From IMG/VR virus record IMGVR_UViG_3300033146_004404, positions 64,001-128,000 of that record: a stretch of 64,000 nucleotides of DNA. One strand, written 5' to 3'. Shown piece after piece: positions 1 to 64,000 of this stretch (its first letter is position 1; every line of letters begins with the position of its first letter). Below the pieces are notes generated by a model. It made no database searches, was not told where the DNA came from, and saw nothing but the letters and a program-made list of their open reading frames with translations. The stretch comes from a virus. The position numbers and the translations under genes were made by a program.

Positions 1-6
1 ACTGAT

Positions 7-828
7 ATGAAAGATCTTCTTTTTGAGATCAACAAAAGAAGAGAAGGAAGGAACTTCAAATACAGAGAAGATGCTCCTGTTATTGGGTTCGACTTTCAAG
101 AGATTGAAAACGAAACTATTAAGTTTTTGATGAACGAAGATTTTCGAACATACTGCACAGAACATTACATAAAGCTTAAAAGAGGAATAATGCTTCAAGG
201 AAAGCCTGGAACTGGTAAGACTCTTACTCTTCAGTGGCTAAGAAGACAAGCTGAAAAAGCAGGTATTCAATACAGACAATTCAAGTCAGTAAAAGAACTT
301 ACTGAGTCAGTAGATGAATACTACGGAGAGGGAAAGAAGATCTTTGTATTCGAAGACTTCGATGCTGCACTCTCAGAAAGAAACGATGGAAATAAAACCC
401 CAAATCAGATTCTTTCTCTTGTTCTAAACTTGCTTGAAGGAGTAGAAGAAATTAATGACGTTGTCTCTGTATTTACTACAAATAACATTGACGTATTCGA
501 CTCAGCTTTCATAAGGCCAGGAAGGATCGATAAAGTTTTTGATTATAACCTACCTAAAAGAGAAGATTATATGAACTTCTTCAATGCTTACATTAAAGCT
601 GAAGAAAAACATTTTGAATCAATGGCTGATAAGCTTGAGCATTTAAGTGTTGATGTTTCGTATGCAACACTAAAGGGAATTTGTGACGATATTAATATCT
701 TTAAATTCTCTACTCGTGAAGCTTCAACCTATATTAATATAGAAATCATTTATAATATCATAGATGAGAAAATTTCAGGAGCTAACAAAAGAAGCTCAGT
801 TGGAACTACAAGCAGTTACATACTGTAA
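7..828 (+). CDS. AAA+ ATPase, possibly 5'-truncated by window edge
   Basis: Predicted ATP-driven remodelling protein of the AAA family, closest in layout to BCS1/FtsH-type AAA modules. Walker A GKPGTGKT lies at residues 65-72, Walker B FVFEDF at 113-118, followed by a TTNN sensor-1 stretch and RPGRID, which fits the arginine-finger region. An ATG is present at 7, but the frame is open to base 1, so the true start may lie upstream. The substrate is unknown. It is followed after 15 bases by a small gene with a good ribosome site, so the plus-strand genes here probably form an operon. ATPase assignment is secure; cellular role is not. Confidence 0.85.
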   Translation: MKDLLFEINKRREGRNFKYREDAPVIGFDFQEIENETIKFLMNEDFRTYCTEHYIKLKRGIMLQGKPGTGKTLTLQWLRRQAEKAGIQYRQFKSVKELTESVDEYYGEGKKIFVFEDFDAALSERNDGNKTPNQILSLVLNLLEGVEEINDVVSVFTTNNIDVFDSAFIRPGRIDKVFDYNLPKREDYMNFFNAYIKAEEKHFESMADKLEHLSVDVSYATLKGICDDINIFKFSTREASTYINIEIIYNIIDEKISGANKRSSVGTTSSYIL

Positions 829-843
829 AGATAAGGAGAAGAA

Positions 844-1269
844 ATGTTTAAAAACGAAAGACCTAAATTTTACACATCAAAGATTGGAACTGATGATTTA
901 GACTTCTATCAGAATAATGAAGTAATAAAACTTTTCACATCAAAGCATAAGTATTTTGAATATGTTTATATTCCGGAAGGATATAATGTTGCCTTTGTAT
1001 TGATTCATGAGAGCATGAAAGATTCTTTTGAAGATATGTGGAAGATTGAATTCTTCAAGAAAGCAATGAATAACTCTGGAACTATTACCCTCGACAACAT
1101 TGAAGAATTCAATGAGAGTGATAAAGAGTATGAAATTTATAAATCTTTTGATGGGTCTTTCGAAGACGTGATTAATGTTTCATGTGATATCATATCGAAA
1201 CACAAATTAAACATACTTGAGGAAGGATCAAGTGGAAATTCAGCCAGTGAAACAGGAAATGCTCTTTAA
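844..1269 (+). CDS. hypothetical protein, 141 aa
   Basis: Unrecognised acidic soluble protein of 141 residues with no membrane segment or signal peptide. AAGGAG lies just upstream of the ATG. It follows the AAA ATPase by 15 bases and its end overlaps the next small gene, which suggests co-translation. The C-terminus is rich in Ser and Gly. No function can be assigned; linkage to the ATPase suggests it may be a partner, which is inference only. Confidence 0.7.
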   Translation: MFKNERPKFYTSKIGTDDLDFYQNNEVIKLFTSKHKYFEYVYIPEGYNVAFVLIHESMKDSFEDMWKIEFFKKAMNNSGTITLDNIEEFNESDKEYEIYKSFDGSFEDVINVSCDIISKHKLNILEEGSSGNSASETGNAL

Positions 1270-1411
1270 AAAAATACAACTCTTCTTTTTAGAAGGGATT
1301 CTAAATGAATGTAACGATAAAAGTAAAACAGACAACGAAAAGCTCTTAGGGTATATTAACAAGTACTCTAAGAGCTTTCGTGATTTATGGATAGAGAACG
1401 AAGATTATTAA
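1259..1411 (+). CDS. small hypothetical protein, 50 aa
   Basis: Short ORF overlapping the end of the preceding gene by 11 bases. A longer reading from a TTG at 1217 is possible, but ATG at 1259 preceded by AGGA is the more natural start. The product is mixed charged and hydrophobic with no recognised domain. It is the last gene before the bidirectional terminator at 1435-1462, which supports it being the end of the operon. Could be spurious. Confidence 0.45.
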   Translation: MLFKKIQLFFLEGILNECNDKSKTDNEKLLGYINKYSKSFRDLWIENEDY

Positions 1412-1434
1412 AGCCTTGACATTTTATAATAAAA

Positions 1435-1462
1435 AAAGCCTGTCTAATTAAAGACAGGCTTT
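1435..1462. terminator. bidirectional intrinsic terminator
   Basis: Perfect 11-bp inverted repeat AAAGCCTGTCT / AGACAGGCTTT with a 6-base loop and flanking A and T runs. It sits between the converging small gene (ends 1411) and the major capsid gene (ends 1488) and can stop transcription from both sides. Confidence 0.9.
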
Positions 1463-1487
1463 ACTATTTTATATTACTATTTTACTA

Positions 1488-3026
1488 TTAAGCAAGTAAA
1501 CCAACAACATTAATTTTAGCGTAGTACCATTCTCCTCTAACAACTTTTGTAACTGCGTATCGAGAGAAGAACCCTCTAATACTGTTAAAGTTATCAGGAT
1601 GTGTTACAGTATTACTCATCCAATTAGTGAATGGTGAGTAAACTACACCAGCACCGTATGCTGAACTATTTGATTTGTAACCCATAAGAATTTCGCTGCT
1701 TGAATTATTAGGATCAACAAGGATCTTAATATTTCCAGCAAGAACACCAGCGGTTGAAATATTCATGCTATTTGAAGAAGCAATTTCACCCTTAAAGTTA
1801 GGAAGCATTGCAAGAACTGAAGCAATCTGTGGTGAAACCACTGCCCAGTTAGCTGCGCCCTGTCTGTTGTACTGAGCGATTTTCGCAGAGCACATTGAAA
1901 TTTTCTGTGAAAGAGCTCTATGTCTATCAAGATAGTTTCCAGAAGTGTTGTTTCCACCAGCTCCTGCACCTGTACCAATAGCGTCATCACTCCAATCATG
2001 AGTAAATGAAAGTTCTGTAGGAACAATGTCACTAATATAAGTAAGTAGTTCTCTATCTACTTCGTAGTTCATTTCCATAGATGCAACTTTTACAAGTTCG
2101 CCCTCTACGTCAATTTTATGAAAAGCTTTCATGTCCTGTTCGGATTCTTTAGTCCATCTGATTTTAAGCTTTCTTTCAGTTGTATCAACAGTCTGACTAT
2201 TGATTGAGAATTCCATTTCAGGAATCTTACTTGATCCTTCCTGATCATATACTAAGTATATAGTAAGAACATCACCAACGCCCCAAGGAACAACAGGATC
2301 TAATGTATCAGTTGCAGTTTCTACTGACTTAAGATAAATAAGACCATTTGTAGAGTTATAACCAACGTTTGAACCAGTTACGCCAAAATCAGGAACGCCT
2401 TCTGCTACATCATCAAGTATAGTTGCGTATCTTATACCAGCTGCAGAATAAACTTCAATTCTTTTAATTGTGAATTGTGAAACATCAGCTCCAAAGAATG
2501 CCTGAGCATTTGAATCAACAGTATCATTAGTGTCATCAGTATCATTTGTAGTTACTGTAAATGGACCTACTCTTTCACTTGAATAGAACATTGCAAATCC
2601 AGGTGATCCCTGAGTTACATTTCCAGTATATTCATCACCTGAAGTGATATTACCTTTTGAGTCAGAGAAGTTATAAGCGATGTTATAAATAACACCAGTT
2701 CTAGCAGCTATTGGCTGAACTGAAACTATCTGATTTGCGATAAGAGAAGGCATTACTCTTCTAATTACAGGGAAAAGAACTTTTGGAATTACACTTGTTC
2801 CAACAGCTGATTGTGTCATTGGCGCTTCATTAAGCTCATCTTCATTAAGAAGTGATTCTAACCAACCCTCTCCAAGCTGACCCTCTTGAATCATTGATTC
2901 ATAAGAATTCTGTAGCACTAAGCTAGTATTAATTGCATCTTCACCTTCAAGACCTTCAGTCAACCAGTTCCAGTTATTCTGTACAGTTGCTGCTTCCTGA
3001 AGACGAGCATCTTTATTTAAATACAT
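1488..3026 (-). CDS. major capsid protein, gp23-like
   Basis: Main shell protein of the head, T4 gp23 type, 512 residues (T4 gp23 is 521). The segment around residues 80-110, with IPKVLFPVIRRVMPSLIA followed by VQPIAARTG, matches the gp23 pattern. ELNE/APM at residues 64-70 fits the gp21-type cleavage rule (Leu/Ile-x-Glu), placing maturation after Glu67, very close to the T4 site. GGAGG lies 6 bases before the ATG. Upstream, on the same strand, come scaffold and protease, as in T4. No intein or frameshift seen. Confidence 0.93.
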   Translation of the reverse strand: MYLNKDARLQEAATVQNNWNWLTEGLEGEDAINTSLVLQNSYESMIQEGQLGEGWLESLLNEDELNEAPMTQSAVGTSVIPKVLFPVIRRVMPSLIANQIVSVQPIAARTGVIYNIAYNFSDSKGNITSGDEYTGNVTQGSPGFAMFYSSERVGPFTVTTNDTDDTNDTVDSNAQAFFGADVSQFTIKRIEVYSAAGIRYATILDDVAEGVPDFGVTGSNVGYNSTNGLIYLKSVETATDTLDPVVPWGVGDVLTIYLVYDQEGSSKIPEMEFSINSQTVDTTERKLKIRWTKESEQDMKAFHKIDVEGELVKVASMEMNYEVDRELLTYISDIVPTELSFTHDWSDDAIGTGAGAGGNNTSGNYLDRHRALSQKISMCSAKIAQYNRQGAANWAVVSPQIASVLAMLPNFKGEIASSNSMNISTAGVLAGNIKILVDPNNSSSEILMGYKSNSSAYGAGVVYSPFTNWMSNTVTHPDNFNSIRGFFSRYAVTKVVRGEWYYAKINVVGLLA

Positions 3027-3095
3027 ATATGTCCTCCATTTTAATTTATTATCTAATATTTACCTTAACAATATGCGTAAAATTATACTTTAATT

Positions 3096-3914
3096 TTACT
3101 TTGCAGAAAGATCTATCATTTCTGTAAGTAGACTGTTTACTATATTAGCTCTTTCTTCTTCGTTTTCGTCGCCAATTTCATCTTCGTTTATATAAGAATC
3201 GTCGTCGTCATCAAAGTCATAATCTTCGTCTAGATCATCGTCATCAAAGTCATAATCTTCGTCTAGATCATCTTCTTCATCTTCTTCATCTTCATCATCT
3301 TCATCATCTTCATCATAGTCTTCATCTTCATCATAGTCTTCATCTTCATCTTCATCTTCATCTAAATCTTCGATGCTTTCGATAAGTGAATAGAATTGTT
3401 CAGTAACGTCTTCTGAGTCGCCTTCTTTAATCATTGCAATTAGAATGTTCTGAGTCTTTGGTGCATAAGGAGCAATTAGTTCAGCAAGTGTTTCAGCACC
3501 TTCTTCTAATTCCATTGCTTCCATCAGAAGTTCATTCTCTTCTTTAAGAGTTTTGATTTCTTCTGCATATACATTACCAAAATATTCTTCATTCAATGCT
3601 GGTGCGATAAGTTCTTTAACTTTTTCAAAAATCTGAATCTCAGGGTTTGAATCAATCATTTCAGTAAGAACTTCTGACCTTATTTCATTTCTCATCTCGT
3701 CAAGAGCTAAGATCATTTTCTGTGAATATTCTTCTTTTAAAACTTCCTGATATTCTAGGTTAGCTTCTTCAAGCTCTTCTATCTTTTCAGATTTTATAAT
3801 TTCAACTTCTTCTGTAAGATTTGCATATACTTCTTCTTTCCAAGTAGAAAGACTTTCTCTAAGCAATGCTTCATCTTCTTCATTAAGTTCCATATGAAGT
3901 ATTTCTTTAGCCAT
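3096..3914 (-). CDS. prohead scaffold/core protein, gp22-like
   Basis: Predicted internal scaffold around which the prohead assembles. It is highly acidic and largely helical. Residues about 183-250 are an almost pure Asp/Glu tract with Tyr/Phe, built from near-identical DNA repeats (about 3180-3360) that include duplicated DEDYDF-type units. It lies between the protease region and the capsid gene, the gp22 position in T4. Several L/I-x-E motifs would allow destruction by the prohead protease. GGAGG precedes the ATG. The family call rests on position and composition more than on a diagnostic motif. Confidence 0.75.
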   Translation of the reverse strand: MAKEILHMELNEEDEALLRESLSTWKEEVYANLTEEVEIIKSEKIEELEEANLEYQEVLKEEYSQKMILALDEMRNEIRSEVLTEMIDSNPEIQIFEKVKELIAPALNEEYFGNVYAEEIKTLKEENELLMEAMELEEGAETLAELIAPYAPKTQNILIAMIKEGDSEDVTEQFYSLIESIEDLDEDEDEDEDYDEDEDYDEDDEDDEDEEDEEDDLDEDYDFDDDDLDEDYDFDDDDDSYINEDEIGDENEEERANIVNSLLTEMIDLSAK

Positions 3915-3965
3915 TATTTTCCTCCAAATTATTTTTTCTTTAACTAATATTATCTTTCATTAATA

Positions 3966-4595
3966 TTAAAAACAACGTTTAATTATTAAATTCTTTAAGT
4001 CTTCAGCTGGGTTTTGATCAAAATCTTCTTTAATCATATTAGCAAAATCACTACCATCTAGTTTTATATCTATATTACTAGAAAGCATTTTATTTTGTAG
4101 CTGCTCAACCAGTTTCATTTTTTTAAGAGCTTTTTTTGCTTTAACTATGTTAGATTCAATTTTCTCTTTAAGCTCTTCCCACTCTTCATCTTCCATGCCT
4201 TTAGGTTTAGACTTGTCTCTGTCTATATCATCTTCAAATACATCAAGCAATGATTCAAAAATATCTGCAAAACCTTCCTGATTAAATGATCTAAAAAATC
4301 TAAAAGGAGATTTTATTTTTCCAGTCATGCTCTGTGCTAGCGATAACTTCTGTGCTTTTCTACCACGAGGTATATCTGCTCTATCAATAGCTAGTCCTGT
4401 TATGCTTACTATATAAGGTTCAGGAGCGAAATTAAAGTAGACATGTATTTTCGATCCAAGTCTATTCTTTTTCCATTTTGTTATAAGTCCAGTGTCTTTC
4501 CATTCTTTCATATTATCGCTGAAGACCTGCAAAGATCTTCCTGAAAGAATTGGAGATGTAATGGTATATAATACTGATTCATTCATTCTATTCAT
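3966..4595 (-). CDS. hypothetical head-module protein, 209 aa
   Basis: Unrecognised 209-residue protein lodged between the protease and scaffold genes. The open frame runs 123 bases further upstream into the protease gene, but the ATG at 4595 is chosen because GGAG lies 6 bases upstream, inside the last codons of the protease. It has a basic N-terminal half and a helical, charged middle. Position suggests a prohead core or vertex component; no sequence motif proves this. Confidence 0.8.
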   Translation of the reverse strand: MNRMNESVLYTITSPILSGRSLQVFSDNMKEWKDTGLITKWKKNRLGSKIHVYFNFAPEPYIVSITGLAIDRADIPRGRKAQKLSLAQSMTGKIKSPFRFFRSFNQEGFADIFESLLDVFEDDIDRDKSKPKGMEDEEWEELKEKIESNIVKAKKALKKMKLVEQLQNKMLSSNIDIKLDGSDFANMIKEDFDQNPAEDLKNLIIKRCF

Positions 4596-4596
4596 A

Positions 4597-5199
4597 TTAA
4601 ACTCCAAATGCGTCACTCCAAACTCGCTCAAAGCTTGAAGTTCCGCCGACATATTTATTACTATAAATATCTTCAGCCATGAAGTCTGGTCTACCAAATT
4701 CTCCAGCTGAAGGATCAAAAACTACATCTATAGCTTTCATTTTAAAGCCTTGCTGAACTTCAACAAGTCCTTCTCCTAGAGGACCACGGTAAGGTCTAAC
4801 TTCACCAAGTCCTCTAGTTGATACTCCCAATCTAACTCCACCATCAATTAATTTTTTAAGTGTTCGTCCTTCATCCGTGTCTAAAACAACCATCTCAGCT
4901 AAAACAGCCCCGTCAGGAGCCATTTTTAACTTAGTTATTTTATGGGATATTTTATTAACATTAATTTTAGGTGTAGGTGGGTGATCAAGTTCTCCAACAA
5001 ATCCACCGGCTATAACATCTTCTTGTAATTCTTCAATTACACTTTCCATTAAACCTTTTGGATAAATTCGTCTATTCTTATTCTTAATCCCAGCCCGTGA
5101 TACAATACCTCTAATGAAATAATCTTTTGCTTCTTTCGTAGCTTCCATTAGATGATAGTCGAAAGTATCATGGTCTTCTAAATATATTAATTGTCCCAT
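4597..5199 (-). CDS. prohead core protease, gp21-like
   Basis: Serine protease that matures the prohead by cutting after L/I-x-E. GELDHP with His73 and GVSTRG with Ser127 match the catalytic His and Ser regions of T4 gp21-type (herpesvirus-protease-like fold) enzymes. Its 200 residues are near the usual size (T4 gp21 is 212). It is followed directly by the 209-residue gene whose ribosome site lies within this gene's end. Likely targets in this window are the capsid protein at ELNE/A and several proteins with N-terminal L/I-x-E signals. Confidence 0.9.
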   Translation of the reverse strand: MGQLIYLEDHDTFDYHLMEATKEAKDYFIRGIVSRAGIKNKNRRIYPKGLMESVIEELQEDVIAGGFVGELDHPPTPKINVNKISHKITKLKMAPDGAVLAEMVVLDTDEGRTLKKLIDGGVRLGVSTRGLGEVRPYRGPLGEGLVEVQQGFKMKAIDVVFDPSAGEFGRPDFMAEDIYSNKYVGGTSSFERVWSDAFGV

Positions 5200-5209
5200 A
5201 ATACTCTCC

Positions 5210-5974
5210 TTATATCTGTTTGAATTTTATCGAAGCTGCTTTTTTCTTTACTGAATCTTTCCAGTTTTTAGCTCTTATTTTTGTATCTAAAATTCTTTTT
5301 TTAACATAAGTTTTTCTAAAGCCTGTTTGACTTTTTCTTTTACTTGTTTCTTTTTTGAATCTTTTTTTCTCGATACCTTCTCTTCCTGCTTGATAAATCT
5401 CTTTTTCTTTATTTTCTTTAATGCCTTTTTTCAATGCAGCAACTGAAACTTTTAAGCTGTGAATTTCTTTTTTAAGTTTTTCTACTTCAATTTCTTTTCT
5501 TTTAGTATCTCTAAGGATATCAGCTTTTTTTTCACTTGCTTTGAACTTTCTTTCGCCGGCATATTCTCTATTTATTTTTGCAGTAGAAATTTTTCTTTCT
5601 TTTTCGGCAGCTTTTATGAACGACTTAAATTGAACTCTAATAGAATCTAACCCTTCAGGTTCGCCAGTTCTTTTTACTTCCTCGATTTTTGAAAGGATTT
5701 TTCCCTTCATTTTTTTCAACTTCTGATAGTAAGGATGCCCTCTTTCTAAATTTCTAAATCTAGCATCGACTCTATCTTTTAAGTTGTTAAGTTCTTTTAT
5801 TACGCTCTTACTAATTTTTATTTGTTTCTTTATGTTTTTATTAGCTTTATTTAATGAGATAATTTCATTAATTAATGAAATTTCTTCTACTAAGCTATCA
5901 ACATATTCACATTCAAAAGTGATAAGATCTTCAGTGATATTTTCGTTATCTTCTTTTAGGTAAGACATATTCAT
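5210..5974 (-). CDS. basic coiled-coil protein, possible internal head protein
   Basis: 254-residue, strongly Lys/Arg-rich protein with long helical stretches and no recognised domain. AAGGAG stands 6 bases before the ATG. It lies between a structural-type acidic gene and the prohead protease, so it may be a prohead core or DNA-associated internal protein. The contrast between this basic protein and the very acidic scaffold nearby is notable. Function is inferred only from place and charge. Confidence 0.7.
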   Translation of the reverse strand: MNMSYLKEDNENITEDLITFECEYVDSLVEEISLINEIISLNKANKNIKKQIKISKSVIKELNNLKDRVDARFRNLERGHPYYQKLKKMKGKILSKIEEVKRTGEPEGLDSIRVQFKSFIKAAEKERKISTAKINREYAGERKFKASEKKADILRDTKRKEIEVEKLKKEIHSLKVSVAALKKGIKENKEKEIYQAGREGIEKKRFKKETSKRKSQTGFRKTYVKKRILDTKIRAKNWKDSVKKKAASIKFKQI

Positions 5975-5984
5975 TGCTATCTCC

Positions 5985-7133
5985 TTAAAGCCCTAAGATG
6001 TAAATTGCTTCTTTTATAAGATCAGGTCTTGTGCCTTCATTAACGCTTCCGTCAAGTTTTCCTATAATTCCGTCAAGTTTTTCTTTTAGTTTTTCATCTT
6101 CAACTTTCTCAGCAACTTTTTTAAGTTCGTCAGAAAGTTTTGAAATTTGTTCAGGTGAAAGCTCAGGAGCAGGTTTTTTCTCTTCCTTCTCTTCGCCTTT
6201 TTCTTCGCCTTTTTCTTCAGCAGGAGCTTCGTCTTCCATGCTGTCTTCAGCTTCTGACAAGTAAAGTTCTCTTACGTTTTCAATATCTTGATCTTCAAAA
6301 AGCATTTCAAGACCTTTCTGTAGGTCAGCTCTTTCTTCTCTAAGAAGTTTATTAGCTATGATAGATTTTCCAAAAAGAGTTTTTCTATCAGCTGCATCTA
6401 AGAAGAATACTTGTGGGTAATCTTCAAGCAATGAAATGAATTCATCTTTACCAGCTTCAAAATCTTCTACGAAAGTTAAGGAAGCTTCTTCAAATCTTTC
6501 TTTGAAATCTTCTCTTTTCCATATATCATGAGCTTTTGAAGCTGTAGTAGAGTTTACAAGTTTTAATTTTTCGCTCTCAAGAAGAGAAACAATAACAGCA
6601 TCTTTGAAATTAATAAACTTAACTTCATTAACTGGATGTGTTTCAAGTCTTTCGGAATAATCAGCAAAGAATTTTTCGTTTTTAATCGCTAATCCTTCTG
6701 TAAGTTCTCTAACCTCTGAATAATCTACAAGATCATCAAAGTTTTTAGTTGCAAGTGCTTCATTAATAAGTTCATTCATAAACTTTTCCTGACCTAGCAC
6801 ATCTTCTCTATAGGCTTCTGTTAGTTCTTCTGATGAAGCGTCTTCATCTTCAAAGAAACTTTCTACAACTTTTTTGAATCCAGACTCTTCTTTTTCAAGA
6901 AAGATCTCTTCAAAATTTTCAACCTTAAGAGTTAAAGTTGTTGGGTTGAAATCATAATCTGCTGTATAAAAATCTCCAGAATCATGATCTAATAAAATTA
7001 CACTATCTTCAAACATGTTTACTAACACTGCATTTGAAGATTCGTTTATGATAGAAGATATAATTTTTTCCATACTTCTGTTTGAATACAGATTCATATC
7101 CTCGAATTCCCTTAATGACATTTCTAAAGCCAT
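5985..7133 (-). CDS. hypothetical head-module protein with acidic linker, 382 aa
   Basis: Unrecognised. It is acidic overall with an E/K/P/A-rich linker at about residues 296-325 and a short helical C-terminal domain. SIINE/SSN near residues 27-34 fits the prohead-protease cleavage rule. GGAGG precedes the ATG. The gene sits between portal-side genes and the protease, a place often used for prohead core proteins. No enzymatic motif was found. Confidence 0.75.
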   Translation of the reverse strand: MALEMSLREFEDMNLYSNRSMEKIISSIINESSNAVLVNMFEDSVILLDHDSGDFYTADYDFNPTTLTLKVENFEEIFLEKEESGFKKVVESFFEDEDASSEELTEAYREDVLGQEKFMNELINEALATKNFDDLVDYSEVRELTEGLAIKNEKFFADYSERLETHPVNEVKFINFKDAVIVSLLESEKLKLVNSTTASKAHDIWKREDFKERFEEASLTFVEDFEAGKDEFISLLEDYPQVFFLDAADRKTLFGKSIIANKLLREERADLQKGLEMLFEDQDIENVRELYLSEAEDSMEDEAPAEEKGEEKGEEKEEKKPAPELSPEQISKLSDELKKVAEKVEDEKLKEKLDGIIGKLDGSVNEGTRPDLIKEAIYILGL

Positions 7134-7155
7134 GTATTTGCCTCCATTTTTTTAT

Positions 7156-7590
7156 CTAAATATATTTACTTATTCCTCTATAAACACGTTTGATCGTTCC
7201 ATCAAAAATGTCGTGAAGTGAAATACTTATATACCTTATTTCATCTTTATTATAGTATTTTTTTTGAATCTCTTCAGTAATGGATCTGTTTATACATTTA
7301 GCAGTATAACCGTCCGTTTCAATCACTTCTAAGAAATCCCCTCTTGTATTATCTTTCGAAAACTCTAAAAACGGACTGTTATCTTTCTCAAATTGCCTTT
7401 TAGACTTCTGTGAGCAAGAAAGAGGAATTGTAAGCTTTCTGCCTTCAAAAATATAGTGCTTATCTTCATTGATAATTTTATCAGTAGGGTAAATGCTCTT
7501 TAGAGTTTCAAAGAATGTTCCTGTTTCGAGTTTAGGTGTCTGCTCCTTCAGTTCCTCTAAAAGAGCTCCTAGTGTATATAATTTACTCAT
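7156..7590 (-). CDS. hypothetical protein, 144 aa
   Basis: Unrecognised 144-residue protein. Its start overlaps the end of the portal gene by 8 bases, indicating translational coupling. It is mixed-charge and soluble, with no signal or membrane segment. Location suggests a head or neck accessory protein, without sequence proof. Confidence 0.7.
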   Translation of the reverse strand: MSKLYTLGALLEELKEQTPKLETGTFFETLKSIYPTDKIINEDKHYIFEGRKLTIPLSCSQKSKRQFEKDNSPFLEFSKDNTRGDFLEVIETDGYTAKCINRSITEEIQKKYYNKDEIRYISISLHDIFDGTIKRVYRGISKYI

Positions 7591-9496
7591 TTATAGCTTT
7601 AACTCCACAGCTTACAACAATTTCCTCAAGAGACTTAACGGTTCCCGTTTCGTCCTTGTCCCAAAAACTAACCTCTCGCCTAGTAAGATCTAAGCCCTTA
7701 AATTCATTTATTGTCAATAGAGCAGTAACGTTGTTTTTTATAATATGCTTCTTGTCCCTAAAGTCTTCAATTACAAAATCTGATATAGCTTCCATTAATG
7801 GAATCGGAGTAGGTGGCTTATTAAATTTCTTCACTGCTTTAACCACAGTGAAGAAATCTTCTTTATTTTCAAGCAAGAAGTCTTTTCCAAACATATCAAC
7901 GATAGTTCCAGCTGTTAATTCTTGAGGTTCCGCTGCTGGAGTTTCGCCCTCAGTAGGAGGTGCGGCGACAGGCGCTTCAGGGGCGCCAGCGCCCATATCA
8001 GGAACTCCACCGGCCATATCCATTCCGCCATCCATTCCGCCAGCCATTCCGCCAGCTTGAGCTTCATTTCCTTGTAGTGATTTCTGTAATGTTAAATCAG
8101 CAACTTCTTTATCAGACATCTTGAATATATTCTTTAATATCCACTCATTATTAAAAATGTTGGTTGCTTGAATAGATTGAACTAATGTCATTCTTTGATT
8201 TATCAACTCTATTTCTGTTATCTCTTTCACGTTTGAAGGAGGAGTAAGCTCAATTTTAAAATTATTTAGATCTTCCTTCTTGTATCCAGTAAAGAAAAGT
8301 TCTATAGCCGCAATTTTATTAAGGCCTTGATTGATTTGTGCCTGCATTCTTTCAATGAACCTACCAAACTTCTGGTCAATAGTTGAAAGGTTTCTTGTAA
8401 GATCAGCTTGTTCTCCCATGTAAGAAGGTGGAATATTCATCGTCTTTAATATCTTACTTTTGAAGTAAGAAAGTAATGGATCTTCTGAACCACTAGCTCC
8501 CATTGACTGACCACCCTGAAGGGTTTCAATTCTTGTATTACTTGATCCTTCTTTTACAGGAACAAAGATATCAGATGTAATTGACATTACATTTGCTTTC
8601 TTATTAATGTTTCCGTTCTCATCTATAAAAGATTGTGATCTATAAGCATTCTTCATCTTAGTTAAGAATCTTCTTGACTCTACTGCATTCATATTACCAA
8701 CATCAATATAGAATACTCTTCTTTCCGGAGCTCTACTGATTCTGTAAACAAGCATTAAATCTTCTAGCATAACAAGCCGTCTATAAGTTCTAACACCAGC
8801 TTCTAATAAACTTCCACCATATGGCAAGAACGCTTTATTATCTACTTTAAAGTGAATTATCTGCCAAGGAAATAGTTTATACTCAAGAGTTTCCTTGATT
8901 TTATTTCCTTCTTTCTTTTCTACTTTATATGTAAAATGAGAAAGCTTTCCGTCTTTCTCAATTCGCTCCATCTTATCTGGTTCGAGATATCTTATTCTTT
9001 TTATCTCTTTTGGTTTCTTATAATCATCTGGAATAACTTCATAAAAGTTATCTCCCATCTTCACAGTCTCATAGAATATAGACCATAGCTCATTATTTAT
9101 GTTTAGCTTATTAGTAAATAAATCAAGAATAGTTCCTTTTATCTTTTCATCATCTGAGAAAACCTTTAGAACATCTCCATCTTCATTTTCCTGTGAACTG
9201 TCGTCAGCAATAATTTCAATTCCTCTATGAATGAATTCCATTCCATCCATTTCTCTATATACAGAATATCTATCCTTTCTACTGTTTGCTGTTCCATCAC
9301 CACCATAACCATTCTCGTCAAAGAATATATTCATATCGGATGAATCAAATGTATTTTCATCCGTTAGATTTATTTTTTTTGGATCAATATCTGTCTTTAG
9401 ATCTTGTGAGAGTTCTGGTATAGCATTTATATTAGTCTGTATACTTCTTGAAGATCTCTCATCAGAGAAGACCTCTATTCCATCTATAAGTGGCAT
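7583..9496 (-). CDS. portal protein, gp20-like
   Basis: Forms the dodecameric portal at the packaging vertex. YRISRAPERRVFYIDVG at residues 251-267 is a hallmark of T4-type portals. The body extends to about residue 480, then a Gly/Met and Ala/Pro-rich linker (about 485-535) leads to an extra C-terminal domain of roughly 95 residues not typical of T4 gp20 (524 aa; here 637). The linker has higher GC than its surroundings. Neighbours are terminase upstream and capsid genes downstream, as expected. The ATG is at 9496 with a short gap to the upstream gene. Confidence 0.95.
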   Translation of the reverse strand: MPLIDGIEVFSDERSSRSIQTNINAIPELSQDLKTDIDPKKINLTDENTFDSSDMNIFFDENGYGGDGTANSRKDRYSVYREMDGMEFIHRGIEIIADDSSQENEDGDVLKVFSDDEKIKGTILDLFTNKLNINNELWSIFYETVKMGDNFYEVIPDDYKKPKEIKRIRYLEPDKMERIEKDGKLSHFTYKVEKKEGNKIKETLEYKLFPWQIIHFKVDNKAFLPYGGSLLEAGVRTYRRLVMLEDLMLVYRISRAPERRVFYIDVGNMNAVESRRFLTKMKNAYRSQSFIDENGNINKKANVMSITSDIFVPVKEGSSNTRIETLQGGQSMGASGSEDPLLSYFKSKILKTMNIPPSYMGEQADLTRNLSTIDQKFGRFIERMQAQINQGLNKIAAIELFFTGYKKEDLNNFKIELTPPSNVKEITEIELINQRMTLVQSIQATNIFNNEWILKNIFKMSDKEVADLTLQKSLQGNEAQAGGMAGGMDGGMDMAGGVPDMGAGAPEAPVAAPPTEGETPAAEPQELTAGTIVDMFGKDFLLENKEDFFTVVKAVKKFNKPPTPIPLMEAISDFVIEDFRDKKHIIKNNVTALLTINEFKGLDLTRREVSFWDKDETGTVKSLEEIVVSCGVKAINE

Positions 9497-9511
9497 ATAT
9501 TAACTCCTGTC

Positions 9512-10009
9512 TTATTGTGCTTTGTATTTATTATATAAGTACTCAGAAAATGGTTCACCTGTCAATTCTTCTGCTCTTTTACGTTTTACATCATCCATTA
9601 CTATTCTAAGGTTCTTATCTTTCATTGCCATCTCTTGAAATTTAGATACAGGAAAGGTTTTACCATTATATTTTAACAATGTAACTCCTGCAGAATTTTT
9701 AAGTGCAGTCAACCCATTTGATTGCTTAACAGGAGGTGCGGCGACAGGCTTTTGTTTATTATTTTGTTGAACTGTCATAGGCTGAAGTTTCTTCTGTTCT
9801 GCCTGAACTCCATTAGCTTTATCGCCTATTTTATTCGCAGCTTTATCTGCCTCTCCAGTTCTATTAACTATTCTGCCTATATTAGAAGCAGCAGACTTAA
9901 TAGAGCTTTTTGCTTTTTGCATCTTACTAGCTGCCATTACTGCATTCGCATCTGTTCTTCCAGCTAGTCTTTCTTTTAGTTTCTGAGTGTTTTTGTTTTC
10001 ATATCTCAT
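9512..10009 (-). CDS. hypothetical protein, 165 aa
   Basis: Basic, Ala/Lys/Asn-rich N-terminal half with a proline-containing linker near residues 85-95, then a compact C-terminal segment. No recognised domain. Its ATG overlaps the stop of the upstream gene (ATGA), so it is coupled within the terminase-portal operon. A role in packaging or the neck is possible but unproven. Confidence 0.7.
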   Translation of the reverse strand: MRYENKNTQKLKERLAGRTDANAVMAASKMQKAKSSIKSAASNIGRIVNRTGEADKAANKIGDKANGVQAEQKKLQPMTVQQNNKQKPVAAPPVKQSNGLTALKNSAGVTLLKYNGKTFPVSKFQEMAMKDKNLRIVMDDVKRKRAEELTGEPFSEYLYNKYKAQ

Positions 10010-10437
10010 TTTGTCTTCTCTCTAAAATAAATTACTGTCCCATCTTCATCATGAATTATATCATAGCCCATAAATTCGATCCAGTTTCTGTATTGAAAAT
10101 GCATTTTTATATTATCATAATCATAGTATATAATACTAGGATAATGTATACCTACATAAGTTTTCCCTATATGTTCTATCGTCCTAAAGACGCTTCTAAC
10201 ATTAGGGTTGCCTCCACGTATTTCTACGTCCCAGTCGAATCCTATAATATCAACTACATTATAATCACTAATTATATTATAAGTCTCAAAGTTTTTTTCT
10301 TCTGCGCTTAATAATAAGAATTCATCTAATGTAAATTCAACTAAGTCTAATATAACTGAATTATCGTTTCCGTCTTCGAACTTATATTGCCGACCAAAAT
10401 CTTCTTCTGTCTCTTTATATTCTAATAACCCTTTCAT
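10006..10437 (-). CDS. hypothetical protein, 143 aa
   Basis: Unrecognised acidic, aromatic-rich protein. Its ATG overlaps the terminase stop (ATGA) and its stop overlaps the next ATG the same way, so it is translationally coupled on both sides. Placed between terminase and portal; no motif gives a function. Confidence 0.7.
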   Translation of the reverse strand: MKGLLEYKETEEDFGRQYKFEDGNDNSVILDLVEFTLDEFLLLSAEEKNFETYNIISDYNVVDIIGFDWDVEIRGGNPNVRSVFRTIEHIGKTYVGIHYPSIIYYDYDNIKMHFQYRNWIEFMGYDIIHDEDGTVIYFREKTK

Positions 10438-13415
10438 AAACTTCCTATTAACATATCATAATCTTCTTTAGAACATCCATACATTTCCATGTATTCATCG
10501 TCGTCATACTCTTTGTTGCTTTCAACAACATCAAAATTATCCTTGATCTTATCTAAGTTAGTTTGGTTACTATTGTTATCTTTACCGTCAGAGCTGATAA
10601 CTTCTCCATCAGGAGTTATCAAGAAGGACTCGCTAGACATGACTGCTTTAGCTCTACTAAATAACGCCAGCGCCATTGCTATAATACTATCATCGTGCGA
10701 ATTATGAACAATATATCCATTTGCTATATATGAATGATCCTCTTCTACTGATATATCATAATAATAATCTTCCCAATTAATTCTCTCTACTTTACTGAAT
10801 GAACTTTGTAATAAATTATTATTAAAATTTCTTAATTTACTAGTTTTATTTTGATTCTTATTTGTGATAAAGTTTTTAGTTTCATAGTATTTATTTTTTT
10901 TCATAAAGAGTTTTTCTGTTTTTTCGTTACTATTAAAAATTTTGACACATTCTTTCCCTAATATAGAGATACTCCATTGAGGGTTCGTATCTTCTCCATA
11001 TCTTTTAGGGTATTGTTTATTTAAATTAAAAGAAATATTATTCCTAAATAAAATTGAAGAAATGAAATACGACAGTTTATAAGATATAGAATTAGCTACT
11101 ATTTTTCCTGCTCTAAGTGGAGTATAACAACCATCTCCAAACAAATATCCATTAAGGATATTTGTTTGGAGATTAGGATCAATATATCTAAATTCTTCTG
11201 TTATATCTTTTTCTTTCGAGATTCCTATTCCTTTTAACCTTTCCCATATTGTTTTATCTTTAATGGTAAATCTTCTATATGATTCATTAGGATATTCAGA
11301 AATATATAGATACTCTACCTTTTCTTTAAAATAGTTATAATATGCATTGAAAACTTCTTTACTTTCTTCATTTTCGCTAGTTATAGTAATATTGTTTTTT
11401 TTAGATATAGTTCCATCTGATAGCATGTGCCCTATAAAAAAAAGAAAAATGTCATCCTTTATCCAACTATACTCTTTCACTTTCCTACTAAAACTTGAAT
11501 TGATTTTTAAGCTTTTGTAGTCATAGATATCATCAAAATTAATAAACTCTCCATTGTTTAGATAAAACTCTTGATTGGTTGTTATATTTAACTTCTCACA
11601 ACCCCATGCCTTAACTTCAAGCATCTTCTTTTTTTTATCTTTAAATTTAAATGTTTCATAGACCCTTTTAAAGTTTCCAGTATGAGTTAAAACATAATCT
11701 CCTGTTTTAACATCTTGTATTTTTTTAAATCCATCAACACAAGTTATTATAGTATCAAAAGACACACACCCAGGACTATGATCTGGCTTGTTTCCGCCTG
11801 CCCATATCCAAGTACACAACTCTAACCACAACCTTTTACTATATATGTTAATAGAATCGAATAATTCAGGAACTGTTATCCATTCTATAAAATCATTTGT
11901 TAATAACTTCCTTGTCTTCTGGTCTGTTATCCAACCAGTCATTCTTGTTACACCGTTCTTTGTCTTCTTCTGCTTATAAACATTATTATATGGATCATTC
12001 TCCGCATAATATACAGCATTAAATACTGCTTCACCAATACTATTACATTCTATTACAAGATATCCTTCGTTGTAGTATGTAGCAATTGCTTTTAAAAACC
12101 TTGCAAAGTTTGGAGTAGACATAAATCCTTTATATTCAGCGACTTGTTCTGATGAAGTTACATCAAATACTTCTGCTGATGAATAGTCACTTCCAGTTCC
12201 GGTTGAAATATCAGCACCAATTATATATCTATGGCCTGGAATTGGTTTCTTCCAAGTCCACCATCCTTCGTACTCTGATGTTCCAAAAGTATCTTTGAAA
12301 GCAGGGTCTTTTAAGCCTGCTTCAACAACGTCTAAGACACCTTCCGAGAATACTTTATCTCCGGAAACAATAAAGTCATGAAGTATTTCCTGTTTGTATG
12401 AAGCGGCACCAAGATCATCATATGCATCTTTTAGCCATTCATTGTCCATAAATAAATCTCTTTCAATAGGCTTGAAAAACTCTTTATATTTATCTTTAAC
12501 GTCTTTTTTATAGTAATAGCCTTCAGCGATTGCCTTCTTTAATATCTCATTATAATTTTTCTTAGATCCTGGGATTCTGATGTCATCGGGAACTTCCCAC
12601 CAGTCTATCTCAAGATATTTTGTATTCTTAGCTGATCCTGATTTTGCTGCAACTACTTGCTCGTAATAATAACCACCTTTACCAGCTACTCCATTCGGAG
12701 TCGATATTAATACAAGCTGTCCACCAGTCTTGTTCAATGTAGGCTGAGCTGAAGCTATAATATTTCTTGCCATTCTTTCTGATTGATAGAACGCAACTTC
12801 ATCCAAAATCAACACTGACAAGGAGTCACCACGACCAGCATTATCTGACTGTGATTCTGATAATATTGTTGATGTTGACGTACCGTGATCGAATGTAATT
12901 TCTTGCTGATTTTGATATTTTATAGGTGTTCTCATCCATACTGGGAGGCTGTTCATTGTTGAATTGATTTTCTTTACAAACTGCTGTGCTTTCTTCTGCT
13001 TGACTGAAACAACGTCAATCATCTCAGCAGGGAAGAAATGAGCTCTCCATAAACTATATAGAGCGAAGATTGTAGAAAGGCCAGACTGTCTAGTTTTATC
13101 TAACACAACCTTTCTATAATCCATTATTTCCTTTGCTAACTCCCTCTGGAAATAATAAGGGTCCATTTGTATTGTACCAAGTCCTGGTATATCAACTCTT
13201 CCATACTCACATAAGAAATATGAGAACGATTTCTTAATTAGGAATATTTCTATACCAACATCTACAAGTTCGGTTTTGTCAGTGCTGTATATTGCATATG
13301 CTAAATGTCCAATGCTTTTATCTACTGCTTCTTTTATGTTTGTTCTTATTGAATATCTTTTTATTTTATTTTTAATTGAATCTATAAATACTTTTTCTTC
13401 TCTTGAAAGTCCCAC
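10434..13415 (-). CDS. terL: terminase large subunit (gp17-like) with intein
   Basis: DNA-packaging motor: N-terminal ATPase and C-terminal RNase H-like nuclease. The P-loop is deviant, KTRQSGLST at 107-115: it lacks the usual GK[ST] lysine but has a leading Lys, as in lambda gpA. Walker B VLILDEV is at 201-207, followed by the LISTPNG coupling motif. Nuclease acidic residues lie in GADIST, VIECNS and SHDDS. Residues 550-905 are an intein, leaving 637 extein residues, near the usual length. Start is GTG at 13415 with GAGG upstream. It follows a 108-residue gene and overlaps the next by 4 bases. Confidence 0.96.
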   Translation of the reverse strand: MGLSREEKVFIDSIKNKIKRYSIRTNIKEAVDKSIGHLAYAIYSTDKTELVDVGIEIFLIKKSFSYFLCEYGRVDIPGLGTIQMDPYYFQRELAKEIMDYRKVVLDKTRQSGLSTIFALYSLWRAHFFPAEMIDVVSVKQKKAQQFVKKINSTMNSLPVWMRTPIKYQNQQEITFDHGTSTSTILSESQSDNAGRGDSLSVLILDEVAFYQSERMARNIIASAQPTLNKTGGQLVLISTPNGVAGKGGYYYEQVVAAKSGSAKNTKYLEIDWWEVPDDIRIPGSKKNYNEILKKAIAEGYYYKKDVKDKYKEFFKPIERDLFMDNEWLKDAYDDLGAASYKQEILHDFIVSGDKVFSEGVLDVVEAGLKDPAFKDTFGTSEYEGWWTWKKPIPGHRYIIGADISTGTGSDYSSAEVFDVTSSEQVAEYKGFMSTPNFARFLKAIATYYNEGYLVIECNSIGEAVFNAVYYAENDPYNNVYKQKKTKNGVTRMTGWITDQKTRKLLTNDFIEWITVPELFDSINIYSKRLWLELCTWIWAGGNKPDHSPGCVSFDTIITCVDGFKKIQDVKTGDYVLTHTGNFKRVYETFKFKDKKKKMLEVKAWGCEKLNITTNQEFYLNNGEFINFDDIYDYKSLKINSSFSRKVKEYSWIKDDIFLFFIGHMLSDGTISKKNNITITSENEESKEVFNAYYNYFKEKVEYLYISEYPNESYRRFTIKDKTIWERLKGIGISKEKDITEEFRYIDPNLQTNILNGYLFGDGCYTPLRAGKIVANSISYKLSYFISSILFRNNISFNLNKQYPKRYGEDTNPQWSISILGKECVKIFNSNEKTEKLFMKKNKYYETKNFITNKNQNKTSKLRNFNNNLLQSSFSKVERINWEDYYYDISVEEDHSYIANGYIVHNSHDDSIIAMALALFSRAKAVMSSESFLITPDGEVISSDGKDNNSNQTNLDKIKDNFDVVESNKEYDDDEYMEMYGCSKEDYDMLIGSL
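10701..11768 (-). mobile_element. intein in terminase, LAGLIDADG type
   Basis: 356-residue in-frame intein. It begins at Cys550 (CVSFDTIITC, block A) and ends in VHN at 903-905, followed by extein Ser906. Two LAGLIDADG-type helices are visible, GHMLSDGTI and GYLFGDGCY, so it encodes a probable homing endonuclease. Insertion splits the terminase just before SHDDS, the third nuclease acidic motif. Conserved-site insertion is typical of inteins. Splicing residues all appear intact, so the terminase should be functional after splicing. Confidence 0.93.
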
Positions 13416-13418
13416 TTT

Positions 13419-13745
13419 TTACCTCAGTCGTTTATTTAATTCTCTAACTGTTTTGTTATAAATTTCCTCTGCTTCTTCTTTTGTTTTTCTTTTAGCTTTT
13501 AAAGAAAACATAGTCATAGCCAGCTTACTTTTAAGACTTGCTATAGTATGTGGGTTGGATCCAGACTTTCCTTCCTTTCTTCCATAGCAATTACGAACAA
13601 GTTTATTTGCATAAACCTGAACGTCTGTCATTCCAGTATCCGCTAAAGCCTTATGCATACTGTTAAAGTCTCCTGCTGATGAAACATCTTTTTCATTAAC
13701 TCTTTCAATTAGTAATTCTATATAAGCGTCTACTTTATCATTCAT
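13419..13745 (-). CDS. hypothetical protein upstream of terminase, 108 aa
   Basis: Basic, helical protein ending 3 bases before the terminase start. Position would suit a small terminase subunit, but a better gp16-like candidate lies at 14148-14612. It contains a GRKEGKSGSNPHTI segment but no recognised domain. Read divergently from the SLOG gene at 13817. Confidence 0.65.
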   Translation of the reverse strand: MNDKVDAYIELLIERVNEKDVSSAGDFNSMHKALADTGMTDVQVYANKLVRNCYGRKEGKSGSNPHTIASLKSKLAMTMFSLKAKRKTKEEAEEIYNKTVRELNKRLR

Positions 13746-13771
13746 TTTTTATTCCTTTATTTTAACTTTAC

Positions 13772-13800
13772 TTGACAAAAAAAGAATAATGTGGTATAAT
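13772..13800 (+). promoter_or_regulatory. sigma70-like promoter, copy 1 of 4
   Basis: Perfect TTGACA (13772-13777) and TATAAT (13795-13800) separated by exactly 17 bases. The spacer AAAAAAGAATAATGTGG is identical to that of the promoter at 37139-37167 and nearly so in two others, far more conservation than sigma70 needs. It drives the SLOG gene starting at 13817, which has AAGGAG upstream. Confidence 0.93.
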
Positions 13801-13816
13801 TACTTAAGGAGAAAAA

Positions 13817-14164
13817 ATGAAAGTAGCGATAGTAGGAAGCAGGAACTTCAACGATTACGATAAGATGTGTGAAGTTTTATTTGAAGAAATCGGACCAAGT
13901 CAAGATGAAATAATTTCAGGTGGCGCAAATGGTGCCGACAAACTAGCAGAACAATTTGCTAAAGAACATGATTTTAAATTCACGGAATTTCCAGCTAACT
14001 GGAAAGGATATGGTAAAAATGCAGGAAGGATTAGAAATGCTGAGATGGTTGCTCAAGCGGATAGGGTTATCTCTTTTTGGGATGGAGTCTCTACTGGATC
14101 AAAACATATGATTGAATCCAGTAGAGAGCACGGACTTCAAGTTCTAGTTATAGACTATCCTTAA
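13817..14164 (+). CDS. DUF2493 / SLOG-family nucleotide-binding protein
   Basis: Rossmann-like SLOG protein of the DUF2493 (YspA cpYpsA-related) family. GSRNFND at residues 7-13, SGGANGAD near 36-43 and an NWKGYGKNAG..RN segment are the family hallmarks. Members are thought to bind nucleotides or ADP-ribose-type ligands, but substrates are mostly unknown. AAGGAG precedes the ATG and a perfect promoter lies immediately upstream. Its end overlaps the converging gp16-like gene by 17 bases. It is the only plus-strand gene for several kilobases. Confidence 0.9.
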   Translation: MKVAIVGSRNFNDYDKMCEVLFEEIGPSQDEIISGGANGADKLAEQFAKEHDFKFTEFPANWKGYGKNAGRIRNAEMVAQADRVISFWDGVSTGSKHMIESSREHGLQVLVIDYP

Positions 14165-14612
14165 TGTTGTTAAGAGATATGCCAGCTTGTTTTTCGCTGA
14201 TCCCTTGAATTAATATGTTTGTGCCATTGCCATTGCCTTTATCTTTTAAAACTTTGGCAAGGTCAATCATATTCTTATTAGCTCCGTTCTGTATGTCTAA
14301 AGCTTTCAGCATTGCTTCTTTAGAAGAAGTTGATCTGTCTTTTCCATGGAATACGTCATCGCTAAAGTTCTCAAAAACTTTTCTGGCATTATCTACGATA
14401 CCTAAAGACGTTTTAACAATTTCATTAGAAAGGGCGTTCTCGTCGTCTAAGTCTATCAAGGCTTCTTGAGGTTTTACTACAACAGAATTTGCTTCTTCCA
14501 TAGCTTCTGCTTCTAGCTCTACGGCTATTGATTGAATATCACCAGCCTCAATTTTCTTCGTATCTTCTTCCAGCCCTGAAAGAATATCATCTATATCCAT
14601 ATCTTCAATCAT
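14148..14612 (-). CDS. probable terminase small subunit, gp16-like
   Basis: 154-residue acidic protein resembling T4 gp16 in length (164), an acidic N-terminal region, a central helical hairpin (about residues 75-125, with NARKVFENF and the ANKNMIDLAKVLKD stretch) and a Gly/Asn-rich tail. T4-type small terminases recognise DNA and stimulate the large subunit. It lies one gene beyond the large terminase. The call rests on pattern likeness without a diagnostic motif; an unrelated helical protein is possible. It overlaps the SLOG gene tail-to-tail. Confidence 0.5.
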   Translation of the reverse strand: MIEDMDIDDILSGLEEDTKKIEAGDIQSIAVELEAEAMEEANSVVVKPQEALIDLDDENALSNEIVKTSLGIVDNARKVFENFSDDVFHGKDRSTSSKEAMLKALDIQNGANKNMIDLAKVLKDKGNGNGTNILIQGISEKQAGISLNNIKDSL

Positions 14613-14642
14613 TTTTTTTCTCTCTTTTATCAGCCATAGATC

Positions 14643-14834
14643 CTATCCCTTCAGCTCATCAACTTTTCCACGCCATCCACATTCATAACATACAGTTACA
14701 TTTACTGTATCTCTATATTCTTTTCCTGGGACTGGAGTTGGTGGTGTCATAGACGTTTCTACTGCTTTTCTATTGCAGACAGGACATTTAATATGCCTGT
14801 CATAATATCTTTTCATTTCATCTGTTAATGTCAT
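14643..14834 (-). CDS. zinc-ribbon mini-protein
   Basis: 63 residues with CPVC and CYECGW forming a four-cysteine zinc ribbon, with a proline-rich loop between the pairs. Such small ribbons often act in transcription or nucleic-acid binding. It lies next to the gp55-like sigma gene, so a role in late transcription is conceivable but unproven. Confidence 0.75.
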   Translation of the reverse strand: MTLTDEMKRYYDRHIKCPVCNRKAVETSMTPPTPVPGKEYRDTVNVTVCYECGWRGKVDELKG

Positions 14835-14855
14835 TATTAGCTCCTACAAGTATTT

Positions 14856-15527
14856 TTACTCTATTAACTCTTCAGCTTCATTAAACAGTTCAGCACCATT
14901 ATCTCGTATTGCTTTCATAAATTCTCTTATGTCAATACTTCTCATTCCGTATGATCTTGCCCAAGAATAAAAATCAGTCTTGCTAACAAACTTCTTTGTC
15001 TTACCAAGATAATCAACCAGAATCAGGGATATAGATATAAATCTAGTTCGTTTCTTTCCTACATAATGTCGATTAATTATGTCAATCAATGTATCTTTAA
15101 TCTCTTCAAGGTACAGATCAAAGTTCAAGTTTTTATTATCAGATAGATCAATCTGGTCAGCAATATCATTATGATTTCTATGCCTCTTTCTTCTATCTGT
15201 ATAATTTAAAAGACTTCTCTTGGATATAATAGAAAAGAAATTAAAAGCAGTTCCTTTCTCTTTCGTCCATTTCATAAAGTTAGTATAACACGACATACTA
15301 CCGTGTTGCAGGCAGTCATCGTAGTTTTCAAATATATAATACTTGTAGACCTGAATGATAGCTTTTACTATCTTAATAACTTCAATCATTATCAGTTCTT
15401 CTACGACAACATCTTTCCACACTACAACTTCAAGACCGTCTTCATTCAACTCTTTGACTGCAGATTGTTGATATTGTACTAATAGTTTAGTTACTTTTTC
15501 TTCGTCAAAATAATTATTTCCAGCCAT
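14856..15527 (-). CDS. probable late sigma factor, gp55-like
   Basis: 223-residue protein whose residues 47-120 resemble sigma region 2 as in T4 gp55: helices ending in NFFSIISKRSLLNYTDRRKR, a segment matching the core-binding and -10-reading region. Gp55-type factors direct host RNA polymerase to late promoters. T4-like TATAAATA boxes are not seen before structural genes here, but a different motif (GTAAAGATAA) recurs. Neighbours are a zinc ribbon and structural-type genes. The family call is by pattern; moderate certainty. Confidence 0.6.
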   Translation of the reverse strand: MAGNNYFDEEKVTKLLVQYQQSAVKELNEDGLEVVVWKDVVVEELIMIEVIKIVKAIIQVYKYYIFENYDDCLQHGSMSCYTNFMKWTKEKGTAFNFFSIISKRSLLNYTDRRKRHRNHNDIADQIDLSDNKNLNFDLYLEEIKDTLIDIINRHYVGKKRTRFISISLILVDYLGKTKKFVSKTDFYSWARSYGMRSIDIREFMKAIRDNGAELFNEAEELIE

Positions 15528-15528
15528 G

Positions 15529-16233
15529 TTATACCGTTTCTAGCGAATTTCTAAAAAATAAAATCTGCTTATTTATAATAGCCTGATCAAATTTTCCAGA
15601 TAGGATTTTACCGTCTTTCTTTATCATTATAGAAAATACATCTGTTCCAGCGTTCTTATTAATCTTAAAACCAATGCTAGACAGCTTACTGTTTCCATAA
15701 TCTAAATCAATTATTACTTTATCGCCTTTGTTTACGATATCACCAAGATTTCCGGTTCCACCTGCTCCTGCCAATAAAAGAATAATTTCTTGTATCTCAG
15801 GAGAAAGAATGTTTTCACCGGCAACAGATCCTTTCTTCTCAAGAACCTTTTCTACGATAGTTGTGCTTGTATGTTTTTTATCTGTTAGGTAGTCAATTAA
15901 GTCTTGGATGGTTTGAATGTTCATGGCATCTTTTCTAGGAACTACAAGTTCTCCTTCAAGTTTTCTCTTGAGAATAGCTTCAGTTAATAAAGTGCCTTTA
16001 AAATTTTCACTTTCTTGTGTTGGAATTGGCTCTTCAGCAGGAGCTGCGGCGACAGGAGCAACTGGCTCTTCAACTGGCGCAGCTACAATTTCTGGCTCTG
16101 CAGTAACTTCTCCCTCTTCTGGAGTTCCATCTTTAAATTCTTGGATGTATACATCTATATTATAATATAAATGTAGTGAAGCTTCTTTCTGCTCCAATAT
16201 AAGTTCGTTTACTAGTTCATTCAATGTTGACAT
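15529..16233 (-). CDS. hypothetical protein with Ala/Pro linker, 234 aa
   Basis: A helical N-terminal 35 residues are followed by a Pro/Ala/Glu-rich linker (about 36-75) and a C-terminal alpha/beta domain with KGDKVIIDLDYG. FKGTLLTE/AIL after the linker fits the prohead-protease cleavage rule, so it may be a processed virion protein. The linker is locally GC-rich, like that in the portal. No known family recognised. It lies directly upstream of the sigma-like gene. Confidence 0.7.
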   Translation of the reverse strand: MSTLNELVNELILEQKEASLHLYYNIDVYIQEFKDGTPEEGEVTAEPEIVAAPVEEPVAPVAAAPAEEPIPTQESENFKGTLLTEAILKRKLEGELVVPRKDAMNIQTIQDLIDYLTDKKHTSTTIVEKVLEKKGSVAGENILSPEIQEIILLLAGAGGTGNLGDIVNKGDKVIIDLDYGNSKLSSIGFKINKNAGTDVFSIMIKKDGKILSGKFDQAIINKQILFFRNSLETV

Positions 16234-16235
16234 TG

Positions 16236-16448
16236 TTAGTCTCCTAATCGATTCTCTACGACATCTGTAAGACCGTTCACGAAACTAATAAGCTGCTCTT
16301 GATCGTGGAAAATAAAGCCAGTCTTTTCAGGATTAGCAACGTCACAAATCTCTATTTGTTCATCGTCTTCAGAAAAAAATATTTCAATCGTTTTATTTCC
16401 CACTTTTATTTTATAACAATTTTTATTGTTTTTACTTTGTTTATACAT
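16236..16448 (-). CDS. small hypothetical protein, 70 aa
   Basis: Soluble alpha/beta-looking protein with no recognised domain. GGAG lies before the ATG. It ends 2 bases before the next gene, consistent with co-transcription. Confidence 0.65.
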   Translation of the reverse strand: MYKQSKNNKNCYKIKVGNKTIEIFFSEDDEQIEICDVANPEKTGFIFHDQEQLISFVNGLTDVVENRLGD

Positions 16449-16491
16449 ATGCTTTCGCTCCTTACTATAATATATGAAGCGAAACAGCTGT

Positions 16492-16791
16492 TTAGTCTAT
16501 AAGGTCGCTAAAATTCGTCCAGCCCTGATTTGCGCATAAAAAACCAAGGTATCCTAATAGATCTGATACATCATTTTTTCTAATTATGTCACTGTTCTTA
16601 ATTCTCTTCAGTTTATCATCAAGTCTTACAAGTATTCCATTTAGGCTTTCATTATTACCTTCTTTTACGAAAGAAGCGAATACTCCTATTGGTTGCGTGA
16701 CAGAGTCTCCATACCTTTTATTTTTTTCATCAATCAAATCTGCCATGCCTTCAAATACCTTTCTTACTTTTACTGAACCACTTTCTTCCAT
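16492..16791 (-). CDS. nucleotide-modification-associated (DUF1599/NMAD1-like) protein
   Basis: 99 residues with the pattern LIDEKNKRYGDS at 18-29 and a later LVRLDDKLKRIKN...KNDVSDLLGYL segment, which resembles nucleotide modification-associated domain 1 (PF07659). In phages such proteins often accompany pathways for altered DNA bases and may act as nucleotide-handling, MazG-related enzymes. No other clear base-modification gene is visible in this window. Its ATG overlaps the TROVE stop by one base, so the two are coupled. Confidence 0.6.
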   Translation of the reverse strand: MEESGSVKVRKVFEGMADLIDEKNKRYGDSVTQPIGVFASFVKEGNNESLNGILVRLDDKLKRIKNSDIIRKNDVSDLLGYLGFLCANQGWTNFSDLID

Positions 16792-18269
16792 TAAACATCC
16801 CTTTCTATTAATTTCAATATTTTCTTTGTTATTTTAGTAAAACCGTTAATTACATAATAATTACCATTTTTCTTATGAACGTCTGATTTATTCATATTTA
16901 TTAAACATACTTTACTACTAGGAAAGCATTTTTTTATATGCTCTACATCTTTTTCAGTTAGAGCTATTCCTTTTCTGTTTGTCCAGACGTAAATCATTTT
17001 TGGATTATTAATATTTTCTTTTATTTTGTTGATGTTTATTTTAGCTCTATCTTCTTGAGCGCCTTCTGCGTTTATTACATTTCTTGGGATTGTTCTTCTA
17101 ATTTCATGTCCACTGAAATTAAAAACTTTTCCGGATTTGATAGATGCCATATGAGCTATCTCAGCAGCTGTTAAGTCAAGAATATAATTACTCTTTTCAA
17201 ACATTCTATGTGACATATCAATAATAGAAATAGATTTACCATCAGAGGCTAAGTTATCAATTATTTTCGAATCTATAACTTTCTCAATCTCTTGAATTAA
17301 CTCTATATCCTGAGTAGTTCTAAGGTAAAGAGAGTTTTTAATAGCGAGCATTTCGACAACGTCAATATTATAATTGACATTGTCTTCCCTTGCTTTAATG
17401 AAAGCGTATAAGTTTGCTGTTACTACTTCTTCATTTGATCTATGAGTAGCTAAATACCTAAACAAGTCCTCTTTATTTTTATTTTCAAGAGCTGAACTAA
17501 AGACAAAGTCACTTAAGCAATTTCCAGGAATCATTCTTGAAGTCAATCTTTTTACAGATGGGTAGTTATCTATAGTGTCGTACTTTTCTACAGAGTTATC
17601 TGGATTATATCTTTTCATTTCTTCATAGAAAGAAACTAAAGGAAGTTTGTTTGCATAATCAATCCTCTCATTATCACTAACTGTCCCATTGATAATCCAT
17701 TTGAATAATAGGTTTTCATTCTTATTTCTTGGCTTAGGCTTAATTAATCTAAGAACGTCTTTCATCGACCAGTTGAATTTGGATTTTTCTTCTACAAACA
17801 TCGTCTCAAGAGTTTTAACGTCTTTATTAATGATCCATTTCTTTATGGCGTTATGGATAACACTACCAAACCCTCTATGTTTCTTACATAAATGTAGGAA
17901 TCGATACAAGTCATTTGGAGATTTTATTATTTTATTAAAACTTTCTTTAAAACATTTCTTCGAGTGAAAGGTTCCTGACGATAACATTATCAATGCAATA
18001 ATTAATGCATCTTTTTTTGTAGCAACTAAAGAACATTCAAGCATTAACTTATTAAGCTTTTCTGGCTCTTGACTTGCAGCCTTCTTTAATAGATACATAT
18101 CATTATCTTCAACCACATTAACATCTGAAGAGATACTATTAGAAAAAGAACCAGTTAAGATCCATTTTCTAATAGTTTTTAATTCTTCGTAAGTTACGCC
18201 AATTCTTTCTCTGCTCTTGTTAGTTCTCTTATGGACAACAACAATCTTCTTTACTTTTTGATCAGACAT
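16791..18269 (-). CDS. Ro60/TROVE-domain RNA-binding protein
   Basis: Predicted Ro60 (bacterial Rsr) homologue. The TROVE HEAT-repeat ring is recognised in LHLCKKHRGFGSVIHNAI (125-142) and WSMKDVLRLIKPKP (167-180), the most conserved Ro segments. A vWA-like C-terminal domain carries DMSHR at 351-355 in place of the DxSxS metal site. Ro proteins bind Y RNAs and misfolded RNAs and in bacteria tether RNA to the exonuclease PNPase. Length (492) is near the usual about 530. It starts an operon behind a conserved promoter, GGAG upstream of the ATG. No adjacent Y RNA gene was found. Confidence 0.87.
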   Translation of the reverse strand: MSDQKVKKIVVVHKRTNKSRERIGVTYEELKTIRKWILTGSFSNSISSDVNVVEDNDMYLLKKAASQEPEKLNKLMLECSLVATKKDALIIALIMLSSGTFHSKKCFKESFNKIIKSPNDLYRFLHLCKKHRGFGSVIHNAIKKWIINKDVKTLETMFVEEKSKFNWSMKDVLRLIKPKPRNKNENLLFKWIINGTVSDNERIDYANKLPLVSFYEEMKRYNPDNSVEKYDTIDNYPSVKRLTSRMIPGNCLSDFVFSSALENKNKEDLFRYLATHRSNEEVVTANLYAFIKAREDNVNYNIDVVEMLAIKNSLYLRTTQDIELIQEIEKVIDSKIIDNLASDGKSISIIDMSHRMFEKSNYILDLTAAEIAHMASIKSGKVFNFSGHEIRRTIPRNVINAEGAQEDRAKININKIKENINNPKMIYVWTNRKGIALTEKDVEHIKKCFPSSKVCLINMNKSDVHKKNGNYYVINGFTKITKKILKLIERDV

Positions 18270-18287
18270 TCAAGCTCCTATGTCTTA

Positions 18288-18316
18288 ATTATAGCACATT
18301 ATTCTTTTTCTGTCAA
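18288..18316 (-). promoter_or_regulatory. sigma70-like promoter, copy 2 of 4
   Basis: On the minus strand: TTGACA, 17-base spacer GAAAAAGAATAATGTGC, TATAAT. It lies 12-20 bases before the TROVE start codon and overlaps the last bases of the upstream gene (ends 18313). Spacer differs from copies 1 and 3 at two positions only. Confidence 0.92.
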
Positions 18317-19245
18317 GTTCTCTTTCTGCTAATTCTTTCTTTTCGCTTTTTAAGAATTTTGTCTATTCGTTTTTTTTCGCTACTATCATTCTTTTTCTTC
18401 ATGCCTTTATCTATGTTTTTCTGGCCTTCAGCTGTTCCAATTGAAGGCATTACTTTTTCTTCTACGTATTTTTCAAGGCTACTATAACCAGCTTTCTTTA
18501 ATTCCTTAATGACTTGTACTGCTTCAGGTCTTGTTCCAGAACTTCCTTTTACAGAATTTGATAGTTCATATTCTATGTTTCTAATTCTATCGCTGTATCT
18601 AAGAGCATGGTTTAAATCTTCTACTTGTTTTTTTGTTATCGTTTTATTCATAAAAGACAAGAGAAGACTGAGTTCTTGTTTGTACATTGGGTCACTAATT
18701 TCCATAGCCTTACTTTTATTCTTATTTAAATAATCTTTTTTGTCTGTAAAAAAGAATGCAGGTATATTTTTCTGCGCTGCTGCATTCTTTATCCTTTCAA
18801 TTTTGCCATAATATTTGCTAAAATCGTCACCTTTTATTAAAACGTATATTGTTTTAATATATTTTGAGGCATTATTTATACTTGATTTATTCGAGAAAAT
18901 TCTATCTTCTGCCTCTACTCCCCGATTCTTAGATCTCCCTGAAGGAAACTTACTATTCTTGTCTCCCCAGTAATCTATTGCTTGACCTTTATAGTTATTA
19001 CTTAGTTTTGTACCATCTAACTCAAAACAGGCATCTCCATAATAAGAGCCTCTCATGTTTCTAGCTGTTGATAAAAAATATGATTCTTTTTTATCATGGT
19101 TAAGTTTATTTGCCATACTAGAAAGACTTAAAGTAAACTTATTAGATTTTAATATGTCGTAAGCTGTACTAAGATTCGTTTTATGATATAAAACGCTAGA
19201 GATCCCTTCATTAAGCTCTTTAGCTAAAAAGTTTTTAAGTTTCAT
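18313..19245 (-). CDS. possible ADP-ribosyltransferase-like, capsid-targeted protein
   Basis: 310 residues. The frame is open further upstream, but ATG at 19245 is chosen because AAGG lies 8 bases before it and it begins just past the previous stop. MKLKNFLAKELNE/G resembles a capsid-targeting peptide with an L-x-E cleavage site. LYHKT, YFLSTAR and AEDR motifs in order recall the H/S-T/E layout of ADP-ribosyltransferases, but this is tentative. The C-terminus is very basic. If packaged, it would be injected with the DNA, like T4 Alt. Confidence 0.6.
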   Translation of the reverse strand: MKLKNFLAKELNEGISSVLYHKTNLSTAYDILKSNKFTLSLSSMANKLNHDKKESYFLSTARNMRGSYYGDACFELDGTKLSNNYKGQAIDYWGDKNSKFPSGRSKNRGVEAEDRIFSNKSSINNASKYIKTIYVLIKGDDFSKYYGKIERIKNAAAQKNIPAFFFTDKKDYLNKNKSKAMEISDPMYKQELSLLLSFMNKTITKKQVEDLNHALRYSDRIRNIEYELSNSVKGSSGTRPEAVQVIKELKKAGYSSLEKYVEEKVMPSIGTAEGQKNIDKGMKKKNDSSEKKRIDKILKKRKERISRKRT

Positions 19246-19249
19246 TATA

Positions 19250-20662
19250 TTACCTTTTCCAAGTCTTTTCAACTGTTTTATGCTTACGTCTATGACTTGT
19301 GCTATATTTACTAGAAAGTTTAACTCTTTTATCTTTAGGAATATTGTTCGCTCTCTGTTCTGCGTGGATAGCTTCTCTCTTATAAGCATCATGATATTCT
19401 GCAAGATCATCAAAGAGCTGTAATCTTTCAGCTTCATCTATATCTATTTCTTCATTATCTTTACGATCTTTATTTTGTGATGAATTTAAAAAGGCAGAAA
19501 TCATTCTTTTTGCTCTTGTATAAACTCCCCAGCCTTTAGGGTCATTAGATCTATTTTCAGTCATTACTGGCATCATCCTATCTATTTCTTTAAGAAGTTT
19601 TCTTGCTCCACCAAACGTAACTGATCCTTCACCAGTAATGTACGGATCAAGAACTTTATCTACTGCTTTTGTATGAGCTTTTCCAATTCTAAAATTAAGA
19701 CCTGATAACTTTTCTATAGATGAATTTTTAGCATTATGAGTTCTAAAAACTCGCTTAAGTTTTGTAGCTAGTCTTATAGAATCTTCTCCACTAGATAAAT
19801 CTCTGACCTTAACTATGAATTCTTTCTTTAACTCACCATTGTTTACAGTAACACCTTGCTTGATTAATCTGTCAAGCATTTTATTTAAATCAAAATCTGT
19901 TTTTGAATTACCAAGATCTGTAGAGATTCTTTTTGAAATTTCTCTATTTGTAGATACACTAGGATTAGCCCTTCTAAGTTTCACTAACTTTAGTGCTTGT
20001 TTAGTAGTCCATCCAGTTTCTTCTCTAGCTTCTGCTTTAGTCTTTCCATCTTTTATTGCTTTGTTGTAAGCAATTTCTCTTTTTTCCAAGTTTTGAGCAG
20101 AGATGTTTACTTCTGCCATTTTACTAAACTCTGCATGCTCTCCCTTTAATTTTTTTAATTTATCAGTATCTTTCTTAGGGTCATACTTCTTTTTTAGTAC
20201 TTTATCATGTACTTTATCCTGATTTGTCTTAAAAACTCTTTCCCTCTCTAAGTTTCGAATCTGTCTTCTTTTAACGTTTTTCACTGTGTCGTAAGCTTCG
20301 CCACCTCTATTTCCATAGTTAACGTCTATTCCTGTTTCTGCTTCCTTCTTTTTACTAGCTGGAGTCTTTTTTCCGTAAGTCTTATTTTTTTCTGGCTTTC
20401 GATATTCTTCTGGTATAGATTCCTTAAACTTTTTTAAGCTATGCTTTGAGTCTAATACAGTTCCAGTTGAGAGTTCATTTCCTCTTTTTTGCATAGCATT
20501 CCAAGATCTTGTAACTCCTCTGTTAGTACCACCTTTTGCAATGAAGTATGCAGCAGCTTCTTTATATTTATCATCTTTAAGTAAATCATTTATTTTTCCC
20601 CAAACGCTTTCGTTTTCGCCGACGGGTATTGCCATTTCGCTTAATACAGTTGTTAGTTTCAT
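19250..20662 (-). CDS. large basic protein, probable internal head protein
   Basis: 470 residues, strongly Lys/Arg-rich throughout, with no recognised domain. MKLTTVLSE/M at the N-terminus fits a short capsid-targeting peptide ending in L-x-E. GWTTKQALKLVKLR near the middle could be a helix-turn-helix-like segment. Charge suggests DNA binding inside the head. It ends 4 bases before the next gene's start codon. Confidence 0.65.
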   Translation of the reverse strand: MKLTTVLSEMAIPVGENESVWGKINDLLKDDKYKEAAAYFIAKGGTNRGVTRSWNAMQKRGNELSTGTVLDSKHSLKKFKESIPEEYRKPEKNKTYGKKTPASKKKEAETGIDVNYGNRGGEAYDTVKNVKRRQIRNLERERVFKTNQDKVHDKVLKKKYDPKKDTDKLKKLKGEHAEFSKMAEVNISAQNLEKREIAYNKAIKDGKTKAEAREETGWTTKQALKLVKLRRANPSVSTNREISKRISTDLGNSKTDFDLNKMLDRLIKQGVTVNNGELKKEFIVKVRDLSSGEDSIRLATKLKRVFRTHNAKNSSIEKLSGLNFRIGKAHTKAVDKVLDPYITGEGSVTFGGARKLLKEIDRMMPVMTENRSNDPKGWGVYTRAKRMISAFLNSSQNKDRKDNEEIDIDEAERLQLFDDLAEYHDAYKREAIHAEQRANNIPKDKRVKLSSKYSTSHRRKHKTVEKTWKR

Positions 20663-20673
20663 ATTCCTTCCTC

Positions 20674-21336
20674 TTATTTCTTAGCTACTAGAGCTCTAAG
20701 TTTAGCATGTCTTGGATCTTTTTTACTCAATAATTCATTCTTGAGATCGTTAATCGCTTTGATGTTTTTTGGGTCATCGTCGATTAACCAAACTCTGTCG
20801 TATTTATTAAGAAGTTTAAGCATTACATTCTTTTTCTTTGAAAAGTCTGTTGTGCCTTTATATTTTTTATTATCGTCATTAATAGCAAAAACAAGATCTC
20901 TAACTAATTTATCACCGACTGGCTTTAAGTCGCCGCCTTCTTTGAATTTTAAGAATGCGTGAATAGACTTAAAGATTACATTCTCTAATCCTCTTGCTGT
21001 AAGTATACCTATTTTCCAGCCATTCTTAATATACTTATCCATAGTACCTAAGTTGGAAATTATAGGAGTTCCAGTTAGAATAGAATTTCCAACCTTTTCA
21101 GGACTTCTAAACTCTTTATAGTCATAATAACCTTTTTCTTTATCTTCTTTTGTAACTGTTTCTTTTGCGTATTCATCAGGAGTTAATCCAACTGGACTTT
21201 TATCAGTCGGTCTTTTTCTCCATATTTTAATGCCTTGTGCTGTTAATAGAGTATCGTCTATATCCAACAGCAATAAGTTATTTCCTGTTCCCTCATTTAA
21301 AAAGAGGTCTTGTGTTATTATCTCTGAAAAGTTCAT
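20674..21336 (-). CDS. HAD-superfamily phosphatase-like protein
   Basis: HAD hydrolase fold: motif I LLLDIDDTL with Asp25 and Asp27, motif II ILTARG with Thr113, motif III Lys in the 160s, motif IV IDDDP at 185-189. Resembles polynucleotide-kinase-type 3' phosphatases in layout but lacks a kinase domain. The N-terminus DLFLNE/GTG ends in an L-x-E site like its neighbours, so it may be an ejected head enzyme, an unusual idea for a HAD protein. Its end lies 11 bases before the next gene. Confidence 0.85.
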   Translation of the reverse strand: MNFSEIITQDLFLNEGTGNNLLLLDIDDTLLTAQGIKIWRKRPTDKSPVGLTPDEYAKETVTKEDKEKGYYDYKEFRSPEKVGNSILTGTPIISNLGTMDKYIKNGWKIGILTARGLENVIFKSIHAFLKFKEGGDLKPVGDKLVRDLVFAINDDNKKYKGTTDFSKKKNVMLKLLNKYDRVWLIDDDPKNIKAINDLKNELLSKKDPRHAKLRALVAKK

Positions 21337-21545
21337 TAGCTCTCATCCTTTGATTTCCAGCCTCTATCTATTGCCTTCCAATCATCTTTATTCATATTCT
21401 TAAGCTCTTTGCCTAAAGCTTTAGTAGCTGCAGTTCTATAATTAGCATATGTTTTAAACTTCTTTTTGTTTTCTTCAGGAGTGGATTTCAAGCAACTATC
21501 GCTTCCGCCAAACCCTTGTGATTCCAATATTTCTCTTAATTTCAT
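21336..21545 (-). CDS. small protein with capsid-targeting-like N-terminus, 69 aa
   Basis: 69 residues starting MKLREILE/S, which matches the MKL..xL-x-E pattern shared with three other proteins in this window. The rest is basic. The stop overlaps the HAD start by one base. A GTAAAGATAA motif lies 31 bases upstream of the ATG. No enzymatic domain. Confidence 0.65.
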   Translation of the reverse strand: MKLREILESQGFGGSDSCLKSTPEENKKKFKTYANYRTAATKALGKELKNMNKDDWKAIDRGWKSKDES

Positions 21546-21575
21546 ATTTAATTTCCTTTAAAGTGTTTATTACTA

Positions 21576-21585
21576 TTATCTTTAC
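21576..21585 (-). promoter_or_regulatory. GTAAAGATAA motif, possible late promoter element
   Basis: Minus-strand GTAAAGATAA ending 31 bases before the ATG at 21545. The same 10-mer at nearly the same distance precedes the genes at 33758, 57353 and 57445. Role inferred from position. Confidence 0.5.
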
Positions 21586-21613
21586 CTCTTAAATAGAAGA
21601 GGAGGAAAGATGT

Positions 21614-21853
21614 ATGTTTTATGACTATGTATGTGATAATTGCGGCGAGATAAAAGAAGAGATGCATGGGATAAATGAAACCCCTGAAATTCTCTGTGAC
21701 AACTGTAAAATAGTAATGAAGAAAATAGTAACAGGCGGTAGCGGCTTCATCCTTAAAGGAAATGGCTGGGGCGGAAAAAACAGTGGCTCTAGTAACAAGA
21801 TGGCTAGAAGAGTAACACAAACATCAAAAGCACAACAAATAACAGGAGATTAA
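21614..21853 (+). CDS. FmdB-type zinc-ribbon protein
   Basis: 79 residues beginning MFYDYVCDNCGEI and continuing with LCDNCKIVMKKIVTGG, the CxxC...CxxC layout of FmdB/CxxC_CxxC_SSSS regulatory proteins. GGAGG lies upstream of the ATG, and the reading is much better supported than an opposing ORF over the same bases. It may be a small regulator. First of three tightly packed plus-strand genes. Confidence 0.85.
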   Translation: MFYDYVCDNCGEIKEEMHGINETPEILCDNCKIVMKKIVTGGSGFILKGNGWGGKNSGSSNKMARRVTQTSKAQQITGD

Positions 21854-21854
21854 A

Positions 21855-22178
21855 ATGGTAGATGTAATAGTAGTAAGTGGAGTAGTTTTAATATTAATTG
21901 GTGGAGCAGTTTTCTTCGACATAAAAACAAGGAGAGATAACAATAAGATTGACAAGGCAGAAGTTGCAGTCGCTGTATCTGAATCTAATGATGAAGATAG
22001 AACAACAACTATCGAAGATATAACTAAACACCAAGAAGATATTAAAGTAGAGGTTGAAAAAACAAAAAGAATAGTTGCTGAAAACAATGCCAATCACGAG
22101 AAAAAGAAAGATACTCTTAAAAAAAGACGAGCTGAGCTTAAAAGAAAAAGAGAGGACCTTAGAAATGAAAGTGTGTAA
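21855..22178 (+). CDS. membrane-anchored coiled-coil protein, spanin-like
   Basis: 107 residues with an N-terminal membrane helix (about 3-21), a short basic stretch and a long charged coiled coil. This is the general layout of an inner-membrane spanin, and the next gene overlaps it by 14 bases and encodes an exported protein. However, that partner lacks a lipobox, so spanin identity is only a possibility. GGAG precedes the ATG. Confidence 0.6.
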   Translation: MVDVIVVSGVVLILIGGAVFFDIKTRRDNNKIDKAEVAVAVSESNDEDRTTTIEDITKHQEDIKVEVEKTKRIVAENNANHEKKKDTLKKRRAELKRKREDLRNESV

Positions 22179-22644
22179 AACATTATTCCTTGCGTTAGTT
22201 CTAATATTTGCTTCAACAGGTATTTATGCGCAAGATACAGATACAGAAACAGTATCAGAAACTTATTTTGAAGTTGAGTATGAATTGTTATTGGATGATT
22301 ATGAAGAATTGTTGGGTGACTACAAGGCTATAATCCTTAAACTCAAAGAATTGAATTACACTTATGAAAAAGAAATAGACGAACACGAAAAAGCTAAAGA
22401 ACAAATAAAAATAGATCAGCTAGAGATTAGTGGTCTTAGAGACAATCTTGAAGACTTGATTTATGTAACTGATCCAAGATACTTTTCAGCTTATGTAATA
22501 GGTGGTTATATGGGGGAATCACCATTAGCCGAATTGGCTCTTACTGTGGATATACCAAAGACCCCATTCTCTGTTTATGCAGGAACTGAGTATATTCACT
22601 TTAAAGGCGTTAATATGAAACTAGGAATAGGGTTTAAATTTTAA
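22165..22644 (+). CDS. exported protein with C-terminal beta strands, lysis-region
   Basis: 160 residues from ATG at 22165, chosen because it gives a clean signal peptide (MKVCKTLFLALVLIF... cut near YAQ/D). A coiled-coil middle is followed by alternating hydrophobic strands ending KLGIGFKF with a terminal Phe, a feature of outer-membrane beta-barrel proteins. It overlaps the membrane coiled-coil gene by 14 bases and converges with the holin-like gene. It may bridge or alter the envelope. No lipobox. Confidence 0.6.
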   Translation: MKVCKTLFLALVLIFASTGIYAQDTDTETVSETYFEVEYELLLDDYEELLGDYKAIILKLKELNYTYEKEIDEHEKAKEQIKIDQLEISGLRDNLEDLIYVTDPRYFSAYVIGGYMGESPLAELALTVDIPKTPFSVYAGTEYIHFKGVNMKLGIGFKF

Positions 22645-22910
22645 GCAGATGGATCCAGTTTAACTTCTGGATCTATCTTTAAAGTTTCTGCAATATTAAG
22701 ACCTTTATTTCCACCAATATATAATAGTGTTACAGATCCTGCAAAAGTTATAATAGTTGATAGAGGTAATATCACAGTAGGTATAAACAACTGAGAAATT
22801 ATAGCTAAAGGAATCATTGCAATCCATGTCACATTCAACCAAAAAGTTCTACTCTTAAATCTATTCTTTGATTTCTCTTCTCTGCTAATGTCTAATTCTG
22901 CTTTTGTCAT
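22641..22910 (-). CDS. putative holin
   Basis: 89 residues with two predicted membrane helices (about residues 24-44 and 46-67), a charged N-terminus and short polar tail. Size and topology suit a class II holin. Immediately upstream on the same strand is a C39-like peptidase that could serve as lysin. Its stop overlaps the converging gene by 4 bases. Confidence 0.6.
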   Translation of the reverse strand: MTKAELDISREEKSKNRFKSRTFWLNVTWIAMIPLAIISQLFIPTVILPLSTIITFAGSVTLLYIGGNKGLNIAETLKIDPEVKLDPSA

Positions 22911-22919
22911 TCTTATCTC

Positions 22920-23579
22920 CTAAATAAAACTGTGTCGCCATTTACTTTGACTATGAAATGATTTAACTATCTTCTTCATATCAGCTGCTGGCATTATAAC
23001 ATCATCACCATTGTGATTGTTATACTTCATTTTGTAAATCCCATAAGGATCATCAATTATATAGCTATCTATGTTGTTAAGTTTTATGTTTTTTATTTTA
23101 TCTGTATATAAAATATTATCTAAGTTCTTAACTACAACTCCAACTAATGTAACTACATGATTATACTTATAAAAATATCCAGATAGTACAGATGGCGTAT
23201 CGTTAACTAAATCATATACAATATTTTCCAAAGGACAAGAAGAAGTAAATTCTGTTACATCTTGTCCCATATACTTATTTACACCTAACGAAAGCAGTTT
23301 ATGTAGCTCCCGTTTGGTATAAGTTTTCATATACTTCTTATATCTTGTCTTATACATATTGTCTATTTCTTTATCTTCTTCAATAATAGAATATATATCA
23401 TCAAACATTTGGTCGAAGGATTCATTGGGCTTATAGCCCTTGATCTTAAGACCCATCATCATTGCTGTAATCTGGCAAGTTGAATTTGGATCCTTCTTAT
23501 TATCTCTTTGTTTTCTATAATCACTTTTATCACTTGTATTAATATAATACAAGTTGTTCTTCTTCTCTATATTTATCAT
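22920..23579 (-). CDS. C39-like cysteine peptidase, possible lysin
   Basis: Papain-like C39-type peptidase: nucleophile Cys35 in NSTCQITAMMM, His141 in YNHVVTLVG and Asp176/177 in YIIDDPYG follow the expected order. Phage proteins of this kind can cut peptidoglycan cross-bridges or process proteins. Being next to a holin-like gene favours cell lysis, and being coupled (ATGA) to the giant LRR gene also allows a tail-associated role. No signal peptide. Confidence 0.75.
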   Translation of the reverse strand: MINIEKKNNLYYINTSDKSDYRKQRDNKKDPNSTCQITAMMMGLKIKGYKPNESFDQMFDDIYSIIEEDKEIDNMYKTRYKKYMKTYTKRELHKLLSLGVNKYMGQDVTEFTSSCPLENIVYDLVNDTPSVLSGYFYKYNHVVTLVGVVVKNLDNILYTDKIKNIKLNNIDSYIIDDPYGIYKMKYNNHNGDDVIMPAADMKKIVKSFHSQSKWRHSFI

Positions 23580-26500
23580 TCAGTTCTCCAATTTCCTGCG
23601 CCTGTTGGTATATCTACATAGTCACCAATATCCATACATCCATCAAAACAGCCAGAGTGAGTAGCTGTTACTACAGCATCATCTATAAATTCATCTACTC
23701 CTGTAACATTTGTTGTTATATTAGTACATCCTTTAAACATATTATCGTATGTTGTAGCAGCTGTATTATATAATATAATGTCTGCAGGAATCGCTGTTAA
23801 TCCAGTACAGTTTTCAAATGCTTTAGAAAAATCAGTAGCTAAAAGACTATATCTAAACAGATCAACTGGGATTGCTTCTAAACTAGAACATCCACAAAAT
23901 TCTTCTTGAAACGTTGTATTTAAAACATTATATCTAAACAAGTCAGTTGGTATTGCTGTTAAATCAGAACATCCATAAAAAACTCTTCCTATAAAATAAG
24001 CTAAAATGTTTTCGTCAAATAAGTTATCTGGTATTTCTGTTAGTCCACTGTTTGCAAAAGTGTAACTCATAATTTCAAGGCTAGTAAGCTCATCAAATAG
24101 CCCACTAGGAATAGAGGTAAGTGACGAGCAATTATAAAATGTTTGGACTAGGCTTGTCATTTGACTCATATTGTCGAACAGAGTTGCTGGAAGTGCTGTA
24201 ATTCCAGTGCTTGCAAAAACATTATCTACACTAGTAACCAACGGCAAGTTTTCAAATAGTGTGACAGGTATAGATGTTATTGAGTTACACCCTTGAAATG
24301 CAGCATTTATATTCGTCAATTTTGGATTATTGCTTAACAACCCAGTCTGTATAGATCCTAATTGAGATAGGTGGCAAATATAAGAAACGTCTGTTAAATT
24401 TATACAGTTTTCAAAAGCCGTTCCGTCTAACCAATTTAAGTTAGAAGATTGAAATGCATTATTAAGCGTAGTTAATCTAACAGCATTCTTAAATAGCGCT
24501 GTTGTTGATCCTGGAATTGTACTAAGCGAAGAGCATCCTTGGAACATGTAACTTCCAATTATTAAACTTCCAATATTATTATATGTAGAATTAACCGAAG
24601 TTAATCCTGCCTGTCCTTGAAACTTCAATACTTTTAATCCCATATCTTTCGACATTGAATCAAGAGTAACTATATTTGCTTCAGCTCCAAATGCTAAGTA
24701 TTCAATATATCCTGTAATAGTTATTTGGTGAGTTCCAGAAGAATAAGTGTGAGAAGCATCATCATCATAAGAAGTTAATGTAGTATCTTCAGAACCATCT
24801 CCCCAGTTTATCACACAGTCAATGTCATAATTCGAATTATTTATTGGTAGAGTAAAAGTTCCACCTGTTGTTGTTATTGAGAATTTCATATTATTTGTTA
24901 AATCAGATAATCCTAATCCACCAAGATCTGTATCTAATATGTCATAATCTACTAGCTTAACGCAGCCGTCAAAACAGTCAGTCGTGCTATACACTCCATT
25001 AGCTAACATTGTTTGAATCCAATCGCTTGCGCTTCCTGTTAGACTTGTACATCCTTTAAACCACCACATGACATTATTAAGTTCTGTTAGGCTTGTAAAG
25101 AAGTCATCAGGAATATATTTTAAGTTAGTGCATCCTTGAAATAAGTTATTCCCATCTGTAATTAAAGGATTGTTTGCAAATAGTCCTTCTGGGATCATTT
25201 CTAGCGAAGTCCATCCATAAAAATTCATATATATAGAAGTAAGTAATGGATTGTATTTATATAAATTTACTGGGATTTCTTTTACTCCAGAGAGCAATCC
25301 TGTTGTTTGATATATAGAAGTAAGCTTAGTATTATATCTATATAAATCTTCTGGGACTTCAGTTACATTATTACATTGATAAAAAACACTAGGTAAAGAA
25401 GTTATATTATCTCCAGAATATCTAAAAATATTAGCTGGTATTACAGCTAATGAACTCTGCATAAACATATTGTTGAAGTTAGTTATTAATGGATTATATT
25501 TAAAAATATCATCTGGAACAGAAACTATTGCATTGCAACTTTGAAACATCCTTGAAACACTTTCAAGCAGAACATTGTATTTAAAAGTATCTACATCAAC
25601 AGTTTGTATCTTAGTTGAATTAAAAAGACTGTAGAACGAAGTAACCTCTATATTGTTAGCAAATAAAGTAGCTGGGATTGTTGTGAATAATACATTCGAA
25701 CAGTTAGAAAATGTTTGTGCAAATGTTTCAGTTTTTACGTTATATTGAAATAAACCAGCAGGAACAGACTCTATTGAGTCACAATTATAAAAAGTTCCAT
25801 TAAAGTCAATGATCTCTGTATTATATTTAAATAGATCCTCTGGTATAGATTCTATACCAGCCTCAAAAAAAGTTCTAAGAGCACTTGTTATTTCTGTCAT
25901 GTTACTAAATATAGTTTCTGGGATTGATGTTAGTGAACTACATCCTCTAAACATATCAGTTATTTCTGTTACACTACCAAGCTTACTTAAGTCAGCACTT
26001 ACAGAAGTCATATTACTTTGTCCGTAGAAGGATAGAGCTTTCACTCCCATATTTTTTGTAAGACTATCAACCGATGTTATATGTGAGTTATCATTATTAT
26101 ATTTAAAGTATTCCATAAAACCAGTTACTGTAACTGTTCCTGTATATGCAGCTGTATAAGTATGAGAAGCTGTTTGATTTGTTCCTTCTATTACAGTATC
26201 TGCGCCTTCGCCCCAATCAATAACTAAATCACAATAATCGTCAGTCCCAGCATTATTTATAGGAATGTAAAAAGTTTCATCTATGGGAACATCAACTGAT
26301 AATGTTAATGTATTAGTCCATGAACTTTCAAGACCACCCCAAGCTGCATCTAATACGTCATAATCTGTAAGAACAGTACATCCAGTAAAAGCTCCAGCTG
26401 TATTTAAAGTAAGAGTATTTGCTGTAGCTACTGCTTCAATTTGTCCTACAATATCTTCAGGATAAACATCAGCTGTTCCTGTCAACGCTAAACATCCACT

Positions 26501-29500
26501 AAATAATGAGCTATAATCTGTAGCTACTATGTTATAATTAAAAAGAGTAGGAGGTACTGTTTTAAGAGCTTCGCATCGCCAGAATAAGCCGCTAAAGTTT
26601 GTTACAGCTGTGTTATATCTAAAGATGCCTACAGGAACATCTACTAGATTATCGCAATTTATGAAAACCCTGTAGAATGTATCTACGTTGACATTATATC
26701 TAAAAAGATTCTCGGGGACTGTAGTAAAAGCATTGTCGTTAAATATACTAGCAAAGTCAGTAACTAAAGTATTATATTGAAATAGTCCTTCAGGGATTGT
26801 ATCTAATAATTGACAGCTAGAGAAAGTAGAATCAAATTCTAATACTGCTGTATTATATCTAAATAGATCTTCAGGTACTGTAGTGAAGTTATTACTCTGG
26901 AAAGTTGAGTTGAAGTATTCAACTAAAGTATTGTGCTGAAATAATCCTACAGGAACAGATGTTAAACTTCCACCTAGAAAAGTCTGAGTAAAACTAGCAA
27001 TTTTAGTATTATATCTAAAAAAGTCTTCATGTATAGAAGTAATAGGACAGCTAGCAAATGAGCTCTGTGCTGTCATTAGTTCTGTATTGTTATAAAGTAA
27101 ATCTATAGGTAAAGTAGCTAAAGAAGCACAACCGCTAAATACTCCATAAATATCTTCAAGTAGAATTAGATTATCAAAAAGTCCAGATGGAAGTTCAGTT
27201 ATGTCTACTCCATAAAAACAACTAGCTAGGCTTGTTATACTTGTATTATATTGAAATAAATTTGCTGGTATTGTTGTTAGTCCAGTTTGTAAAAACACGG
27301 CACTTAAAGTCTCAAGCTTTGTGTTATACTGGAAAAGATTTTCATTTATAGATGTTATTCCAGAACAACTATAAAACATTCTATCTAGTATAATAAGCTC
27401 TGTATTATATTTAAATAAATCAGTAGGTATTGAAGTAATAGAAGTACATCCTTCAAATACTGCACTTAACGAAGTTATATCAGGAGCATATCTAAATAAA
27501 TCTGTTGGTATTGTAGAAACATCTGTTCCTAAGAACGCATCATCCCAGTTACTTATTTTTGTGTTATACTTAAATAAGTCCGTTGGTATAGCTGTTATTC
27601 CTCCATTTCTAAATAAATTTGAGATATTTGTTAGCTCAGTGCATGAATCAAAAACATTAGCCGGTATTGTAGTAAGGCTTGTATAAGCGAAAGCATAATA
27701 AAGATTATCAAGTTTTACCATTTTAGAAAATATGTCTGGAACTGTCGTTAGTCCAGTACAGAATATAAACATTGAGTGTCCATTAACTAAACTTCTCATA
27801 TTTTCATATGTAGAATCTATTGTTGTTAATCCTTCTTGTTTTCTCATTGAGAATCTTTTTATTCCCAGATCTTTTGACATTGAGTCGAGAGATACGATAT
27901 GATAATCAATATTTGCAAGATAAGCCAACATTTCTATATATCCAGTAATTGTAATTTGATAAGTCCCTATTGCTGCAAAAATATGAGTAGCGTCATCACT
28001 GTAAGAAGTTAAGACTGTATCGCTAGTTAAATCGTCCCAATTTACTACACAATCAATATCATCATCTGTTCCACCATTATTTATTGGAAGAATAAATACT
28101 TCATCTGTACTTGTTGTAGTAACAGTGAATTTCATATTGTTTGTTAGTGTAGCGCCACCTGCGCCACCCCACGCTGCATCAAGAATTTCATAATCCACTA
28201 AAGAAGTACATCCATTAAAAGCATCAGTTGTTGTTAGAGTAAGAGTTTCAGCTGTTGCTACCGCTTCAATATTTCTTATTATATCTCCAGCTTTATAATC
28301 TGCTGTTCCACTTAATTCAGTACAACTTTTAAATGTATCTGTATAGTTTGTAGCAACAATACAATTATCAAATAAATAAGGAGATACTCTAACTAAAGAA
28401 GAACAATTTTGAAATGTTCCCTGAAATGACTCTACAAGCGTGTTGTATGTAAATAAATTATCTTCAACTCTACTAATTTCACTTCCGTATAATGCACCTC
28501 TAAAAGTTGTAGCTAGAGTATTATATCGAAATATATCAGTAGGTAATGAAGACATCGCAGTTCCATAAAATACATTTTCAAAATTTGAAGCTAAAGCATT
28601 ATATCTAAAAATATCTACAGGTATTGTTTCTATACTAGGACAATTATAAAAAAGGTATCTAAAGCTTTCATTTAATGTGTTATATCTAAATAGATCTACC
28701 GGAACAGTTGTTAATGAAGTACAGCCAAGAAATGTTCCATTAAAGGTTTCTATAAGAGGACAATTATCAAATAGCCCTGCTGGGATCTCTGTAATTGCTG
28801 ATCCACCAAAAGTAGAATTTAAGTCTTTAAGTTTAGTGTTATTATCAAGAAAACCAGAAGGAATAGTTGCAGACCCAATATTTTGAAATGCACTTTGAAC
28901 ATTTTCTAGGTTGTAACATCCATCGAGCATACCTGCTACTAATGAAGTAACTCCTGTATCATAATATAGCTGAAGAAGCGATTTCACTGAATGCATTTTA
29001 TTTAATACTGTATCGTTAATAGTAGTTATTCCAGATTGTGATCTTAATGAGAATATTTTTAACCCATTATCTCTTGAAAGACTTGTAAGTTCTGTTACGT
29101 GCTTGTCAGGAGATGTGAAAAATAAATGTTCCATATAACCAGTAATAGTTATAGTCTGTTCTTCTGCTACAGCAAATGTGTGAGAAGCATTATCATTATA
29201 TGCTGTAAGAGTTGTATCAGCTGTTCCATCACCCCAATTTACTACACAATCAATATCATCATCTACTCCACTATTATTTATTGGAAGAGTAAAGACTTCA
29301 TCCACTCCAACTGTTGTAACTTTTATAACTAATTCATTTGTTAATTCAGATAATCCTAATCCACCCCAAGCAGTAGGAATTGTGTCAACATCTACAATCT
29401 CAGGTGCTAAACCAATAAACGTAGAGGGGTGATATAGTGTTTTTCCATTAGCTGTAGCTTGTGCCTCTAATAATGGAATCATATCTGTTGATTTCATATT

Positions 29501-30982
29501 AAATCTTCCTGATAGCTTGCTACACGAATAAAAAGTATAATTTACGTTCCATAATTCAGTAGAACTATTAAATAGATTAGATGGAACAACTCTAAGTTCT
29601 GTTGCTCCTTGACACATCCAAGAGAAATTTTCTACTAGTGTACAGTTATCAAATAGCCCTTCTGGTATAACTTCTATTTTACTAGAAGTAAACAAACTTT
29701 CAAAAGTGACTACTTTTGTATTATAGGCAAATAAACCACCTGGAACTGTTTTTATATTTAGCATTATAAATGCTGCTCTAAAATCAACAACTTCTGTATT
29801 ATATCTAAATAAGTCTTCTGGTATCTCAGTTACATCTATGGCTGCAAAAACACCAGACATAATAGTTGTTTTTGTATTATATTTAAATAAATCTTCTGGT
29901 ATCTCTGTCAAGCCTGAAGAAAATAATGTGTAATGAAACGTTAAAACTTCTGTATTATATCTAAAAAGATCTACTGGTAATGTTTCTATAGAAGAACAGC
30001 TTTGAAATAAACTTTCGAAACTAGTTACTTCTGTATTATATCTAAAAAGATCTACTGGTAATGCATCTATAGAGGAACAGTTTTGAAACGAGCCTTCAAA
30101 GCTAGTTACTTCTGTATTATATCTAAAAAGATTTACTGGTAATGTTTCTATAGAAGAACATCCATAAAAAACCTCTTCGAAACTAGTTACTGCTGTATTG
30201 TATATAAAAAGATCTACAGGAATTTCAGTTATTTCACTACACCCAAAAAACGTACTAGTAAAAGAAGTTAAAGAAGGACTATTATTAAATATTCCTTCTG
30301 GGATAGCGTTAAGGTTAGTACAGTTTCTAAATAGATAATCTACATTTGTAAATACAACATTGCTAATACTAGGGTGAACTGACTCAAGATCAGTACATCC
30401 GTCAAATCTAACGTATTTTATGTTATCAGCTTTTCTAACTTCAATAACTTTTGTAAGTCTTGTTTCATTATAAAAATCTAATCTTTCAAATCCACCTTTG
30501 ACTTCAATGTCATAAGTGCCAGGGTCAGCAAAAGTATGTGTAAGTTCTGCAGCATCATATGATAAGATTTCATCAACAGAGCTATCACCCCAATCTATAA
30601 GACAATCTAATGTATCTGATGCATCTGTAATAAAAGTATAGTCCTCATTTGATCCAGTTGTAACTATTCTGAACTTAGCTCTATTATTATATTCAATAGA
30701 AAGGTTGTTACCTGCAAGATCCTGAATAACGGAAACTCTAGTTCCGGATCCAATTTTTACAATTAAATCATTCAAGACACCTTCAGTCCAATCAAGATCT
30801 GCGCCAAGCATATCTAAAGGCATTTCAGTATCAATAATTGTGTCTCCACTATCTATCTGCGCATTTAATATTTTTTGTGCGTTTAATATCTCTTTCTCTT
30901 CACCTAACACTGTAGAAGAGAAATCTCTTTTACTCTTCTGCAGTGTTACTTTCTTAATGAAATCTATTTTCTTTTGTGACAT
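23576..30982 (-). CDS. giant BspA-type LRR / PKD-like protein, probable fibre or adhesin
   Basis: 2468 residues. Five units each start with a PKD-like sandwich (IDWGDSS, VNWGDGT, VNWDDLT, IDWGEGA, INWGDGS) and continue with long arrays of DUF285/BspA leucine-rich repeats of about 23-27 residues built on a LFRYNT core. BspA-type repeats are common in host-associated bacteria and bind host or cell-surface partners. There is no signal peptide, so it is more likely a virion fibre than a secreted protein. It lies between a fibre-like gene and the lysin. The start overlaps nothing and follows the fibre gene by 1 base. Confidence 0.87.
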   Translation of the reverse strand: MSQKKIDFIKKVTLQKSKRDFSSTVLGEEKEILNAQKILNAQIDSGDTIIDTEMPLDMLGADLDWTEGVLNDLIVKIGSGTRVSVIQDLAGNNLSIEYNNRAKFRIVTTGSNEDYTFITDASDTLDCLIDWGDSSVDEILSYDAAELTHTFADPGTYDIEVKGGFERLDFYNETRLTKVIEVRKADNIKYVRFDGCTDLESVHPSISNVVFTNVDYLFRNCTNLNAIPEGIFNNSPSLTSFTSTFFGCSEITEIPVDLFIYNTAVTSFEEVFYGCSSIETLPVNLFRYNTEVTSFEGSFQNCSSIDALPVDLFRYNTEVTSFESLFQSCSSIETLPVDLFRYNTEVLTFHYTLFSSGLTEIPEDLFKYNTKTTIMSGVFAAIDVTEIPEDLFRYNTEVVDFRAAFIMLNIKTVPGGLFAYNTKVVTFESLFTSSKIEVIPEGLFDNCTLVENFSWMCQGATELRVVPSNLFNSSTELWNVNYTFYSCSKLSGRFNMKSTDMIPLLEAQATANGKTLYHPSTFIGLAPEIVDVDTIPTAWGGLGLSELTNELVIKVTTVGVDEVFTLPINNSGVDDDIDCVVNWGDGTADTTLTAYNDNASHTFAVAEEQTITITGYMEHLFFTSPDKHVTELTSLSRDNGLKIFSLRSQSGITTINDTVLNKMHSVKSLLQLYYDTGVTSLVAGMLDGCYNLENVQSAFQNIGSATIPSGFLDNNTKLKDLNSTFGGSAITEIPAGLFDNCPLIETFNGTFLGCTSLTTVPVDLFRYNTLNESFRYLFYNCPSIETIPVDIFRYNALASNFENVFYGTAMSSLPTDIFRYNTLATTFRGALYGSEISRVEDNLFTYNTLVESFQGTFQNCSSLVRVSPYLFDNCIVATNYTDTFKSCTELSGTADYKAGDIIRNIEAVATAETLTLTTTDAFNGCTSLVDYEILDAAWGGAGGATLTNNMKFTVTTTSTDEVFILPINNGGTDDDIDCVVNWDDLTSDTVLTSYSDDATHIFAAIGTYQITITGYIEMLAYLANIDYHIVSLDSMSKDLGIKRFSMRKQEGLTTIDSTYENMRSLVNGHSMFIFCTGLTTVPDIFSKMVKLDNLYYAFAYTSLTTIPANVFDSCTELTNISNLFRNGGITAIPTDLFKYNTKISNWDDAFLGTDVSTIPTDLFRYAPDITSLSAVFEGCTSITSIPTDLFKYNTELIILDRMFYSCSGITSINENLFQYNTKLETLSAVFLQTGLTTIPANLFQYNTSITSLASCFYGVDITELPSGLFDNLILLEDIYGVFSGCASLATLPIDLLYNNTELMTAQSSFASCPITSIHEDFFRYNTKIASFTQTFLGGSLTSVPVGLFQHNTLVEYFNSTFQSNNFTTVPEDLFRYNTAVLEFDSTFSSCQLLDTIPEGLFQYNTLVTDFASIFNDNAFTTVPENLFRYNVNVDTFYRVFINCDNLVDVPVGIFRYNTAVTNFSGLFWRCEALKTVPPTLFNYNIVATDYSSLFSGCLALTGTADVYPEDIVGQIEAVATANTLTLNTAGAFTGCTVLTDYDVLDAAWGGLESSWTNTLTLSVDVPIDETFYIPINNAGTDDYCDLVIDWGEGADTVIEGTNQTASHTYTAAYTGTVTVTGFMEYFKYNNDNSHITSVDSLTKNMGVKALSFYGQSNMTSVSADLSKLGSVTEITDMFRGCSSLTSIPETIFSNMTEITSALRTFFEAGIESIPEDLFKYNTEIIDFNGTFYNCDSIESVPAGLFQYNVKTETFAQTFSNCSNVLFTTIPATLFANNIEVTSFYSLFNSTKIQTVDVDTFKYNVLLESVSRMFQSCNAIVSVPDDIFKYNPLITNFNNMFMQSSLAVIPANIFRYSGDNITSLPSVFYQCNNVTEVPEDLYRYNTKLTSIYQTTGLLSGVKEIPVNLYKYNPLLTSIYMNFYGWTSLEMIPEGLFANNPLITDGNNLFQGCTNLKYIPDDFFTSLTELNNVMWWFKGCTSLTGSASDWIQTMLANGVYSTTDCFDGCVKLVDYDILDTDLGGLGLSDLTNNMKFSITTTGGTFTLPINNSNYDIDCVINWGDGSEDTTLTSYDDDASHTYSSGTHQITITGYIEYLAFGAEANIVTLDSMSKDMGLKVLKFQGQAGLTSVNSTYNNIGSLIIGSYMFQGCSSLSTIPGSTTALFKNAVRLTTLNNAFQSSNLNWLDGTAFENCINLTDVSYICHLSQLGSIQTGLLSNNPKLTNINAAFQGCNSITSIPVTLFENLPLVTSVDNVFASTGITALPATLFDNMSQMTSLVQTFYNCSSLTSIPSGLFDELTSLEIMSYTFANSGLTEIPDNLFDENILAYFIGRVFYGCSDLTAIPTDLFRYNVLNTTFQEEFCGCSSLEAIPVDLFRYSLLATDFSKAFENCTGLTAIPADIILYNTAATTYDNMFKGCTNITTNVTGVDEFIDDAVVTATHSGCFDGCMDIGDYVDIPTGAGNWRTE

Positions 30983-30983
30983 C

Positions 30984-33758
30984 TTAGCCTCTTCTAGTAA
31001 TCTTAATTAATGCGTAAACTTCTTCATCTCCATCTGATATTGCAACTCCACTTCCTGTAGCTGCTGTTGTTTCAACATAATGCTGAAGTTCAACATTTGC
31101 TCCTGCTGCTAGAATTATTTGTCCAGATAGAACTGAAACTGATGTGCTGTCTATTGTGCTATCACTATTAGCATTAAGTCCTGTTAGTAATGTAGCTGTA
31201 TTTGTTGTATCTCTTAATCTTATTTTGTGAGCGTCTGTTTTATATCCTATTGCAGATGCTTCTATATCATATGTTCCTGCTGCTAATGTAATTACACTAG
31301 TTGCAATACTACAGCCGGCTATAACATTTTTCTTAGTTTCATTTATTCCTACTTTATTCCATGTAGCTGTTGTCAATGAATGACCGTCAACTGTTGTTAA
31401 TTCTTGATAAGTAAATTCTGCAGCATCTGGATTTAATAGTCCTTCTAATAATTGCTGTAAGTTTGAATCAGCACCAGAAGTTAATGCGGTTGGAGTTACT
31501 CCAGCCATTCCATCTACTCCTACGAGTGATGCTCCTGCAGCAATCTCATAAGAAGATCCTTTAATTGCTACTAATTCTACATACGCAGATAAATCTTCTC
31601 TATTTGTTTTAATCGCTTCTGGAATAGTCGCAGGTAATGTTTCACCTAGAGTTCTTGTAGTCCAATCAAAATCTCCTTGGCTATCAAAATCAAACTCTGT
31701 AGGTAATGTTCCTAGTGGAACAATAGATGAACTACTTATAATCTTACTACTTCCGTTATCCCAAATAACACCAACTTGATCTGTAAGAGTTGCTTGATGT
31801 GTTATATCGTCAAAGTTTGGATCTGTTTCAAGTCTTTTATTTGTTTCGTTCCAAATCATTCCTTTAGCGTTAGTAGGAGTATCTTCACGAAGCATAATTG
31901 CATTTTCTGCTCCGGAGATTCCTGCTTTCCACTCATCATCACTCTCATCAAATATTAATGTAGCGTTTGTTTCGCTTCCTCTTTCTACTTCAACACCTGA
32001 AGTTCCTGCAGTAACTCCTGCTCCTGCTTCACCTTCATTAAGTAAAATAACGTTATCAGAAATTGATAAGTCTGTAGTGTTTACTGTAGTCTGAGTTCCA
32101 GTAATTGTTAGGTTTCCGTCTATAGTAACAGGACCTTGGATAGTAGGTGAGTTAATCTTATCTGCAAAAACTTCTTTCCATCTTTCAGTGTCAGTCCCTA
32201 TATCAAACACTGAATCTTCATCTGGATTAAGGTTTCTTCCAAAGTCAATATCAAATCCAGGAGTTACATTCATTGCTACATCTACTGCATCTACTGCATC
32301 ATTTTGATCTCTAAATCCGATCTGGAAATCTTTATGAGTATCTTCAGCAACATCTTTCAATAATCTTATACCAAATACAGAATCTCCATTCTTATAGTTT
32401 TGATTGAAAAGATCCATTGTTTGAATTCCTTCAACTATATCAACTCCAGCTACAGTTCCAGATACAACACTTCTAATACTTAATCCTATAGTTGCTTCTC
32501 TCTCAAGATCATCTTTTCCTGGATCTCCATCCCAATCAGCACTAAGCACATAATCGCCAGCCCATCCTGATGCTGCTAATTCAGAAGCAACATTTAATAA
32601 AGTATGAAACTCTCCATATCTCTGTATTCTTAATGTATTATTTACTACATCTTGTGTTGATACATTTATATCTCCACCACTGCTTAAAAATGACATATTG
32701 TTATATTCGTCAATATCCATTTGAGATTTTACTTTTATATTATTTGTAGCATTAAGCTCAAGAGTTGTTTGTGAATTAAGATCTATTTTTCCAGCCGCAT
32801 TAACATCAATACCACCAGCTGAATTTAACGTCATAGAATCTTCATCAGTAGATGTAGTTTCGAATACTTTCTTTTCATTAAGTAATACGTGAGAGTTATC
32901 TATAGTTCCTGTAAATGCTCCTGCTCCAACGTTAGTTACATTAACTGCTGATAATTGAAACTCTGTAGCATCTGGAACAGTTGTTATAACTTTTATCATT
33001 CCATCTTCTTTGTCTATAACAAAGTAATACTGATCTACTGAATCTATTTTAAACATAGGTTCAAGTTGAATAACTGTCAAGTCTCCAGAAATAGCAGCTC
33101 TAAAATAATCTATAAGATCTACTTCGTTATATATATCAGTAATTAGTTCAACACCTGTAAGTTTTCCTGTAACTCCAACGTCATCAAACTCAGATAAGTC
33201 AGCACAACCATAGAAATATTCTGTATATGTATTTGCATTTAAATTTTTCTTATTTATTCTTGCTTTGAAGGAGTCAGTAGTACTGATATATTTTATCTCT
33301 ATATCTTCAACTCCTGAAGGTAGATTCATGCCAAGAATTTTAGAGATTTGTCTTTCAGCTATTTTTAGTGAAGGTGCATTTACTGCTATGTAAGGATTTA
33401 CATGCTCTTGATTTACTGTATCAACCCAAGTAATTCCAGCGATCCCAGGAGGTATTCTTATATAGTTCTCAACAGAACCATCTACTGTAACTTGAGTTAT
33501 ATCACTTGCTGTGATTTGAAATTCGTTATTTAATGAGTTTTCAAGCACTCCATCTAAACCAGTCATGCTCTTAGCAAAATGATCTAAGAAGCTTATGATT
33601 TGAAACTGATTCTCATAGATATTTTCTATAGGTCTTTCTATGTCATGGCCTGTTTTTGTATCGTTGTTTGTGTAGAATTCAAGATGTCTGTAAGTTGTAC
33701 TTCCATCAAAAGATTCTTCATCTCTAACTATATTGTTTCTGCCGAAAAATTTTAACAT
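30984..33758 (-). CDS. fibre-like structural protein, 924 aa
   Basis: Start at ATG 33758 (GGAG 6 bases upstream) rather than a TTG 12 bases earlier. N-terminal MLKFFGRNN and TYRHLEFY, and a middle GNLTITGTQ...ISDNVILLN...SGVEVERG segment, match the protein at 53771-55195, so the two are paralogues. Many short beta-strand repeats follow, with a C-terminal C1q-like jelly-roll-type tail (about 790-924). Probably a virion attachment or fibre protein. A GTAAAGATAA motif lies 30 bases upstream of the start. Confidence 0.75.
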   Translation of the reverse strand: MLKFFGRNNIVRDEESFDGSTTYRHLEFYTNNDTKTGHDIERPIENIYENQFQIISFLDHFAKSMTGLDGVLENSLNNEFQITASDITQVTVDGSVENYIRIPPGIAGITWVDTVNQEHVNPYIAVNAPSLKIAERQISKILGMNLPSGVEDIEIKYISTTDSFKARINKKNLNANTYTEYFYGCADLSEFDDVGVTGKLTGVELITDIYNEVDLIDYFRAAISGDLTVIQLEPMFKIDSVDQYYFVIDKEDGMIKVITTVPDATEFQLSAVNVTNVGAGAFTGTIDNSHVLLNEKKVFETTSTDEDSMTLNSAGGIDVNAAGKIDLNSQTTLELNATNNIKVKSQMDIDEYNNMSFLSSGGDINVSTQDVVNNTLRIQRYGEFHTLLNVASELAASGWAGDYVLSADWDGDPGKDDLEREATIGLSIRSVVSGTVAGVDIVEGIQTMDLFNQNYKNGDSVFGIRLLKDVAEDTHKDFQIGFRDQNDAVDAVDVAMNVTPGFDIDFGRNLNPDEDSVFDIGTDTERWKEVFADKINSPTIQGPVTIDGNLTITGTQTTVNTTDLSISDNVILLNEGEAGAGVTAGTSGVEVERGSETNATLIFDESDDEWKAGISGAENAIMLREDTPTNAKGMIWNETNKRLETDPNFDDITHQATLTDQVGVIWDNGSSKIISSSSIVPLGTLPTEFDFDSQGDFDWTTRTLGETLPATIPEAIKTNREDLSAYVELVAIKGSSYEIAAGASLVGVDGMAGVTPTALTSGADSNLQQLLEGLLNPDAAEFTYQELTTVDGHSLTTATWNKVGINETKKNVIAGCSIATSVITLAAGTYDIEASAIGYKTDAHKIRLRDTTNTATLLTGLNANSDSTIDSTSVSVLSGQIILAAGANVELQHYVETTAATGSGVAISDGDEEVYALIKITRRG

Positions 33759-33772
33759 GTTTATCTCCAAGG

Positions 33773-33819
33773 TTTATACTAATATCTTTATCTTTACCTA
33801 TTTATGATATTAGTATAAA
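33773..33819. repeat. 14-bp inverted repeat enclosing GTAAAGATAA
   Basis: Perfect inverted repeat TTTATACTAATATC / GATATTAGTATAAA with a 19-base loop. The loop holds GTAAAGATAA (minus strand, 33788-33797), 30 bases before the fibre gene ATG. No T run follows, so it is not a standard terminator. It could be an operator or promoter-embedded hairpin. Confidence 0.7.
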
Positions 33820-33830
33820 ACAGAGGAGGC

Positions 33831-34457
33831 TTATTTAACTAACTTTGGATAAGAGAAATGGTTAGATACAATTCTAAAGAATGCATACATCCCTTTGAAT
33901 TCTTTTATTTCTCCATAGTGCCTAAATCCTAGCCAACTGAAAGGAACTTTTGTAACAAGATCTCTAGTACTTGTTACTATTAGAATTTTCTTAAGTCTAT
34001 CTTCAAGCACCTTACTGTTTTCAGTTGTAAATACTCTAGGACAACCAAATACAATCGTGTCAGCTTCAACGCCATAATTGAAAAATATATCCTCATGTGC
34101 TAAAACTGAAAGAGCTGCTCCTTGAGAGAATCCTCTTATTTTAATTGAGTATCCGTCTTTTAAAGCTTTCTCAGCCTTCTCGTGAACCTTATCTCTCACA
34201 GAATGATACTTCTTTATGAACCCTCTGTGAACTTTGAATTTCTCTTTCATTTCTTTGTATGGCTCTTTACCAGTCCTAAAATTCTGCCACCAATCCATGA
34301 AGCTTCCACTTCCCTGAAATGAAATTGTCATACTTAATTGTCTTATATTATATACAAAATTAACTTCTGTATCTGTATCTGTATTTACATGATTCCATTG
34401 AAAGTCATGTGCGTCATCCCACGCCTCTAATAAATTTAGTTTATCTGTATAAATCAT
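33831..34457 (-). CDS. class 3 lipase-like alpha/beta hydrolase
   Basis: 208-residue hydrolase with GFSQG nucleophile elbow (Ser111), Asp166 in STRDLVTKVP and His200 in SNHFSYP, the usual Ser-Asp-His order of class 3 lipases. FGCPRV is also typical. No signal peptide. Its start overlaps the end of the KdsB-like gene by 17 bases, so it belongs to that operon. Substrate unknown; an ester on a lipid or a modified glycan is possible. Confidence 0.85.
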   Translation of the reverse strand: MIYTDKLNLLEAWDDAHDFQWNHVNTDTDTEVNFVYNIRQLSMTISFQGSGSFMDWWQNFRTGKEPYKEMKEKFKVHRGFIKKYHSVRDKVHEKAEKALKDGYSIKIRGFSQGAALSVLAHEDIFFNYGVEADTIVFGCPRVFTTENSKVLEDRLKKILIVTSTRDLVTKVPFSWLGFRHYGEIKEFKGMYAFFRIVSNHFSYPKLVK

Positions 34458-35205
34458 CAGTAACTACTCTCCTTTCTGTCACACCTATGTCATCTGGCGT
34501 ATCAATGCTAAGCCCTATATGTCTTATCTTTGCTAGATTTAAACCAAAAGGAATAAATTTGTTTTGTTCTAAACTTTCTAAATCTGCATTGATATCTTTT
34601 GCCCACAATCTCTTACCGTACTTATTAAAAATCTCCTTTGGAAATATAAAGAGACCTATGTGTCTCTTATAACTTGAGAGTGGATGTTTCATTCCACTCT
34701 TACTGGCAGGTATTACTGCCCTTGACGTATAAAGAACTCTTTTGTTCTTATCTACAATCTTACAAGTATTTATACTATCTATATCTTTATAGTCATAAAA
34801 TTTGCTAAACAACGTAGTGATCATATCAGTTGGATGATTCTTCACCTTCTTCCAAACTTTATTAACTTCTTCTGGATCTATTGACGGCTCATCAATAGGC
34901 AGCGAAATATATGTATTATATCCCTTTAGATTTTCTGCCTTACTTGCATAATAAACCCTCTCTGTTCCACATGTCATCTCACTTGATGTTAATACAAATT
35001 CAACTTCTTCTCTTTCACAAATTTCAATTACTCTTTGATCTTCTTTATCACTTGTAACTGCTATCTTACTAGCGAAACTAAACTTCTTTGCTATTCTTAT
35101 AGAGGTTTCTAATAGAGTTCTCCTTCTATAAATTGCTAATGCTTTCTCTGGAAATCTTGTACTATCTAATCTAAACGGAATTATAACACATACTGAATTA
35201 CTCAT
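34441..35205 (-). CDS. kdsB: KdsB-like CMP-sugar synthetase
   Basis: 254-residue cytidylyltransferase of the CMP-KDO synthetase family. IPFRLDSTRFPEKAL at 9-22, CGTERVYYA, the VLYTSRAVIP and KRHIGLFIFP segments and a final GLSIDTPDD are family hallmarks, and length is normal. KdsB activates KDO-type acids with CTP for LPS or capsule assembly. In a phage it may feed surface-glycan alteration or a modified sugar. Neighbours are a radical SAM enzyme, an aminotransferase and a lipase, so its real substrate may be an amino-sugar acid. Confidence 0.9.
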   Translation of the reverse strand: MSNSVCVIIPFRLDSTRFPEKALAIYRRRTLLETSIRIAKKFSFASKIAVTSDKEDQRVIEICEREEVEFVLTSSEMTCGTERVYYASKAENLKGYNTYISLPIDEPSIDPEEVNKVWKKVKNHPTDMITTLFSKFYDYKDIDSINTCKIVDKNKRVLYTSRAVIPASKSGMKHPLSSYKRHIGLFIFPKEIFNKYGKRLWAKDINADLESLEQNKFIPFGLNLAKIRHIGLSIDTPDDIGVTERRVVTDDLYR

Positions 35206-35208
35206 CTC

Positions 35209-36111
35209 CTACATCCTTTCATAGTTTGTTGAAGTAAGGCCAAGCCTTTTCTTCTTTTCATACTTACTATTATATATGATAACACTTTCATCATTATCAT
35301 ATAACTGATCACATTTACCACAAAGTAAATTCATGTAAGCTCCACTATGAAAACTCTCTATCTCTTTCATCATTTTACTCTCAAAAACCTCTTCTATAGT
35401 TTGACTTTTCAGGTCGCCAAGTAACAACAAACCATTAAAATCAAAACAACACATGTTAATTGTACCATCAACCTGTATCTGCAATGGCCCATTTTTCGGG
35501 CGCCCGCACGTAGTTTTGGTTGTGGCTCCTTTTCTATATGTCTTCCAAGAACTCCAGTTATGAACCTTCCACACTTCAATTAAATCAACGTAGCTCTTGA
35601 AGTATTTTTCTAAGAGCTTTGCTTTGTATAGATCAGGTTCTATTTGATCTGCTGTAAGTATAAACTTCGTATTCTTTCTCTTAGATCCAAAGTTAGTAAT
35701 GAACTGAAATGCATTCAAGTAACTTTTTTGACTTGATCCTGTTATTTCTACATACTCCTCAACACCTATGTAATGAAAGGAAACTCTAACACTTTCTATA
35801 TCAGCTTCAATTAATTGTTCTACCATCTCTTCTGTTATGCAAGAACCATTAGTAAGAATATTTACTTTGTAGCCATTCTCTTGAAGTATTTTAATCTTAT
35901 CGAAGATGTCAATATCTAGGAACGGCTCTCCCATTCCTGATAGAGTAACTGTTTCTATTTGAAGAGGAAGTTTAAACACTAACTCCTCAAATATTTCATT
36001 AGACATCATAGTTCGACCTCTCTTAAAACCTGATGTGTTTAAAGGACAAAAAATACAATTGTGATTACATACAGTACTTATTTCTATCCTTGCTTCTTTT
36101 GAAGTTGTCAA
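35209..36111 (-). CDS. radical SAM enzyme A with SPASM-like C-terminus
   Basis: Radical SAM enzyme with cluster motif CNHNCIFC at residues 15-22 of the 300-residue form, a GMGEP motif and C-terminal Cys residues (CGRP, CCFDFN, CGKC) of a SPASM-type domain. TTG at 36111 is chosen as start, 7 bases after AGGAG, overlapping the aminotransferase stop (TTGA); a longer reading from a TTG at 36183 would overlap 76 bases. It belongs to the aminotransferase-KdsB-lipase operon rather than the main cluster. Substrate unknown. Confidence 0.93.
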   Translation of the reverse strand: MTTSKEARIEISTVCNHNCIFCPLNTSGFKRGRTMMSNEIFEELVFKLPLQIETVTLSGMGEPFLDIDIFDKIKILQENGYKVNILTNGSCITEEMVEQLIEADIESVRVSFHYIGVEEYVEITGSSQKSYLNAFQFITNFGSKRKNTKFILTADQIEPDLYKAKLLEKYFKSYVDLIEVWKVHNWSSWKTYRKGATTKTTCGRPKNGPLQIQVDGTINMCCFDFNGLLLLGDLKSQTIEEVFESKMMKEIESFHSGAYMNLLCGKCDQLYDNDESVIIYNSKYEKKKRLGLTSTNYERM

Positions 36112-37133
36112 TTCATTACTCCTGTCACTACATGTATTACCTGTCTCATATAACAATCTAACCCTATTGATACACGGATCCAATCTTTCATTATATCACA
36201 ATCAAACTCTGTCCTGATAGCTATCAGATAATTCTCAAGCAACTCTTTTCTTATTATCTCTTTGTTCTCTTCTCCAACTTTAAGTAATACAAAATTGGCA
36301 TAAGTAACTCTAGCATAATCAAGTTTTTTAAACTCTCTTCTCCATTCATTTACTTGGTGAAGATTATAAGTACAGTCTCCACCAAAACGTATTTCGTTGA
36401 TTACAGCTTCACTACAAGCAACTGAGTTCACTTCTTGCATCGGTCTATACTGTCTTAATAAATCAATATTTTCTTTACTTGATCTTATACAACCGAGCCT
36501 TATGCCGGCTAGGCCATGGCTCTTTGAGAAGGAATTTATTAATACAACATTCTCTTCAAGAGTTTGATTCATGTAGTGAAGAAAATTAACACCTAGGTCA
36601 GACCAAAGATAATAGTCATAGTAAGTTAAATCTAATACTAATGTCACATTGTTTTCTTTAGCTGCTTGATAAACAGGATAAAACTCTTTAAGCGTTGGCA
36701 TGAATCCTGTTGGATTGTCTGGCAATATTAATAAACAAAACGCTAGCTCGTCACTATATTTCTCAATGTGATCTACAAGAAGCTCTGCATAAGATTCCTT
36801 ATTAAGGTCTTCATCATATCTAATCTTAATAGGAAGTATATTAAACTCGTCTTCAAATACCTCAAGCATACCAAATGAAGGAAACATCCTTAACACTTTA
36901 CTTTTATTTGCTGAAGTAAAGGTTCTATAACAATTTCTTAATGCTTCTTCAGCTCCTCTAGTTAATAAGAGATTATCTTTTCTGCAATTGTACTTATCTG
37001 TTAACGTTTTATACATAGGATAAGTATAAGGATAATCCTTATATGGTCCATACGGAGCTTGGTTGTTATCGAGTCGAACAATTTCTTCTTCAATTAATTT
37101 ATCTTTTTTTACGATAGGTCTTTCTATATTCAT
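36108..37133 (-). CDS. HisC-like PLP aminotransferase
   Basis: Fold-type I aminotransferase (class I/II, histidinol-phosphate aminotransferase-like), 341 residues. LPDNPTG with Asn140, LDLTYYDYY with Asp168, SFSKSHGLAGIRLGC with PLP-lysine Lys204 and Arg212. Downstream genes are radical SAM A, KdsB and lipase, suggesting a small-molecule pathway. A conserved promoter sits so close that the transcript would begin almost at the ATG, implying a leaderless or nearly leaderless message, or use of read-through transcripts. Confidence 0.9.
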   Translation of the reverse strand: MNIERPIVKKDKLIEEEIVRLDNNQAPYGPYKDYPYTYPMYKTLTDKYNCRKDNLLLTRGAEEALRNCYRTFTSANKSKVLRMFPSFGMLEVFEDEFNILPIKIRYDEDLNKESYAELLVDHIEKYSDELAFCLLILPDNPTGFMPTLKEFYPVYQAAKENNVTLVLDLTYYDYYLWSDLGVNFLHYMNQTLEENVVLINSFSKSHGLAGIRLGCIRSSKENIDLLRQYRPMQEVNSVACSEAVINEIRFGGDCTYNLHQVNEWRREFKKLDYARVTYANFVLLKVGEENKEIIRKELLENYLIAIRTEFDCDIMKDWIRVSIGLDCYMRQVIHVVTGVMN

Positions 37134-37138
37134 TCTTA

Positions 37139-37167
37139 ATTATACCACATTATTCTTTTTTTGTCAA
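37139..37167 (-). promoter_or_regulatory. sigma70-like promoter, copy 3 of 4
   Basis: Minus strand: TTGACA (overlapping the stop codon of radical SAM B), spacer AAAAAAGAATAATGTGG, TATAAT. The -10 box ends only 6 bases before the aminotransferase ATG. Spacer identical to copy 1. It splits the radical SAM region into two transcription units. Confidence 0.93.
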
Positions 37168-37916
37168 GGTTTTTTAAAACCAGCAAGATCTCCACGAACA
37201 TCACATTTAGAACAATGTGAATTTTCTCTTCCATTCTCTCTAAACTTTCTCATGTTTTCACCATACCAAATATCAATAATACTTTCTTTATTTGTATCGC
37301 CAATAATTCCTTCTTTGTTGAAATCTTGGCAGCACGGCATAACCCTTCCGTCATAATCAACTGTCATAGAATAATGAGGATACATACATTCTGTCTTTAA
37401 TGGGAGATCTTCTTTAGTTTCATAAACTCCACCTCTGTTATTTAAAAACTCTAAATTACTGAACCTATCTATCACCTGAACTTGAGATGAGAAGCCATCC
37501 CACTTATCATACATTTCTAAAGAATAAGCTGATACTCTAATTGAATCAACAAAGTCATTAGTTGCTGATCTTTCTGTTAATAACAATCCATTTGTATTAA
37601 CTATTATATAACTCTTTGGTAGAAGCATTCTTGCTGTGATTATCATTCCTTTAAAGTCAGGATGCAATAATGGTTCTGAGAATCCTGAGAATACTATCAT
37701 CCCATTATAATTTCTATCTGTGTCATGAACTTCATATAATATCTTATGAAACAATTCCATGTCTAAGTAAGCTCTTCTCGGAATAAAATTTCTGTTCCCT
37801 GTTGGACAGAACTCACACTTCATGTTGCAGTAATTAGTTAGAGAAAACTCTAACATCCTGAATAAACTACTTTCTACTTCTATTATTTCTTTTCTACTTT
37901 CAAAACTATTTATCAT
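37164..37916 (-). CDS. radical SAM/SPASM enzyme B
   Basis: 250-residue radical SAM protein. CNMKCEFC at 30-37 binds the SAM cluster; MIVFSGFSEPL replaces the usual GGEP; a C-terminal CMYP...CCQDF...CSKC pattern is SPASM-like. It is the last gene of the large cluster; its stop codon lies inside promoter copy 3. A repeat element separates it from enzyme C. Closest general relatives are peptide- or protein-modifying SPASM enzymes. Substrate unknown. Confidence 0.93.
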   Translation of the reverse strand: MINSFESRKEIIEVESSLFRMLEFSLTNYCNMKCEFCPTGNRNFIPRRAYLDMELFHKILYEVHDTDRNYNGMIVFSGFSEPLLHPDFKGMIITARMLLPKSYIIVNTNGLLLTERSATNDFVDSIRVSAYSLEMYDKWDGFSSQVQVIDRFSNLEFLNNRGGVYETKEDLPLKTECMYPHYSMTVDYDGRVMPCCQDFNKEGIIGDTNKESIIDIWYGENMRKFRENGRENSHCSKCDVRGDLAGFKKP

Positions 37917-37925
37917 CAGAATTTC

Positions 37926-37994
37926 CTACTTAGTAGAAATCTCCGATTTCTACTATATTATTAATGAGAACTACAGTTCTCTTTAGTCAGAAAT
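37926..37994. repeat. dispersed structured repeat, copy A
   Basis: 69-base element also found in inverted orientation at 63822-63889. It holds an 11-bp hairpin (TAGTAGAAATC / GATTTCTACTA, loop TCC at 37942-37944) and a second inverted repeat GAGAACT-AC-AGTTCTC (37966-37981). It covers the last codons of radical SAM C, encoding LTKENCSSH. Hairpin 1 differs from copy B by paired changes that keep the stem. Confidence 0.85.
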
Positions 37995-39007
37995 ATTTTT
38001 CTCTTTTCAAGATATTTATAAATCTCTTTATATATATGACAGGTGATCTTATCGTCTATTCCATACTCACCATTTTTATTATAATAGAACGCAGAACATC
38101 CAAAGTTGCATATATCTTTAGCATAACAGGTATCACATCCTATTGCTTTAACATACTCGTTCTTCTTTTCTATAAGAGAAATATATTTCTGAATTTGTTT
38201 CAGTTCAAGAAAATCTTTTCCTGTCTTGATTGGTATTGGTATATCATAGTTAGGACATAATGTTTCAGTGCCATCAGGTTCAATAGATATCATTGACATC
38301 CCAGCACCACAGAACATTGTATCACATGTACTCTTATTATTTGTTTTTCCATTTATTATATCATCAAATAATTCATAGATCTCAACGAAAGATGTATAGC
38401 CAGTATTGATATACTCATTTAAGAATAATTCATATGCCTTCTCAAACAAATTATCTATATAATCATTGGCTATAAAATTTACACAGTTCGCACCAAGTTG
38501 AGTTATTCCCTTTAGCTCATTAATGTTATCGTCATTGATTACAGTAGAGATAGTATAGTTGATATTGTATTTCTTTAATAGCTCAATTTTATCTAGGATA
38601 ACAGAGTTCTTTACTTCTCTACTTCTCTCATTACTTGGGCCATCATAGCTTACACCTAATGATACATTAAACCTAGAGAGTAGAACAGCCATTTCCTCAT
38701 CAATCAATACAGTGTTAGTCTGTAGATTAACTGAGTGGTTTATGTCAGTTAAAGTATTCTCTATATAGAGTAGGATCCTAGACAGCAGATTACTTCCAAT
38801 CATTAATGGCTCGCCGCCGAATAATGTAATGAAGATTCTGTCTGTTCTACTGTTCTTTATATAGTCAGCGTGAAGATGATCTATTGTGTTTTTTAATATA
38901 GGGAAAGTAATAGTCTCTTTGCTCTTATGTTTTTGGTAACAATAAGAGCAATTGAGATTGCATTGATTGGTTAGTCTAATTGTAAGTTGCTTTACTTGAC
39001 TAAACAC
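37961..39007 (-). CDS. radical SAM/SPASM enzyme C
   Basis: 348 residues, anaerobic sulfatase-maturase-like layout. CNLNCSYC at 16-23, GGEP motif, then FCGAGMSMISIEPDGT and CDTCYAKDICNFGCSAF as SPASM cysteines binding auxiliary clusters. Enzymes E and G share this C-terminal pattern (CDTCYA..IC..GC.AF), so the three are paralogues. The last residues come from the dispersed repeat. It follows the 734-residue gene with a short overlap. Confidence 0.96.
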   Translation of the reverse strand: MFSQVKQLTIRLTNQCNLNCSYCYQKHKSKETITFPILKNTIDHLHADYIKNSRTDRIFITLFGGEPLMIGSNLLSRILLYIENTLTDINHSVNLQTNTVLIDEEMAVLLSRFNVSLGVSYDGPSNERSREVKNSVILDKIELLKKYNINYTISTVINDDNINELKGITQLGANCVNFIANDYIDNLFEKAYELFLNEYINTGYTSFVEIYELFDDIINGKTNNKSTCDTMFCGAGMSMISIEPDGTETLCPNYDIPIPIKTGKDFLELKQIQKYISLIEKKNEYVKAIGCDTCYAKDICNFGCSAFYYNKNGEYGIDDKITCHIYKEIYKYLEKRKIFLTKENCSSH

Positions 39008-41211
39008 TAGTAAAGGAAAGTAGGTTTTATAACATAGTCTACCTGTTTCTCCAGTAAAGGATTATAAAATTTATTCTTCTTATTTATATGCCTATCAAAT
39101 GTATTGCGTGGCATATTCCAATATCCTTTTATATAATCTCTTGTGACATTCCTTGTTGTTATAGAATCATAAGATATTTTATTTTCCATACTAGAAAACA
39201 TTGCAGAGTTAGCTAAGACTAACATTTCATCTATTATATCCATCACGCCTCCTGAGCCTATGTCTAAATCAACATACACTCGTGTTGCGCTTAGAGATTC
39301 ATTTATAATAATTGTTAACAAGTCCTTTACTTCTTCGTCTTCATTATAACTAAAGAACATATAATAATTATGTATCTTAGATAAGTCTTCTGATACTTTA
39401 GAGAACATTTGATTATTTAATTTATATACATTCTTCTTGTATAAGTAAAAGATCTCGTCTCTATATCTATCTATTAAGTCTTTCATGTTCCATTTATTGT
39501 TATCTATATTATATCGTATTTTAAGATTATTCTTGACAGAGATTAATGAAAGTACTCTAACATATAACATATTAGTAGGTTGTTTTTTTAAAAGAAAGTG
39601 TTCTATTCTTTTTTCAAGGTTCTCTATCAACTGCTCTATAAATAAATTGTTCTTAATCCAATGAGTTTCTATTGTTAAGTATCTTGTAAGAGTATAGGAT
39701 CTCGTAACAATCTTTATGTTATCGTATTCCATCCCTAAAAACTTATTCTTTTCTATTGTGTCTTTATTATAATTCTCAGCTTTAAGAGTTATATTAAAAG
39801 GCTCATAGAAAGTATTAATACTTTCTATAGCAAAGTATTTTTTAAAAGAATCTATATTATCTAACTTGAGATCTTTCTCTATTGCATCTAGTGATGCATT
39901 CTCTATACAAAACTTTTTGAATGTTTCATTGAGCTTCTTTTTTTCTTTACTTATATCTCTAAAAATAAAGAACTTCTCATATAACTTCAATGACAACTTA
40001 ATAAATAAATCAAGATGTGAATACTGAAAAGCTAGTACATAGACTTCATCTAATAATTCCCAGATGCCTTCATTGTAAGAATTAACTTTCATTGTTTTAA
40101 AAGCAACAACAAATAACTTAGAAACTAAATCTTTATTGTGTATATTTTCTTTTATTAGAACAAGTAACCTACTATAGAACTTAAGATCGCTTCTCCCTGA
40201 GAATATAAAGCATGTTTCAAAAATTTTTCTGTTATCAGCATCAAATAATTCCAGATAATCTTCTAATGAATAGAAGCTCTCTACAACAGTTTCATTGATC
40301 TGGACACAATCTTCAATTAACTCCTCAAAGTCTTGTGAGCGGCTCTTAACGTCGTACTCCTGATACTTAAAGAACTCTTTATAATCTTTTAACGTTTCTA
40401 CAGAAGACTTCTTTTTAACCTCATTAGTGTATTCTTTATTGTATTTATTAAACTCTCCTATTAAGTATTGAGCTTCAAAATAATTGTCACCTGTTATAAT
40501 ATACTTAATGTCTTTAGTCCAATCTATAAAGTTCTTTTCACCTGTTTTTATTTCTATTAAGTCTTCTTGTACAGGATCTAACCTTATCTCTTCATTCTCT
40601 ATATAATACAATGCGTCATTGTTATAGCTAGAGTCTATGAATGTAAAGTTTGTAATGCCTTTAAGAAACTCTGTGAACTTAGAGTTGTTTGATATACTCA
40701 TTCCTGGATCAAGAAGCTCTTCTATCTTTTTCTTAGCTATATATAAAATAGAGCTTATTATACTTTCATTTGTTATATATTCTTCTCTACTTTGTAATTC
40801 CTTTATTCTCTTAGCAGCCAACGAGATAATAGATTGATCATTATCTACAGTTATATAGTTACTGTACTTTGAAAGAAAAAGAACTATGTTTTCACTATAG
40901 TTCTCTGTTACAACCATCTCTTCATTGTAATATAAATTAAAGAGTTCTCTTAACAAGAAGAATGTTTCATCTAAAATAAAAGACTCATTATCTCCTACTC
41001 TTTTACACGCTACCTTATTTAATCCTGAGATATTACAACAATTCAATGATAATATATTATCATTCACTTTGACATCAAAGTAATTAGCAGGATAAATATA
41101 TATTTCTTCTGTCTCATTTACTGCTTTGATATACTTATCACGACAGCAATAGAAATACTCTATGTTATTTATTAACTCTGCTGACTTATTGCTATAGATA
41201 TACTTAATCAT
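39007..41211 (-). CDS. unknown 734-aa protein in radical SAM cluster
   Basis: Unrecognised. Mostly helical with a beta-rich N-terminal 80 residues; no signal peptide, membrane helix or known catalytic motif. Its start overlaps enzyme D by 8 bases and its end touches enzyme C, so it is translated as part of the cluster. Being conserved within this operon suggests a substrate-binding, scaffold or partner role in modification. RiPP-recognition-like features were not evident by eye. Confidence 0.8.
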   Translation of the reverse strand: MIKYIYSNKSAELINNIEYFYCCRDKYIKAVNETEEIYIYPANYFDVKVNDNILSLNCCNISGLNKVACKRVGDNESFILDETFFLLRELFNLYYNEEMVVTENYSENIVLFLSKYSNYITVDNDQSIISLAAKRIKELQSREEYITNESIISSILYIAKKKIEELLDPGMSISNNSKFTEFLKGITNFTFIDSSYNNDALYYIENEEIRLDPVQEDLIEIKTGEKNFIDWTKDIKYIITGDNYFEAQYLIGEFNKYNKEYTNEVKKKSSVETLKDYKEFFKYQEYDVKSRSQDFEELIEDCVQINETVVESFYSLEDYLELFDADNRKIFETCFIFSGRSDLKFYSRLLVLIKENIHNKDLVSKLFVVAFKTMKVNSYNEGIWELLDEVYVLAFQYSHLDLFIKLSLKLYEKFFIFRDISKEKKKLNETFKKFCIENASLDAIEKDLKLDNIDSFKKYFAIESINTFYEPFNITLKAENYNKDTIEKNKFLGMEYDNIKIVTRSYTLTRYLTIETHWIKNNLFIEQLIENLEKRIEHFLLKKQPTNMLYVRVLSLISVKNNLKIRYNIDNNKWNMKDLIDRYRDEIFYLYKKNVYKLNNQMFSKVSEDLSKIHNYYMFFSYNEDEEVKDLLTIIINESLSATRVYVDLDIGSGGVMDIIDEMLVLANSAMFSSMENKISYDSITTRNVTRDYIKGYWNMPRNTFDRHINKKNKFYNPLLEKQVDYVIKPTFLY

Positions 41212-42187
41212 TGATCCCTATCGCTTCCTCGCTCAAATCGTAAAAGGCCAAACACGGCCCGTGACATAGCCCTTCTTTATTAAATCTACATACTTTACAT
41301 TCTTCTGGTAATTCTACTGTAGATTCCAGTATGTCATATCTCAGTTTTAATTCACTTGCTGCTGTTTCATAATTAGTATACTTATTAAGGTTTATACTTA
41401 TAGATTCTTTCAAAGGATATCCATGTGATAAAGTCATATTAGGAAATAAGTCTGCAGGTGCTCCATCACATATAGATCTTGGATTAAAAAACTTATTTAA
41501 GAACTTATAGTCTTCTCTTGAAAACATACACGGAAAAATTATACAATCTACTGATATAGGAGCCTTTATAGACATAGACTTCATTGCCATAGCTACAAAC
41601 TTCTTCCCTAACTCTTTATTGTTTATTACATAGAAATCCCCTTTGTCTTTTTGAGCACCAGGAAAATTTATACTTAGTCTCATTCTTTCTATTGCTACAA
41701 GATTCTCTATAAGGTAATCATAATAAGTCATGTAGTATTCTATAGACCTATTGTTGTCAAATGTTATACCACATGACATAGTGTCTTCCTTTCCTAATTT
41801 ATAAAGAAGTGAATAAATCATATTATAGTTCCTCTTGAACTTCTCCATTCTGTTCTTCTCATCTAACTCTGTGCTGTTAATAAGGAATCCTATGTGAACT
41901 TTACTTCGTATCAAAACTTCCATTAATCCTTTCAATACTTCTTCAGTAAATAGAAAGTTAGATATTATAACAAATTCTCTGTTTTGATCTACAAGATAAT
42001 TAATGAACTTTAAAAACTCAGGATGTATAGTAGGCTCACCACCAATTAATTTAATTACTTGATCAGTTTTAGAGACTATGTCTTTCAAGGTATCAAATGT
42101 CATTACATCTTTGCTCTCTGCTCTAAATTTAGATGCAAAACAATATGAACATCCTTTATTACATGATGGCGTTAATACTAAATTCAT
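41204..42187 (-). CDS. radical SAM enzyme D
   Basis: 327 residues. CNKGCSYC at 9-16 starts almost at the N-terminus, LIGGEPT follows at about 47, and the C-terminus carries CKVCRFNKEGLCHGPC, a shorter cysteine set than the full SPASM of C, E and G. Coupled on both sides: ATGA overlap with E and 8-base overlap with the 734-residue gene. Differs from the other seven enough to suggest a separate reaction or a helper role. Confidence 0.94.
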   Translation of the reverse strand: MNLVLTPSCNKGCSYCFASKFRAESKDVMTFDTLKDIVSKTDQVIKLIGGEPTIHPEFLKFINYLVDQNREFVIISNFLFTEEVLKGLMEVLIRSKVHIGFLINSTELDEKNRMEKFKRNYNMIYSLLYKLGKEDTMSCGITFDNNRSIEYYMTYYDYLIENLVAIERMRLSINFPGAQKDKGDFYVINNKELGKKFVAMAMKSMSIKAPISVDCIIFPCMFSREDYKFLNKFFNPRSICDGAPADLFPNMTLSHGYPLKESISINLNKYTNYETAASELKLRYDILESTVELPEECKVCRFNKEGLCHGPCLAFYDLSEEAIGIND

Positions 42188-43446
42188 TTTTTCTCCATTA
42201 TAATTTGATTATCAACAATACTTAAAACACGCCCTTGATTCTCTATATATCTAGCAAGTGATGAATTTTTGTTTATATGATAGATAGTTCCACCAAATTC
42301 TATTTTTCTGTATTTCTTTATATACGTATCTATTATTTTTCTCTCGCTCTTTAATAAATACTTATAAAGATTCTTATAGATAGGACAAACTAATTCTGTT
42401 CTTATCCCTGTTTTACCTGTTTTGCTAAATTTAAATGCCATACATCCATGATCACATATTTTATCTGCATAACATGTATCACATTCATTCTCTATGACAT
42501 GTTTGTGTTTGTCGTATACAAAGTCTGTATATCTCTTTATGTGCTGCAAGTCAAGAAAATCATTGTCATCTATATGCCCAACATAAGCTTCTTTGAAATC
42601 CTCACTCCATCTTCCACAAATATGAAACTTACCATCAGGGCTCATTTCTATTACTCTAACTCCACCGCCACATATCTTCTCCCCACAGTTAGAATGATAG
42701 TCTAAATCACATAAAGATAACCTTGTAATAAGAAACTTCTTTATGAGTCTATCAACATTAGTGTCGTTAAACACTCCAGTTTGTATATAACTGTCTATCG
42801 CTGGCTTTAAAGAATATAAGAAGAAATCATACCCGCTTACCTCACCCCCAATGTTATTGACGTCTTCGGCGTAATTAACCTTAAGGGGCATGTTGTATTT
42901 CTCTTTGATATACTCTATGCTCTCATTGATATTGTCTATGTTGTGTTCTCCTAATACCATTATCAATCCAAAGCTTATATTATAAGCTTTTAGCATATCA
43001 AACTTAACTTCCATTGTATTCTCTAAAAACTTTCCTCTAGCGTCGTTGCCACCTTCTATTCCATCAAAGGATGCTCCTACCCCTACGCTGTAACGTGCGA
43101 ATAGGGCACATAGCTCTTCTGTGAGTAAGGTTAGGTTGGTCTGCATGTCAGTTACTATACTAAGGTGATATCTCTTATTAGTATAGTCTATATATTTGAA
43201 CATCTTGGCTAATAACGGAAGCTCTAAGAGCAATGGTTCACCGCCGTGTAGTGTGATAGAGAATCGACTGTTGTGCTTTCCAATTACTGTTAGATCCTTA
43301 GCGATCTTATCAACAGCTTTTTTGAACATATCTAGTGAAATTCTTTCACCTTTAAAAGAGTCTTTATTTTTTATATAACAATACTCACACCTTAAGTTAC
43401 AATCTCTTGTTGTCTTTAGAATAAGTTGATTAGCATTTTGAAACAT
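42184..43446 (-). CDS. radical SAM/SPASM enzyme E
   Basis: 420 residues. CNLRCEYC at 16-23, HGGEPLLL, then CGEKICGGGVRVIEMSPDG and CDTCYADKICDHGCMAF typical of SPASM domains. Paralogue of C and G, with an additional C-terminal stretch of about 70 residues. Lies between a CxxC mini-protein (upstream) and enzyme D, coupled by ATGA. Likely modifies a peptide or protein substrate in the cytoplasm. Confidence 0.96.
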   Translation of the reverse strand: MFQNANQLILKTTRDCNLRCEYCYIKNKDSFKGERISLDMFKKAVDKIAKDLTVIGKHNSRFSITLHGGEPLLLELPLLAKMFKYIDYTNKRYHLSIVTDMQTNLTLLTEELCALFARYSVGVGASFDGIEGGNDARGKFLENTMEVKFDMLKAYNISFGLIMVLGEHNIDNINESIEYIKEKYNMPLKVNYAEDVNNIGGEVSGYDFFLYSLKPAIDSYIQTGVFNDTNVDRLIKKFLITRLSLCDLDYHSNCGEKICGGGVRVIEMSPDGKFHICGRWSEDFKEAYVGHIDDNDFLDLQHIKRYTDFVYDKHKHVIENECDTCYADKICDHGCMAFKFSKTGKTGIRTELVCPIYKNLYKYLLKSERKIIDTYIKKYRKIEFGGTIYHINKNSSLARYIENQGRVLSIVDNQIIMEKK

Positions 43447-43449
43447 AGA

Positions 43450-43653
43450 TTAACTCTTATTCATATTGAAGTCAATAGCTTTAACAAATTTATTAAAACA
43501 TTCTTGGCAGACTACTTCTTTGGTTTCCATTGACATGTTACCTATAGATTCCCAAGTTTCAATACTTGTTTCACGTTCAGCTTCTATTTTAAAGCCTATA
43601 AATAATTTTAATTCTTTGATTTTTTTGTTGCATCTTGTACATTCATTTATCAT
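43450..43653 (-). CDS. CxxC-CxxC mini-protein, copy 1
   Basis: 67 residues with Cys5, Cys8, Cys49 and Cys52 forming two CxxC pairs 41 residues apart, followed by a helical tail. A 65-residue relative lies at 46204-46401, and a third copy is the C-terminus of radical SAM H. Its ATG overlaps the stop of enzyme F (ATGA). It probably binds zinc or iron. It may be an accessory or carrier protein for the radical SAM enzymes, or itself a substrate. Confidence 0.85.
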   Translation of the reverse strand: MINECTRCNKKIKELKLFIGFKIEAERETSIETWESIGNMSMETKEVVCQECFNKFVKAIDFNMNKS

Positions 43654-44738
43654 TCTGTTATCTCCTTAGCGATATCTGTTAATAGTAATGAGATTTTACA
43701 TAAATTAGGATTAAGCTCTTCCAGACTGTTTGTATGTTGTTCATGCCCTGCAACGCATCCACCATTACACCAATAAGCAGCTTTACAATTTTCACAATCT
43801 TTATTTACTTTAAATTTATTAAAATCTGTTCTAGCTTTCATTACATCAAAGAAAGAATTATTAGTATATCCATTGAAGATATCTCCATAGAAATAATTAA
43901 AGTCTTTAGGGGCTTCTTCAAGATAAGAAAACATTTGATGACAAAATATCAATTGACCATTAGGGGAAATGGACACATTGCTTTGTGGGGTAAAACAAAA
44001 GTGATTGGAATCATTATCTTTATTTAAAGTTCTTAGAAGACCATTGAATAGTGGCTGCTTCTTAACTTTGAATAAATAGATCATTTGGTTATATAAAGAT
44101 TCTATCATTTCATCTGTAATCTCCATAGAGAAATTGAATTGTATATTTGGATGCAATCCTATTTTTACTAAGAAGTCATAACTATCAGCAAAGTCTTTAT
44201 AGTTATTCTCATGAACTACGAATAGTCCTGCTACTTGCTTATTGTATTGATGTGATTTAGACATCAGCTCAGGTAATCTTTTCATAGTGTCATTCCAAGA
44301 ACCACTCTTATCTATTTTATATCTATTCCTGTCATGAACTTCTCTTTTACCATCTAAAGATACACCTACTTGTATATTGTTTTCTATTAAGAAATCTATA
44401 TCTTTAGAATCAAAGAGAGTGAGATTAGTATTAAGATGAAGACGAAAGTCTATATTAGTTTTCTTTAACTCTTCTATAAGGCTAGTAACAAAAGTCCAAT
44501 TGACTGAAGGTTCTCCGCCGAATAGAGAGATCTCTATTTGTTCATCTGCTTTAGTTATTTCTATAAATTTTATAAGGTCAGGTATCATTTCTATTTGCAT
44601 GGAAGTATTAGCTTTTTTATCTGTTACTTTAGATCTGTCACAGTAGTGGTCGTCATAGCAATACTTGCACCTTAGATTACATTCTTCTGTTATTATCAAT
44701 TCGTAATAGTTAAGGCTTACTTCTTCTGGTATAAACAT
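43650..44738 (-). CDS. radical SAM/SPASM enzyme F
   Basis: 362 residues. CNLRCKYC at 20-27, FGGEPSVNW, and a C-terminal CFTPQSN..SPNGQLIFC and CENCKAAYWCNGGCVAG SPASM set. Its layout resembles peptide-maturase SPASM enzymes of RiPP systems more than its neighbours. It sits directly downstream of the probable substrate region (233- and 249-residue genes) and upstream of mini-protein copy 1. Confidence 0.95.
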   Translation of the reverse strand: MFIPEEVSLNYYELIITEECNLRCKYCYDDHYCDRSKVTDKKANTSMQIEMIPDLIKFIEITKADEQIEISLFGGEPSVNWTFVTSLIEELKKTNIDFRLHLNTNLTLFDSKDIDFLIENNIQVGVSLDGKREVHDRNRYKIDKSGSWNDTMKRLPELMSKSHQYNKQVAGLFVVHENNYKDFADSYDFLVKIGLHPNIQFNFSMEITDEMIESLYNQMIYLFKVKKQPLFNGLLRTLNKDNDSNHFCFTPQSNVSISPNGQLIFCHQMFSYLEEAPKDFNYFYGDIFNGYTNNSFFDVMKARTDFNKFKVNKDCENCKAAYWCNGGCVAGHEQHTNSLEELNPNLCKISLLLTDIAKEITE

Positions 44739-44749
44739 TTATTATCCTT

Positions 44750-45499
44750 TTAAAGAGACAATAAGTCCTTTAACTCTTTTATTTCATTTAAGTATAAAGC
44801 TTTTGCCTCTTCACTGAAAGTGTTGTCGATTGAATATGAGAAACAATTAGTACAGTCAGCTCCGTGAAGAGTATTGAAGTTGTAACAAGTTCCACATTCT
44901 TTATTATTTATGCCTTGGAAGTTATCATAAAGAATCATATCAGGTAATAATATAATCTCTGGAACTACCTGTAATAGATAAGGAGTAAGTAATTCAAAGT
45001 CTTCTGGAAATTCTTCTTCTTTGTATTCTAACACTTTATTTAAATATTCTTTGAATAATTCAAGGTCTTCAATATTGTATGATTGAAGTTCTTCTATGAA
45101 ATCTTTTTTGTAATGAACTACATACTCTACATTATCTATAGAAGATTTAATGTCAAGGAATGTTCTCCACTCCTCTATATATAATTCTATTACTATTTTA
45201 CTTATAGAGTCTTTTAATTTACTGTAGTTTAATTCAACTGCTTGATTATTAAAATCTTTTTCTTTTATTCTAACAATAGAATCTCTCATATTGATGAATG
45301 AAAGAGATGATTTACTGTTTAGGTTAAGGACTATTCTGTTGTTTGCAGAATGTATTGAGAAAGCAGAGAGTAATTTTTCATAGTCAAATAAGTGTTCTCC
45401 GTAGAATAAAAGTTCTTCTTGATTGTTCTTGAGAAACTCTTTTAATGTTTCACTGAAGTTTACTTCTTGATCGTTCGTCTTAGGTAATATTATTAACAT
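44750..45499 (-). CDS. unknown protein with C-terminal CxxC...CxxC, 249 aa
   Basis: Unrecognised, mostly helical and acidic. CGTC (202-205) and CTNC (216-219), 10 residues apart, likely bind a metal or iron-sulfur cluster. It lies between the triplet-rich 233-residue gene and enzyme F, with 3- and 11-base gaps. May be a partner, clusters donor or chaperone in the modification pathway; no known family. Confidence 0.8.
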   Translation of the reverse strand: MLIILPKTNDQEVNFSETLKEFLKNNQEELLFYGEHLFDYEKLLSAFSIHSANNRIVLNLNSKSSLSFINMRDSIVRIKEKDFNNQAVELNYSKLKDSISKIVIELYIEEWRTFLDIKSSIDNVEYVVHYKKDFIEELQSYNIEDLELFKEYLNKVLEYKEEEFPEDFELLTPYLLQVVPEIILLPDMILYDNFQGINNKECGTCYNFNTLHGADCTNCFSYSIDNTFSEEAKALYLNEIKELKDLLSL

Positions 45500-45502
45500 G
45501 TC

Positions 45503-46204
45503 TTAACCGTTTGAATAATTAACATGATTAGAATGGCTAGCGTGAGTTGCATTAGTCCCACTAAACGTATTCGTATAAGCATGCCAAGCAGTAATATCTT
45601 TTGTCCTTAATTCACTAACAGCTGAAGCTAATCCTTCTAATTCTTGCTTATCTATCTTATTAGCATTTTCTTCCTTCGCTTCATTAATTAAAGTAGGGTT
45701 ACCTAATTGTCCTAATAGATCATTGAACTGCGCTCCTAGATTTTTTACTTTATAAGCAGTAGCTAATTCATCGTCATCAAAAGTTAAAGCTGATGCAGCG
45801 AGAGTAACTCCATCTCCCTTCTGCGAAATTAAAGTATTTAAATTAGTTTGAACTTCTTCTAGCATATCACCTAAATTGTATCCTACCTTTTCACTATCTA
45901 ATACTTTAACAGAACCATTATCGTCGTCATCCCAATATGTCCAATTAAAATCTGTTTGTGCTAGTGCTCCACTTGTTATAGAATAACTTTTATGATTAGA
46001 GTAGCTATAATGTATAGCACAGTCATCGATATTATTTATGTAAATAACGTGATTGTAATGACTGTTATCGCTGTACCCTATTCTCCAGCAGTTATTGTCA
46101 TAATCTGTATAATCTGTATATGAATATTTATAACAGTATAAAGAGTTAGTATGAGTTCTACTATCACTTCCTTGTGCATAATTAAAGTATTCACTATATC
46201 CCAT
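45503..46204 (-). CDS. triplet-rich protein, candidate radical SAM substrate
   Basis: 233 residues from ATG 46204 (AAGGAAG upstream; overlaps the mini-protein stop by one base). Residues 1-93 are very rich in Tyr, Asn, Asp, His and Ser; a helical middle (100-205) follows, then a tail of tandem triplets HAS-HSN-HVN-YSN at 221-232. Aromatic-x-Asn/Asp/Ser triplets occur about 15 times, including YTD-YTD-YDN at 29-37. Cyclophane-forming radical SAM enzymes act on such motifs. A plain phage fibre with triplet repeats is the main alternative. Confidence 0.75.
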   Translation of the reverse strand: MGYSEYFNYAQGSDSRTHTNSLYCYKYSYTDYTDYDNNCWRIGYSDNSHYNHVIYINNIDDCAIHYSYSNHKSYSITSGALAQTDFNWTYWDDDDNGSVKVLDSEKVGYNLGDMLEEVQTNLNTLISQKGDGVTLAASALTFDDDELATAYKVKNLGAQFNDLLGQLGNPTLINEAKEENANKIDKQELEGLASAVSELRTKDITAWHAYTNTFSGTNATHASHSNHVNYSNG

Positions 46205-46401
46205 TATTCTTCCTTTGTATTCATATTGATAAAACATTCTTGAAACTTATCAAAGCAGCTAGAACAAACATTCTCATGGTCTAATACTGTGTTCTTAGAT
46301 ATCGCTTTAGATTTATCTAATATTATCTTTTCAGTTTCTATTTCTAACTCCATTTTTATACTAAAATCTTTTATTTCTTTATTGCATATGTCACATATCA
46401 C
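46204..46401 (-). CDS. CxxC-CxxC mini-protein, copy 2
   Basis: 65 residues with Cys3, Cys6, Cys46 and Cys49; pair spacing 40, against 41 in the relative at 43450-43653 and 41 in radical SAM H. Start is GTG at 46401 with GGAG upstream, inside the end of enzyme G. Its end touches the start of the triplet-rich gene. Likely metal-binding accessory protein. Confidence 0.8.
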   Translation of the reverse strand: MICDICNKEIKDFSIKMELEIETEKIILDKSKAISKNTVLDHENVCSSCFDKFQECFINMNTKEE

Positions 46402-47635
46402 TACTTATCTCCAATGAATTCATCGTCGCACTTATTTTATTCTTAATGTTAAACTTCTTCAAACTCTTTATCTTATCATTAGATAGAACTTTAAAGTTAT
46501 TATCAACGCATGACTGTAATATAGAGTCTAAATTCTTTAGTATATAAGAATAAAAGCTCTTGTAATATCCACATATTAAGACTTGATCTATTCCATGTTT
46601 TTTGTGTTTAGAATAATAAAATGCGTCACATCCATGTGAACAAATATAACTCGCATAACATGTATCACATCCTGTTTCTTTATATGTCTTATCAGTAATC
46701 TTTCCTTTTTCTATAACTTTCTTTAATTGATATAATCCAAGGAAATCATAATCTAATGCATTCATCATATAAATTTCAGGAAAGCTTTCGCTGTGTCTAT
46801 CACAGTAATTAATTGTTCCGTTAGGTTCAATTCCTATCATAGATATGCCTGTGCCACACCATCTACTATCACATCCAGACTTTGAAGTTGTTTCATGTTC
46901 TGTTAATATATCTATTAGAGTTGACATAAGTAATGCTTGTATAGAACTATCTTTTGGCTTAATTCCTTCTATAAGATTATCTATTTCAGGCTTAGCTACT
47001 AATTCAAAAAACTCTTTTCCTGTTAGCTCAATCTTACTCTCTGCGTCTATCATCTCTTCTACAAAGTTTATCTTGTAGCTTCCTGATATTTTATCCATAT
47101 ATCTTTTCGTTGTTTCTATCTTATCGACATTGTCTTTAGTAGCAATTCCTATAAATCCAAAGTCTACTTTGCTATCTTCTAATAAGGTAAACTTCTCTTC
47201 GAAGAATTCTTGAGAAAAACTACATCTAGCGTTATTAGCTCCATCTATTCCATCAAATGATACTCCTATCTTCACATCAAATTTCTGTAATACTTTAGCT
47301 ATATCATCTGTTAATAATGTTATATTTGATTGACAACCAAAATTATAATTAAGATTGTTCTTGTCAAATACATTCTTCGCATAGTCTAATCTTTTATATA
47401 ACTCTTTTTCTCCTAGTAATAAAACTTCACCGCCGTGGAGAATGAAAGATAATTCTTCATTCTCTTTGCCGCTTACTACTCTCTGCTCTGCTATTCTATC
47501 TGTAATCTTTCTATATAATTCAAAGGATATAAGTTTCCCTTTATCTTCTTCTTTGTCCTTCATAAAACAATAAGAACAATTAAGATTACAATCTTTTGTC
47601 ATCCTGAATATTATTAAGTTAGTAAATCTAAACAT
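46391..47635 (-). CDS. radical SAM/SPASM enzyme G
   Basis: 414 residues, paralogue of C and E. CNLNCSYC at 16-23; the usual GGEP is HGGEV here; C-terminal CGTGISMIGIEPNGT and CDTCYASYICSHGCDAF. The SAM-site proline is often conserved, so this variant is worth noting, though activity is still likely. The start overlaps the end of enzyme H by 8 bases. Confidence 0.95.
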   Translation of the reverse strand: MFRFTNLIIFRMTKDCNLNCSYCFMKDKEEDKGKLISFELYRKITDRIAEQRVVSGKENEELSFILHGGEVLLLGEKELYKRLDYAKNVFDKNNLNYNFGCQSNITLLTDDIAKVLQKFDVKIGVSFDGIDGANNARCSFSQEFFEEKFTLLEDSKVDFGFIGIATKDNVDKIETTKRYMDKISGSYKINFVEEMIDAESKIELTGKEFFELVAKPEIDNLIEGIKPKDSSIQALLMSTLIDILTEHETTSKSGCDSRWCGTGISMIGIEPNGTINYCDRHSESFPEIYMMNALDYDFLGLYQLKKVIEKGKITDKTYKETGCDTCYASYICSHGCDAFYYSKHKKHGIDQVLICGYYKSFYSYILKNLDSILQSCVDNNFKVLSNDKIKSLKKFNIKNKISATMNSLEISSDM

Positions 47636-48755
47636 ATATTTCCTTCACTTTTTCTAATGACTTGTAAAAGTTTTTAGCGCACTCTATACATAAATTTTCT
47701 TTAGAACTCACGTCCCAATTAGGAATGTATTCCCAATCCCATTCATTTCTTAGTCTATGCACTTCCATAGAGAAATTAATATTAGTTTGTATGTCTTCTA
47801 TTTCACTGTGACATTTAGTACAAGTCTTTTTATTTGCACTCTTTATAGGATATAAGTCTAACTTTTTAAAGTATTCAGCGTATTCTTTCCATACTCCAGC
47901 ACATCTATCATTAAATAAACATTCTATGCACTTATTAGACTTTACTTTCTCATTTAAATCATTAGAATTATAATCCTCACATATTCCATCAGCATCAAAA
48001 TTACCATTTCCTTTATTAGCAGGATCAAATCCTTTTCTATCACAACTATTCAATAAAACACTCATGTCTGAGTTTAGTACAATGTCTTGATAAGGATATA
48101 AATAACATATAGGTATTGCTTCAGTCTGGATTAAGTGAGCATAGTTCTTCAAGATGTCTTTGAGAATCGGTTCTAGCTCAGTTAACGAGCATAATACCAT
48201 ATCTCTATTATTCCATGCTTCTCCATTAGGATGAGGGTAAGTCATATTCATTTTTATCCCAGGAGATATTTTCTGTATGTAATCATAAGTCTCTTTTAAA
48301 TAAGGAGCATTCAATCTACTAATAACAGTCTGTGTAGTGCAATCAACATTATACTTCAACAGATTAATAAATCCCTTAATCGTTTTTATCCACATTCCTT
48401 CTTGTCTTACAATCTTATCATGGACATCTTCTCTATGAGAATGTATCGCTATCAATACAGAATCGAGATATTCACTACACTCTTTGGTGAATTGTTCGTT
48501 ATGGAACATAGCACCATTAGTCTGTAAGGAAGTCTTGTGTCCTGTATCTTTAGCGTATTTAAGAAGCTCTATAAAATCTTTTCTTATAGTTGCTTCTCCA
48601 CCTGTAAACCCTACAGAATTATCCAAAGGGATCTTATCTATAACTCTCTTAACTTCATCTGTAGTTAAATCATTTGTATCTCTCTTGTCCGCTACTACAC
48701 AGTGGATACAATCGTTATTACACTTGAATCCTACTTTTAAATCAAATCTACTCAT
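47628..48755 (-). CDS. radical SAM enzyme H fused to CxxC-CxxC domain
   Basis: 375 residues. CNNDCIHC at 12-19, FTGGEATIR, internal cysteines (CEDYN, CIECLFNDRC) and then a C-terminal module with Cys312, Cys315, Cys356 and Cys359. That module matches the free mini-proteins in cysteine spacing and in the following FYKSL-type helix. The fusion indicates the mini-proteins work with radical SAM enzymes. First enzyme of the cluster, directly downstream of a fibre-tip-like gene. Confidence 0.94.
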   Translation of the reverse strand: MSRFDLKVGFKCNNDCIHCVVADKRDTNDLTTDEVKRVIDKIPLDNSVGFTGGEATIRKDFIELLKYAKDTGHKTSLQTNGAMFHNEQFTKECSEYLDSVLIAIHSHREDVHDKIVRQEGMWIKTIKGFINLLKYNVDCTTQTVISRLNAPYLKETYDYIQKISPGIKMNMTYPHPNGEAWNNRDMVLCSLTELEPILKDILKNYAHLIQTEAIPICYLYPYQDIVLNSDMSVLLNSCDRKGFDPANKGNGNFDADGICEDYNSNDLNEKVKSNKCIECLFNDRCAGVWKEYAEYFKKLDLYPIKSANKKTCTKCHSEIEDIQTNINFSMEVHRLRNEWDWEYIPNWDVSSKENLCIECAKNFYKSLEKVKEIYV

Positions 48756-48762
48756 AACCTAT

Positions 48763-49233
48763 TTATGTCATCATAATGAACATCGCAATCCGCTGCTCGC
48801 TTTTATCAAATTTACTAACAAGCGCTTTTCCCACCACTCGCCCAAAACCTATGTCATACCACCGTTTAACGGTGCATAGACCGTTCTTGCCTGCGATAAG
48901 GAGATCTCCTACTTTACAAGGTTCTGCTATCCTTACATTTACTCTACCTGCTAGCCCTATAGGAACCTTGTGACTCATATTGTCACTGCCTAGTACCATA
49001 CCATAGGTGTCACTATAGACACCTATAACTTTCCTATCTCCACGCTTAGTGCAACGTGTAGCGCCATTTGCGCCTTGAACGATGACATCGCCTGGAATCA
49101 TCAATCGATTATCGAGATTGACTGGAAAGAATTCAGCATAATCATTCCACATCGCACCATAAACTCTATTAGCGGTTAGAGCACCACCTACAATCAAATT
49201 ACCATAAACTGAACTATTACCTAAGACAGCCAT
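48763..49233 (-). CDS. fibre-tip protein, peptidase G2-like
   Basis: 156-residue protein with WNDYAEFFP and a following beta-rich segment (PGDVIV...GVYSDTYG...KVPIGLAGRV) that resembles the peptidase G2/IMC-type C-terminal domain of phage fibres and side tails. Its base composition is more GC-rich than its neighbours, suggesting separate acquisition. Lies between LamG fibre genes and the radical SAM cluster. Confidence 0.6.
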   Translation of the reverse strand: MAVLGNSSVYGNLIVGGALTANRVYGAMWNDYAEFFPVNLDNRLMIPGDVIVQGANGATRCTKRGDRKVIGVYSDTYGMVLGSDNMSHKVPIGLAGRVNVRIAEPCKVGDLLIAGKNGLCTVKRWYDIGFGRVVGKALVSKFDKSEQRIAMFIMMT

Positions 49234-49234
49234 A

Positions 49235-51430
49235 TTATTCCTCCATTAATTCCCCAGCGAGGAAGATACCGTGTTTTGATATCTCCATAGCCTTGGGAAT
49301 ACTATTGTGCATTATGTCCAAATTATCTTCTAGTGAGATATACCTATCATAAATTCTTACATCATCTAAAAATCCATCAATCATTCTTGTGAAATATTGT
49401 GTGGTTAATGTAGGCTCCATTATATCTTCTTCTTTACTAGCAGCTTCTACTAGAAGATTTCCATCATGATAGATAGCCATAACTCCACTCCCAACATGTT
49501 TAGTGAAAGTCCAATGATGCCATGTATTTAATTGATTAGTTGTAGGATGGACAGCACTAACAGAATCAGATAATGAAATACCATCTGTTCCGCAAGTCCA
49601 TATTACATTACCGAAGTCACTAAACTTTATACCTGTATTGTCAAAACCATTAGTTGAAGTTTCAAATGCAAAAGAAGTTGTAGATGACAATGAACTGAAT
49701 TTTGCCCATAATGATATAGTTAATCCATCTACATAAGAAGGTATCAGTTCAACATCATCAGCAGCAAGATATTCTGTATCACTGAATGACTGAAGTGCTT
49801 TGTTAAATATTCCAGTTGTAAATCCCATACCTTGACCTGTAGAATCTATATTAGATACTCTACCCATCTCATCATTTAAGTTTGAGTTATCGAAATGCCA
49901 ATAAGAAATTAAACCTCTTGAAGTTACCCCCATTGGTTTTCTTCCGTAGTTTAGTTTAGCTGTAAGATCTGTCTTAATACCTTTATATAATCTTACGTCG
50001 GAGATATAACCATCGAAAGCAACTTCAGGATCTGTTATGTCATCAGACCCTATACTGAAAGAACCTGTCTCAGTCTTATAAGTTCCATCCCATTGATCGT
50101 TCTCATTATCTAATTCTCCATTAAGATATATTTGCATTACTCCATCTTGAGAGTTAAATATACATAACAGATGATGCCAATAATTTAATTGAATAGCGTT
50201 ATTAGAATACAGAGCAGTAGTATCACCTATTACATCATTATTTCTCATAAGAACATTTCCTGTATTTGCTACAACAATAGAGAATCCACTACTATTATAA
50301 TTACCTCCAAACATCTGTCCACTAGAAGTAATTGATCTGCAATAAAACCAAAGAGATACTGTATAAGAATATTTCAGGAAGTTTCTAAATCCTGATAAAC
50401 GAATTATTTCTTCTGCTGGATCTCCGCCAAACTCAACTGCAGATTTTCCTGTAATACTTTTAACTCTATTTAAATTAGTAGCAACTCCAAGAGCTGTTTC
50501 TGTACCATGAACTCCATTACCTGAATAATCCTTTGAGTCTTTATCAAGAGGCCAATAACCTATTATGTTTTCCATATCGCCTAATTCAGAGAACTGAGTG
50601 CATTCAATTTTGTTTTGTTGAAAAGATGGTGTTGTAACATATTCTATATCAGATACTTCTTCTAGTTCTGCATCGAGATGAGACTTGTTACCGCCTGAAT
50701 AAGTTGATCTATCATCGAATGTTGTTGAATCGTATCCATCTAATAATTCTTGTATAGAAGGTTCAGTACCATCCATTTTATCGAATCTAGGATAAACCAT
50801 CCATTGACGTTCTGAGGTATGGGTTGTATAATATAAATAACATCTATGATGTGAATATTCTATTGTAGAATTCCATATCCAGTCATGAACTATAGAATTA
50901 GTACTATATCTTCCATGCCTTGTGTAGATACCAGTGTCAAAATGCTCATCCCCTCCGGTACTTGTTCCTTCTTGCCATACATGGCCAACGAACAGATACC
51001 ATTCCTCGGGTTCTATTTTTGGATCACCACCATAGAAGTATGGGTTAGTAGAATTAGCACCATCGAACTTTCTTATAATACTAATGTTAGTATTGATATG
51101 GTCATATCCGTGAGTGCCGACATAAAAATTACCTAGACCTATAACGCTCTTTTTTACCCAAACAGAGAATCTATACATACTTTCTCTGTCGATAGGGAAA
51201 TTACTTCCATTCCATCCGCCATCAGAATTTGAAACAGCATCAGGTCTACATTCCCATAGAGGAACTTCTTTATCCCATGGATCTAATCCTAGAACTATAG
51301 CGTTTTCAGCAGTAGCTCCATTCATTGGAAATTCAGGTTGAGATCCAGTAGTTCCAGCAACCCATGTTTGATAATTTATTATATTTGAAGTAGGTCTATA
51401 AATATCTTTTGTTTCTTTTAATTCAACCAT
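49235..51430 (-). CDS. LamG-domain fibre-like protein, 731 aa
   Basis: N-terminal sugar-binding-like region, then two concanavalin-like LamG sandwiches (about residues 290-495 and 510-725), each with IGYWPLD/ISYWHFD entry strands and YISDVRLYKG / FLDDVRIYDR ends. LamG domains bind carbohydrates, fitting host-surface attachment. No signal peptide. Its start overlaps the upstream LamG gene by 13 bases, and its end is 2 bases before the next gene's start. Confidence 0.8.
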   Translation of the reverse strand: MVELKETKDIYRPTSNIINYQTWVAGTTGSQPEFPMNGATAENAIVLGLDPWDKEVPLWECRPDAVSNSDGGWNGSNFPIDRESMYRFSVWVKKSVIGLGNFYVGTHGYDHINTNISIIRKFDGANSTNPYFYGGDPKIEPEEWYLFVGHVWQEGTSTGGDEHFDTGIYTRHGRYSTNSIVHDWIWNSTIEYSHHRCYLYYTTHTSERQWMVYPRFDKMDGTEPSIQELLDGYDSTTFDDRSTYSGGNKSHLDAELEEVSDIEYVTTPSFQQNKIECTQFSELGDMENIIGYWPLDKDSKDYSGNGVHGTETALGVATNLNRVKSITGKSAVEFGGDPAEEIIRLSGFRNFLKYSYTVSLWFYCRSITSSGQMFGGNYNSSGFSIVVANTGNVLMRNNDVIGDTTALYSNNAIQLNYWHHLLCIFNSQDGVMQIYLNGELDNENDQWDGTYKTETGSFSIGSDDITDPEVAFDGYISDVRLYKGIKTDLTAKLNYGRKPMGVTSRGLISYWHFDNSNLNDEMGRVSNIDSTGQGMGFTTGIFNKALQSFSDTEYLAADDVELIPSYVDGLTISLWAKFSSLSSTTSFAFETSTNGFDNTGIKFSDFGNVIWTCGTDGISLSDSVSAVHPTTNQLNTWHHWTFTKHVGSGVMAIYHDGNLLVEAASKEEDIMEPTLTTQYFTRMIDGFLDDVRIYDRYISLEDNLDIMHNSIPKAMEISKHGIFLAGELMEE

Positions 51431-53763
51431 AAGTTACCGCCATTGTCTAATGAATATTTAGTAGCAAAAAGAGCCTTAACGTTTGTAGCGGACAATTCAC
51501 TTTGAAAAAACCTAACATCTTTAAGAGATCCATTTAAAAATCCAGAACTTGATCCATCACTTCCCATATACATATCTGAAGATATAGAACTTATTAAAGC
51601 ATTTGAATTAGTTGTCGAGCTACTCAATTCACCGTCTATATAAAATTTAGTTAAAGCAGATTCACTAACTGTGACAGTTACATGGTGCCATTCCAATGAG
51701 TCGAACCCTGCTGTACTTCTTACTGCTCCTGCGGCGCCTACTCTAATTAAATTAACTGATTCGGCTCCAGTTGTTTCTATACTAAACTTAAGGCCATTAG
51801 TTGATATATTAGAAAGTATATATTGCCCTGATGCACCTACTCCTGCAGAATCTTCTTCAAGATAAACCCAAGCAGCCATAGTGTAATCTCTTCCACCTAT
51901 GAAAGAGTACTCTTTCATTTTTAATGCTTGAGTACCATCAAAATTAAGGATATGATTAATGTTATCATAATTAGGAAGAGGATCTATGTCTGTAGTTAGA
52001 CTTCTAAATTTAACATCGTATAAACAACACTTTCCTGCTCCGTTCCCTCCATGGGAATGATTTGAAGTCGTTACCCACCAAGTAGCTCCTGCAGAATGCT
52101 CACCAGTATAAGTCTGTATTAATGATCCATTTTGATAAAAGAAAGTATCAGTTCCTGCTACTTTCACTTTAAATGTTGTTGGTGTAGTATGTACCCAAGT
52201 CGATGAAACAGTAGATGAATTAGCTGCATTGTAAGTATATACATTATTATTTGTATGTATATAAATTTTATGTAGGATATTTCCATAGCTATATCCTACA
52301 TCATTAGTTGTATCAAGACCTAACATATCAAGACCAAATCCAGAATCAAACACTGCAGTAAACTCAAGCTCACAATCTCCAGTAATTGAATACTTAGAAA
52401 CTATTCCTGAGTCCCACGAATTAGTCCTTCTTGTTTTATAGAACTTACCTACGTCCCACGTCATACCATATGTTCGGGTTGGATCTATTTCAAGTAGATC
52501 ATTATCTGGAACAAGAGATATATTATGATTTCCTGTAGAATCTGCTAAATGATAGTTTTCATTGAAGTTATTGTAACCTATAGTTGAAGTTCCAAACTTT
52601 CTTCTTTCTAATTTCATATCAGCAAAAACAAAGGAAACATAATCACGAAGAGAATTTACACCACAGGTATAACTGCCGTAATGGGTTTCTACCCATGTGT
52701 ATATACAATGTACTTGATACCAACTATCACCTAGATCTATTGCTGAAGTCTTTGTTAAACTATGTCTAAGAGAGCCGTTGTCAGTTATCCACCAACCTAT
52801 ATAAAAATCAGATAATGTTCCAGCTACAAGTTTTACTTTAAAACTCCAAGTCCAAGTTTCTCCTGCGATAAAAGGAGGTTTAAGACCACTATAATAGAGA
52901 TTAAAATCTCCATTAGTTCCATCGCCTCTCTCTAATAATACACCTTTACCATACTTAGTATCTCTTAAAGAAGAAGTAACAGCTGCACCACCAATACCCC
53001 AATTTTCCATACCATCTTCGAAGTTACCATTTACTAAATAATTAACTGTAGCTTCAGCTGTTGGAGTTTGCATAGAGTAATTGAATACTTCTTTCTTTGT
53101 TAGTTCTATGAATTGTTTATATGAAAGAGTTCCATCATAAACTCTTACATTTTGAAACTCACCTGTTCTCCAAGCATCGGTATCCCATCCATAACCACCA
53201 ATAGTTATATTATTTGCAAAAGGATATAAGTTAGTATCCCAGTCAACACCCTTACTTATTTCTTGATATCCTGATTCTTTAAAGAATCCTCTAAGTGTAA
53301 TTATATTATTATTGCATGATACTTCAATTAATTGCCAGTTCTGATAATCAGTTACTGTCAAATCTTCACTGAAATACATAGAAGGAGTAGATACTTTGTT
53401 TTGATAAAAAGTCAAACAAAACCTTGGAGTGGATGAGTTAGTTTGGTGACCGAACGTAATACTTGTTTGGTTATCTATATAGTAATTACCAAGTTCTAAG
53501 AAGTGATGTCTTGCTGATGTAGATACTATATTATCATAAGGAGGTTTTATCCAGAAGACAAAACTCCAATTATTATTATTTAAGTTTAAATCAAATCCAG
53601 TAGGAACTATTTTATAAGCTCCACCAGTTTCATTAACTTCATAAGCATTACAAGTAATTCCTTCTGCTGAAGAAGATAAACTTAAGTTTGAGGAAGAAGG
53701 AGATGCATCTCTTATTTGAGTATTTTCATTAGGAATTATTATATCTATTAGTGAAGCCATCAT
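51418..53763 (-). CDS. LamG-domain fibre-like protein, 781 aa
   Basis: Contains LamG-type domains at about residues 40-215 (ending FQNVRVYDG) and 635-770 (ending LKDVRFF), with carbohydrate-binding-like beta domains between. It shares arrangement with the 731-residue neighbour but is not a simple duplicate. AAAGGA precedes ATGATG at the start. Likely a tail fibre or tip protein that reads surface glycans. Confidence 0.8.
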   Translation of the reverse strand: MMASLIDIIIPNENTQIRDASPSSSNLSLSSSAEGITCNAYEVNETGGAYKIVPTGFDLNLNNNNWSFVFWIKPPYDNIVSTSARHHFLELGNYYIDNQTSITFGHQTNSSTPRFCLTFYQNKVSTPSMYFSEDLTVTDYQNWQLIEVSCNNNIITLRGFFKESGYQEISKGVDWDTNLYPFANNITIGGYGWDTDAWRTGEFQNVRVYDGTLSYKQFIELTKKEVFNYSMQTPTAEATVNYLVNGNFEDGMENWGIGGAAVTSSLRDTKYGKGVLLERGDGTNGDFNLYYSGLKPPFIAGETWTWSFKVKLVAGTLSDFYIGWWITDNGSLRHSLTKTSAIDLGDSWYQVHCIYTWVETHYGSYTCGVNSLRDYVSFVFADMKLERRKFGTSTIGYNNFNENYHLADSTGNHNISLVPDNDLLEIDPTRTYGMTWDVGKFYKTRRTNSWDSGIVSKYSITGDCELEFTAVFDSGFGLDMLGLDTTNDVGYSYGNILHKIYIHTNNNVYTYNAANSSTVSSTWVHTTPTTFKVKVAGTDTFFYQNGSLIQTYTGEHSAGATWWVTTSNHSHGGNGAGKCCLYDVKFRSLTTDIDPLPNYDNINHILNFDGTQALKMKEYSFIGGRDYTMAAWVYLEEDSAGVGASGQYILSNISTNGLKFSIETTGAESVNLIRVGAAGAVRSTAGFDSLEWHHVTVTVSESALTKFYIDGELSSSTTNSNALISSISSDMYMGSDGSSSGFLNGSLKDVRFFQSELSATNVKALFATKYSLDNGGNLWLN

Positions 53764-53770
53764 TCATCCT

Positions 53771-55195
53771 TTAAACGAAGATAAAGTCAAGCGATTTTGT
53801 TGTTGAGTTATACTCTATTTCAAAGTGGTTATCTTCATCTGCTGTTTTGCTATATATGGTCTTTCCTTTAAAAGTAGATTGAGTATTAACTGTTAAGTTG
53901 TCTGTAGTAATGTCAGCTACATTAATCGAGTCAATTGTGAATGTTCCATTTACAGTTAAGTCTTCTACTGTAACTAATACAGAGAATGTTGCTGAAGGAA
54001 CTGTGATCGTATCAGTTACATCATCATATTCAAATCCAGCCTCTGTTTTCATTAACAGATTAGTTCCATCCCAAAAAGCAATCCCTTTATTAGTGGGAGT
54101 AGCTTCTCTAGTAGCTACTGTCTGCAGTGAACCTTCTTCACCTATCATAAATGAATCAGTTGCTTCATCAAATATAAATTGATAATCAGGCAACAGTCCT
54201 CTGTCAACAGAGATACCAGCCGAGCCGGCTGTTACTCCAGAGACATCACTGAGGTTGTCGCCAAGGTTATTAATTATTAGGATGTTATCTTCTATCAATA
54301 CAGTTTCTGTATTAGCTATTATTTGTGTACCATTAACTGTTAGGTTTCCACCTACAATTAAGTCACCGTTAAATAGTTCTGTCTCTGCAGAATAAACGTG
54401 AGTATTATCTATACCAGATATATCAAGATCTAGATCAGTTATTTCGAATTGATTTATTTTAAAATGTCCTGCATGATCTGTCACTAGATTTATTATACCT
54501 ACTGAATTTAATGCCCAATAATAAACTCCAGTTTCTGTGACCTCTACAGTGCGCTCTAGATCGATCTTTGTTAAATCGTCTCCAATTGCATCTTCAAACA
54601 TTTTTGTCAGTGAGGGAGTTGTATACATCGCATGAAGCAATTCTACGCCTGTTGGATAACCAAGAGCTGTATCGTCATCATAATCAGTACCATTAGTATA
54701 TTCATAGATTTCCATATGATCATTAACAATTTTATGGATCTTTCCTTTGAAAGTATCTGTCACATAAGAGAACTTAATGTCTATAAACTCGTTATCAACT
54801 TCTGATGCTTGTATGTCAAGAATCTTATTTAGTTCTTGTACGCAAAGTTCGGTTGCTGGTTTATTACAATTAGCATATCCATTGAATGAAGCTATACCAG
54901 GAGTACATCTGGCATAATGTCTTGTTATATTATTTATGGTAAGGGAGACATAATCATCAGTAGTCATATCGAATTCATTACTGAAAGATGTTTGCATTAC
55001 ACCGCCGGCCCAGAACTTATCAACATTAATGCTTTCAAGCAGAGAGAGCATTTCTATATTGTCATTGAATATGTTTTTAATAGCGAGTGTATTATCTCCA
55101 TATTCAAGATACTGAGTTAGTCCATTGTATGTGTCTCTTTTATCCCAGTATTCTGAGTTGGCAACTGTGTCACCTTTACCAAAAACTTTAATCAT
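53771..55195 (-). CDS. fibre-like structural protein, 474 aa, paralogue of 30984-33758
   Basis: N-terminal MIKVFGKGDTV and TYNGLTQYLEYG and the central GNLTVNGTQ...IEDNILIIN...AGISVDRG segment match the 924-residue protein. It is shorter, ending in repeated TVNGTF/TVNTQS beta strands. The two paralogues bracket the whole radical SAM and LamG region. Probably a connector to which fibres attach, or a fibre itself. Confidence 0.75.
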   Translation of the reverse strand: MIKVFGKGDTVANSEYWDKRDTYNGLTQYLEYGDNTLAIKNIFNDNIEMLSLLESINVDKFWAGGVMQTSFSNEFDMTTDDYVSLTINNITRHYARCTPGIASFNGYANCNKPATELCVQELNKILDIQASEVDNEFIDIKFSYVTDTFKGKIHKIVNDHMEIYEYTNGTDYDDDTALGYPTGVELLHAMYTTPSLTKMFEDAIGDDLTKIDLERTVEVTETGVYYWALNSVGIINLVTDHAGHFKINQFEITDLDLDISGIDNTHVYSAETELFNGDLIVGGNLTVNGTQIIANTETVLIEDNILIINNLGDNLSDVSGVTAGSAGISVDRGLLPDYQFIFDEATDSFMIGEEGSLQTVATREATPTNKGIAFWDGTNLLMKTEAGFEYDDVTDTITVPSATFSVLVTVEDLTVNGTFTIDSINVADITTDNLTVNTQSTFKGKTIYSKTADEDNHFEIEYNSTTKSLDFIFV

Positions 55196-55209
55196 TACTT
55201 ATCCTTTTA

Positions 55210-55760
55210 TTATCTTGGTTCTACTTCATCAAACTTTTTCTTACTTAAATCAAGTAGAACTCTCTTAGCAGGTCTTGAATATTTATGTTTCTTGTATCCA
55301 AAGCCTAGTTTCCTTTCCTTAGAAACTTCCCTTCCTGCAATTGCTGCAGCAATTGCAGGACCTCCAAGTATAGGATTTAGTGCAGTTGCAGCAACTGCAC
55401 TAGCTACTAATGCAGTAGTTGTTTTTGTTTTATTCTTTTTGATTTTTTCTGCATCTTTCAGTATGTCTTCATATTTTTCTTGTAGGTCTGCATATGCAGC
55501 TTTAGCTTCAGCTTTAGAAAACACTTTTCTAGCTTTGGTTTCAGCTTTATTAAAAGCTACTTCTATAGTTTTTAATCTAGAAGGTAAGCTTTTAATTATT
55601 TTAAGAACTTCCTTATCTTTTTTCGATAAACTATCCTCTCCGTATTTTCAAACGCATCTATTCTAGCTCTTAAATCCTTAACCATGTGCGAAATTTTGCT
55701 GCCTTCATTTGCTTCATTGATATAAGCTGCTTTTCCCAGTACTTTGTCTTTCCAATTCAT
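55210..55760 (-). pseudogene. frameshifted Ala/Lys-rich small protein, two overlapping frames
   Basis: A gene starts at ATG 55760 (AAGGAG 7 bases upstream) and encodes MNWKDKVLGKAAYINE..., but this frame stops at 55596. The continuation lies in another frame, open from about 55645 to the stop at 55210, ending RVLLDLSKKKFDEVEPR. One missing A in the run at 55645-55648 (T run on plus) would join them into about 183 residues. The N-terminus ends in INE/A, the prohead cleavage rule. Could be a real mutation, a sequencing slip or a programmed frameshift. Confidence 0.7.
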
Positions 55761-55771
55761 TACCATTCTCC

Positions 55772-56185
55772 TTAAAAATTATCTTTATCTTGTTGTATTA
55801 ATTTATTATAGTTTGTTTTATGCCAAAAGACTTTCTGTTTATGTTTTATATTATGTATATGCTGTCGTTGATATCTTCTAACAAACTTAGCAACTTCAGG
55901 ATAGAAGTATTTCATTCTCTTCCATTTTTCTTGTTTATTAGCAGATAGAAGTCTAGCGAATCCATCTATATCATCTATTGCTGATGCAGCGTACTTTTTG
56001 TTCTTAAAATAATTAAGATTGAATCCAAGAAGATCTTCTCTTTGCCCATAGGTCTTTTGACCTTTTTGGCCTGGATATGAGAAGTCTAGAACTTTCACTA
56101 CAGGATGAGGATCTTCCTTAAAGTTTGAATATTTGAACTTAACCATATTAAGATCTTCTTTTAATAGTACGTCCTTTAACTTCAT
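55772..56185 (-). CDS. basic protein, possible internal head protein, 137 aa
   Basis: 137 residues beginning MKLKDVLLKE, akin to the capsid-targeting-like N-termini elsewhere in the window. A central DLLGFNLNYFKNKKYA..DDIDGFARLL segment and a C-terminal basic tail (RRYQRQHI, KHKQK) resemble uncharacterised T4-type myovirus proteins. Possibly packaged in the head. No enzymatic motif. Confidence 0.65.
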   Translation of the reverse strand: MKLKDVLLKEDLNMVKFKYSNFKEDPHPVVKVLDFSYPGQKGQKTYGQREDLLGFNLNYFKNKKYAASAIDDIDGFARLLSANKQEKWKRMKYFYPEVAKFVRRYQRQHIHNIKHKQKVFWHKTNYNKLIQQDKDNF

Positions 56186-56289
56186 TATTTATTTCCTTTT
56201 TTCTTATTTTTAGTTATCTAAGTTATGTTTTGTCATAACTTCTTTCTTAGACATTTCAAGTAGATAATTGACTCTATTCTTTCAGTCCA

Positions 56290-56727
56290 TTATTTATTCC
56301 TATTGTTTATTTTCTTCATTACCTTTTTAGTAACGCTGAAATGACTTATGATCTTTTTCTTTTTTTTGCGTTTCTTTTTTTTGTCATATGGTTCTGTATG
56401 TAAATCTGCTGCAACTCCTACATCAGTAGAAGTATTAGGTACTGATGTCATTTCATTCATTTTTTTCTCTCTTTTTTTTTCATTGTCTTTATCTAAAGCT
56501 TCATAAGCATCTTTGTCTTCATCTGCTCTTACAAACCTATTATATATTCTCTTTCTAAAAGTTCGTCCTTCTTTATCGTCATTAACGTTACTATAGATTT
56601 CACCGTACCAGTAACTAGCATCTTTCTCTGTATATCCAGAATAACCGTAAGGCTTTCTGTTTTTTAAATACCAAACTAGTTTTCCATCTATTAGTTTATT
56701 TGGCGTGTAGAAATCTATATTTTTCAT
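56290..56727 (-). CDS. basic hypothetical protein, 145 aa
   Basis: 145 residues with an aromatic N-terminal half and a very Lys-rich C-terminal tail (a run of nine lysines and arginines near residue 120). No recognised domain. Its start touches the stop of the upstream gene. Placed among probable internal head proteins. The gap 56186-56289 before it holds no clear gene. Confidence 0.65.
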   Translation of the reverse strand: MKNIDFYTPNKLIDGKLVWYLKNRKPYGYSGYTEKDASYWYGEIYSNVNDDKEGRTFRKRIYNRFVRADEDKDAYEALDKDNEKKREKKMNEMTSVPNTSTDVGVAADLHTEPYDKKKKRKKKKKIISHFSVTKKVMKKINNRNK

Positions 56728-57353
56728 TACTTATTTCCTTTTATGTATTCCTTGTAGATTGCTTTAACTTCATGGGATGGATCGTTCTTAGCACTCTTGT
56801 CGAACCTGCTAATGCTTTGTTTACCTGTCTTTGGGTCAAAAGAAGATAAGTAATAATATAACGCTCTAATGGCAGGGTATTTATCTCTCTTTGCGTCTTT
56901 ATCTAATCTTTTATCAACTTCAAATGTATCTTCATAGTATCTAAATCTTATGTCAGGAGACTCATCTTTCTTAGCTGCAGGTTTATTATATCCCTCCCGT
57001 TGATAATAATAATATCTAAACTCTTTATCTTTATGCTCTGCAAAAGCCTTATCCCTATTTTCTTCTGGAATACTATCAAAGAAATCATTAAATGCTTCAT
57101 AGTTAGCTTCACTTCTATTTTTTTCTTTTCTTTCTCTCTTGATGCTTTCTCTAAAATCTTTGTTTAGCAAATACTTAAGTCCATTCTTAGTATTGAGCTT
57201 AAGCACTCCAAATCTACTTTTTATATTATAGATATTTCCTGACCTAAATAGATCAGATAATCCTCCTGGATTGTTAAAAAATTCATTTAACTTTTCTTCA
57301 TTTATAACTGCGGCTCTTACCATAACATTCTCTTTCCAGCTTACATTCTTCAT
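56727..57353 (-). CDS. hypothetical basic protein, 208 aa
   Basis: 208 residues, Lys/Arg/Tyr-rich. VRAAVINE/EKL at residues 11-19 fits the L/I-x-E cleavage rule near the N-terminus. GTAAAGATAA on the minus strand lies 28 bases before the ATG at 57353. First gene of the minus-strand run and divergent from 57445. Confidence 0.65.
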   Translation of the reverse strand: MKNVSWKENVMVRAAVINEEKLNEFFNNPGGLSDLFRSGNIYNIKSRFGVLKLNTKNGLKYLLNKDFRESIKRERKEKNRSEANYEAFNDFFDSIPEENRDKAFAEHKDKEFRYYYYQREGYNKPAAKKDESPDIRFRYYEDTFEVDKRLDKDAKRDKYPAIRALYYYLSSFDPKTGKQSISRFDKSAKNDPSHEVKAIYKEYIKGNK

Positions 57354-57380
57354 TACTTATTTCCTTTTACATTATTAATA

Positions 57381-57390
57381 TTATCTTTAC
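57381..57390 (-). promoter_or_regulatory. GTAAAGATAA motif, minus strand
   Basis: Minus-strand GTAAAGATAATATTA core, 28 bases before ATG 57353. Faces a plus-strand copy 17 bases away. Confidence 0.5.
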
Positions 57391-57406
57391 CTATTGAAAT
57401 TATTAC

Positions 57407-57416
57407 GTAAAGATAA
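57407..57416 (+). promoter_or_regulatory. GTAAAGATAA motif, plus strand
   Basis: Plus-strand copy ending 29 bases before ATG 57445. Together with 57381-57390 it makes a divergent pair. Confidence 0.5.
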
Positions 57417-57444
57417 CTATAGTAAAACTTTTAGGAGATTAAAA

Positions 57445-57906
57445 ATGACTTTAGCCAATATAGACGTGGAAGACAACTACTCTAAAAAATTGAGTGTTCA
57501 AGCTTTTTATAACAGTATTGAAACTTATCATCAAAGAGTTGATAAAATTTTAATACTAATACAAGACTACTTTGATGAACACAAATCTAAAAGACATAAT
57601 CGAGAGTTTATGGCAATAGAAATAATTTACGGAGAAGTTATAGAATCTACACATGATCTAAATACTGAGCTAAAAGAAAAGGTAGTTTCTTGGTTAAGGA
57701 ATGAAAAGACAGAACTTGAAGAATCAATTTATACAATAGAACTAGATCATAAAATTTTTCTTTGTAAAATTTTTGAATTTAATGAAGGTGGAACTGTTCT
57801 TGCTGGATATGTTTTAAATGAAACAGCTTTTGTAAGAACTTTTATATCTAAATTTAGTGAAAAAAGAATTATGGAGAAATACGAGAAAATACTATCAATA
57901 ACTTAG
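57445..57906 (+). CDS. hypothetical protein, 153 aa
   Basis: 153 residues from ATG 57445, chosen over an upstream TTG because AGGAGATTAAAA precedes it. Mostly helical and charged, no known domain. Followed after 9 bases by a membrane-tailed protein. Among plus-strand genes flanked by minus-strand structural genes. Confidence 0.7.
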   Translation: MTLANIDVEDNYSKKLSVQAFYNSIETYHQRVDKILILIQDYFDEHKSKRHNREFMAIEIIYGEVIESTHDLNTELKEKVVSWLRNEKTELEESIYTIELDHKIFLCKIFEFNEGGTVLAGYVLNETAFVRTFISKFSEKRIMEKYEKILSIT

Positions 57907-57915
57907 GAAGATGAA

Positions 57916-58416
57916 ATGGCTAACGATACAGAGCAAGACTTAATAAACAGAAAAGCGCAAGAGCTTAGAGAAAAAGAAAAGATGGATGAAAAACTTGATG
58001 TCGTTATGAAATCAGCTTCAATTTATCCAGATGTAATTAAATCTTTAAGCGGCTTAAGAAAATCAGTAGAAGTTCTTGTTAGAACTATAACAGAAGTAGA
58101 AGAAAGACAAGACACTCATATAGATAATTGTGTGCAATCAGATGCTGACTTAGATCACGTCTTTGAAAAAGTTAGAGAAATAAGTAAAAATATAGAAGAT
58201 CTTGAAAATAAACTAGTTGATAAGAATAACGCAGGATCTTTAATTGAAGTTATATCTAATCTAATAGGAGCACAGAATAAGATGATGACAGATCAAAATA
58301 ACCCAGGATCTGTTTTATCAGTATTAAAAAAGAGTACAAATTTACAATCAAGAATTACATGGTTGTTGATGACCGTGGTGACTATAATAACCATGGTAGA
58401 TAGATTTTTTATGTAA
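57916..58416 (+). CDS. tail-anchored coiled-coil protein, 166 aa
   Basis: 166 residues, a long helical/coiled-coil body with a single C-terminal hydrophobic segment (about 146-163, WLLMTVVTIITMV) and few residues after it. This is tail-anchor layout. AGGAAG precedes the ATG. Function unknown; may act in lysis or at the host membrane. Confidence 0.7.
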   Translation: MANDTEQDLINRKAQELREKEKMDEKLDVVMKSASIYPDVIKSLSGLRKSVEVLVRTITEVEERQDTHIDNCVQSDADLDHVFEKVREISKNIEDLENKLVDKNNAGSLIEVISNLIGAQNKMMTDQNNPGSVLSVLKKSTNLQSRITWLLMTVVTIITMVDRFFM

Positions 58417-58527
58417 AAAATCTATCTACATCTTTAACTACATATAGTTTTGACAATATAGAATTAATATAATCAAGAATTATATCGAGCTTAATATAAA
58501 TATAGTTTTTGGAAAACTATACAGTAT
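58417..58527 (+). other. non-coding stretch with hairpin; possible small RNA
   Basis: 111 bases without an ORF. Contains a 9-bp hairpin TATAGTTTT-TGG-AAAACTATA near 58500-58520, then the strong terminator. A TTGACA near 58450 has no well-spaced -10. It could be a 3' UTR or a short RNA. Confidence 0.35.
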
Positions 58528-58557
58528 AAAGACGGTCACTTAATAGTGACCGTCTTT
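58528..58557. terminator. bidirectional intrinsic terminator
   Basis: 13-bp stem AAAGACGGTCACT / AGTGACCGTCTTT with a TAAT loop and a T run. Serves the plus-strand genes ending at 58416 and overlaps the end of the minus gene at 58559. Confidence 0.92.
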
Positions 58558-58558
58558 T

Positions 58559-58771
58559 TTATTTGTTTTCCCAAATGATTCTTACTGAATAACCAAGCTC
58601 TTCAAGAACATCAATTCTTTGCTTGTCTGCTTTCCATATTTCCACAGCTGTTTTATGAACTCTTTTGTGATAATAGTCAGATGTATAACTTTTAGGGTTG
58701 CAATGCCAATAATCTCCAAAGCATTCTATTATCTCTTCATTTTCTTGTTTGTTATAGATTCCTATTATCAT
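58559..58771 (-). CDS. truncated Vsr/EDxHD-type endonuclease remnant
   Basis: 70 residues from ATG 58771. ECFGDYWHCNP, KTAVEIWKADKQR and a final LGYSVRIIWE match the C-terminal core of Vsr-like (EDxHD) homing endonucleases; the N-terminal part is missing. GGAGG, its ribosome site, lies inside the 18-bp hairpin at 58770-58811, so translation may be repressed. Probably a leftover of a free-standing homing endonuclease next to the RNR gene. Confidence 0.7.
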   Translation of the reverse strand: MIIGIYNKQENEEIIECFGDYWHCNPKSYTSDYYHKRVHKTAVEIWKADKQRIDVLEELGYSVRIIWENK

Positions 58772-58811
58772 AAACACCCTCCTATTAAGTTAATAATAGG
58801 AGGGTGTTTAT
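58770..58811. terminator. 18-bp hairpin, terminator-like, hiding a ribosome site
   Basis: Perfect 18-bp inverted repeat with a 6-base loop, starting ATAAACACCCTCC and mirrored as GGAGGGTGTTTAT. On the minus strand it follows the nrdJ stop (58837) and contains the GGAGG of the remnant endonuclease. It lacks a strong T run, so it may act as a processing or translation-control hairpin. Confidence 0.8.
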
Positions 58812-58836
58812 CGTGGTTTAAAGACTGGTTACTGAA

Positions 58837-61800
58837 TTAAGAACAACGGCTCCAACCACAATTGTTGCATGCTTGGCATCCTTCTTTGAAAACAAGTTCT
58901 TTATTTCCACATTCCGGACAAGAAGAAGAACTCTTAACTACTTCGCCATCTCTTATGTATCTCTTAAGAACTCTAGCTGCGGTTCTTTCAAACCCAAGGA
59001 ATTCTTTAGTCTTATTTAACTGATCTACTATGAACTGAAGTGGTATCTTATGTCTTAAATCCATAGAAATGAATCTAGCAAGACCACCATTCTTTCCACC
59101 AAAATCTTCAGATAAATCCTTAGTTATTATTTTTCCATTAACCATTAATGAATATAAACCGTCCTCATCATTTTTAATTATTTTCCCTTTAAGATTCTTC
59201 AAAGAGTTAAATTTTTCGTCGTCAGTGGACGTCACGAAGATCTCATAGGGATAATTCTCATCATACATTCCTATCAGAATTACATATTTTTCATTCTCGA
59301 ATTTAACTGTATGAATGTCGCAATTAAGTTCAGTAGGTCTTTTCGGTGCAATTCTATCTCCAAGGTCAGCAGCTTTCTTAGCTTCGTTTGTTTCAAGAAT
59401 TCCTTTCATACTTCCTTCAGGATTAAAAGTAGTAAATCCTTTTAAGCCATTATTATAAGCATGCTTAAATAGATCTTTATATTCTTCAAATGTAGTTCCA
59501 TTAGGAAGATTTAGTGTCTTGCTAATGCTATGATCTATATATTTTTGAAAGATGATCTGTACTTCCATCGCATTATAAACATCAATGTCAAAAGTTGTTG
59601 CAAAGAAGTCTGGAGCTGGTTCATCATATCCTACAGGACAATCATTCTCTTTTCTCCATTCAATGTATTTTAACCAAGCATAATCATGAACTTTTTCTTG
59701 TTTTACTTCATCCCCAAACCCTGTTCTAATATTTCTATTGTATGACAGTGAGAAGATTGGCTCTATACCTGAAGAACAGTTCTGTCCTAGCGACAATGAT
59801 GTCGTTCCAGTAGGAGCTGTAGTATTTAATGCTATATTCCTTAGCCCGTGTTCCTCTATCTCTTTCTGCATTGACTCTGGTAAGTTCTTTATGAAATTAG
59901 ATTCTAAGATCTTTTTATCAAATCCAGGAAAGCTTCCTTTTTCTTTTGCTAATGTTATAGATGAAGCGTATGAAATATCTCTTAAATGTTCCCCGATCAG
60001 CTTTGAAAGATTAAAAGATTCTTGTGATCCATATGTAATTCTCATCATAGCGAATGCATCAGCTAATCCTGTAAAACCAAGACCAATTCTTCTCCATTTC
60101 TTTGACAGTTCTTCAATCTTTTCTAGAGGATATTTAGTAACAGATAACACGTTATCTAAGAACCTTACTCCAATTGCAACTGACTCCTGAAAAGACTGAA
60201 GATCAAAGTAAGCATCTCTAGTGAAAGAATTTTTTACAAATTGTGTTAGGTTAACTGATGATAGACAGCATAGTGAGTATGCGGGCATGCAATTATGCAC
60301 TAATATTCCATTTGCAAAAAAGTTATGATCTTCTTCTACTGTTATATCATAAACATCTTCTTTTTCTCCCCATCTTACATCATCTACAACGTTAGTATAA
60401 ACTGTATCTCCACGATGCTTTAAAACTGACTTCTTTTTTACTTTAACGCCTTGGTTATAATCAGGATGTCCTATGTTTGTTATAGAAGAATGTGTTTCAT
60501 GTTTTAATTTTTCTAAATTTTTTCTAGAATTATTTAAAGTATTTTCATCTAAATGATGAACATTTAAACCTTCTTCTGCTTTTTTTCCTAGAAGATTTAA
60601 ATGATGTTCTAAAACATAATCTTCTTGAGTAGAAGACTTTACTTTTACATAATGCTCATTCTGCATGCTTCTATTTAAATTTACTAAGTGAGGGTATTCT
60701 CCTCTTCTTTTAGCTCTCTTGCCTAAATCATTCCACATGTCCAGATATTCTTTCGCTGTCATTGTTTGAGTTGGGCTTATAAAAAGTTTGTGATTTGGAG
60801 TAAGTTTTAAAACTTCTTTATTTCTAAAGTGAATCTCTATAGTTTGACTCTTAACTCCTGTCTTATCTCCCCATGTAACAAGATTTGTGTTCAGTTTTCC
60901 TTTCTTATCAACGGAATAAGCTCTTACAGTCTCTCCAGAATTAACTTTCTGAATTAAGTCTTTTATTTGGAGAATTCCAAGATCTGTATTAACTCTAGTA
61001 TCTCCAGTAACACAAATTTCTCCACAATTATGAACTAAAACACCAGAACAATTTAAATAATTATCATCAGTTTTTGTAATTATATAAAAATTATGATTAT
61101 CTTCAACTGTTAAGTCAAAAACCTCTTCTGTATCTAAATTTTCTATACTTTCAACAAAAACATCATAAGAAAAATCAACATTTTTATCTTCTTTTATAGG
61201 CAAAGGTGGAAGCTTTTCTAAAGCTTCCAAAGTTCTATCTTCGCTCCAACTATATCTTTTTGCATTAGCTAAAACATTCTTATGTCTATTATAAATAGAT
61301 CTGTCTTCGAAAGACATTTTATTTATAGGGTTGTTTTTACCTGTCCTATCTGTTTTTACCTTATGCTCTACAATAGAAATTAACTGTAAGTTTTCTAACT
61401 TATCCAAAATAGAATTATTGTTTATGTGATCTATTTGATACTCACTAGTATCGTATTTTCCATTAGAAAATTCCCACAGCATTCTATACTGTCTTGCATA
61501 ACCATTACTTTTAGAATTAATAGTTCTATAAGATTTATTTGAGTTTTTGTTTGAATAGGAATAAAACTTTCCTAGGTTTATTCCTATAGCATCTTTTGCT
61601 TCTATATATCCACCGTCTTTCTTAGCTAATCTATGTTCTGGAGTACATTTAAAGTTTGTACCATCAGACAGATTAACTCTTACTACTTCTCTTTCGCCTG
61701 TTTTAAACGCAATTGCTTCTTTTATCTCTGCTTTCCAATGACCCTGAACCCACCTTCCAGAATATACTGGAAACTTTTCATTCTCTACAGCTAGAACTCC

Positions 61801-62658
61801 AATCTCTTCTGCGTTTCTTCCATCAGCAACTGCAACTAATGTTTCTCCAGTAAAACAAGGATTTACTTCCTGTATATCGAATGCATAGTAACCATTATTA
61901 TATTTATTTACAGTATCGAGATTTAAGATGCCAGGTTCATTATGCATATAAGCATTTTCTGTCATAAGGTTATAAAGATACTTAGCTTTAACTGTCTTAT
62001 AAACTTTATTGTCAAATACAAGATCCCAATTGCTATCGTTTTCTACAGCTTCCATGAACTTATCTGTAATACCTACAGATATATTGAACTGAGTTAATTC
62101 CTTATTTGAATCACCTTGTTTCGCTGTGATAAAAGCTTCGATCTCAGGATGATCTACATTAAGAATAGCTATATGAGCTGCTCGCCTTGCTCCACCTGTC
62201 TGTATAATCTTTGCGCTTTCATTAAATACTTTCATGAAAGATAATACGCCTGAAGATTTTCCTCCGGTTGATAAGCTGGCTTCTACTGGTCTTAGCTTAG
62301 AGAAATTCATTCCAACTCCGCCACCAGTCCTTGAAATCTGTGCGTCTTCTCTAAGAGAAGCGTAAATTTCTTCTATACTATCATCAACTCCAATTGTATA
62401 GCAGTTATTGTAATAAGGCATTCTTGCATTTGTTCTTGCATTAGCAAGTATTCTTCCTGCTGGGATAAGTCTATGTTCTGCTATTTCTTTATAGAATTTA
62501 TTCTTCCAAGTTTCTCTTAGCTCAGGAGTTTCTTCTGCTGCTGCAATAGTTTCTGCTATTCCTTCAAATACCTCAAACTCATTCTTTTCATCGTTTATCA
62601 TATATTTTTTAGCAAAGATTTCCTTGCTGATATTCTGCATCCATTTATACTCTGTCAT
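58837..62658 (-). CDS. nrdJ: class II ribonucleotide reductase with two inteins
   Basis: B12-dependent reductase making deoxynucleotides without oxygen. NCYTIG with Cys86, SRTGGGVGMN, TGTTSLSLGQNCSSG and a C-terminal CPECG...CQACNNCGW zinc ribbon identify class II. Inteins occupy residues 268-544 and 549-789, leaving 755 extein residues. After splicing the active-site region reads NP-CGEI-CMPAYS. Start overlaps the upstream dUTPase stop by one base. Fits an anaerobic host. Confidence 0.97.
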   Translation of the reverse strand: MTEYKWMQNISKEIFAKKYMINDEKNEFEVFEGIAETIAAAEETPELRETWKNKFYKEIAEHRLIPAGRILANARTNARMPYYNNCYTIGVDDSIEEIYASLREDAQISRTGGGVGMNFSKLRPVEASLSTGGKSSGVLSFMKVFNESAKIIQTGGARRAAHIAILNVDHPEIEAFITAKQGDSNKELTQFNISVGITDKFMEAVENDSNWDLVFDNKVYKTVKAKYLYNLMTENAYMHNEPGILNLDTVNKYNNGYYAFDIQEVNPCFTGETLVAVADGRNAEEIGVLAVENEKFPVYSGRWVQGHWKAEIKEAIAFKTGEREVVRVNLSDGTNFKCTPEHRLAKKDGGYIEAKDAIGINLGKFYSYSNKNSNKSYRTINSKSNGYARQYRMLWEFSNGKYDTSEYQIDHINNNSILDKLENLQLISIVEHKVKTDRTGKNNPINKMSFEDRSIYNRHKNVLANAKRYSWSEDRTLEALEKLPPLPIKEDKNVDFSYDVFVESIENLDTEEVFDLTVEDNHNFYIITKTDDNYLNCSGVLVHNCGEICVTGDTRVNTDLGILQIKDLIQKVNSGETVRAYSVDKKGKLNTNLVTWGDKTGVKSQTIEIHFRNKEVLKLTPNHKLFISPTQTMTAKEYLDMWNDLGKRAKRRGEYPHLVNLNRSMQNEHYVKVKSSTQEDYVLEHHLNLLGKKAEEGLNVHHLDENTLNNSRKNLEKLKHETHSSITNIGHPDYNQGVKVKKKSVLKHRGDTVYTNVVDDVRWGEKEDVYDITVEEDHNFFANGILVHNCMPAYSLCCLSSVNLTQFVKNSFTRDAYFDLQSFQESVAIGVRFLDNVLSVTKYPLEKIEELSKKWRRIGLGFTGLADAFAMMRITYGSQESFNLSKLIGEHLRDISYASSITLAKEKGSFPGFDKKILESNFIKNLPESMQKEIEEHGLRNIALNTTAPTGTTSLSLGQNCSSGIEPIFSLSYNRNIRTGFGDEVKQEKVHDYAWLKYIEWRKENDCPVGYDEPAPDFFATTFDIDVYNAMEVQIIFQKYIDHSISKTLNLPNGTTFEEYKDLFKHAYNNGLKGFTTFNPEGSMKGILETNEAKKAADLGDRIAPKRPTELNCDIHTVKFENEKYVILIGMYDENYPYEIFVTSTDDEKFNSLKNLKGKIIKNDEDGLYSLMVNGKIITKDLSEDFGGKNGGLARFISMDLRHKIPLQFIVDQLNKTKEFLGFERTAARVLKRYIRDGEVVKSSSSCPECGNKELVFKEGCQACNNCGWSRCS
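60292..61014 (-). mobile_element. intein 2 in ribonucleotide reductase
   Basis: 241 residues (549-789): starts CVTGDTRV, ends ILVHN, followed by Cys of CMPAYS. The middle has VHHLDENTLNNSRKNLEKL, an HNH-type endonuclease core, not LAGLIDADG. Only CGEI separates it from intein 1. Confidence 0.93.
61027..61857 (-). mobile_element. intein 1 in ribonucleotide reductase
   Basis: 277 residues (268-544): starts CFTGETLV, ends VLVHN, followed by Cys of CGEI. Contains YQIDHINNNSILDKLENLQ, an HNH endonuclease core. Inserted in the conserved NPCGE substrate-binding segment, a classic RNR intein site. Confidence 0.94.
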
Positions 62659-63743
62659 TATTTAGTTCCTGTGTTATTACCGCTAGAGCCGAATCCACCT
62701 TCTGCCCTACTTGTTAAATCAAAACTTTCAACTTCTTTAAATTTTGCGTGAATTATTTCTCTAGGGATTAACTGAACTATTCTATTTGGTAGTGTTAAGT
62801 CCTTAGCGTTTTCATCTATTTTTATTAAAGGAACTTTTATTGTTCCTTGATAAGTTCTATCAATAATTCCAACTCCATTAGCTAACATATATCCAGATTT
62901 TATTATTGAACTTCTCGGGACTAAGTCAAAATAGTATCCAAATTCTGGCTGAACTATTATTCCTGTGTCGTACAGTTCTACTCTTCCTATAGTTTTAATT
63001 TTTTCTATAACAGTTAAATCATAACCACTATCACTAACTCTTTCTTTAAAAGGAGCAGCTGAGTTTTTATTCTCTCTTTTCCACTTAAAAATTGAAAAAC
63101 CACTTTCTTTAATCTTATGGCCATAAAAGTTAACCTTTTTAAATTCTGCCCACTCTCTATATTGTAATTCTTTTCTGTCAAGAAAAACATTAGCTCCTTC
63201 ATAGATTTTTCCTAAAAAATCTAATGCATTATTTCCGCTCCAAGAAACTTGTTCTTTATTTATAGAACAAGGAATATTTATTTTTTCTTTTATAGTTTCT
63301 TTAACTTTTTCTGAAATTGACGATATTTTACAATCAATAGTTCTATCGATAGAACATTTTCTAATGCTTCCATCTCCATCAAACCATCCCCTTATCATAT
63401 GATAAAAAAGCTTGTCGTCTATTTCTGGAACACTTATTTCTTTTGATTTGTTATAATCTGTTATTTTAAACAATTTCATTAAGTCTTCTGATATTTTCCG
63501 AGAGTTAATAGTAAACCCAACTAGGTTTATTTTTTTTAATGGTGATTGTTTTGATATTATGTTTTTTAATTTAGTTAATGTTTTAATATCTTTTTTATGT
63601 ATATAGATATTAAAACCACTTTTATTTATACTACCATCTGCTGCTATCCACCCTAGTAAATATGCTTTTTCTTCTGTGTCGATTTTGCTGAAGAAATTGT
63701 CATCTACATCCTTATAAATGCATCCTTTTTTCCTTTCTGTCAT
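62658..63743 (-). CDS. dut: dUTPase with N-terminal LAGLIDADG endonuclease domain
   Basis: 361 residues. Residues 1-210 form a LAGLIDADG endonuclease-like domain (LLGWIAADGSI and IRGWFDGDGSI). Residues about 215-361 are a trimeric dUTPase: DSGYDL, PRSSI, NGVGIIDRTYQG, the RIVQLI segment and a C-terminal EGGFGSSG. dUTPase clears dUTP and supplies dUMP. No intein splice residues are visible at the junction, so it seems a true fusion. GGAG precedes the ATG; promoter copy 4 lies upstream. Coupled to nrdJ. Confidence 0.9.
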   Translation of the reverse strand: MTERKKGCIYKDVDDNFFSKIDTEEKAYLLGWIAADGSINKSGFNIYIHKKDIKTLTKLKNIISKQSPLKKINLVGFTINSRKISEDLMKLFKITDYNKSKEISVPEIDDKLFYHMIRGWFDGDGSIRKCSIDRTIDCKISSISEKVKETIKEKINIPCSINKEQVSWSGNNALDFLGKIYEGANVFLDRKELQYREWAEFKKVNFYGHKIKESGFSIFKWKRENKNSAAPFKERVSDSGYDLTVIEKIKTIGRVELYDTGIIVQPEFGYYFDLVPRSSIIKSGYMLANGVGIIDRTYQGTIKVPLIKIDENAKDLTLPNRIVQLIPREIIHAKFKEVESFDLTSRAEGGFGSSGNNTGTK

Positions 63744-63769
63744 TAATTCTCCTTTTTGTTTTATATTTA

Positions 63770-63798
63770 ATTATAACATATTATTCTTTTTTTGTCAA
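63770..63798 (-). promoter_or_regulatory. sigma70-like promoter, copy 4 of 4
   Basis: Minus strand: TTGACA, spacer AAAAAAGAATAATATGT, TATAAT. Two spacer bases differ from copies 1 and 3. Drives the dUTPase-RNR operon. Located between the dispersed repeat copy B and the start at 63743. Confidence 0.92.
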
Positions 63799-63821
63799 GT
63801 TCTTATCTATGATGTTACTTA

Positions 63822-63889
63822 TTTTCTGACTAAAGAGAACTACAGTTCTCATTAATAATATACGTAAAATCGGAGATTTTACTAAGTAG
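63822..63889. repeat. dispersed structured repeat, copy B
   Basis: Inverted copy of the element at 37926-37994. Hairpin 1 is GTAAAATC / GATTTTAC (63864-63882) and hairpin 2 GAGAACT / AGTTCTC (63835-63850). Read on plus it would encode LTKENYSSH-stop, like the end of radical SAM C. Lies upstream of promoter copy 4. Confidence 0.85.
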
Positions 63890-63895
63890 ATAAAA

Positions 63896-63925
63896 AAAGC
63901 TGTGATATTAATTTATCACAGCTTT
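63896..63925. terminator. bidirectional intrinsic terminator
   Basis: Perfect 12-bp stem AAAGCTGTGATA / TATCACAGCTTT with a 6-base loop. Ends the minus-strand gene whose last codons lie at 63944-64000. Confidence 0.9.
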
Positions 63926-63943
63926 AACTAATTTAATTATTTA

Positions 63944-64000
63944 TTACAGATAGATAGACCACTGTGCTACAATTTCAGTATCATGTGATTTATAAATAGG
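63944..64000 (-). CDS. 3' end of an unidentified gene
   Basis: The minus frame ending in TAA at 63944 is open to the window edge: last 18 residues PIYKSHDTEIVAQWSIYL. A terminator follows directly, which supports a real gene end. Too short to identify. Confidence 0.5.
   Translation of the reverse strand, partial: PIYKSHDTEIVAQWSIYL

Follow-up and report, generated by a model that had tools for sequence, protein, structure and literature searches.

Radical SAM genes in a phage tail-fibre region and a candidate repeat-protein substrate for cross-linking

Gene content of the locus

The window, a 64,000-nt part of a phage record of 201,184 bp, contains eight intact radical SAM (rSAM) genes, all on the minus strand and inside the tail-fibre region. 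Two further rSAM genes lie in the same record, far from the cluster. The eight genes are split into two blocks, namely, block A (37961-48755, six rSAM genes) and block B (33831-37916, two rSAM genes):

49235..55195, minus strand: two LamG-domain fibre genes and one fibre protein, upstream of block A
48763..49233, minus strand: fibre C-terminal domain, Peptidase_G2-like (PF11962, E 7.5e-9), directly upstream of block A
47628..48755, minus strand: HxsC-like rSAM with C-terminal 2xCxxC domain (TIGR03977, E 2.4e-30, below cut-off)
46391..47635, minus strand: rSAM/SPASM, PapB/sulfatase-maturase-like (NF047865, TIGR03942; TIGR04085 over cut-off)
46204..46401, minus strand: small 2xCxxC protein
45503..46204, minus strand: proposed substrate, 233-aa Tyr/His-rich protein, inside block A
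44750..45499, minus strand: 249-aa protein, family unassigned, C-terminal Cys motif
43650..44738, minus strand: rSAM/SPASM, closest to the PapB ranthipeptide-maturase model (NF047865, E 5.7e-43, cut-off not reached)
43450..43653, minus strand: small 2xCxxC protein
42184..43446, minus strand: rSAM/SPASM, PapB-like (NF047865)
41204..42187, minus strand: rSAM, cassette-specific family (44% to L032:13323-14306)
39007..41211, minus strand: 734-aa accessory protein
37961..39007, minus strand: rSAM/SPASM, PapB-like (NF047865), last gene of block A
37164..37916, minus strand: rSAM/SPASM, tungsten-cofactor-maturase-like, block B
36108..37133, minus strand: HisC-like PLP aminotransferase, block B; relative in L032
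35209..36111, minus strand: rSAM/SPASM, block B; start probably TTG 36111
34441..35205, minus strand: KdsB-like CMP-Kdo synthetase, block B
30984..33770, minus strand: tail fibre protein (phrog_24210, tail fiber), on the downstream side

All eight rSAM proteins exceeded the Pfam cut-off for PF04055, and each lies where the initial annotation had placed it and has the intact CxxxCxxC motif described there (CNHNCIFC, CNMKCEFC, CNLNCSYC, CNKGCSYC, CNLRCEYC, CNLRCKYC, CNLNCSYC and CNNDCIHC). The gene overlaps that it had noted are real, with intergenic gaps of -11 to +11 bp from the fibre gene at 49235 through the rSAM gene at 37961. Its statement that most of the enzymes carry SPASM cysteines is loosely right, but the PF13186 cut-off was passed only by the proteins at 35209 and 37164, and that of TIGR04085 by the one at 46391. 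Matches to PF13186 below the cut-off were obtained for 42184 and 43650, and C-terminal Cys clusters are visible in the sequence of others. The initial annotation missed the protein at 45503-46204, the 2xCxxC proteins (43450-43653, 46204-46401 and the C-terminus of 47628) and the KdsB-like and aminotransferase genes.

Block A consists of rSAM genes mostly of the peptide-maturase type together with the two small 2xCxxC proteins and the 233-aa protein; a third 2xCxxC copy is fused to the rSAM at 47628. Peptide-maturase models ranked best or second best for five of the six enzymes, four of which are PapB-like paralogues. As none exceeded the curated cut-off of any named maturase family, the bond type discussed below is extrapolated. 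Each of the five cassette-bearing phage records has a homologue of 47628, while the family of 41204..42187 was found in only three records of the viral scan, all with the cassette. Three PapB-like enzymes have relatives in other loci, namely, 46391..47635 (44% identical to L068:8010-9275), 43650..44738 (43% to L032:9129-10199) and 42184..43446 (42% to L032:11360-12688). The 734-aa accessory protein is probably mostly helical according to a low-confidence fold prediction (AlphaFold, mean pLDDT 36.7). It had no relatives in the viral-contig scan by sequence, and its two relatives in L032 came from locus comparison. No relative of the 249-aa protein was found among the loci compared.

Block B probably represents a separate pathway for a Kdo-like sugar product. 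Its two rSAM genes are grouped with the KdsB-like gene and the aminotransferase gene in what is likely a small-molecule block, and the enzyme at 37164..37916 is probably not part of peptide maturation. The other one is 44% identical to L064:13094-14002, which adjoins KdsB. Its original start (35209-36183) was probably misplaced, since TTG 36111 overlaps the aminotransferase stop (TTGA); this start gives 300 aa.

On the structural side, the fibre C-terminal domain at 48763..49233 has relatives at 12 of the 79 viral rSAM loci. The phage tail sheath showed distant relatives only.

The candidate substrate and its counterparts in other phages

The 233-aa protein would be the substrate of block A. 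Its gene starts with ATG 46204, which is preceded by AAAGGAAG and overlaps the stop codon of the upstream 2xCxxC gene. The N-terminal array is rich in Tyr, His, Asn, Ser, Asp and Cys (MGYSEYFNYA...YTDYTDYDNN...YSNHKSYS), and the C-terminal array reads THASHSNHVNYSNG. The region in between was predicted to be helical with low confidence, and the AlphaFold model has a mean pLDDT of 31.5. No strong DNA tandem repeat was detected in the gene. The protein contains 18 [YHW]-x-[NDS] triads compared to 9.6 expected from whole shuffling (7/5000) and 11.8 from local shuffling (17/2000). By the latter test it is the weakest motif case of the set. Its counterpart in L032 resembles it at both ends, the start being of the M[GA]Y type, while no sequence relatives were found in viral-contig scans or in the cultured-phage search.

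Recurrence in the same fibre context, which had been named as support for the initial inference, was observed: four other phage records contain the cassette, most of them with fibre genes nearby, and its gene set is shared at roughly 28-46% identity. In each of the four, a repeat protein is encoded between or next to rSAM genes. Together with the candidate in the window, these proteins measure 220-340 aa, and several of them have an array at either terminus. They barely align with one another and match no known family, except for weak HxsA matches in L068. A profile built from the four repeat proteins of L024 missed the other candidate substrates and gives no indication of a common leader domain, although a recurring helical motif is visible by eye.

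Across the five cassette phages and one bacterial locus (L083), 121 of 177 Tyr, His and Trp residues lie in tandem [YHW]-x-[NDS] triads compared to 66.8 ± 5.75 expected from local shuffling (0/2000). The shuffle tests are partly post hoc because the motif was spotted while reading the same loci. For His alone, the count is 62 of 67. Triads in the repeat proteins of other-type rSAM loci were at chance level (65 vs 58.6). A strict screen of 28 held-out bacterial HxsC-like loci matched one locus only. The i+2 motif was also considered as common to all phage repeat proteins and rejected, as the L024, L074 and L021 types do not have it.

A repeat protein was found near an rSAM in 33 of the 79 non-redundant viral rSAM loci, and the density of such proteins near rSAM genes was 4.8 times that farther off. 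One of these proteins, in L028 (6979-8334), is tail-fibre-like and has CxxxC repeats at its C-terminus. Among cultured phages, the Thermus phages Cumys, phiMa and phiLo encode His-x-Asp array proteins near rSAM genes. In Cumys, all 54 of 54 His residues lie in His-x-Asp, the protein contains 62 triads, and the gene is located one small ORF downstream of the tail collar fiber gene. The rSAMs of L195, Cumys and phiLo carry a His-x-Asp array at their own C-terminus. Matches to human-faecal 'phage' records (MT83...) were excluded, as those inspected look like bacterial loci.

Comparison with known radical SAM systems

Enzymes forming three-residue cyclophanes (triceptides), namely, XncB, OscB, MscB, YxdB, HaaB and YhhB, join Trp, Phe, Tyr or His to the beta-carbon at i+2, including in Tyr-x-Asp (PMC11002830). 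Like block A, these systems combine rSAM-SPASM enzymes with an adjoining substrate of the aromatic-x-Asn/Asp/Ser type. The rSAM core with C-terminal SPASM cysteines is present in block A, most below the Pfam SPASM cut-off, and so is a neighbouring protein with aromatic-x-(Asn/Asp/Ser), a trait recognised post hoc and weak in the held-out screen. In bacteria, a relative (L102) of the HxsC-like enzyme adjoins a YhhA/YhhB-type pair; the YhhB-type enzyme scored 436 bits (cut-off 445) and the YhhA cyclophane precursor was over its cut-off. However, block A differs in its location in a phage tail operon, in its long protein with two terminal arrays, and in the extra enzymes and 2xCxxC proteins. Export genes were not detected, and none of its enzymes was above the cut-off of the curated YhhB, FxsB, XyeB and GrrM models.

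The His-Xaa-Ser (Hxs) system likewise combines an HxsC-like enzyme with SPASM enzymes, and L068 encodes a protein with HxS repeats and weak matches to the HxsA4 and HxsA models (34.6 of 55 bits for HxsA4). Block A differs in its array types and its tail context. The HxsC model reached 105.5 of 267.9 bits on 47628, and the HxsA substrate model had no match in the window. PapB was the best or second-best model for the four paralogues with at most 147.4 of 340 bits, but the candidate substrate is not Cys-centred as in PapB systems.

Among phages, an 'rSAM module' was described for Cumys and phiMa with DNA modification as suggested role (PMC11437467). Its resemblance to block A is that an rSAM gene follows directly after a His-x-Asp repeat gene, which itself follows tail genes; the module differs in having a single rSAM and a DUF483 protein. 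In the section consulted, the repeat array is not discussed. The initial annotation knew of no described phage system of this size, which does not hold: Campylobacter phage CP220 carries 11 rSAM genes and CPt10 carries 12, five in one module (PMC2853527). CP220 was rejected as an equivalent system, as its neighbours are sugar-transferase-domain and amidinotransferase genes, unlike those of block A, and no triad-array protein occurs in the CP220 and CPt10 stretches examined. Searches of chiefly freely readable journal literature turned up no description of phage tail proteins being modified by rSAM enzymes.

Proposed cross-linking and alternative readings

We consider it fairly likely that block A is a tail-operon maturation cassette that cross-links the protein at 45503-46204 as a tail-associated protein. 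The genomic context of such phage-encoded radical cross-linking is well supported: the genes, their operon arrangement, the recurrence close to fibre genes, the enriched motif and, elsewhere, repeats fused to a fibre-like protein were all observed. Which protein is the substrate, what bonds are formed, whether the protein is part of the virion and what the phage gains are inferred. The phage would make a protein associated with its tail whose ends carry Tyr-, His- and Asn/Asp/Ser-rich arrays, and the side chains along these arrays would be cross-linked by one HxsC-like, four PapB-like SPASM and one cassette-specific rSAM, assisted by the small 2xCxxC proteins. The likeliest chemistry would be three-residue cyclophanes between the aromatic ring of residue i and the beta-carbon of Asn, Asp or Ser at i+2, perhaps in addition to thioethers at Cys. 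The product may be a stiff, protease-resistant terminus of a tail or fibre component. A multi-step radical modification of a protein, as first proposed, is supported by the candidate in the operon, the recurrence and the fusion of fibre and repeats, except that two of the eight enzymes (35209 and 37164) likely belong to the sugar block. A host-surface protein as target found no support, the best candidate being the phage's own repeat protein.

The recurrence of similar pairs of enzymes and repeat protein in many other phages, three of them cultured on Thermus, suggests a chemical stapling of tail proteins by the viruses that encode them. Whether several unrelated groups of tailed phages harden their virions covalently in this way, with rSAM tail-operon cassettes cross-linking many sites in their own arrays and each array type (His-x-Asp, Tyr/His-x-Asn/Ser, Trp-rich, CxxxC) having matched enzymes, appears evenly balanced. 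If so, phages would use natural-product chemistry structurally, stapling a virion part post-translationally, and many phage rSAM genes, until now interpreted in terms of metabolism or DNA modification, would share an explanation. Enzymes mostly studied on short peptides would then act on very large repetitive substrates, and the question would arise how such fibres engage hosts. The idea is testable now, since Thermus phages with the compact version grow on T. thermophilus HB8.

It is unlikely that most of the rSAMs instead build a sugar or nucleotide modification in the manner of the CP220 cluster with its nucleotidyl-sugar transferase domains. Block B with its KdsB-like, aminotransferase and two rSAM genes fits this, two other phages have KdsA/KdsB-like genes alongside the cassette, and DNA modification was suggested for the Thermus module (PMC11437467). 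However, the block A enzymes match peptide maturases, repeat proteins lie within or beside the cassettes, and the L075 cassette core showed no sugar genes in its 15.9-kb locus.

Slightly less probable is a diffusible modified peptide, such as a bacteriocin or superinfection-exclusion factor, with an incidental tail location. The enzymes resemble RiPP maturases and their bacterial relatives adjoin ordinary RiPP precursors. Against this, no C39 peptidase was found in the five cassette records, which may be fragments, and their ABC-ATPase matches are weak and outside the cassette. The proteins, with their length and several with arrays at both ends, also differ from short core peptides; fibre genes are nearby, and the L028 repeats terminate a tail-fibre-like protein.

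HxH metal sites occur in some phage tail fibres, and His and Asp are abundant in many arrays, which might hence bind metal unmodified while the rSAMs act elsewhere. This reading is improbable given that many phages encode their arrays close to rSAM genes, that arrays of the Trp-rich and Tyr-Asn-rich kinds would bind metal poorly, and that the rSAMs of L195, Cumys and phiLo end in a His-x-Asp array themselves. That the rSAM genes have decayed or come together by chance and share no function, to which duplication of the four PapB-like paralogues might point, is very improbable, as every motif cysteine is intact in all eight, the genes overlap and the gene set recurs in other phages.

Radical SAM genes in a tail fibre region

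All eight radical SAM (rSAM) reading frames proposed for the cluster were confirmed as intact, each exceeding its Pfam cut-off, and the cluster is real. The virus record is 201,184 bp long, and the window covers its bases 64001-128000. Among the genes of this record are those of a tail sheath and a baseplate wedge protein, which mark the virus as a contractile-tailed phage. The context of the cluster is the tail: fibre genes lie both upstream (LamG gene 49235 and G2-like 48763) and downstream (30984), in keeping with the initial annotation, which placed the cluster between LamG and fibre-like genes. From the LamG fibre gene to rSAM 37961, every gene is on the minus strand with intergenic gaps of -11 to +11 bp. 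The following features were distinguished:

48763, minus strand: Peptidase_G2-like fibre end, 7 bp upstream of the first rSAM gene
37961-48755, minus strand: block A, six rSAM genes
45503-46204, within block A: Tyr/His-rich repeat protein, candidate substrate
33831-37916, minus strand: block B, two rSAMs, KdsB-like gene, HisC-like aminotransferase and lipase
30984: fibre protein downstream of the cluster (phrog_24210 tail fiber)

Four block A rSAMs matched best to PapB-type ranthipeptide maturases, sulfatase maturases and cyclophane enzymes, and 47628 matched HxsC. No good match was found for 41204, and all block A scores were far under the curated family cut-offs. One domain is common to two small 2xCxxC proteins of block A and the C-terminus of 47628. 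The two block B rSAMs most closely resemble a tungsten-cofactor maturase. As KdsB-/KdsA-like genes also accompany the block A-type cassette in the loci L032/L064 and L081, block B is a recurrent companion of sugar type, probably separate from block A. A protein-modifying radical pathway, proposed for all eight enzymes, is supported for block A, which is peptide-maturase-like and has a partner repeat protein, and probably does not extend to the two block B rSAMs with their sugar-type company.

Block B counterparts in other cassette phages (L064:13094-14729, L032:14308-20192 and L081:1-1407) contain KdsA/KdsB-like, aminotransferase, carbamoyltransferase-like (by eye) and rSAM genes. A perfect 11-bp palindrome (inverted repeat, 37931-37955) separates blocks A and B. 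A sigma-70-like promoter (12/12, TG ahead of the -10) is predicted at 37167-37139 on the minus strand, 5 bp upstream of the aminotransferase start, and would yield a leaderless block B transcript. A 2468-aa protein with leucine-rich BspA-like repeats (by eye; 23576-30982, minus strand) adjoins a tail fibre gene and is a possible receptor-binding protein. The ribonucleotide reductase large subunit (58837-62658, minus strand) has mid-frame matches to HNH endonuclease families, which suggests an intein-like insert.

The repeat protein partner and its motif

The gene list of the initial annotation was right for the rSAMs and lacked the repeat-protein gene inside block A. Translation probably begins at ATG 46204, which is preceded by AAAGGAAG and overlaps the end of the gene before it (TAATG); the product would be 233 aa long, with both termini rich in Tyr, His, Asn, Ser and Asp. 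Since DNA-level tandem repeats are nearly absent and codons are mixed, the pattern is maintained at the protein level. The partner is judged likely to be the substrate of the rSAM enzymes and, with somewhat less confidence, likely to be a part of the virion.

Cassette repeat proteins carry tandem triads (Tyr/His/Trp-x-Asn/Asp/Ser), e.g. HDSHSSHSSHSDHSSHNSHSNHAN in L068 and MGYVNYANYSN in L079. Five phage proteins and the bacterial L083 protein together had 121 triads against 66.8 ± 5.75 expected from shuffles within 15-residue blocks (0/2000), in a test that is partly post hoc as the motif was first noticed in reading the tested loci. The candidate substrate alone had 18 against 11.8 (same shuffle; 17/2000). 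In the six proteins, Asn, Asp or Ser stood at +2 for 62/67 His, and offsets +1 and +3 were mostly at chance level or lower. Other-type repeat proteins from phage rSAM loci (L024, L021, L074) had 65 triads against 58.6 expected. In the second cassette of record G009 (L074), a Cys-repeat protein replaces the triad array despite the presence of HxsC-like genes; the split therefore follows array type and not strictly the HxsC-like enzyme. A strict triad screen returned one locus (L096, two proteins) among 28 bacterial HxsC-like loci unused for the motif, and one match among 49 viral loci without the module.

The two L096 proteins (L096:453-1950, Eremiobacterota MAG) have Trp/His-x-Asn/Asp arrays, with an HxsC-like rSAM in the locus. 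At L024, two rSAM genes are surrounded by four paralogous repeat proteins rich in His, Tyr and Asn (5458-6968 and 11419-12880), and two fibre genes with G2-like ends flank the group; the motif of the four proteins differs, Asn/Asp being enriched at +1 in 2/4.

Recurrence of the cassette and proposed chemistry

The cluster core and a specific partner protein are conserved together. The PapB-like alignment, used as a scan query, located L032, a 179-kb phage record, and the expected recurrence in related phages was borne out there, fibre gene with G2-like end included. Its cassette comprises this fibre gene, two relatives of the 734-aa protein, an HxsC-like and a PapB-like gene (43%), the repeat protein, a 2xCxxC protein, a further PapB-like gene and a 41204-family member. 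The L032 repeat protein starts M-A-Y and ends YTNHANYANTI; that of the window starts MGYSEYF and ends SHSNHVNYSNG. L075 and L079/L081 were gained from the HxsC-like and 41204-family scans, which also found G009 (L068, L074) again. In the viral scan, the 41204 family occurred in three records only, each with the cassette, and a repeat protein was close to every cassette found.

Three-residue cyclophane enzymes bond an aromatic residue at position i to the beta-carbon at i+2, known pairs being Trp/Phe to Asn/Asp/Ser, Tyr to Asp and His to Ala (PMC11002830). In bacterial L102, the neighbours of an HxsC-like relative are an enzyme resembling YhhB (436.4 bits, just under the cut-off of 445) and a YhhA cyclophane precursor over the cut-off. 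Because of this i/i+2 chemistry and the YhhB/YhhA neighbours, the best reading is that block A-type enzymes would form cyclophanes at multiple sites along the arrays, while Cys would perhaps give thioethers. Three-residue cyclophanes are plausible and slightly favoured as the bonds. Block A may work like the cyclophane enzymes but is not a member, as it stays below their curated cut-offs.

Arrays in other viral loci and cultured phages

In 33/79 non-redundant viral rSAM loci, a protein of low complexity, rich in aromatic residues or in Cys, is encoded near the rSAM and on its strand; the density of such proteins was 90.9 per million residues within 3 kb of the rSAM versus 18.9 beyond 4 kb. Array types included CSGCSGC, CTCDCNY, H-T-D, Trp-rich and HSNC. 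Relatives of the window's G2-like fibre end occurred in 12/79 loci, 62 to 7475 bp from the rSAM, and a tail-fibre-like sequence (L028:6979-8334) ends in CxxxC repeats close to an rSAM gene. At L011:4405-5520, a Cys-repeat protein is continued by a Hint domain that exceeds the PF05203 cut-off, which suggests autoprocessing after the array.

The cultured Thermus phages Cumys and phiMa encode His-x-Asp array proteins (343 and 342 aa) directly followed by an rSAM gene. The Cumys protein has Asp, Asn or Ser at +2 for 54/54 His and 62 triads against 26.4 expected; its gene lies downstream of a tail collar fiber gene with one small ORF between. The rSAM of phiLo belongs to the same family (57%), and a separate ~474-aa His-x-Asp protein is encoded on the opposite strand. 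The Cumys and phiLo rSAMs bear short arrays of this kind at their own C-termini. The Cumys/phiMa module was already noted, with DNA modification proposed, in its published description (PMC11437467). Full-text searches, with thin coverage of bioRxiv preprints and subscription papers, turned up no account of phage tail proteins being modified by rSAM enzymes.

The initial view that no phage system of comparable size was known did not hold, as the Campylobacter phages CP220 and CPt10 have 11 and 12 rSAM proteins (PMC2853527). In the CP220 stretches examined, the rSAM genes differ in being accompanied by amidinotransferase and sugar-transferase domains, and no triad array was found. CP220 also encodes, at L162:16839-17210 and L163:6705-7130, a pair of repeat proteins rich in Cys (15 Cys in 45 residues).
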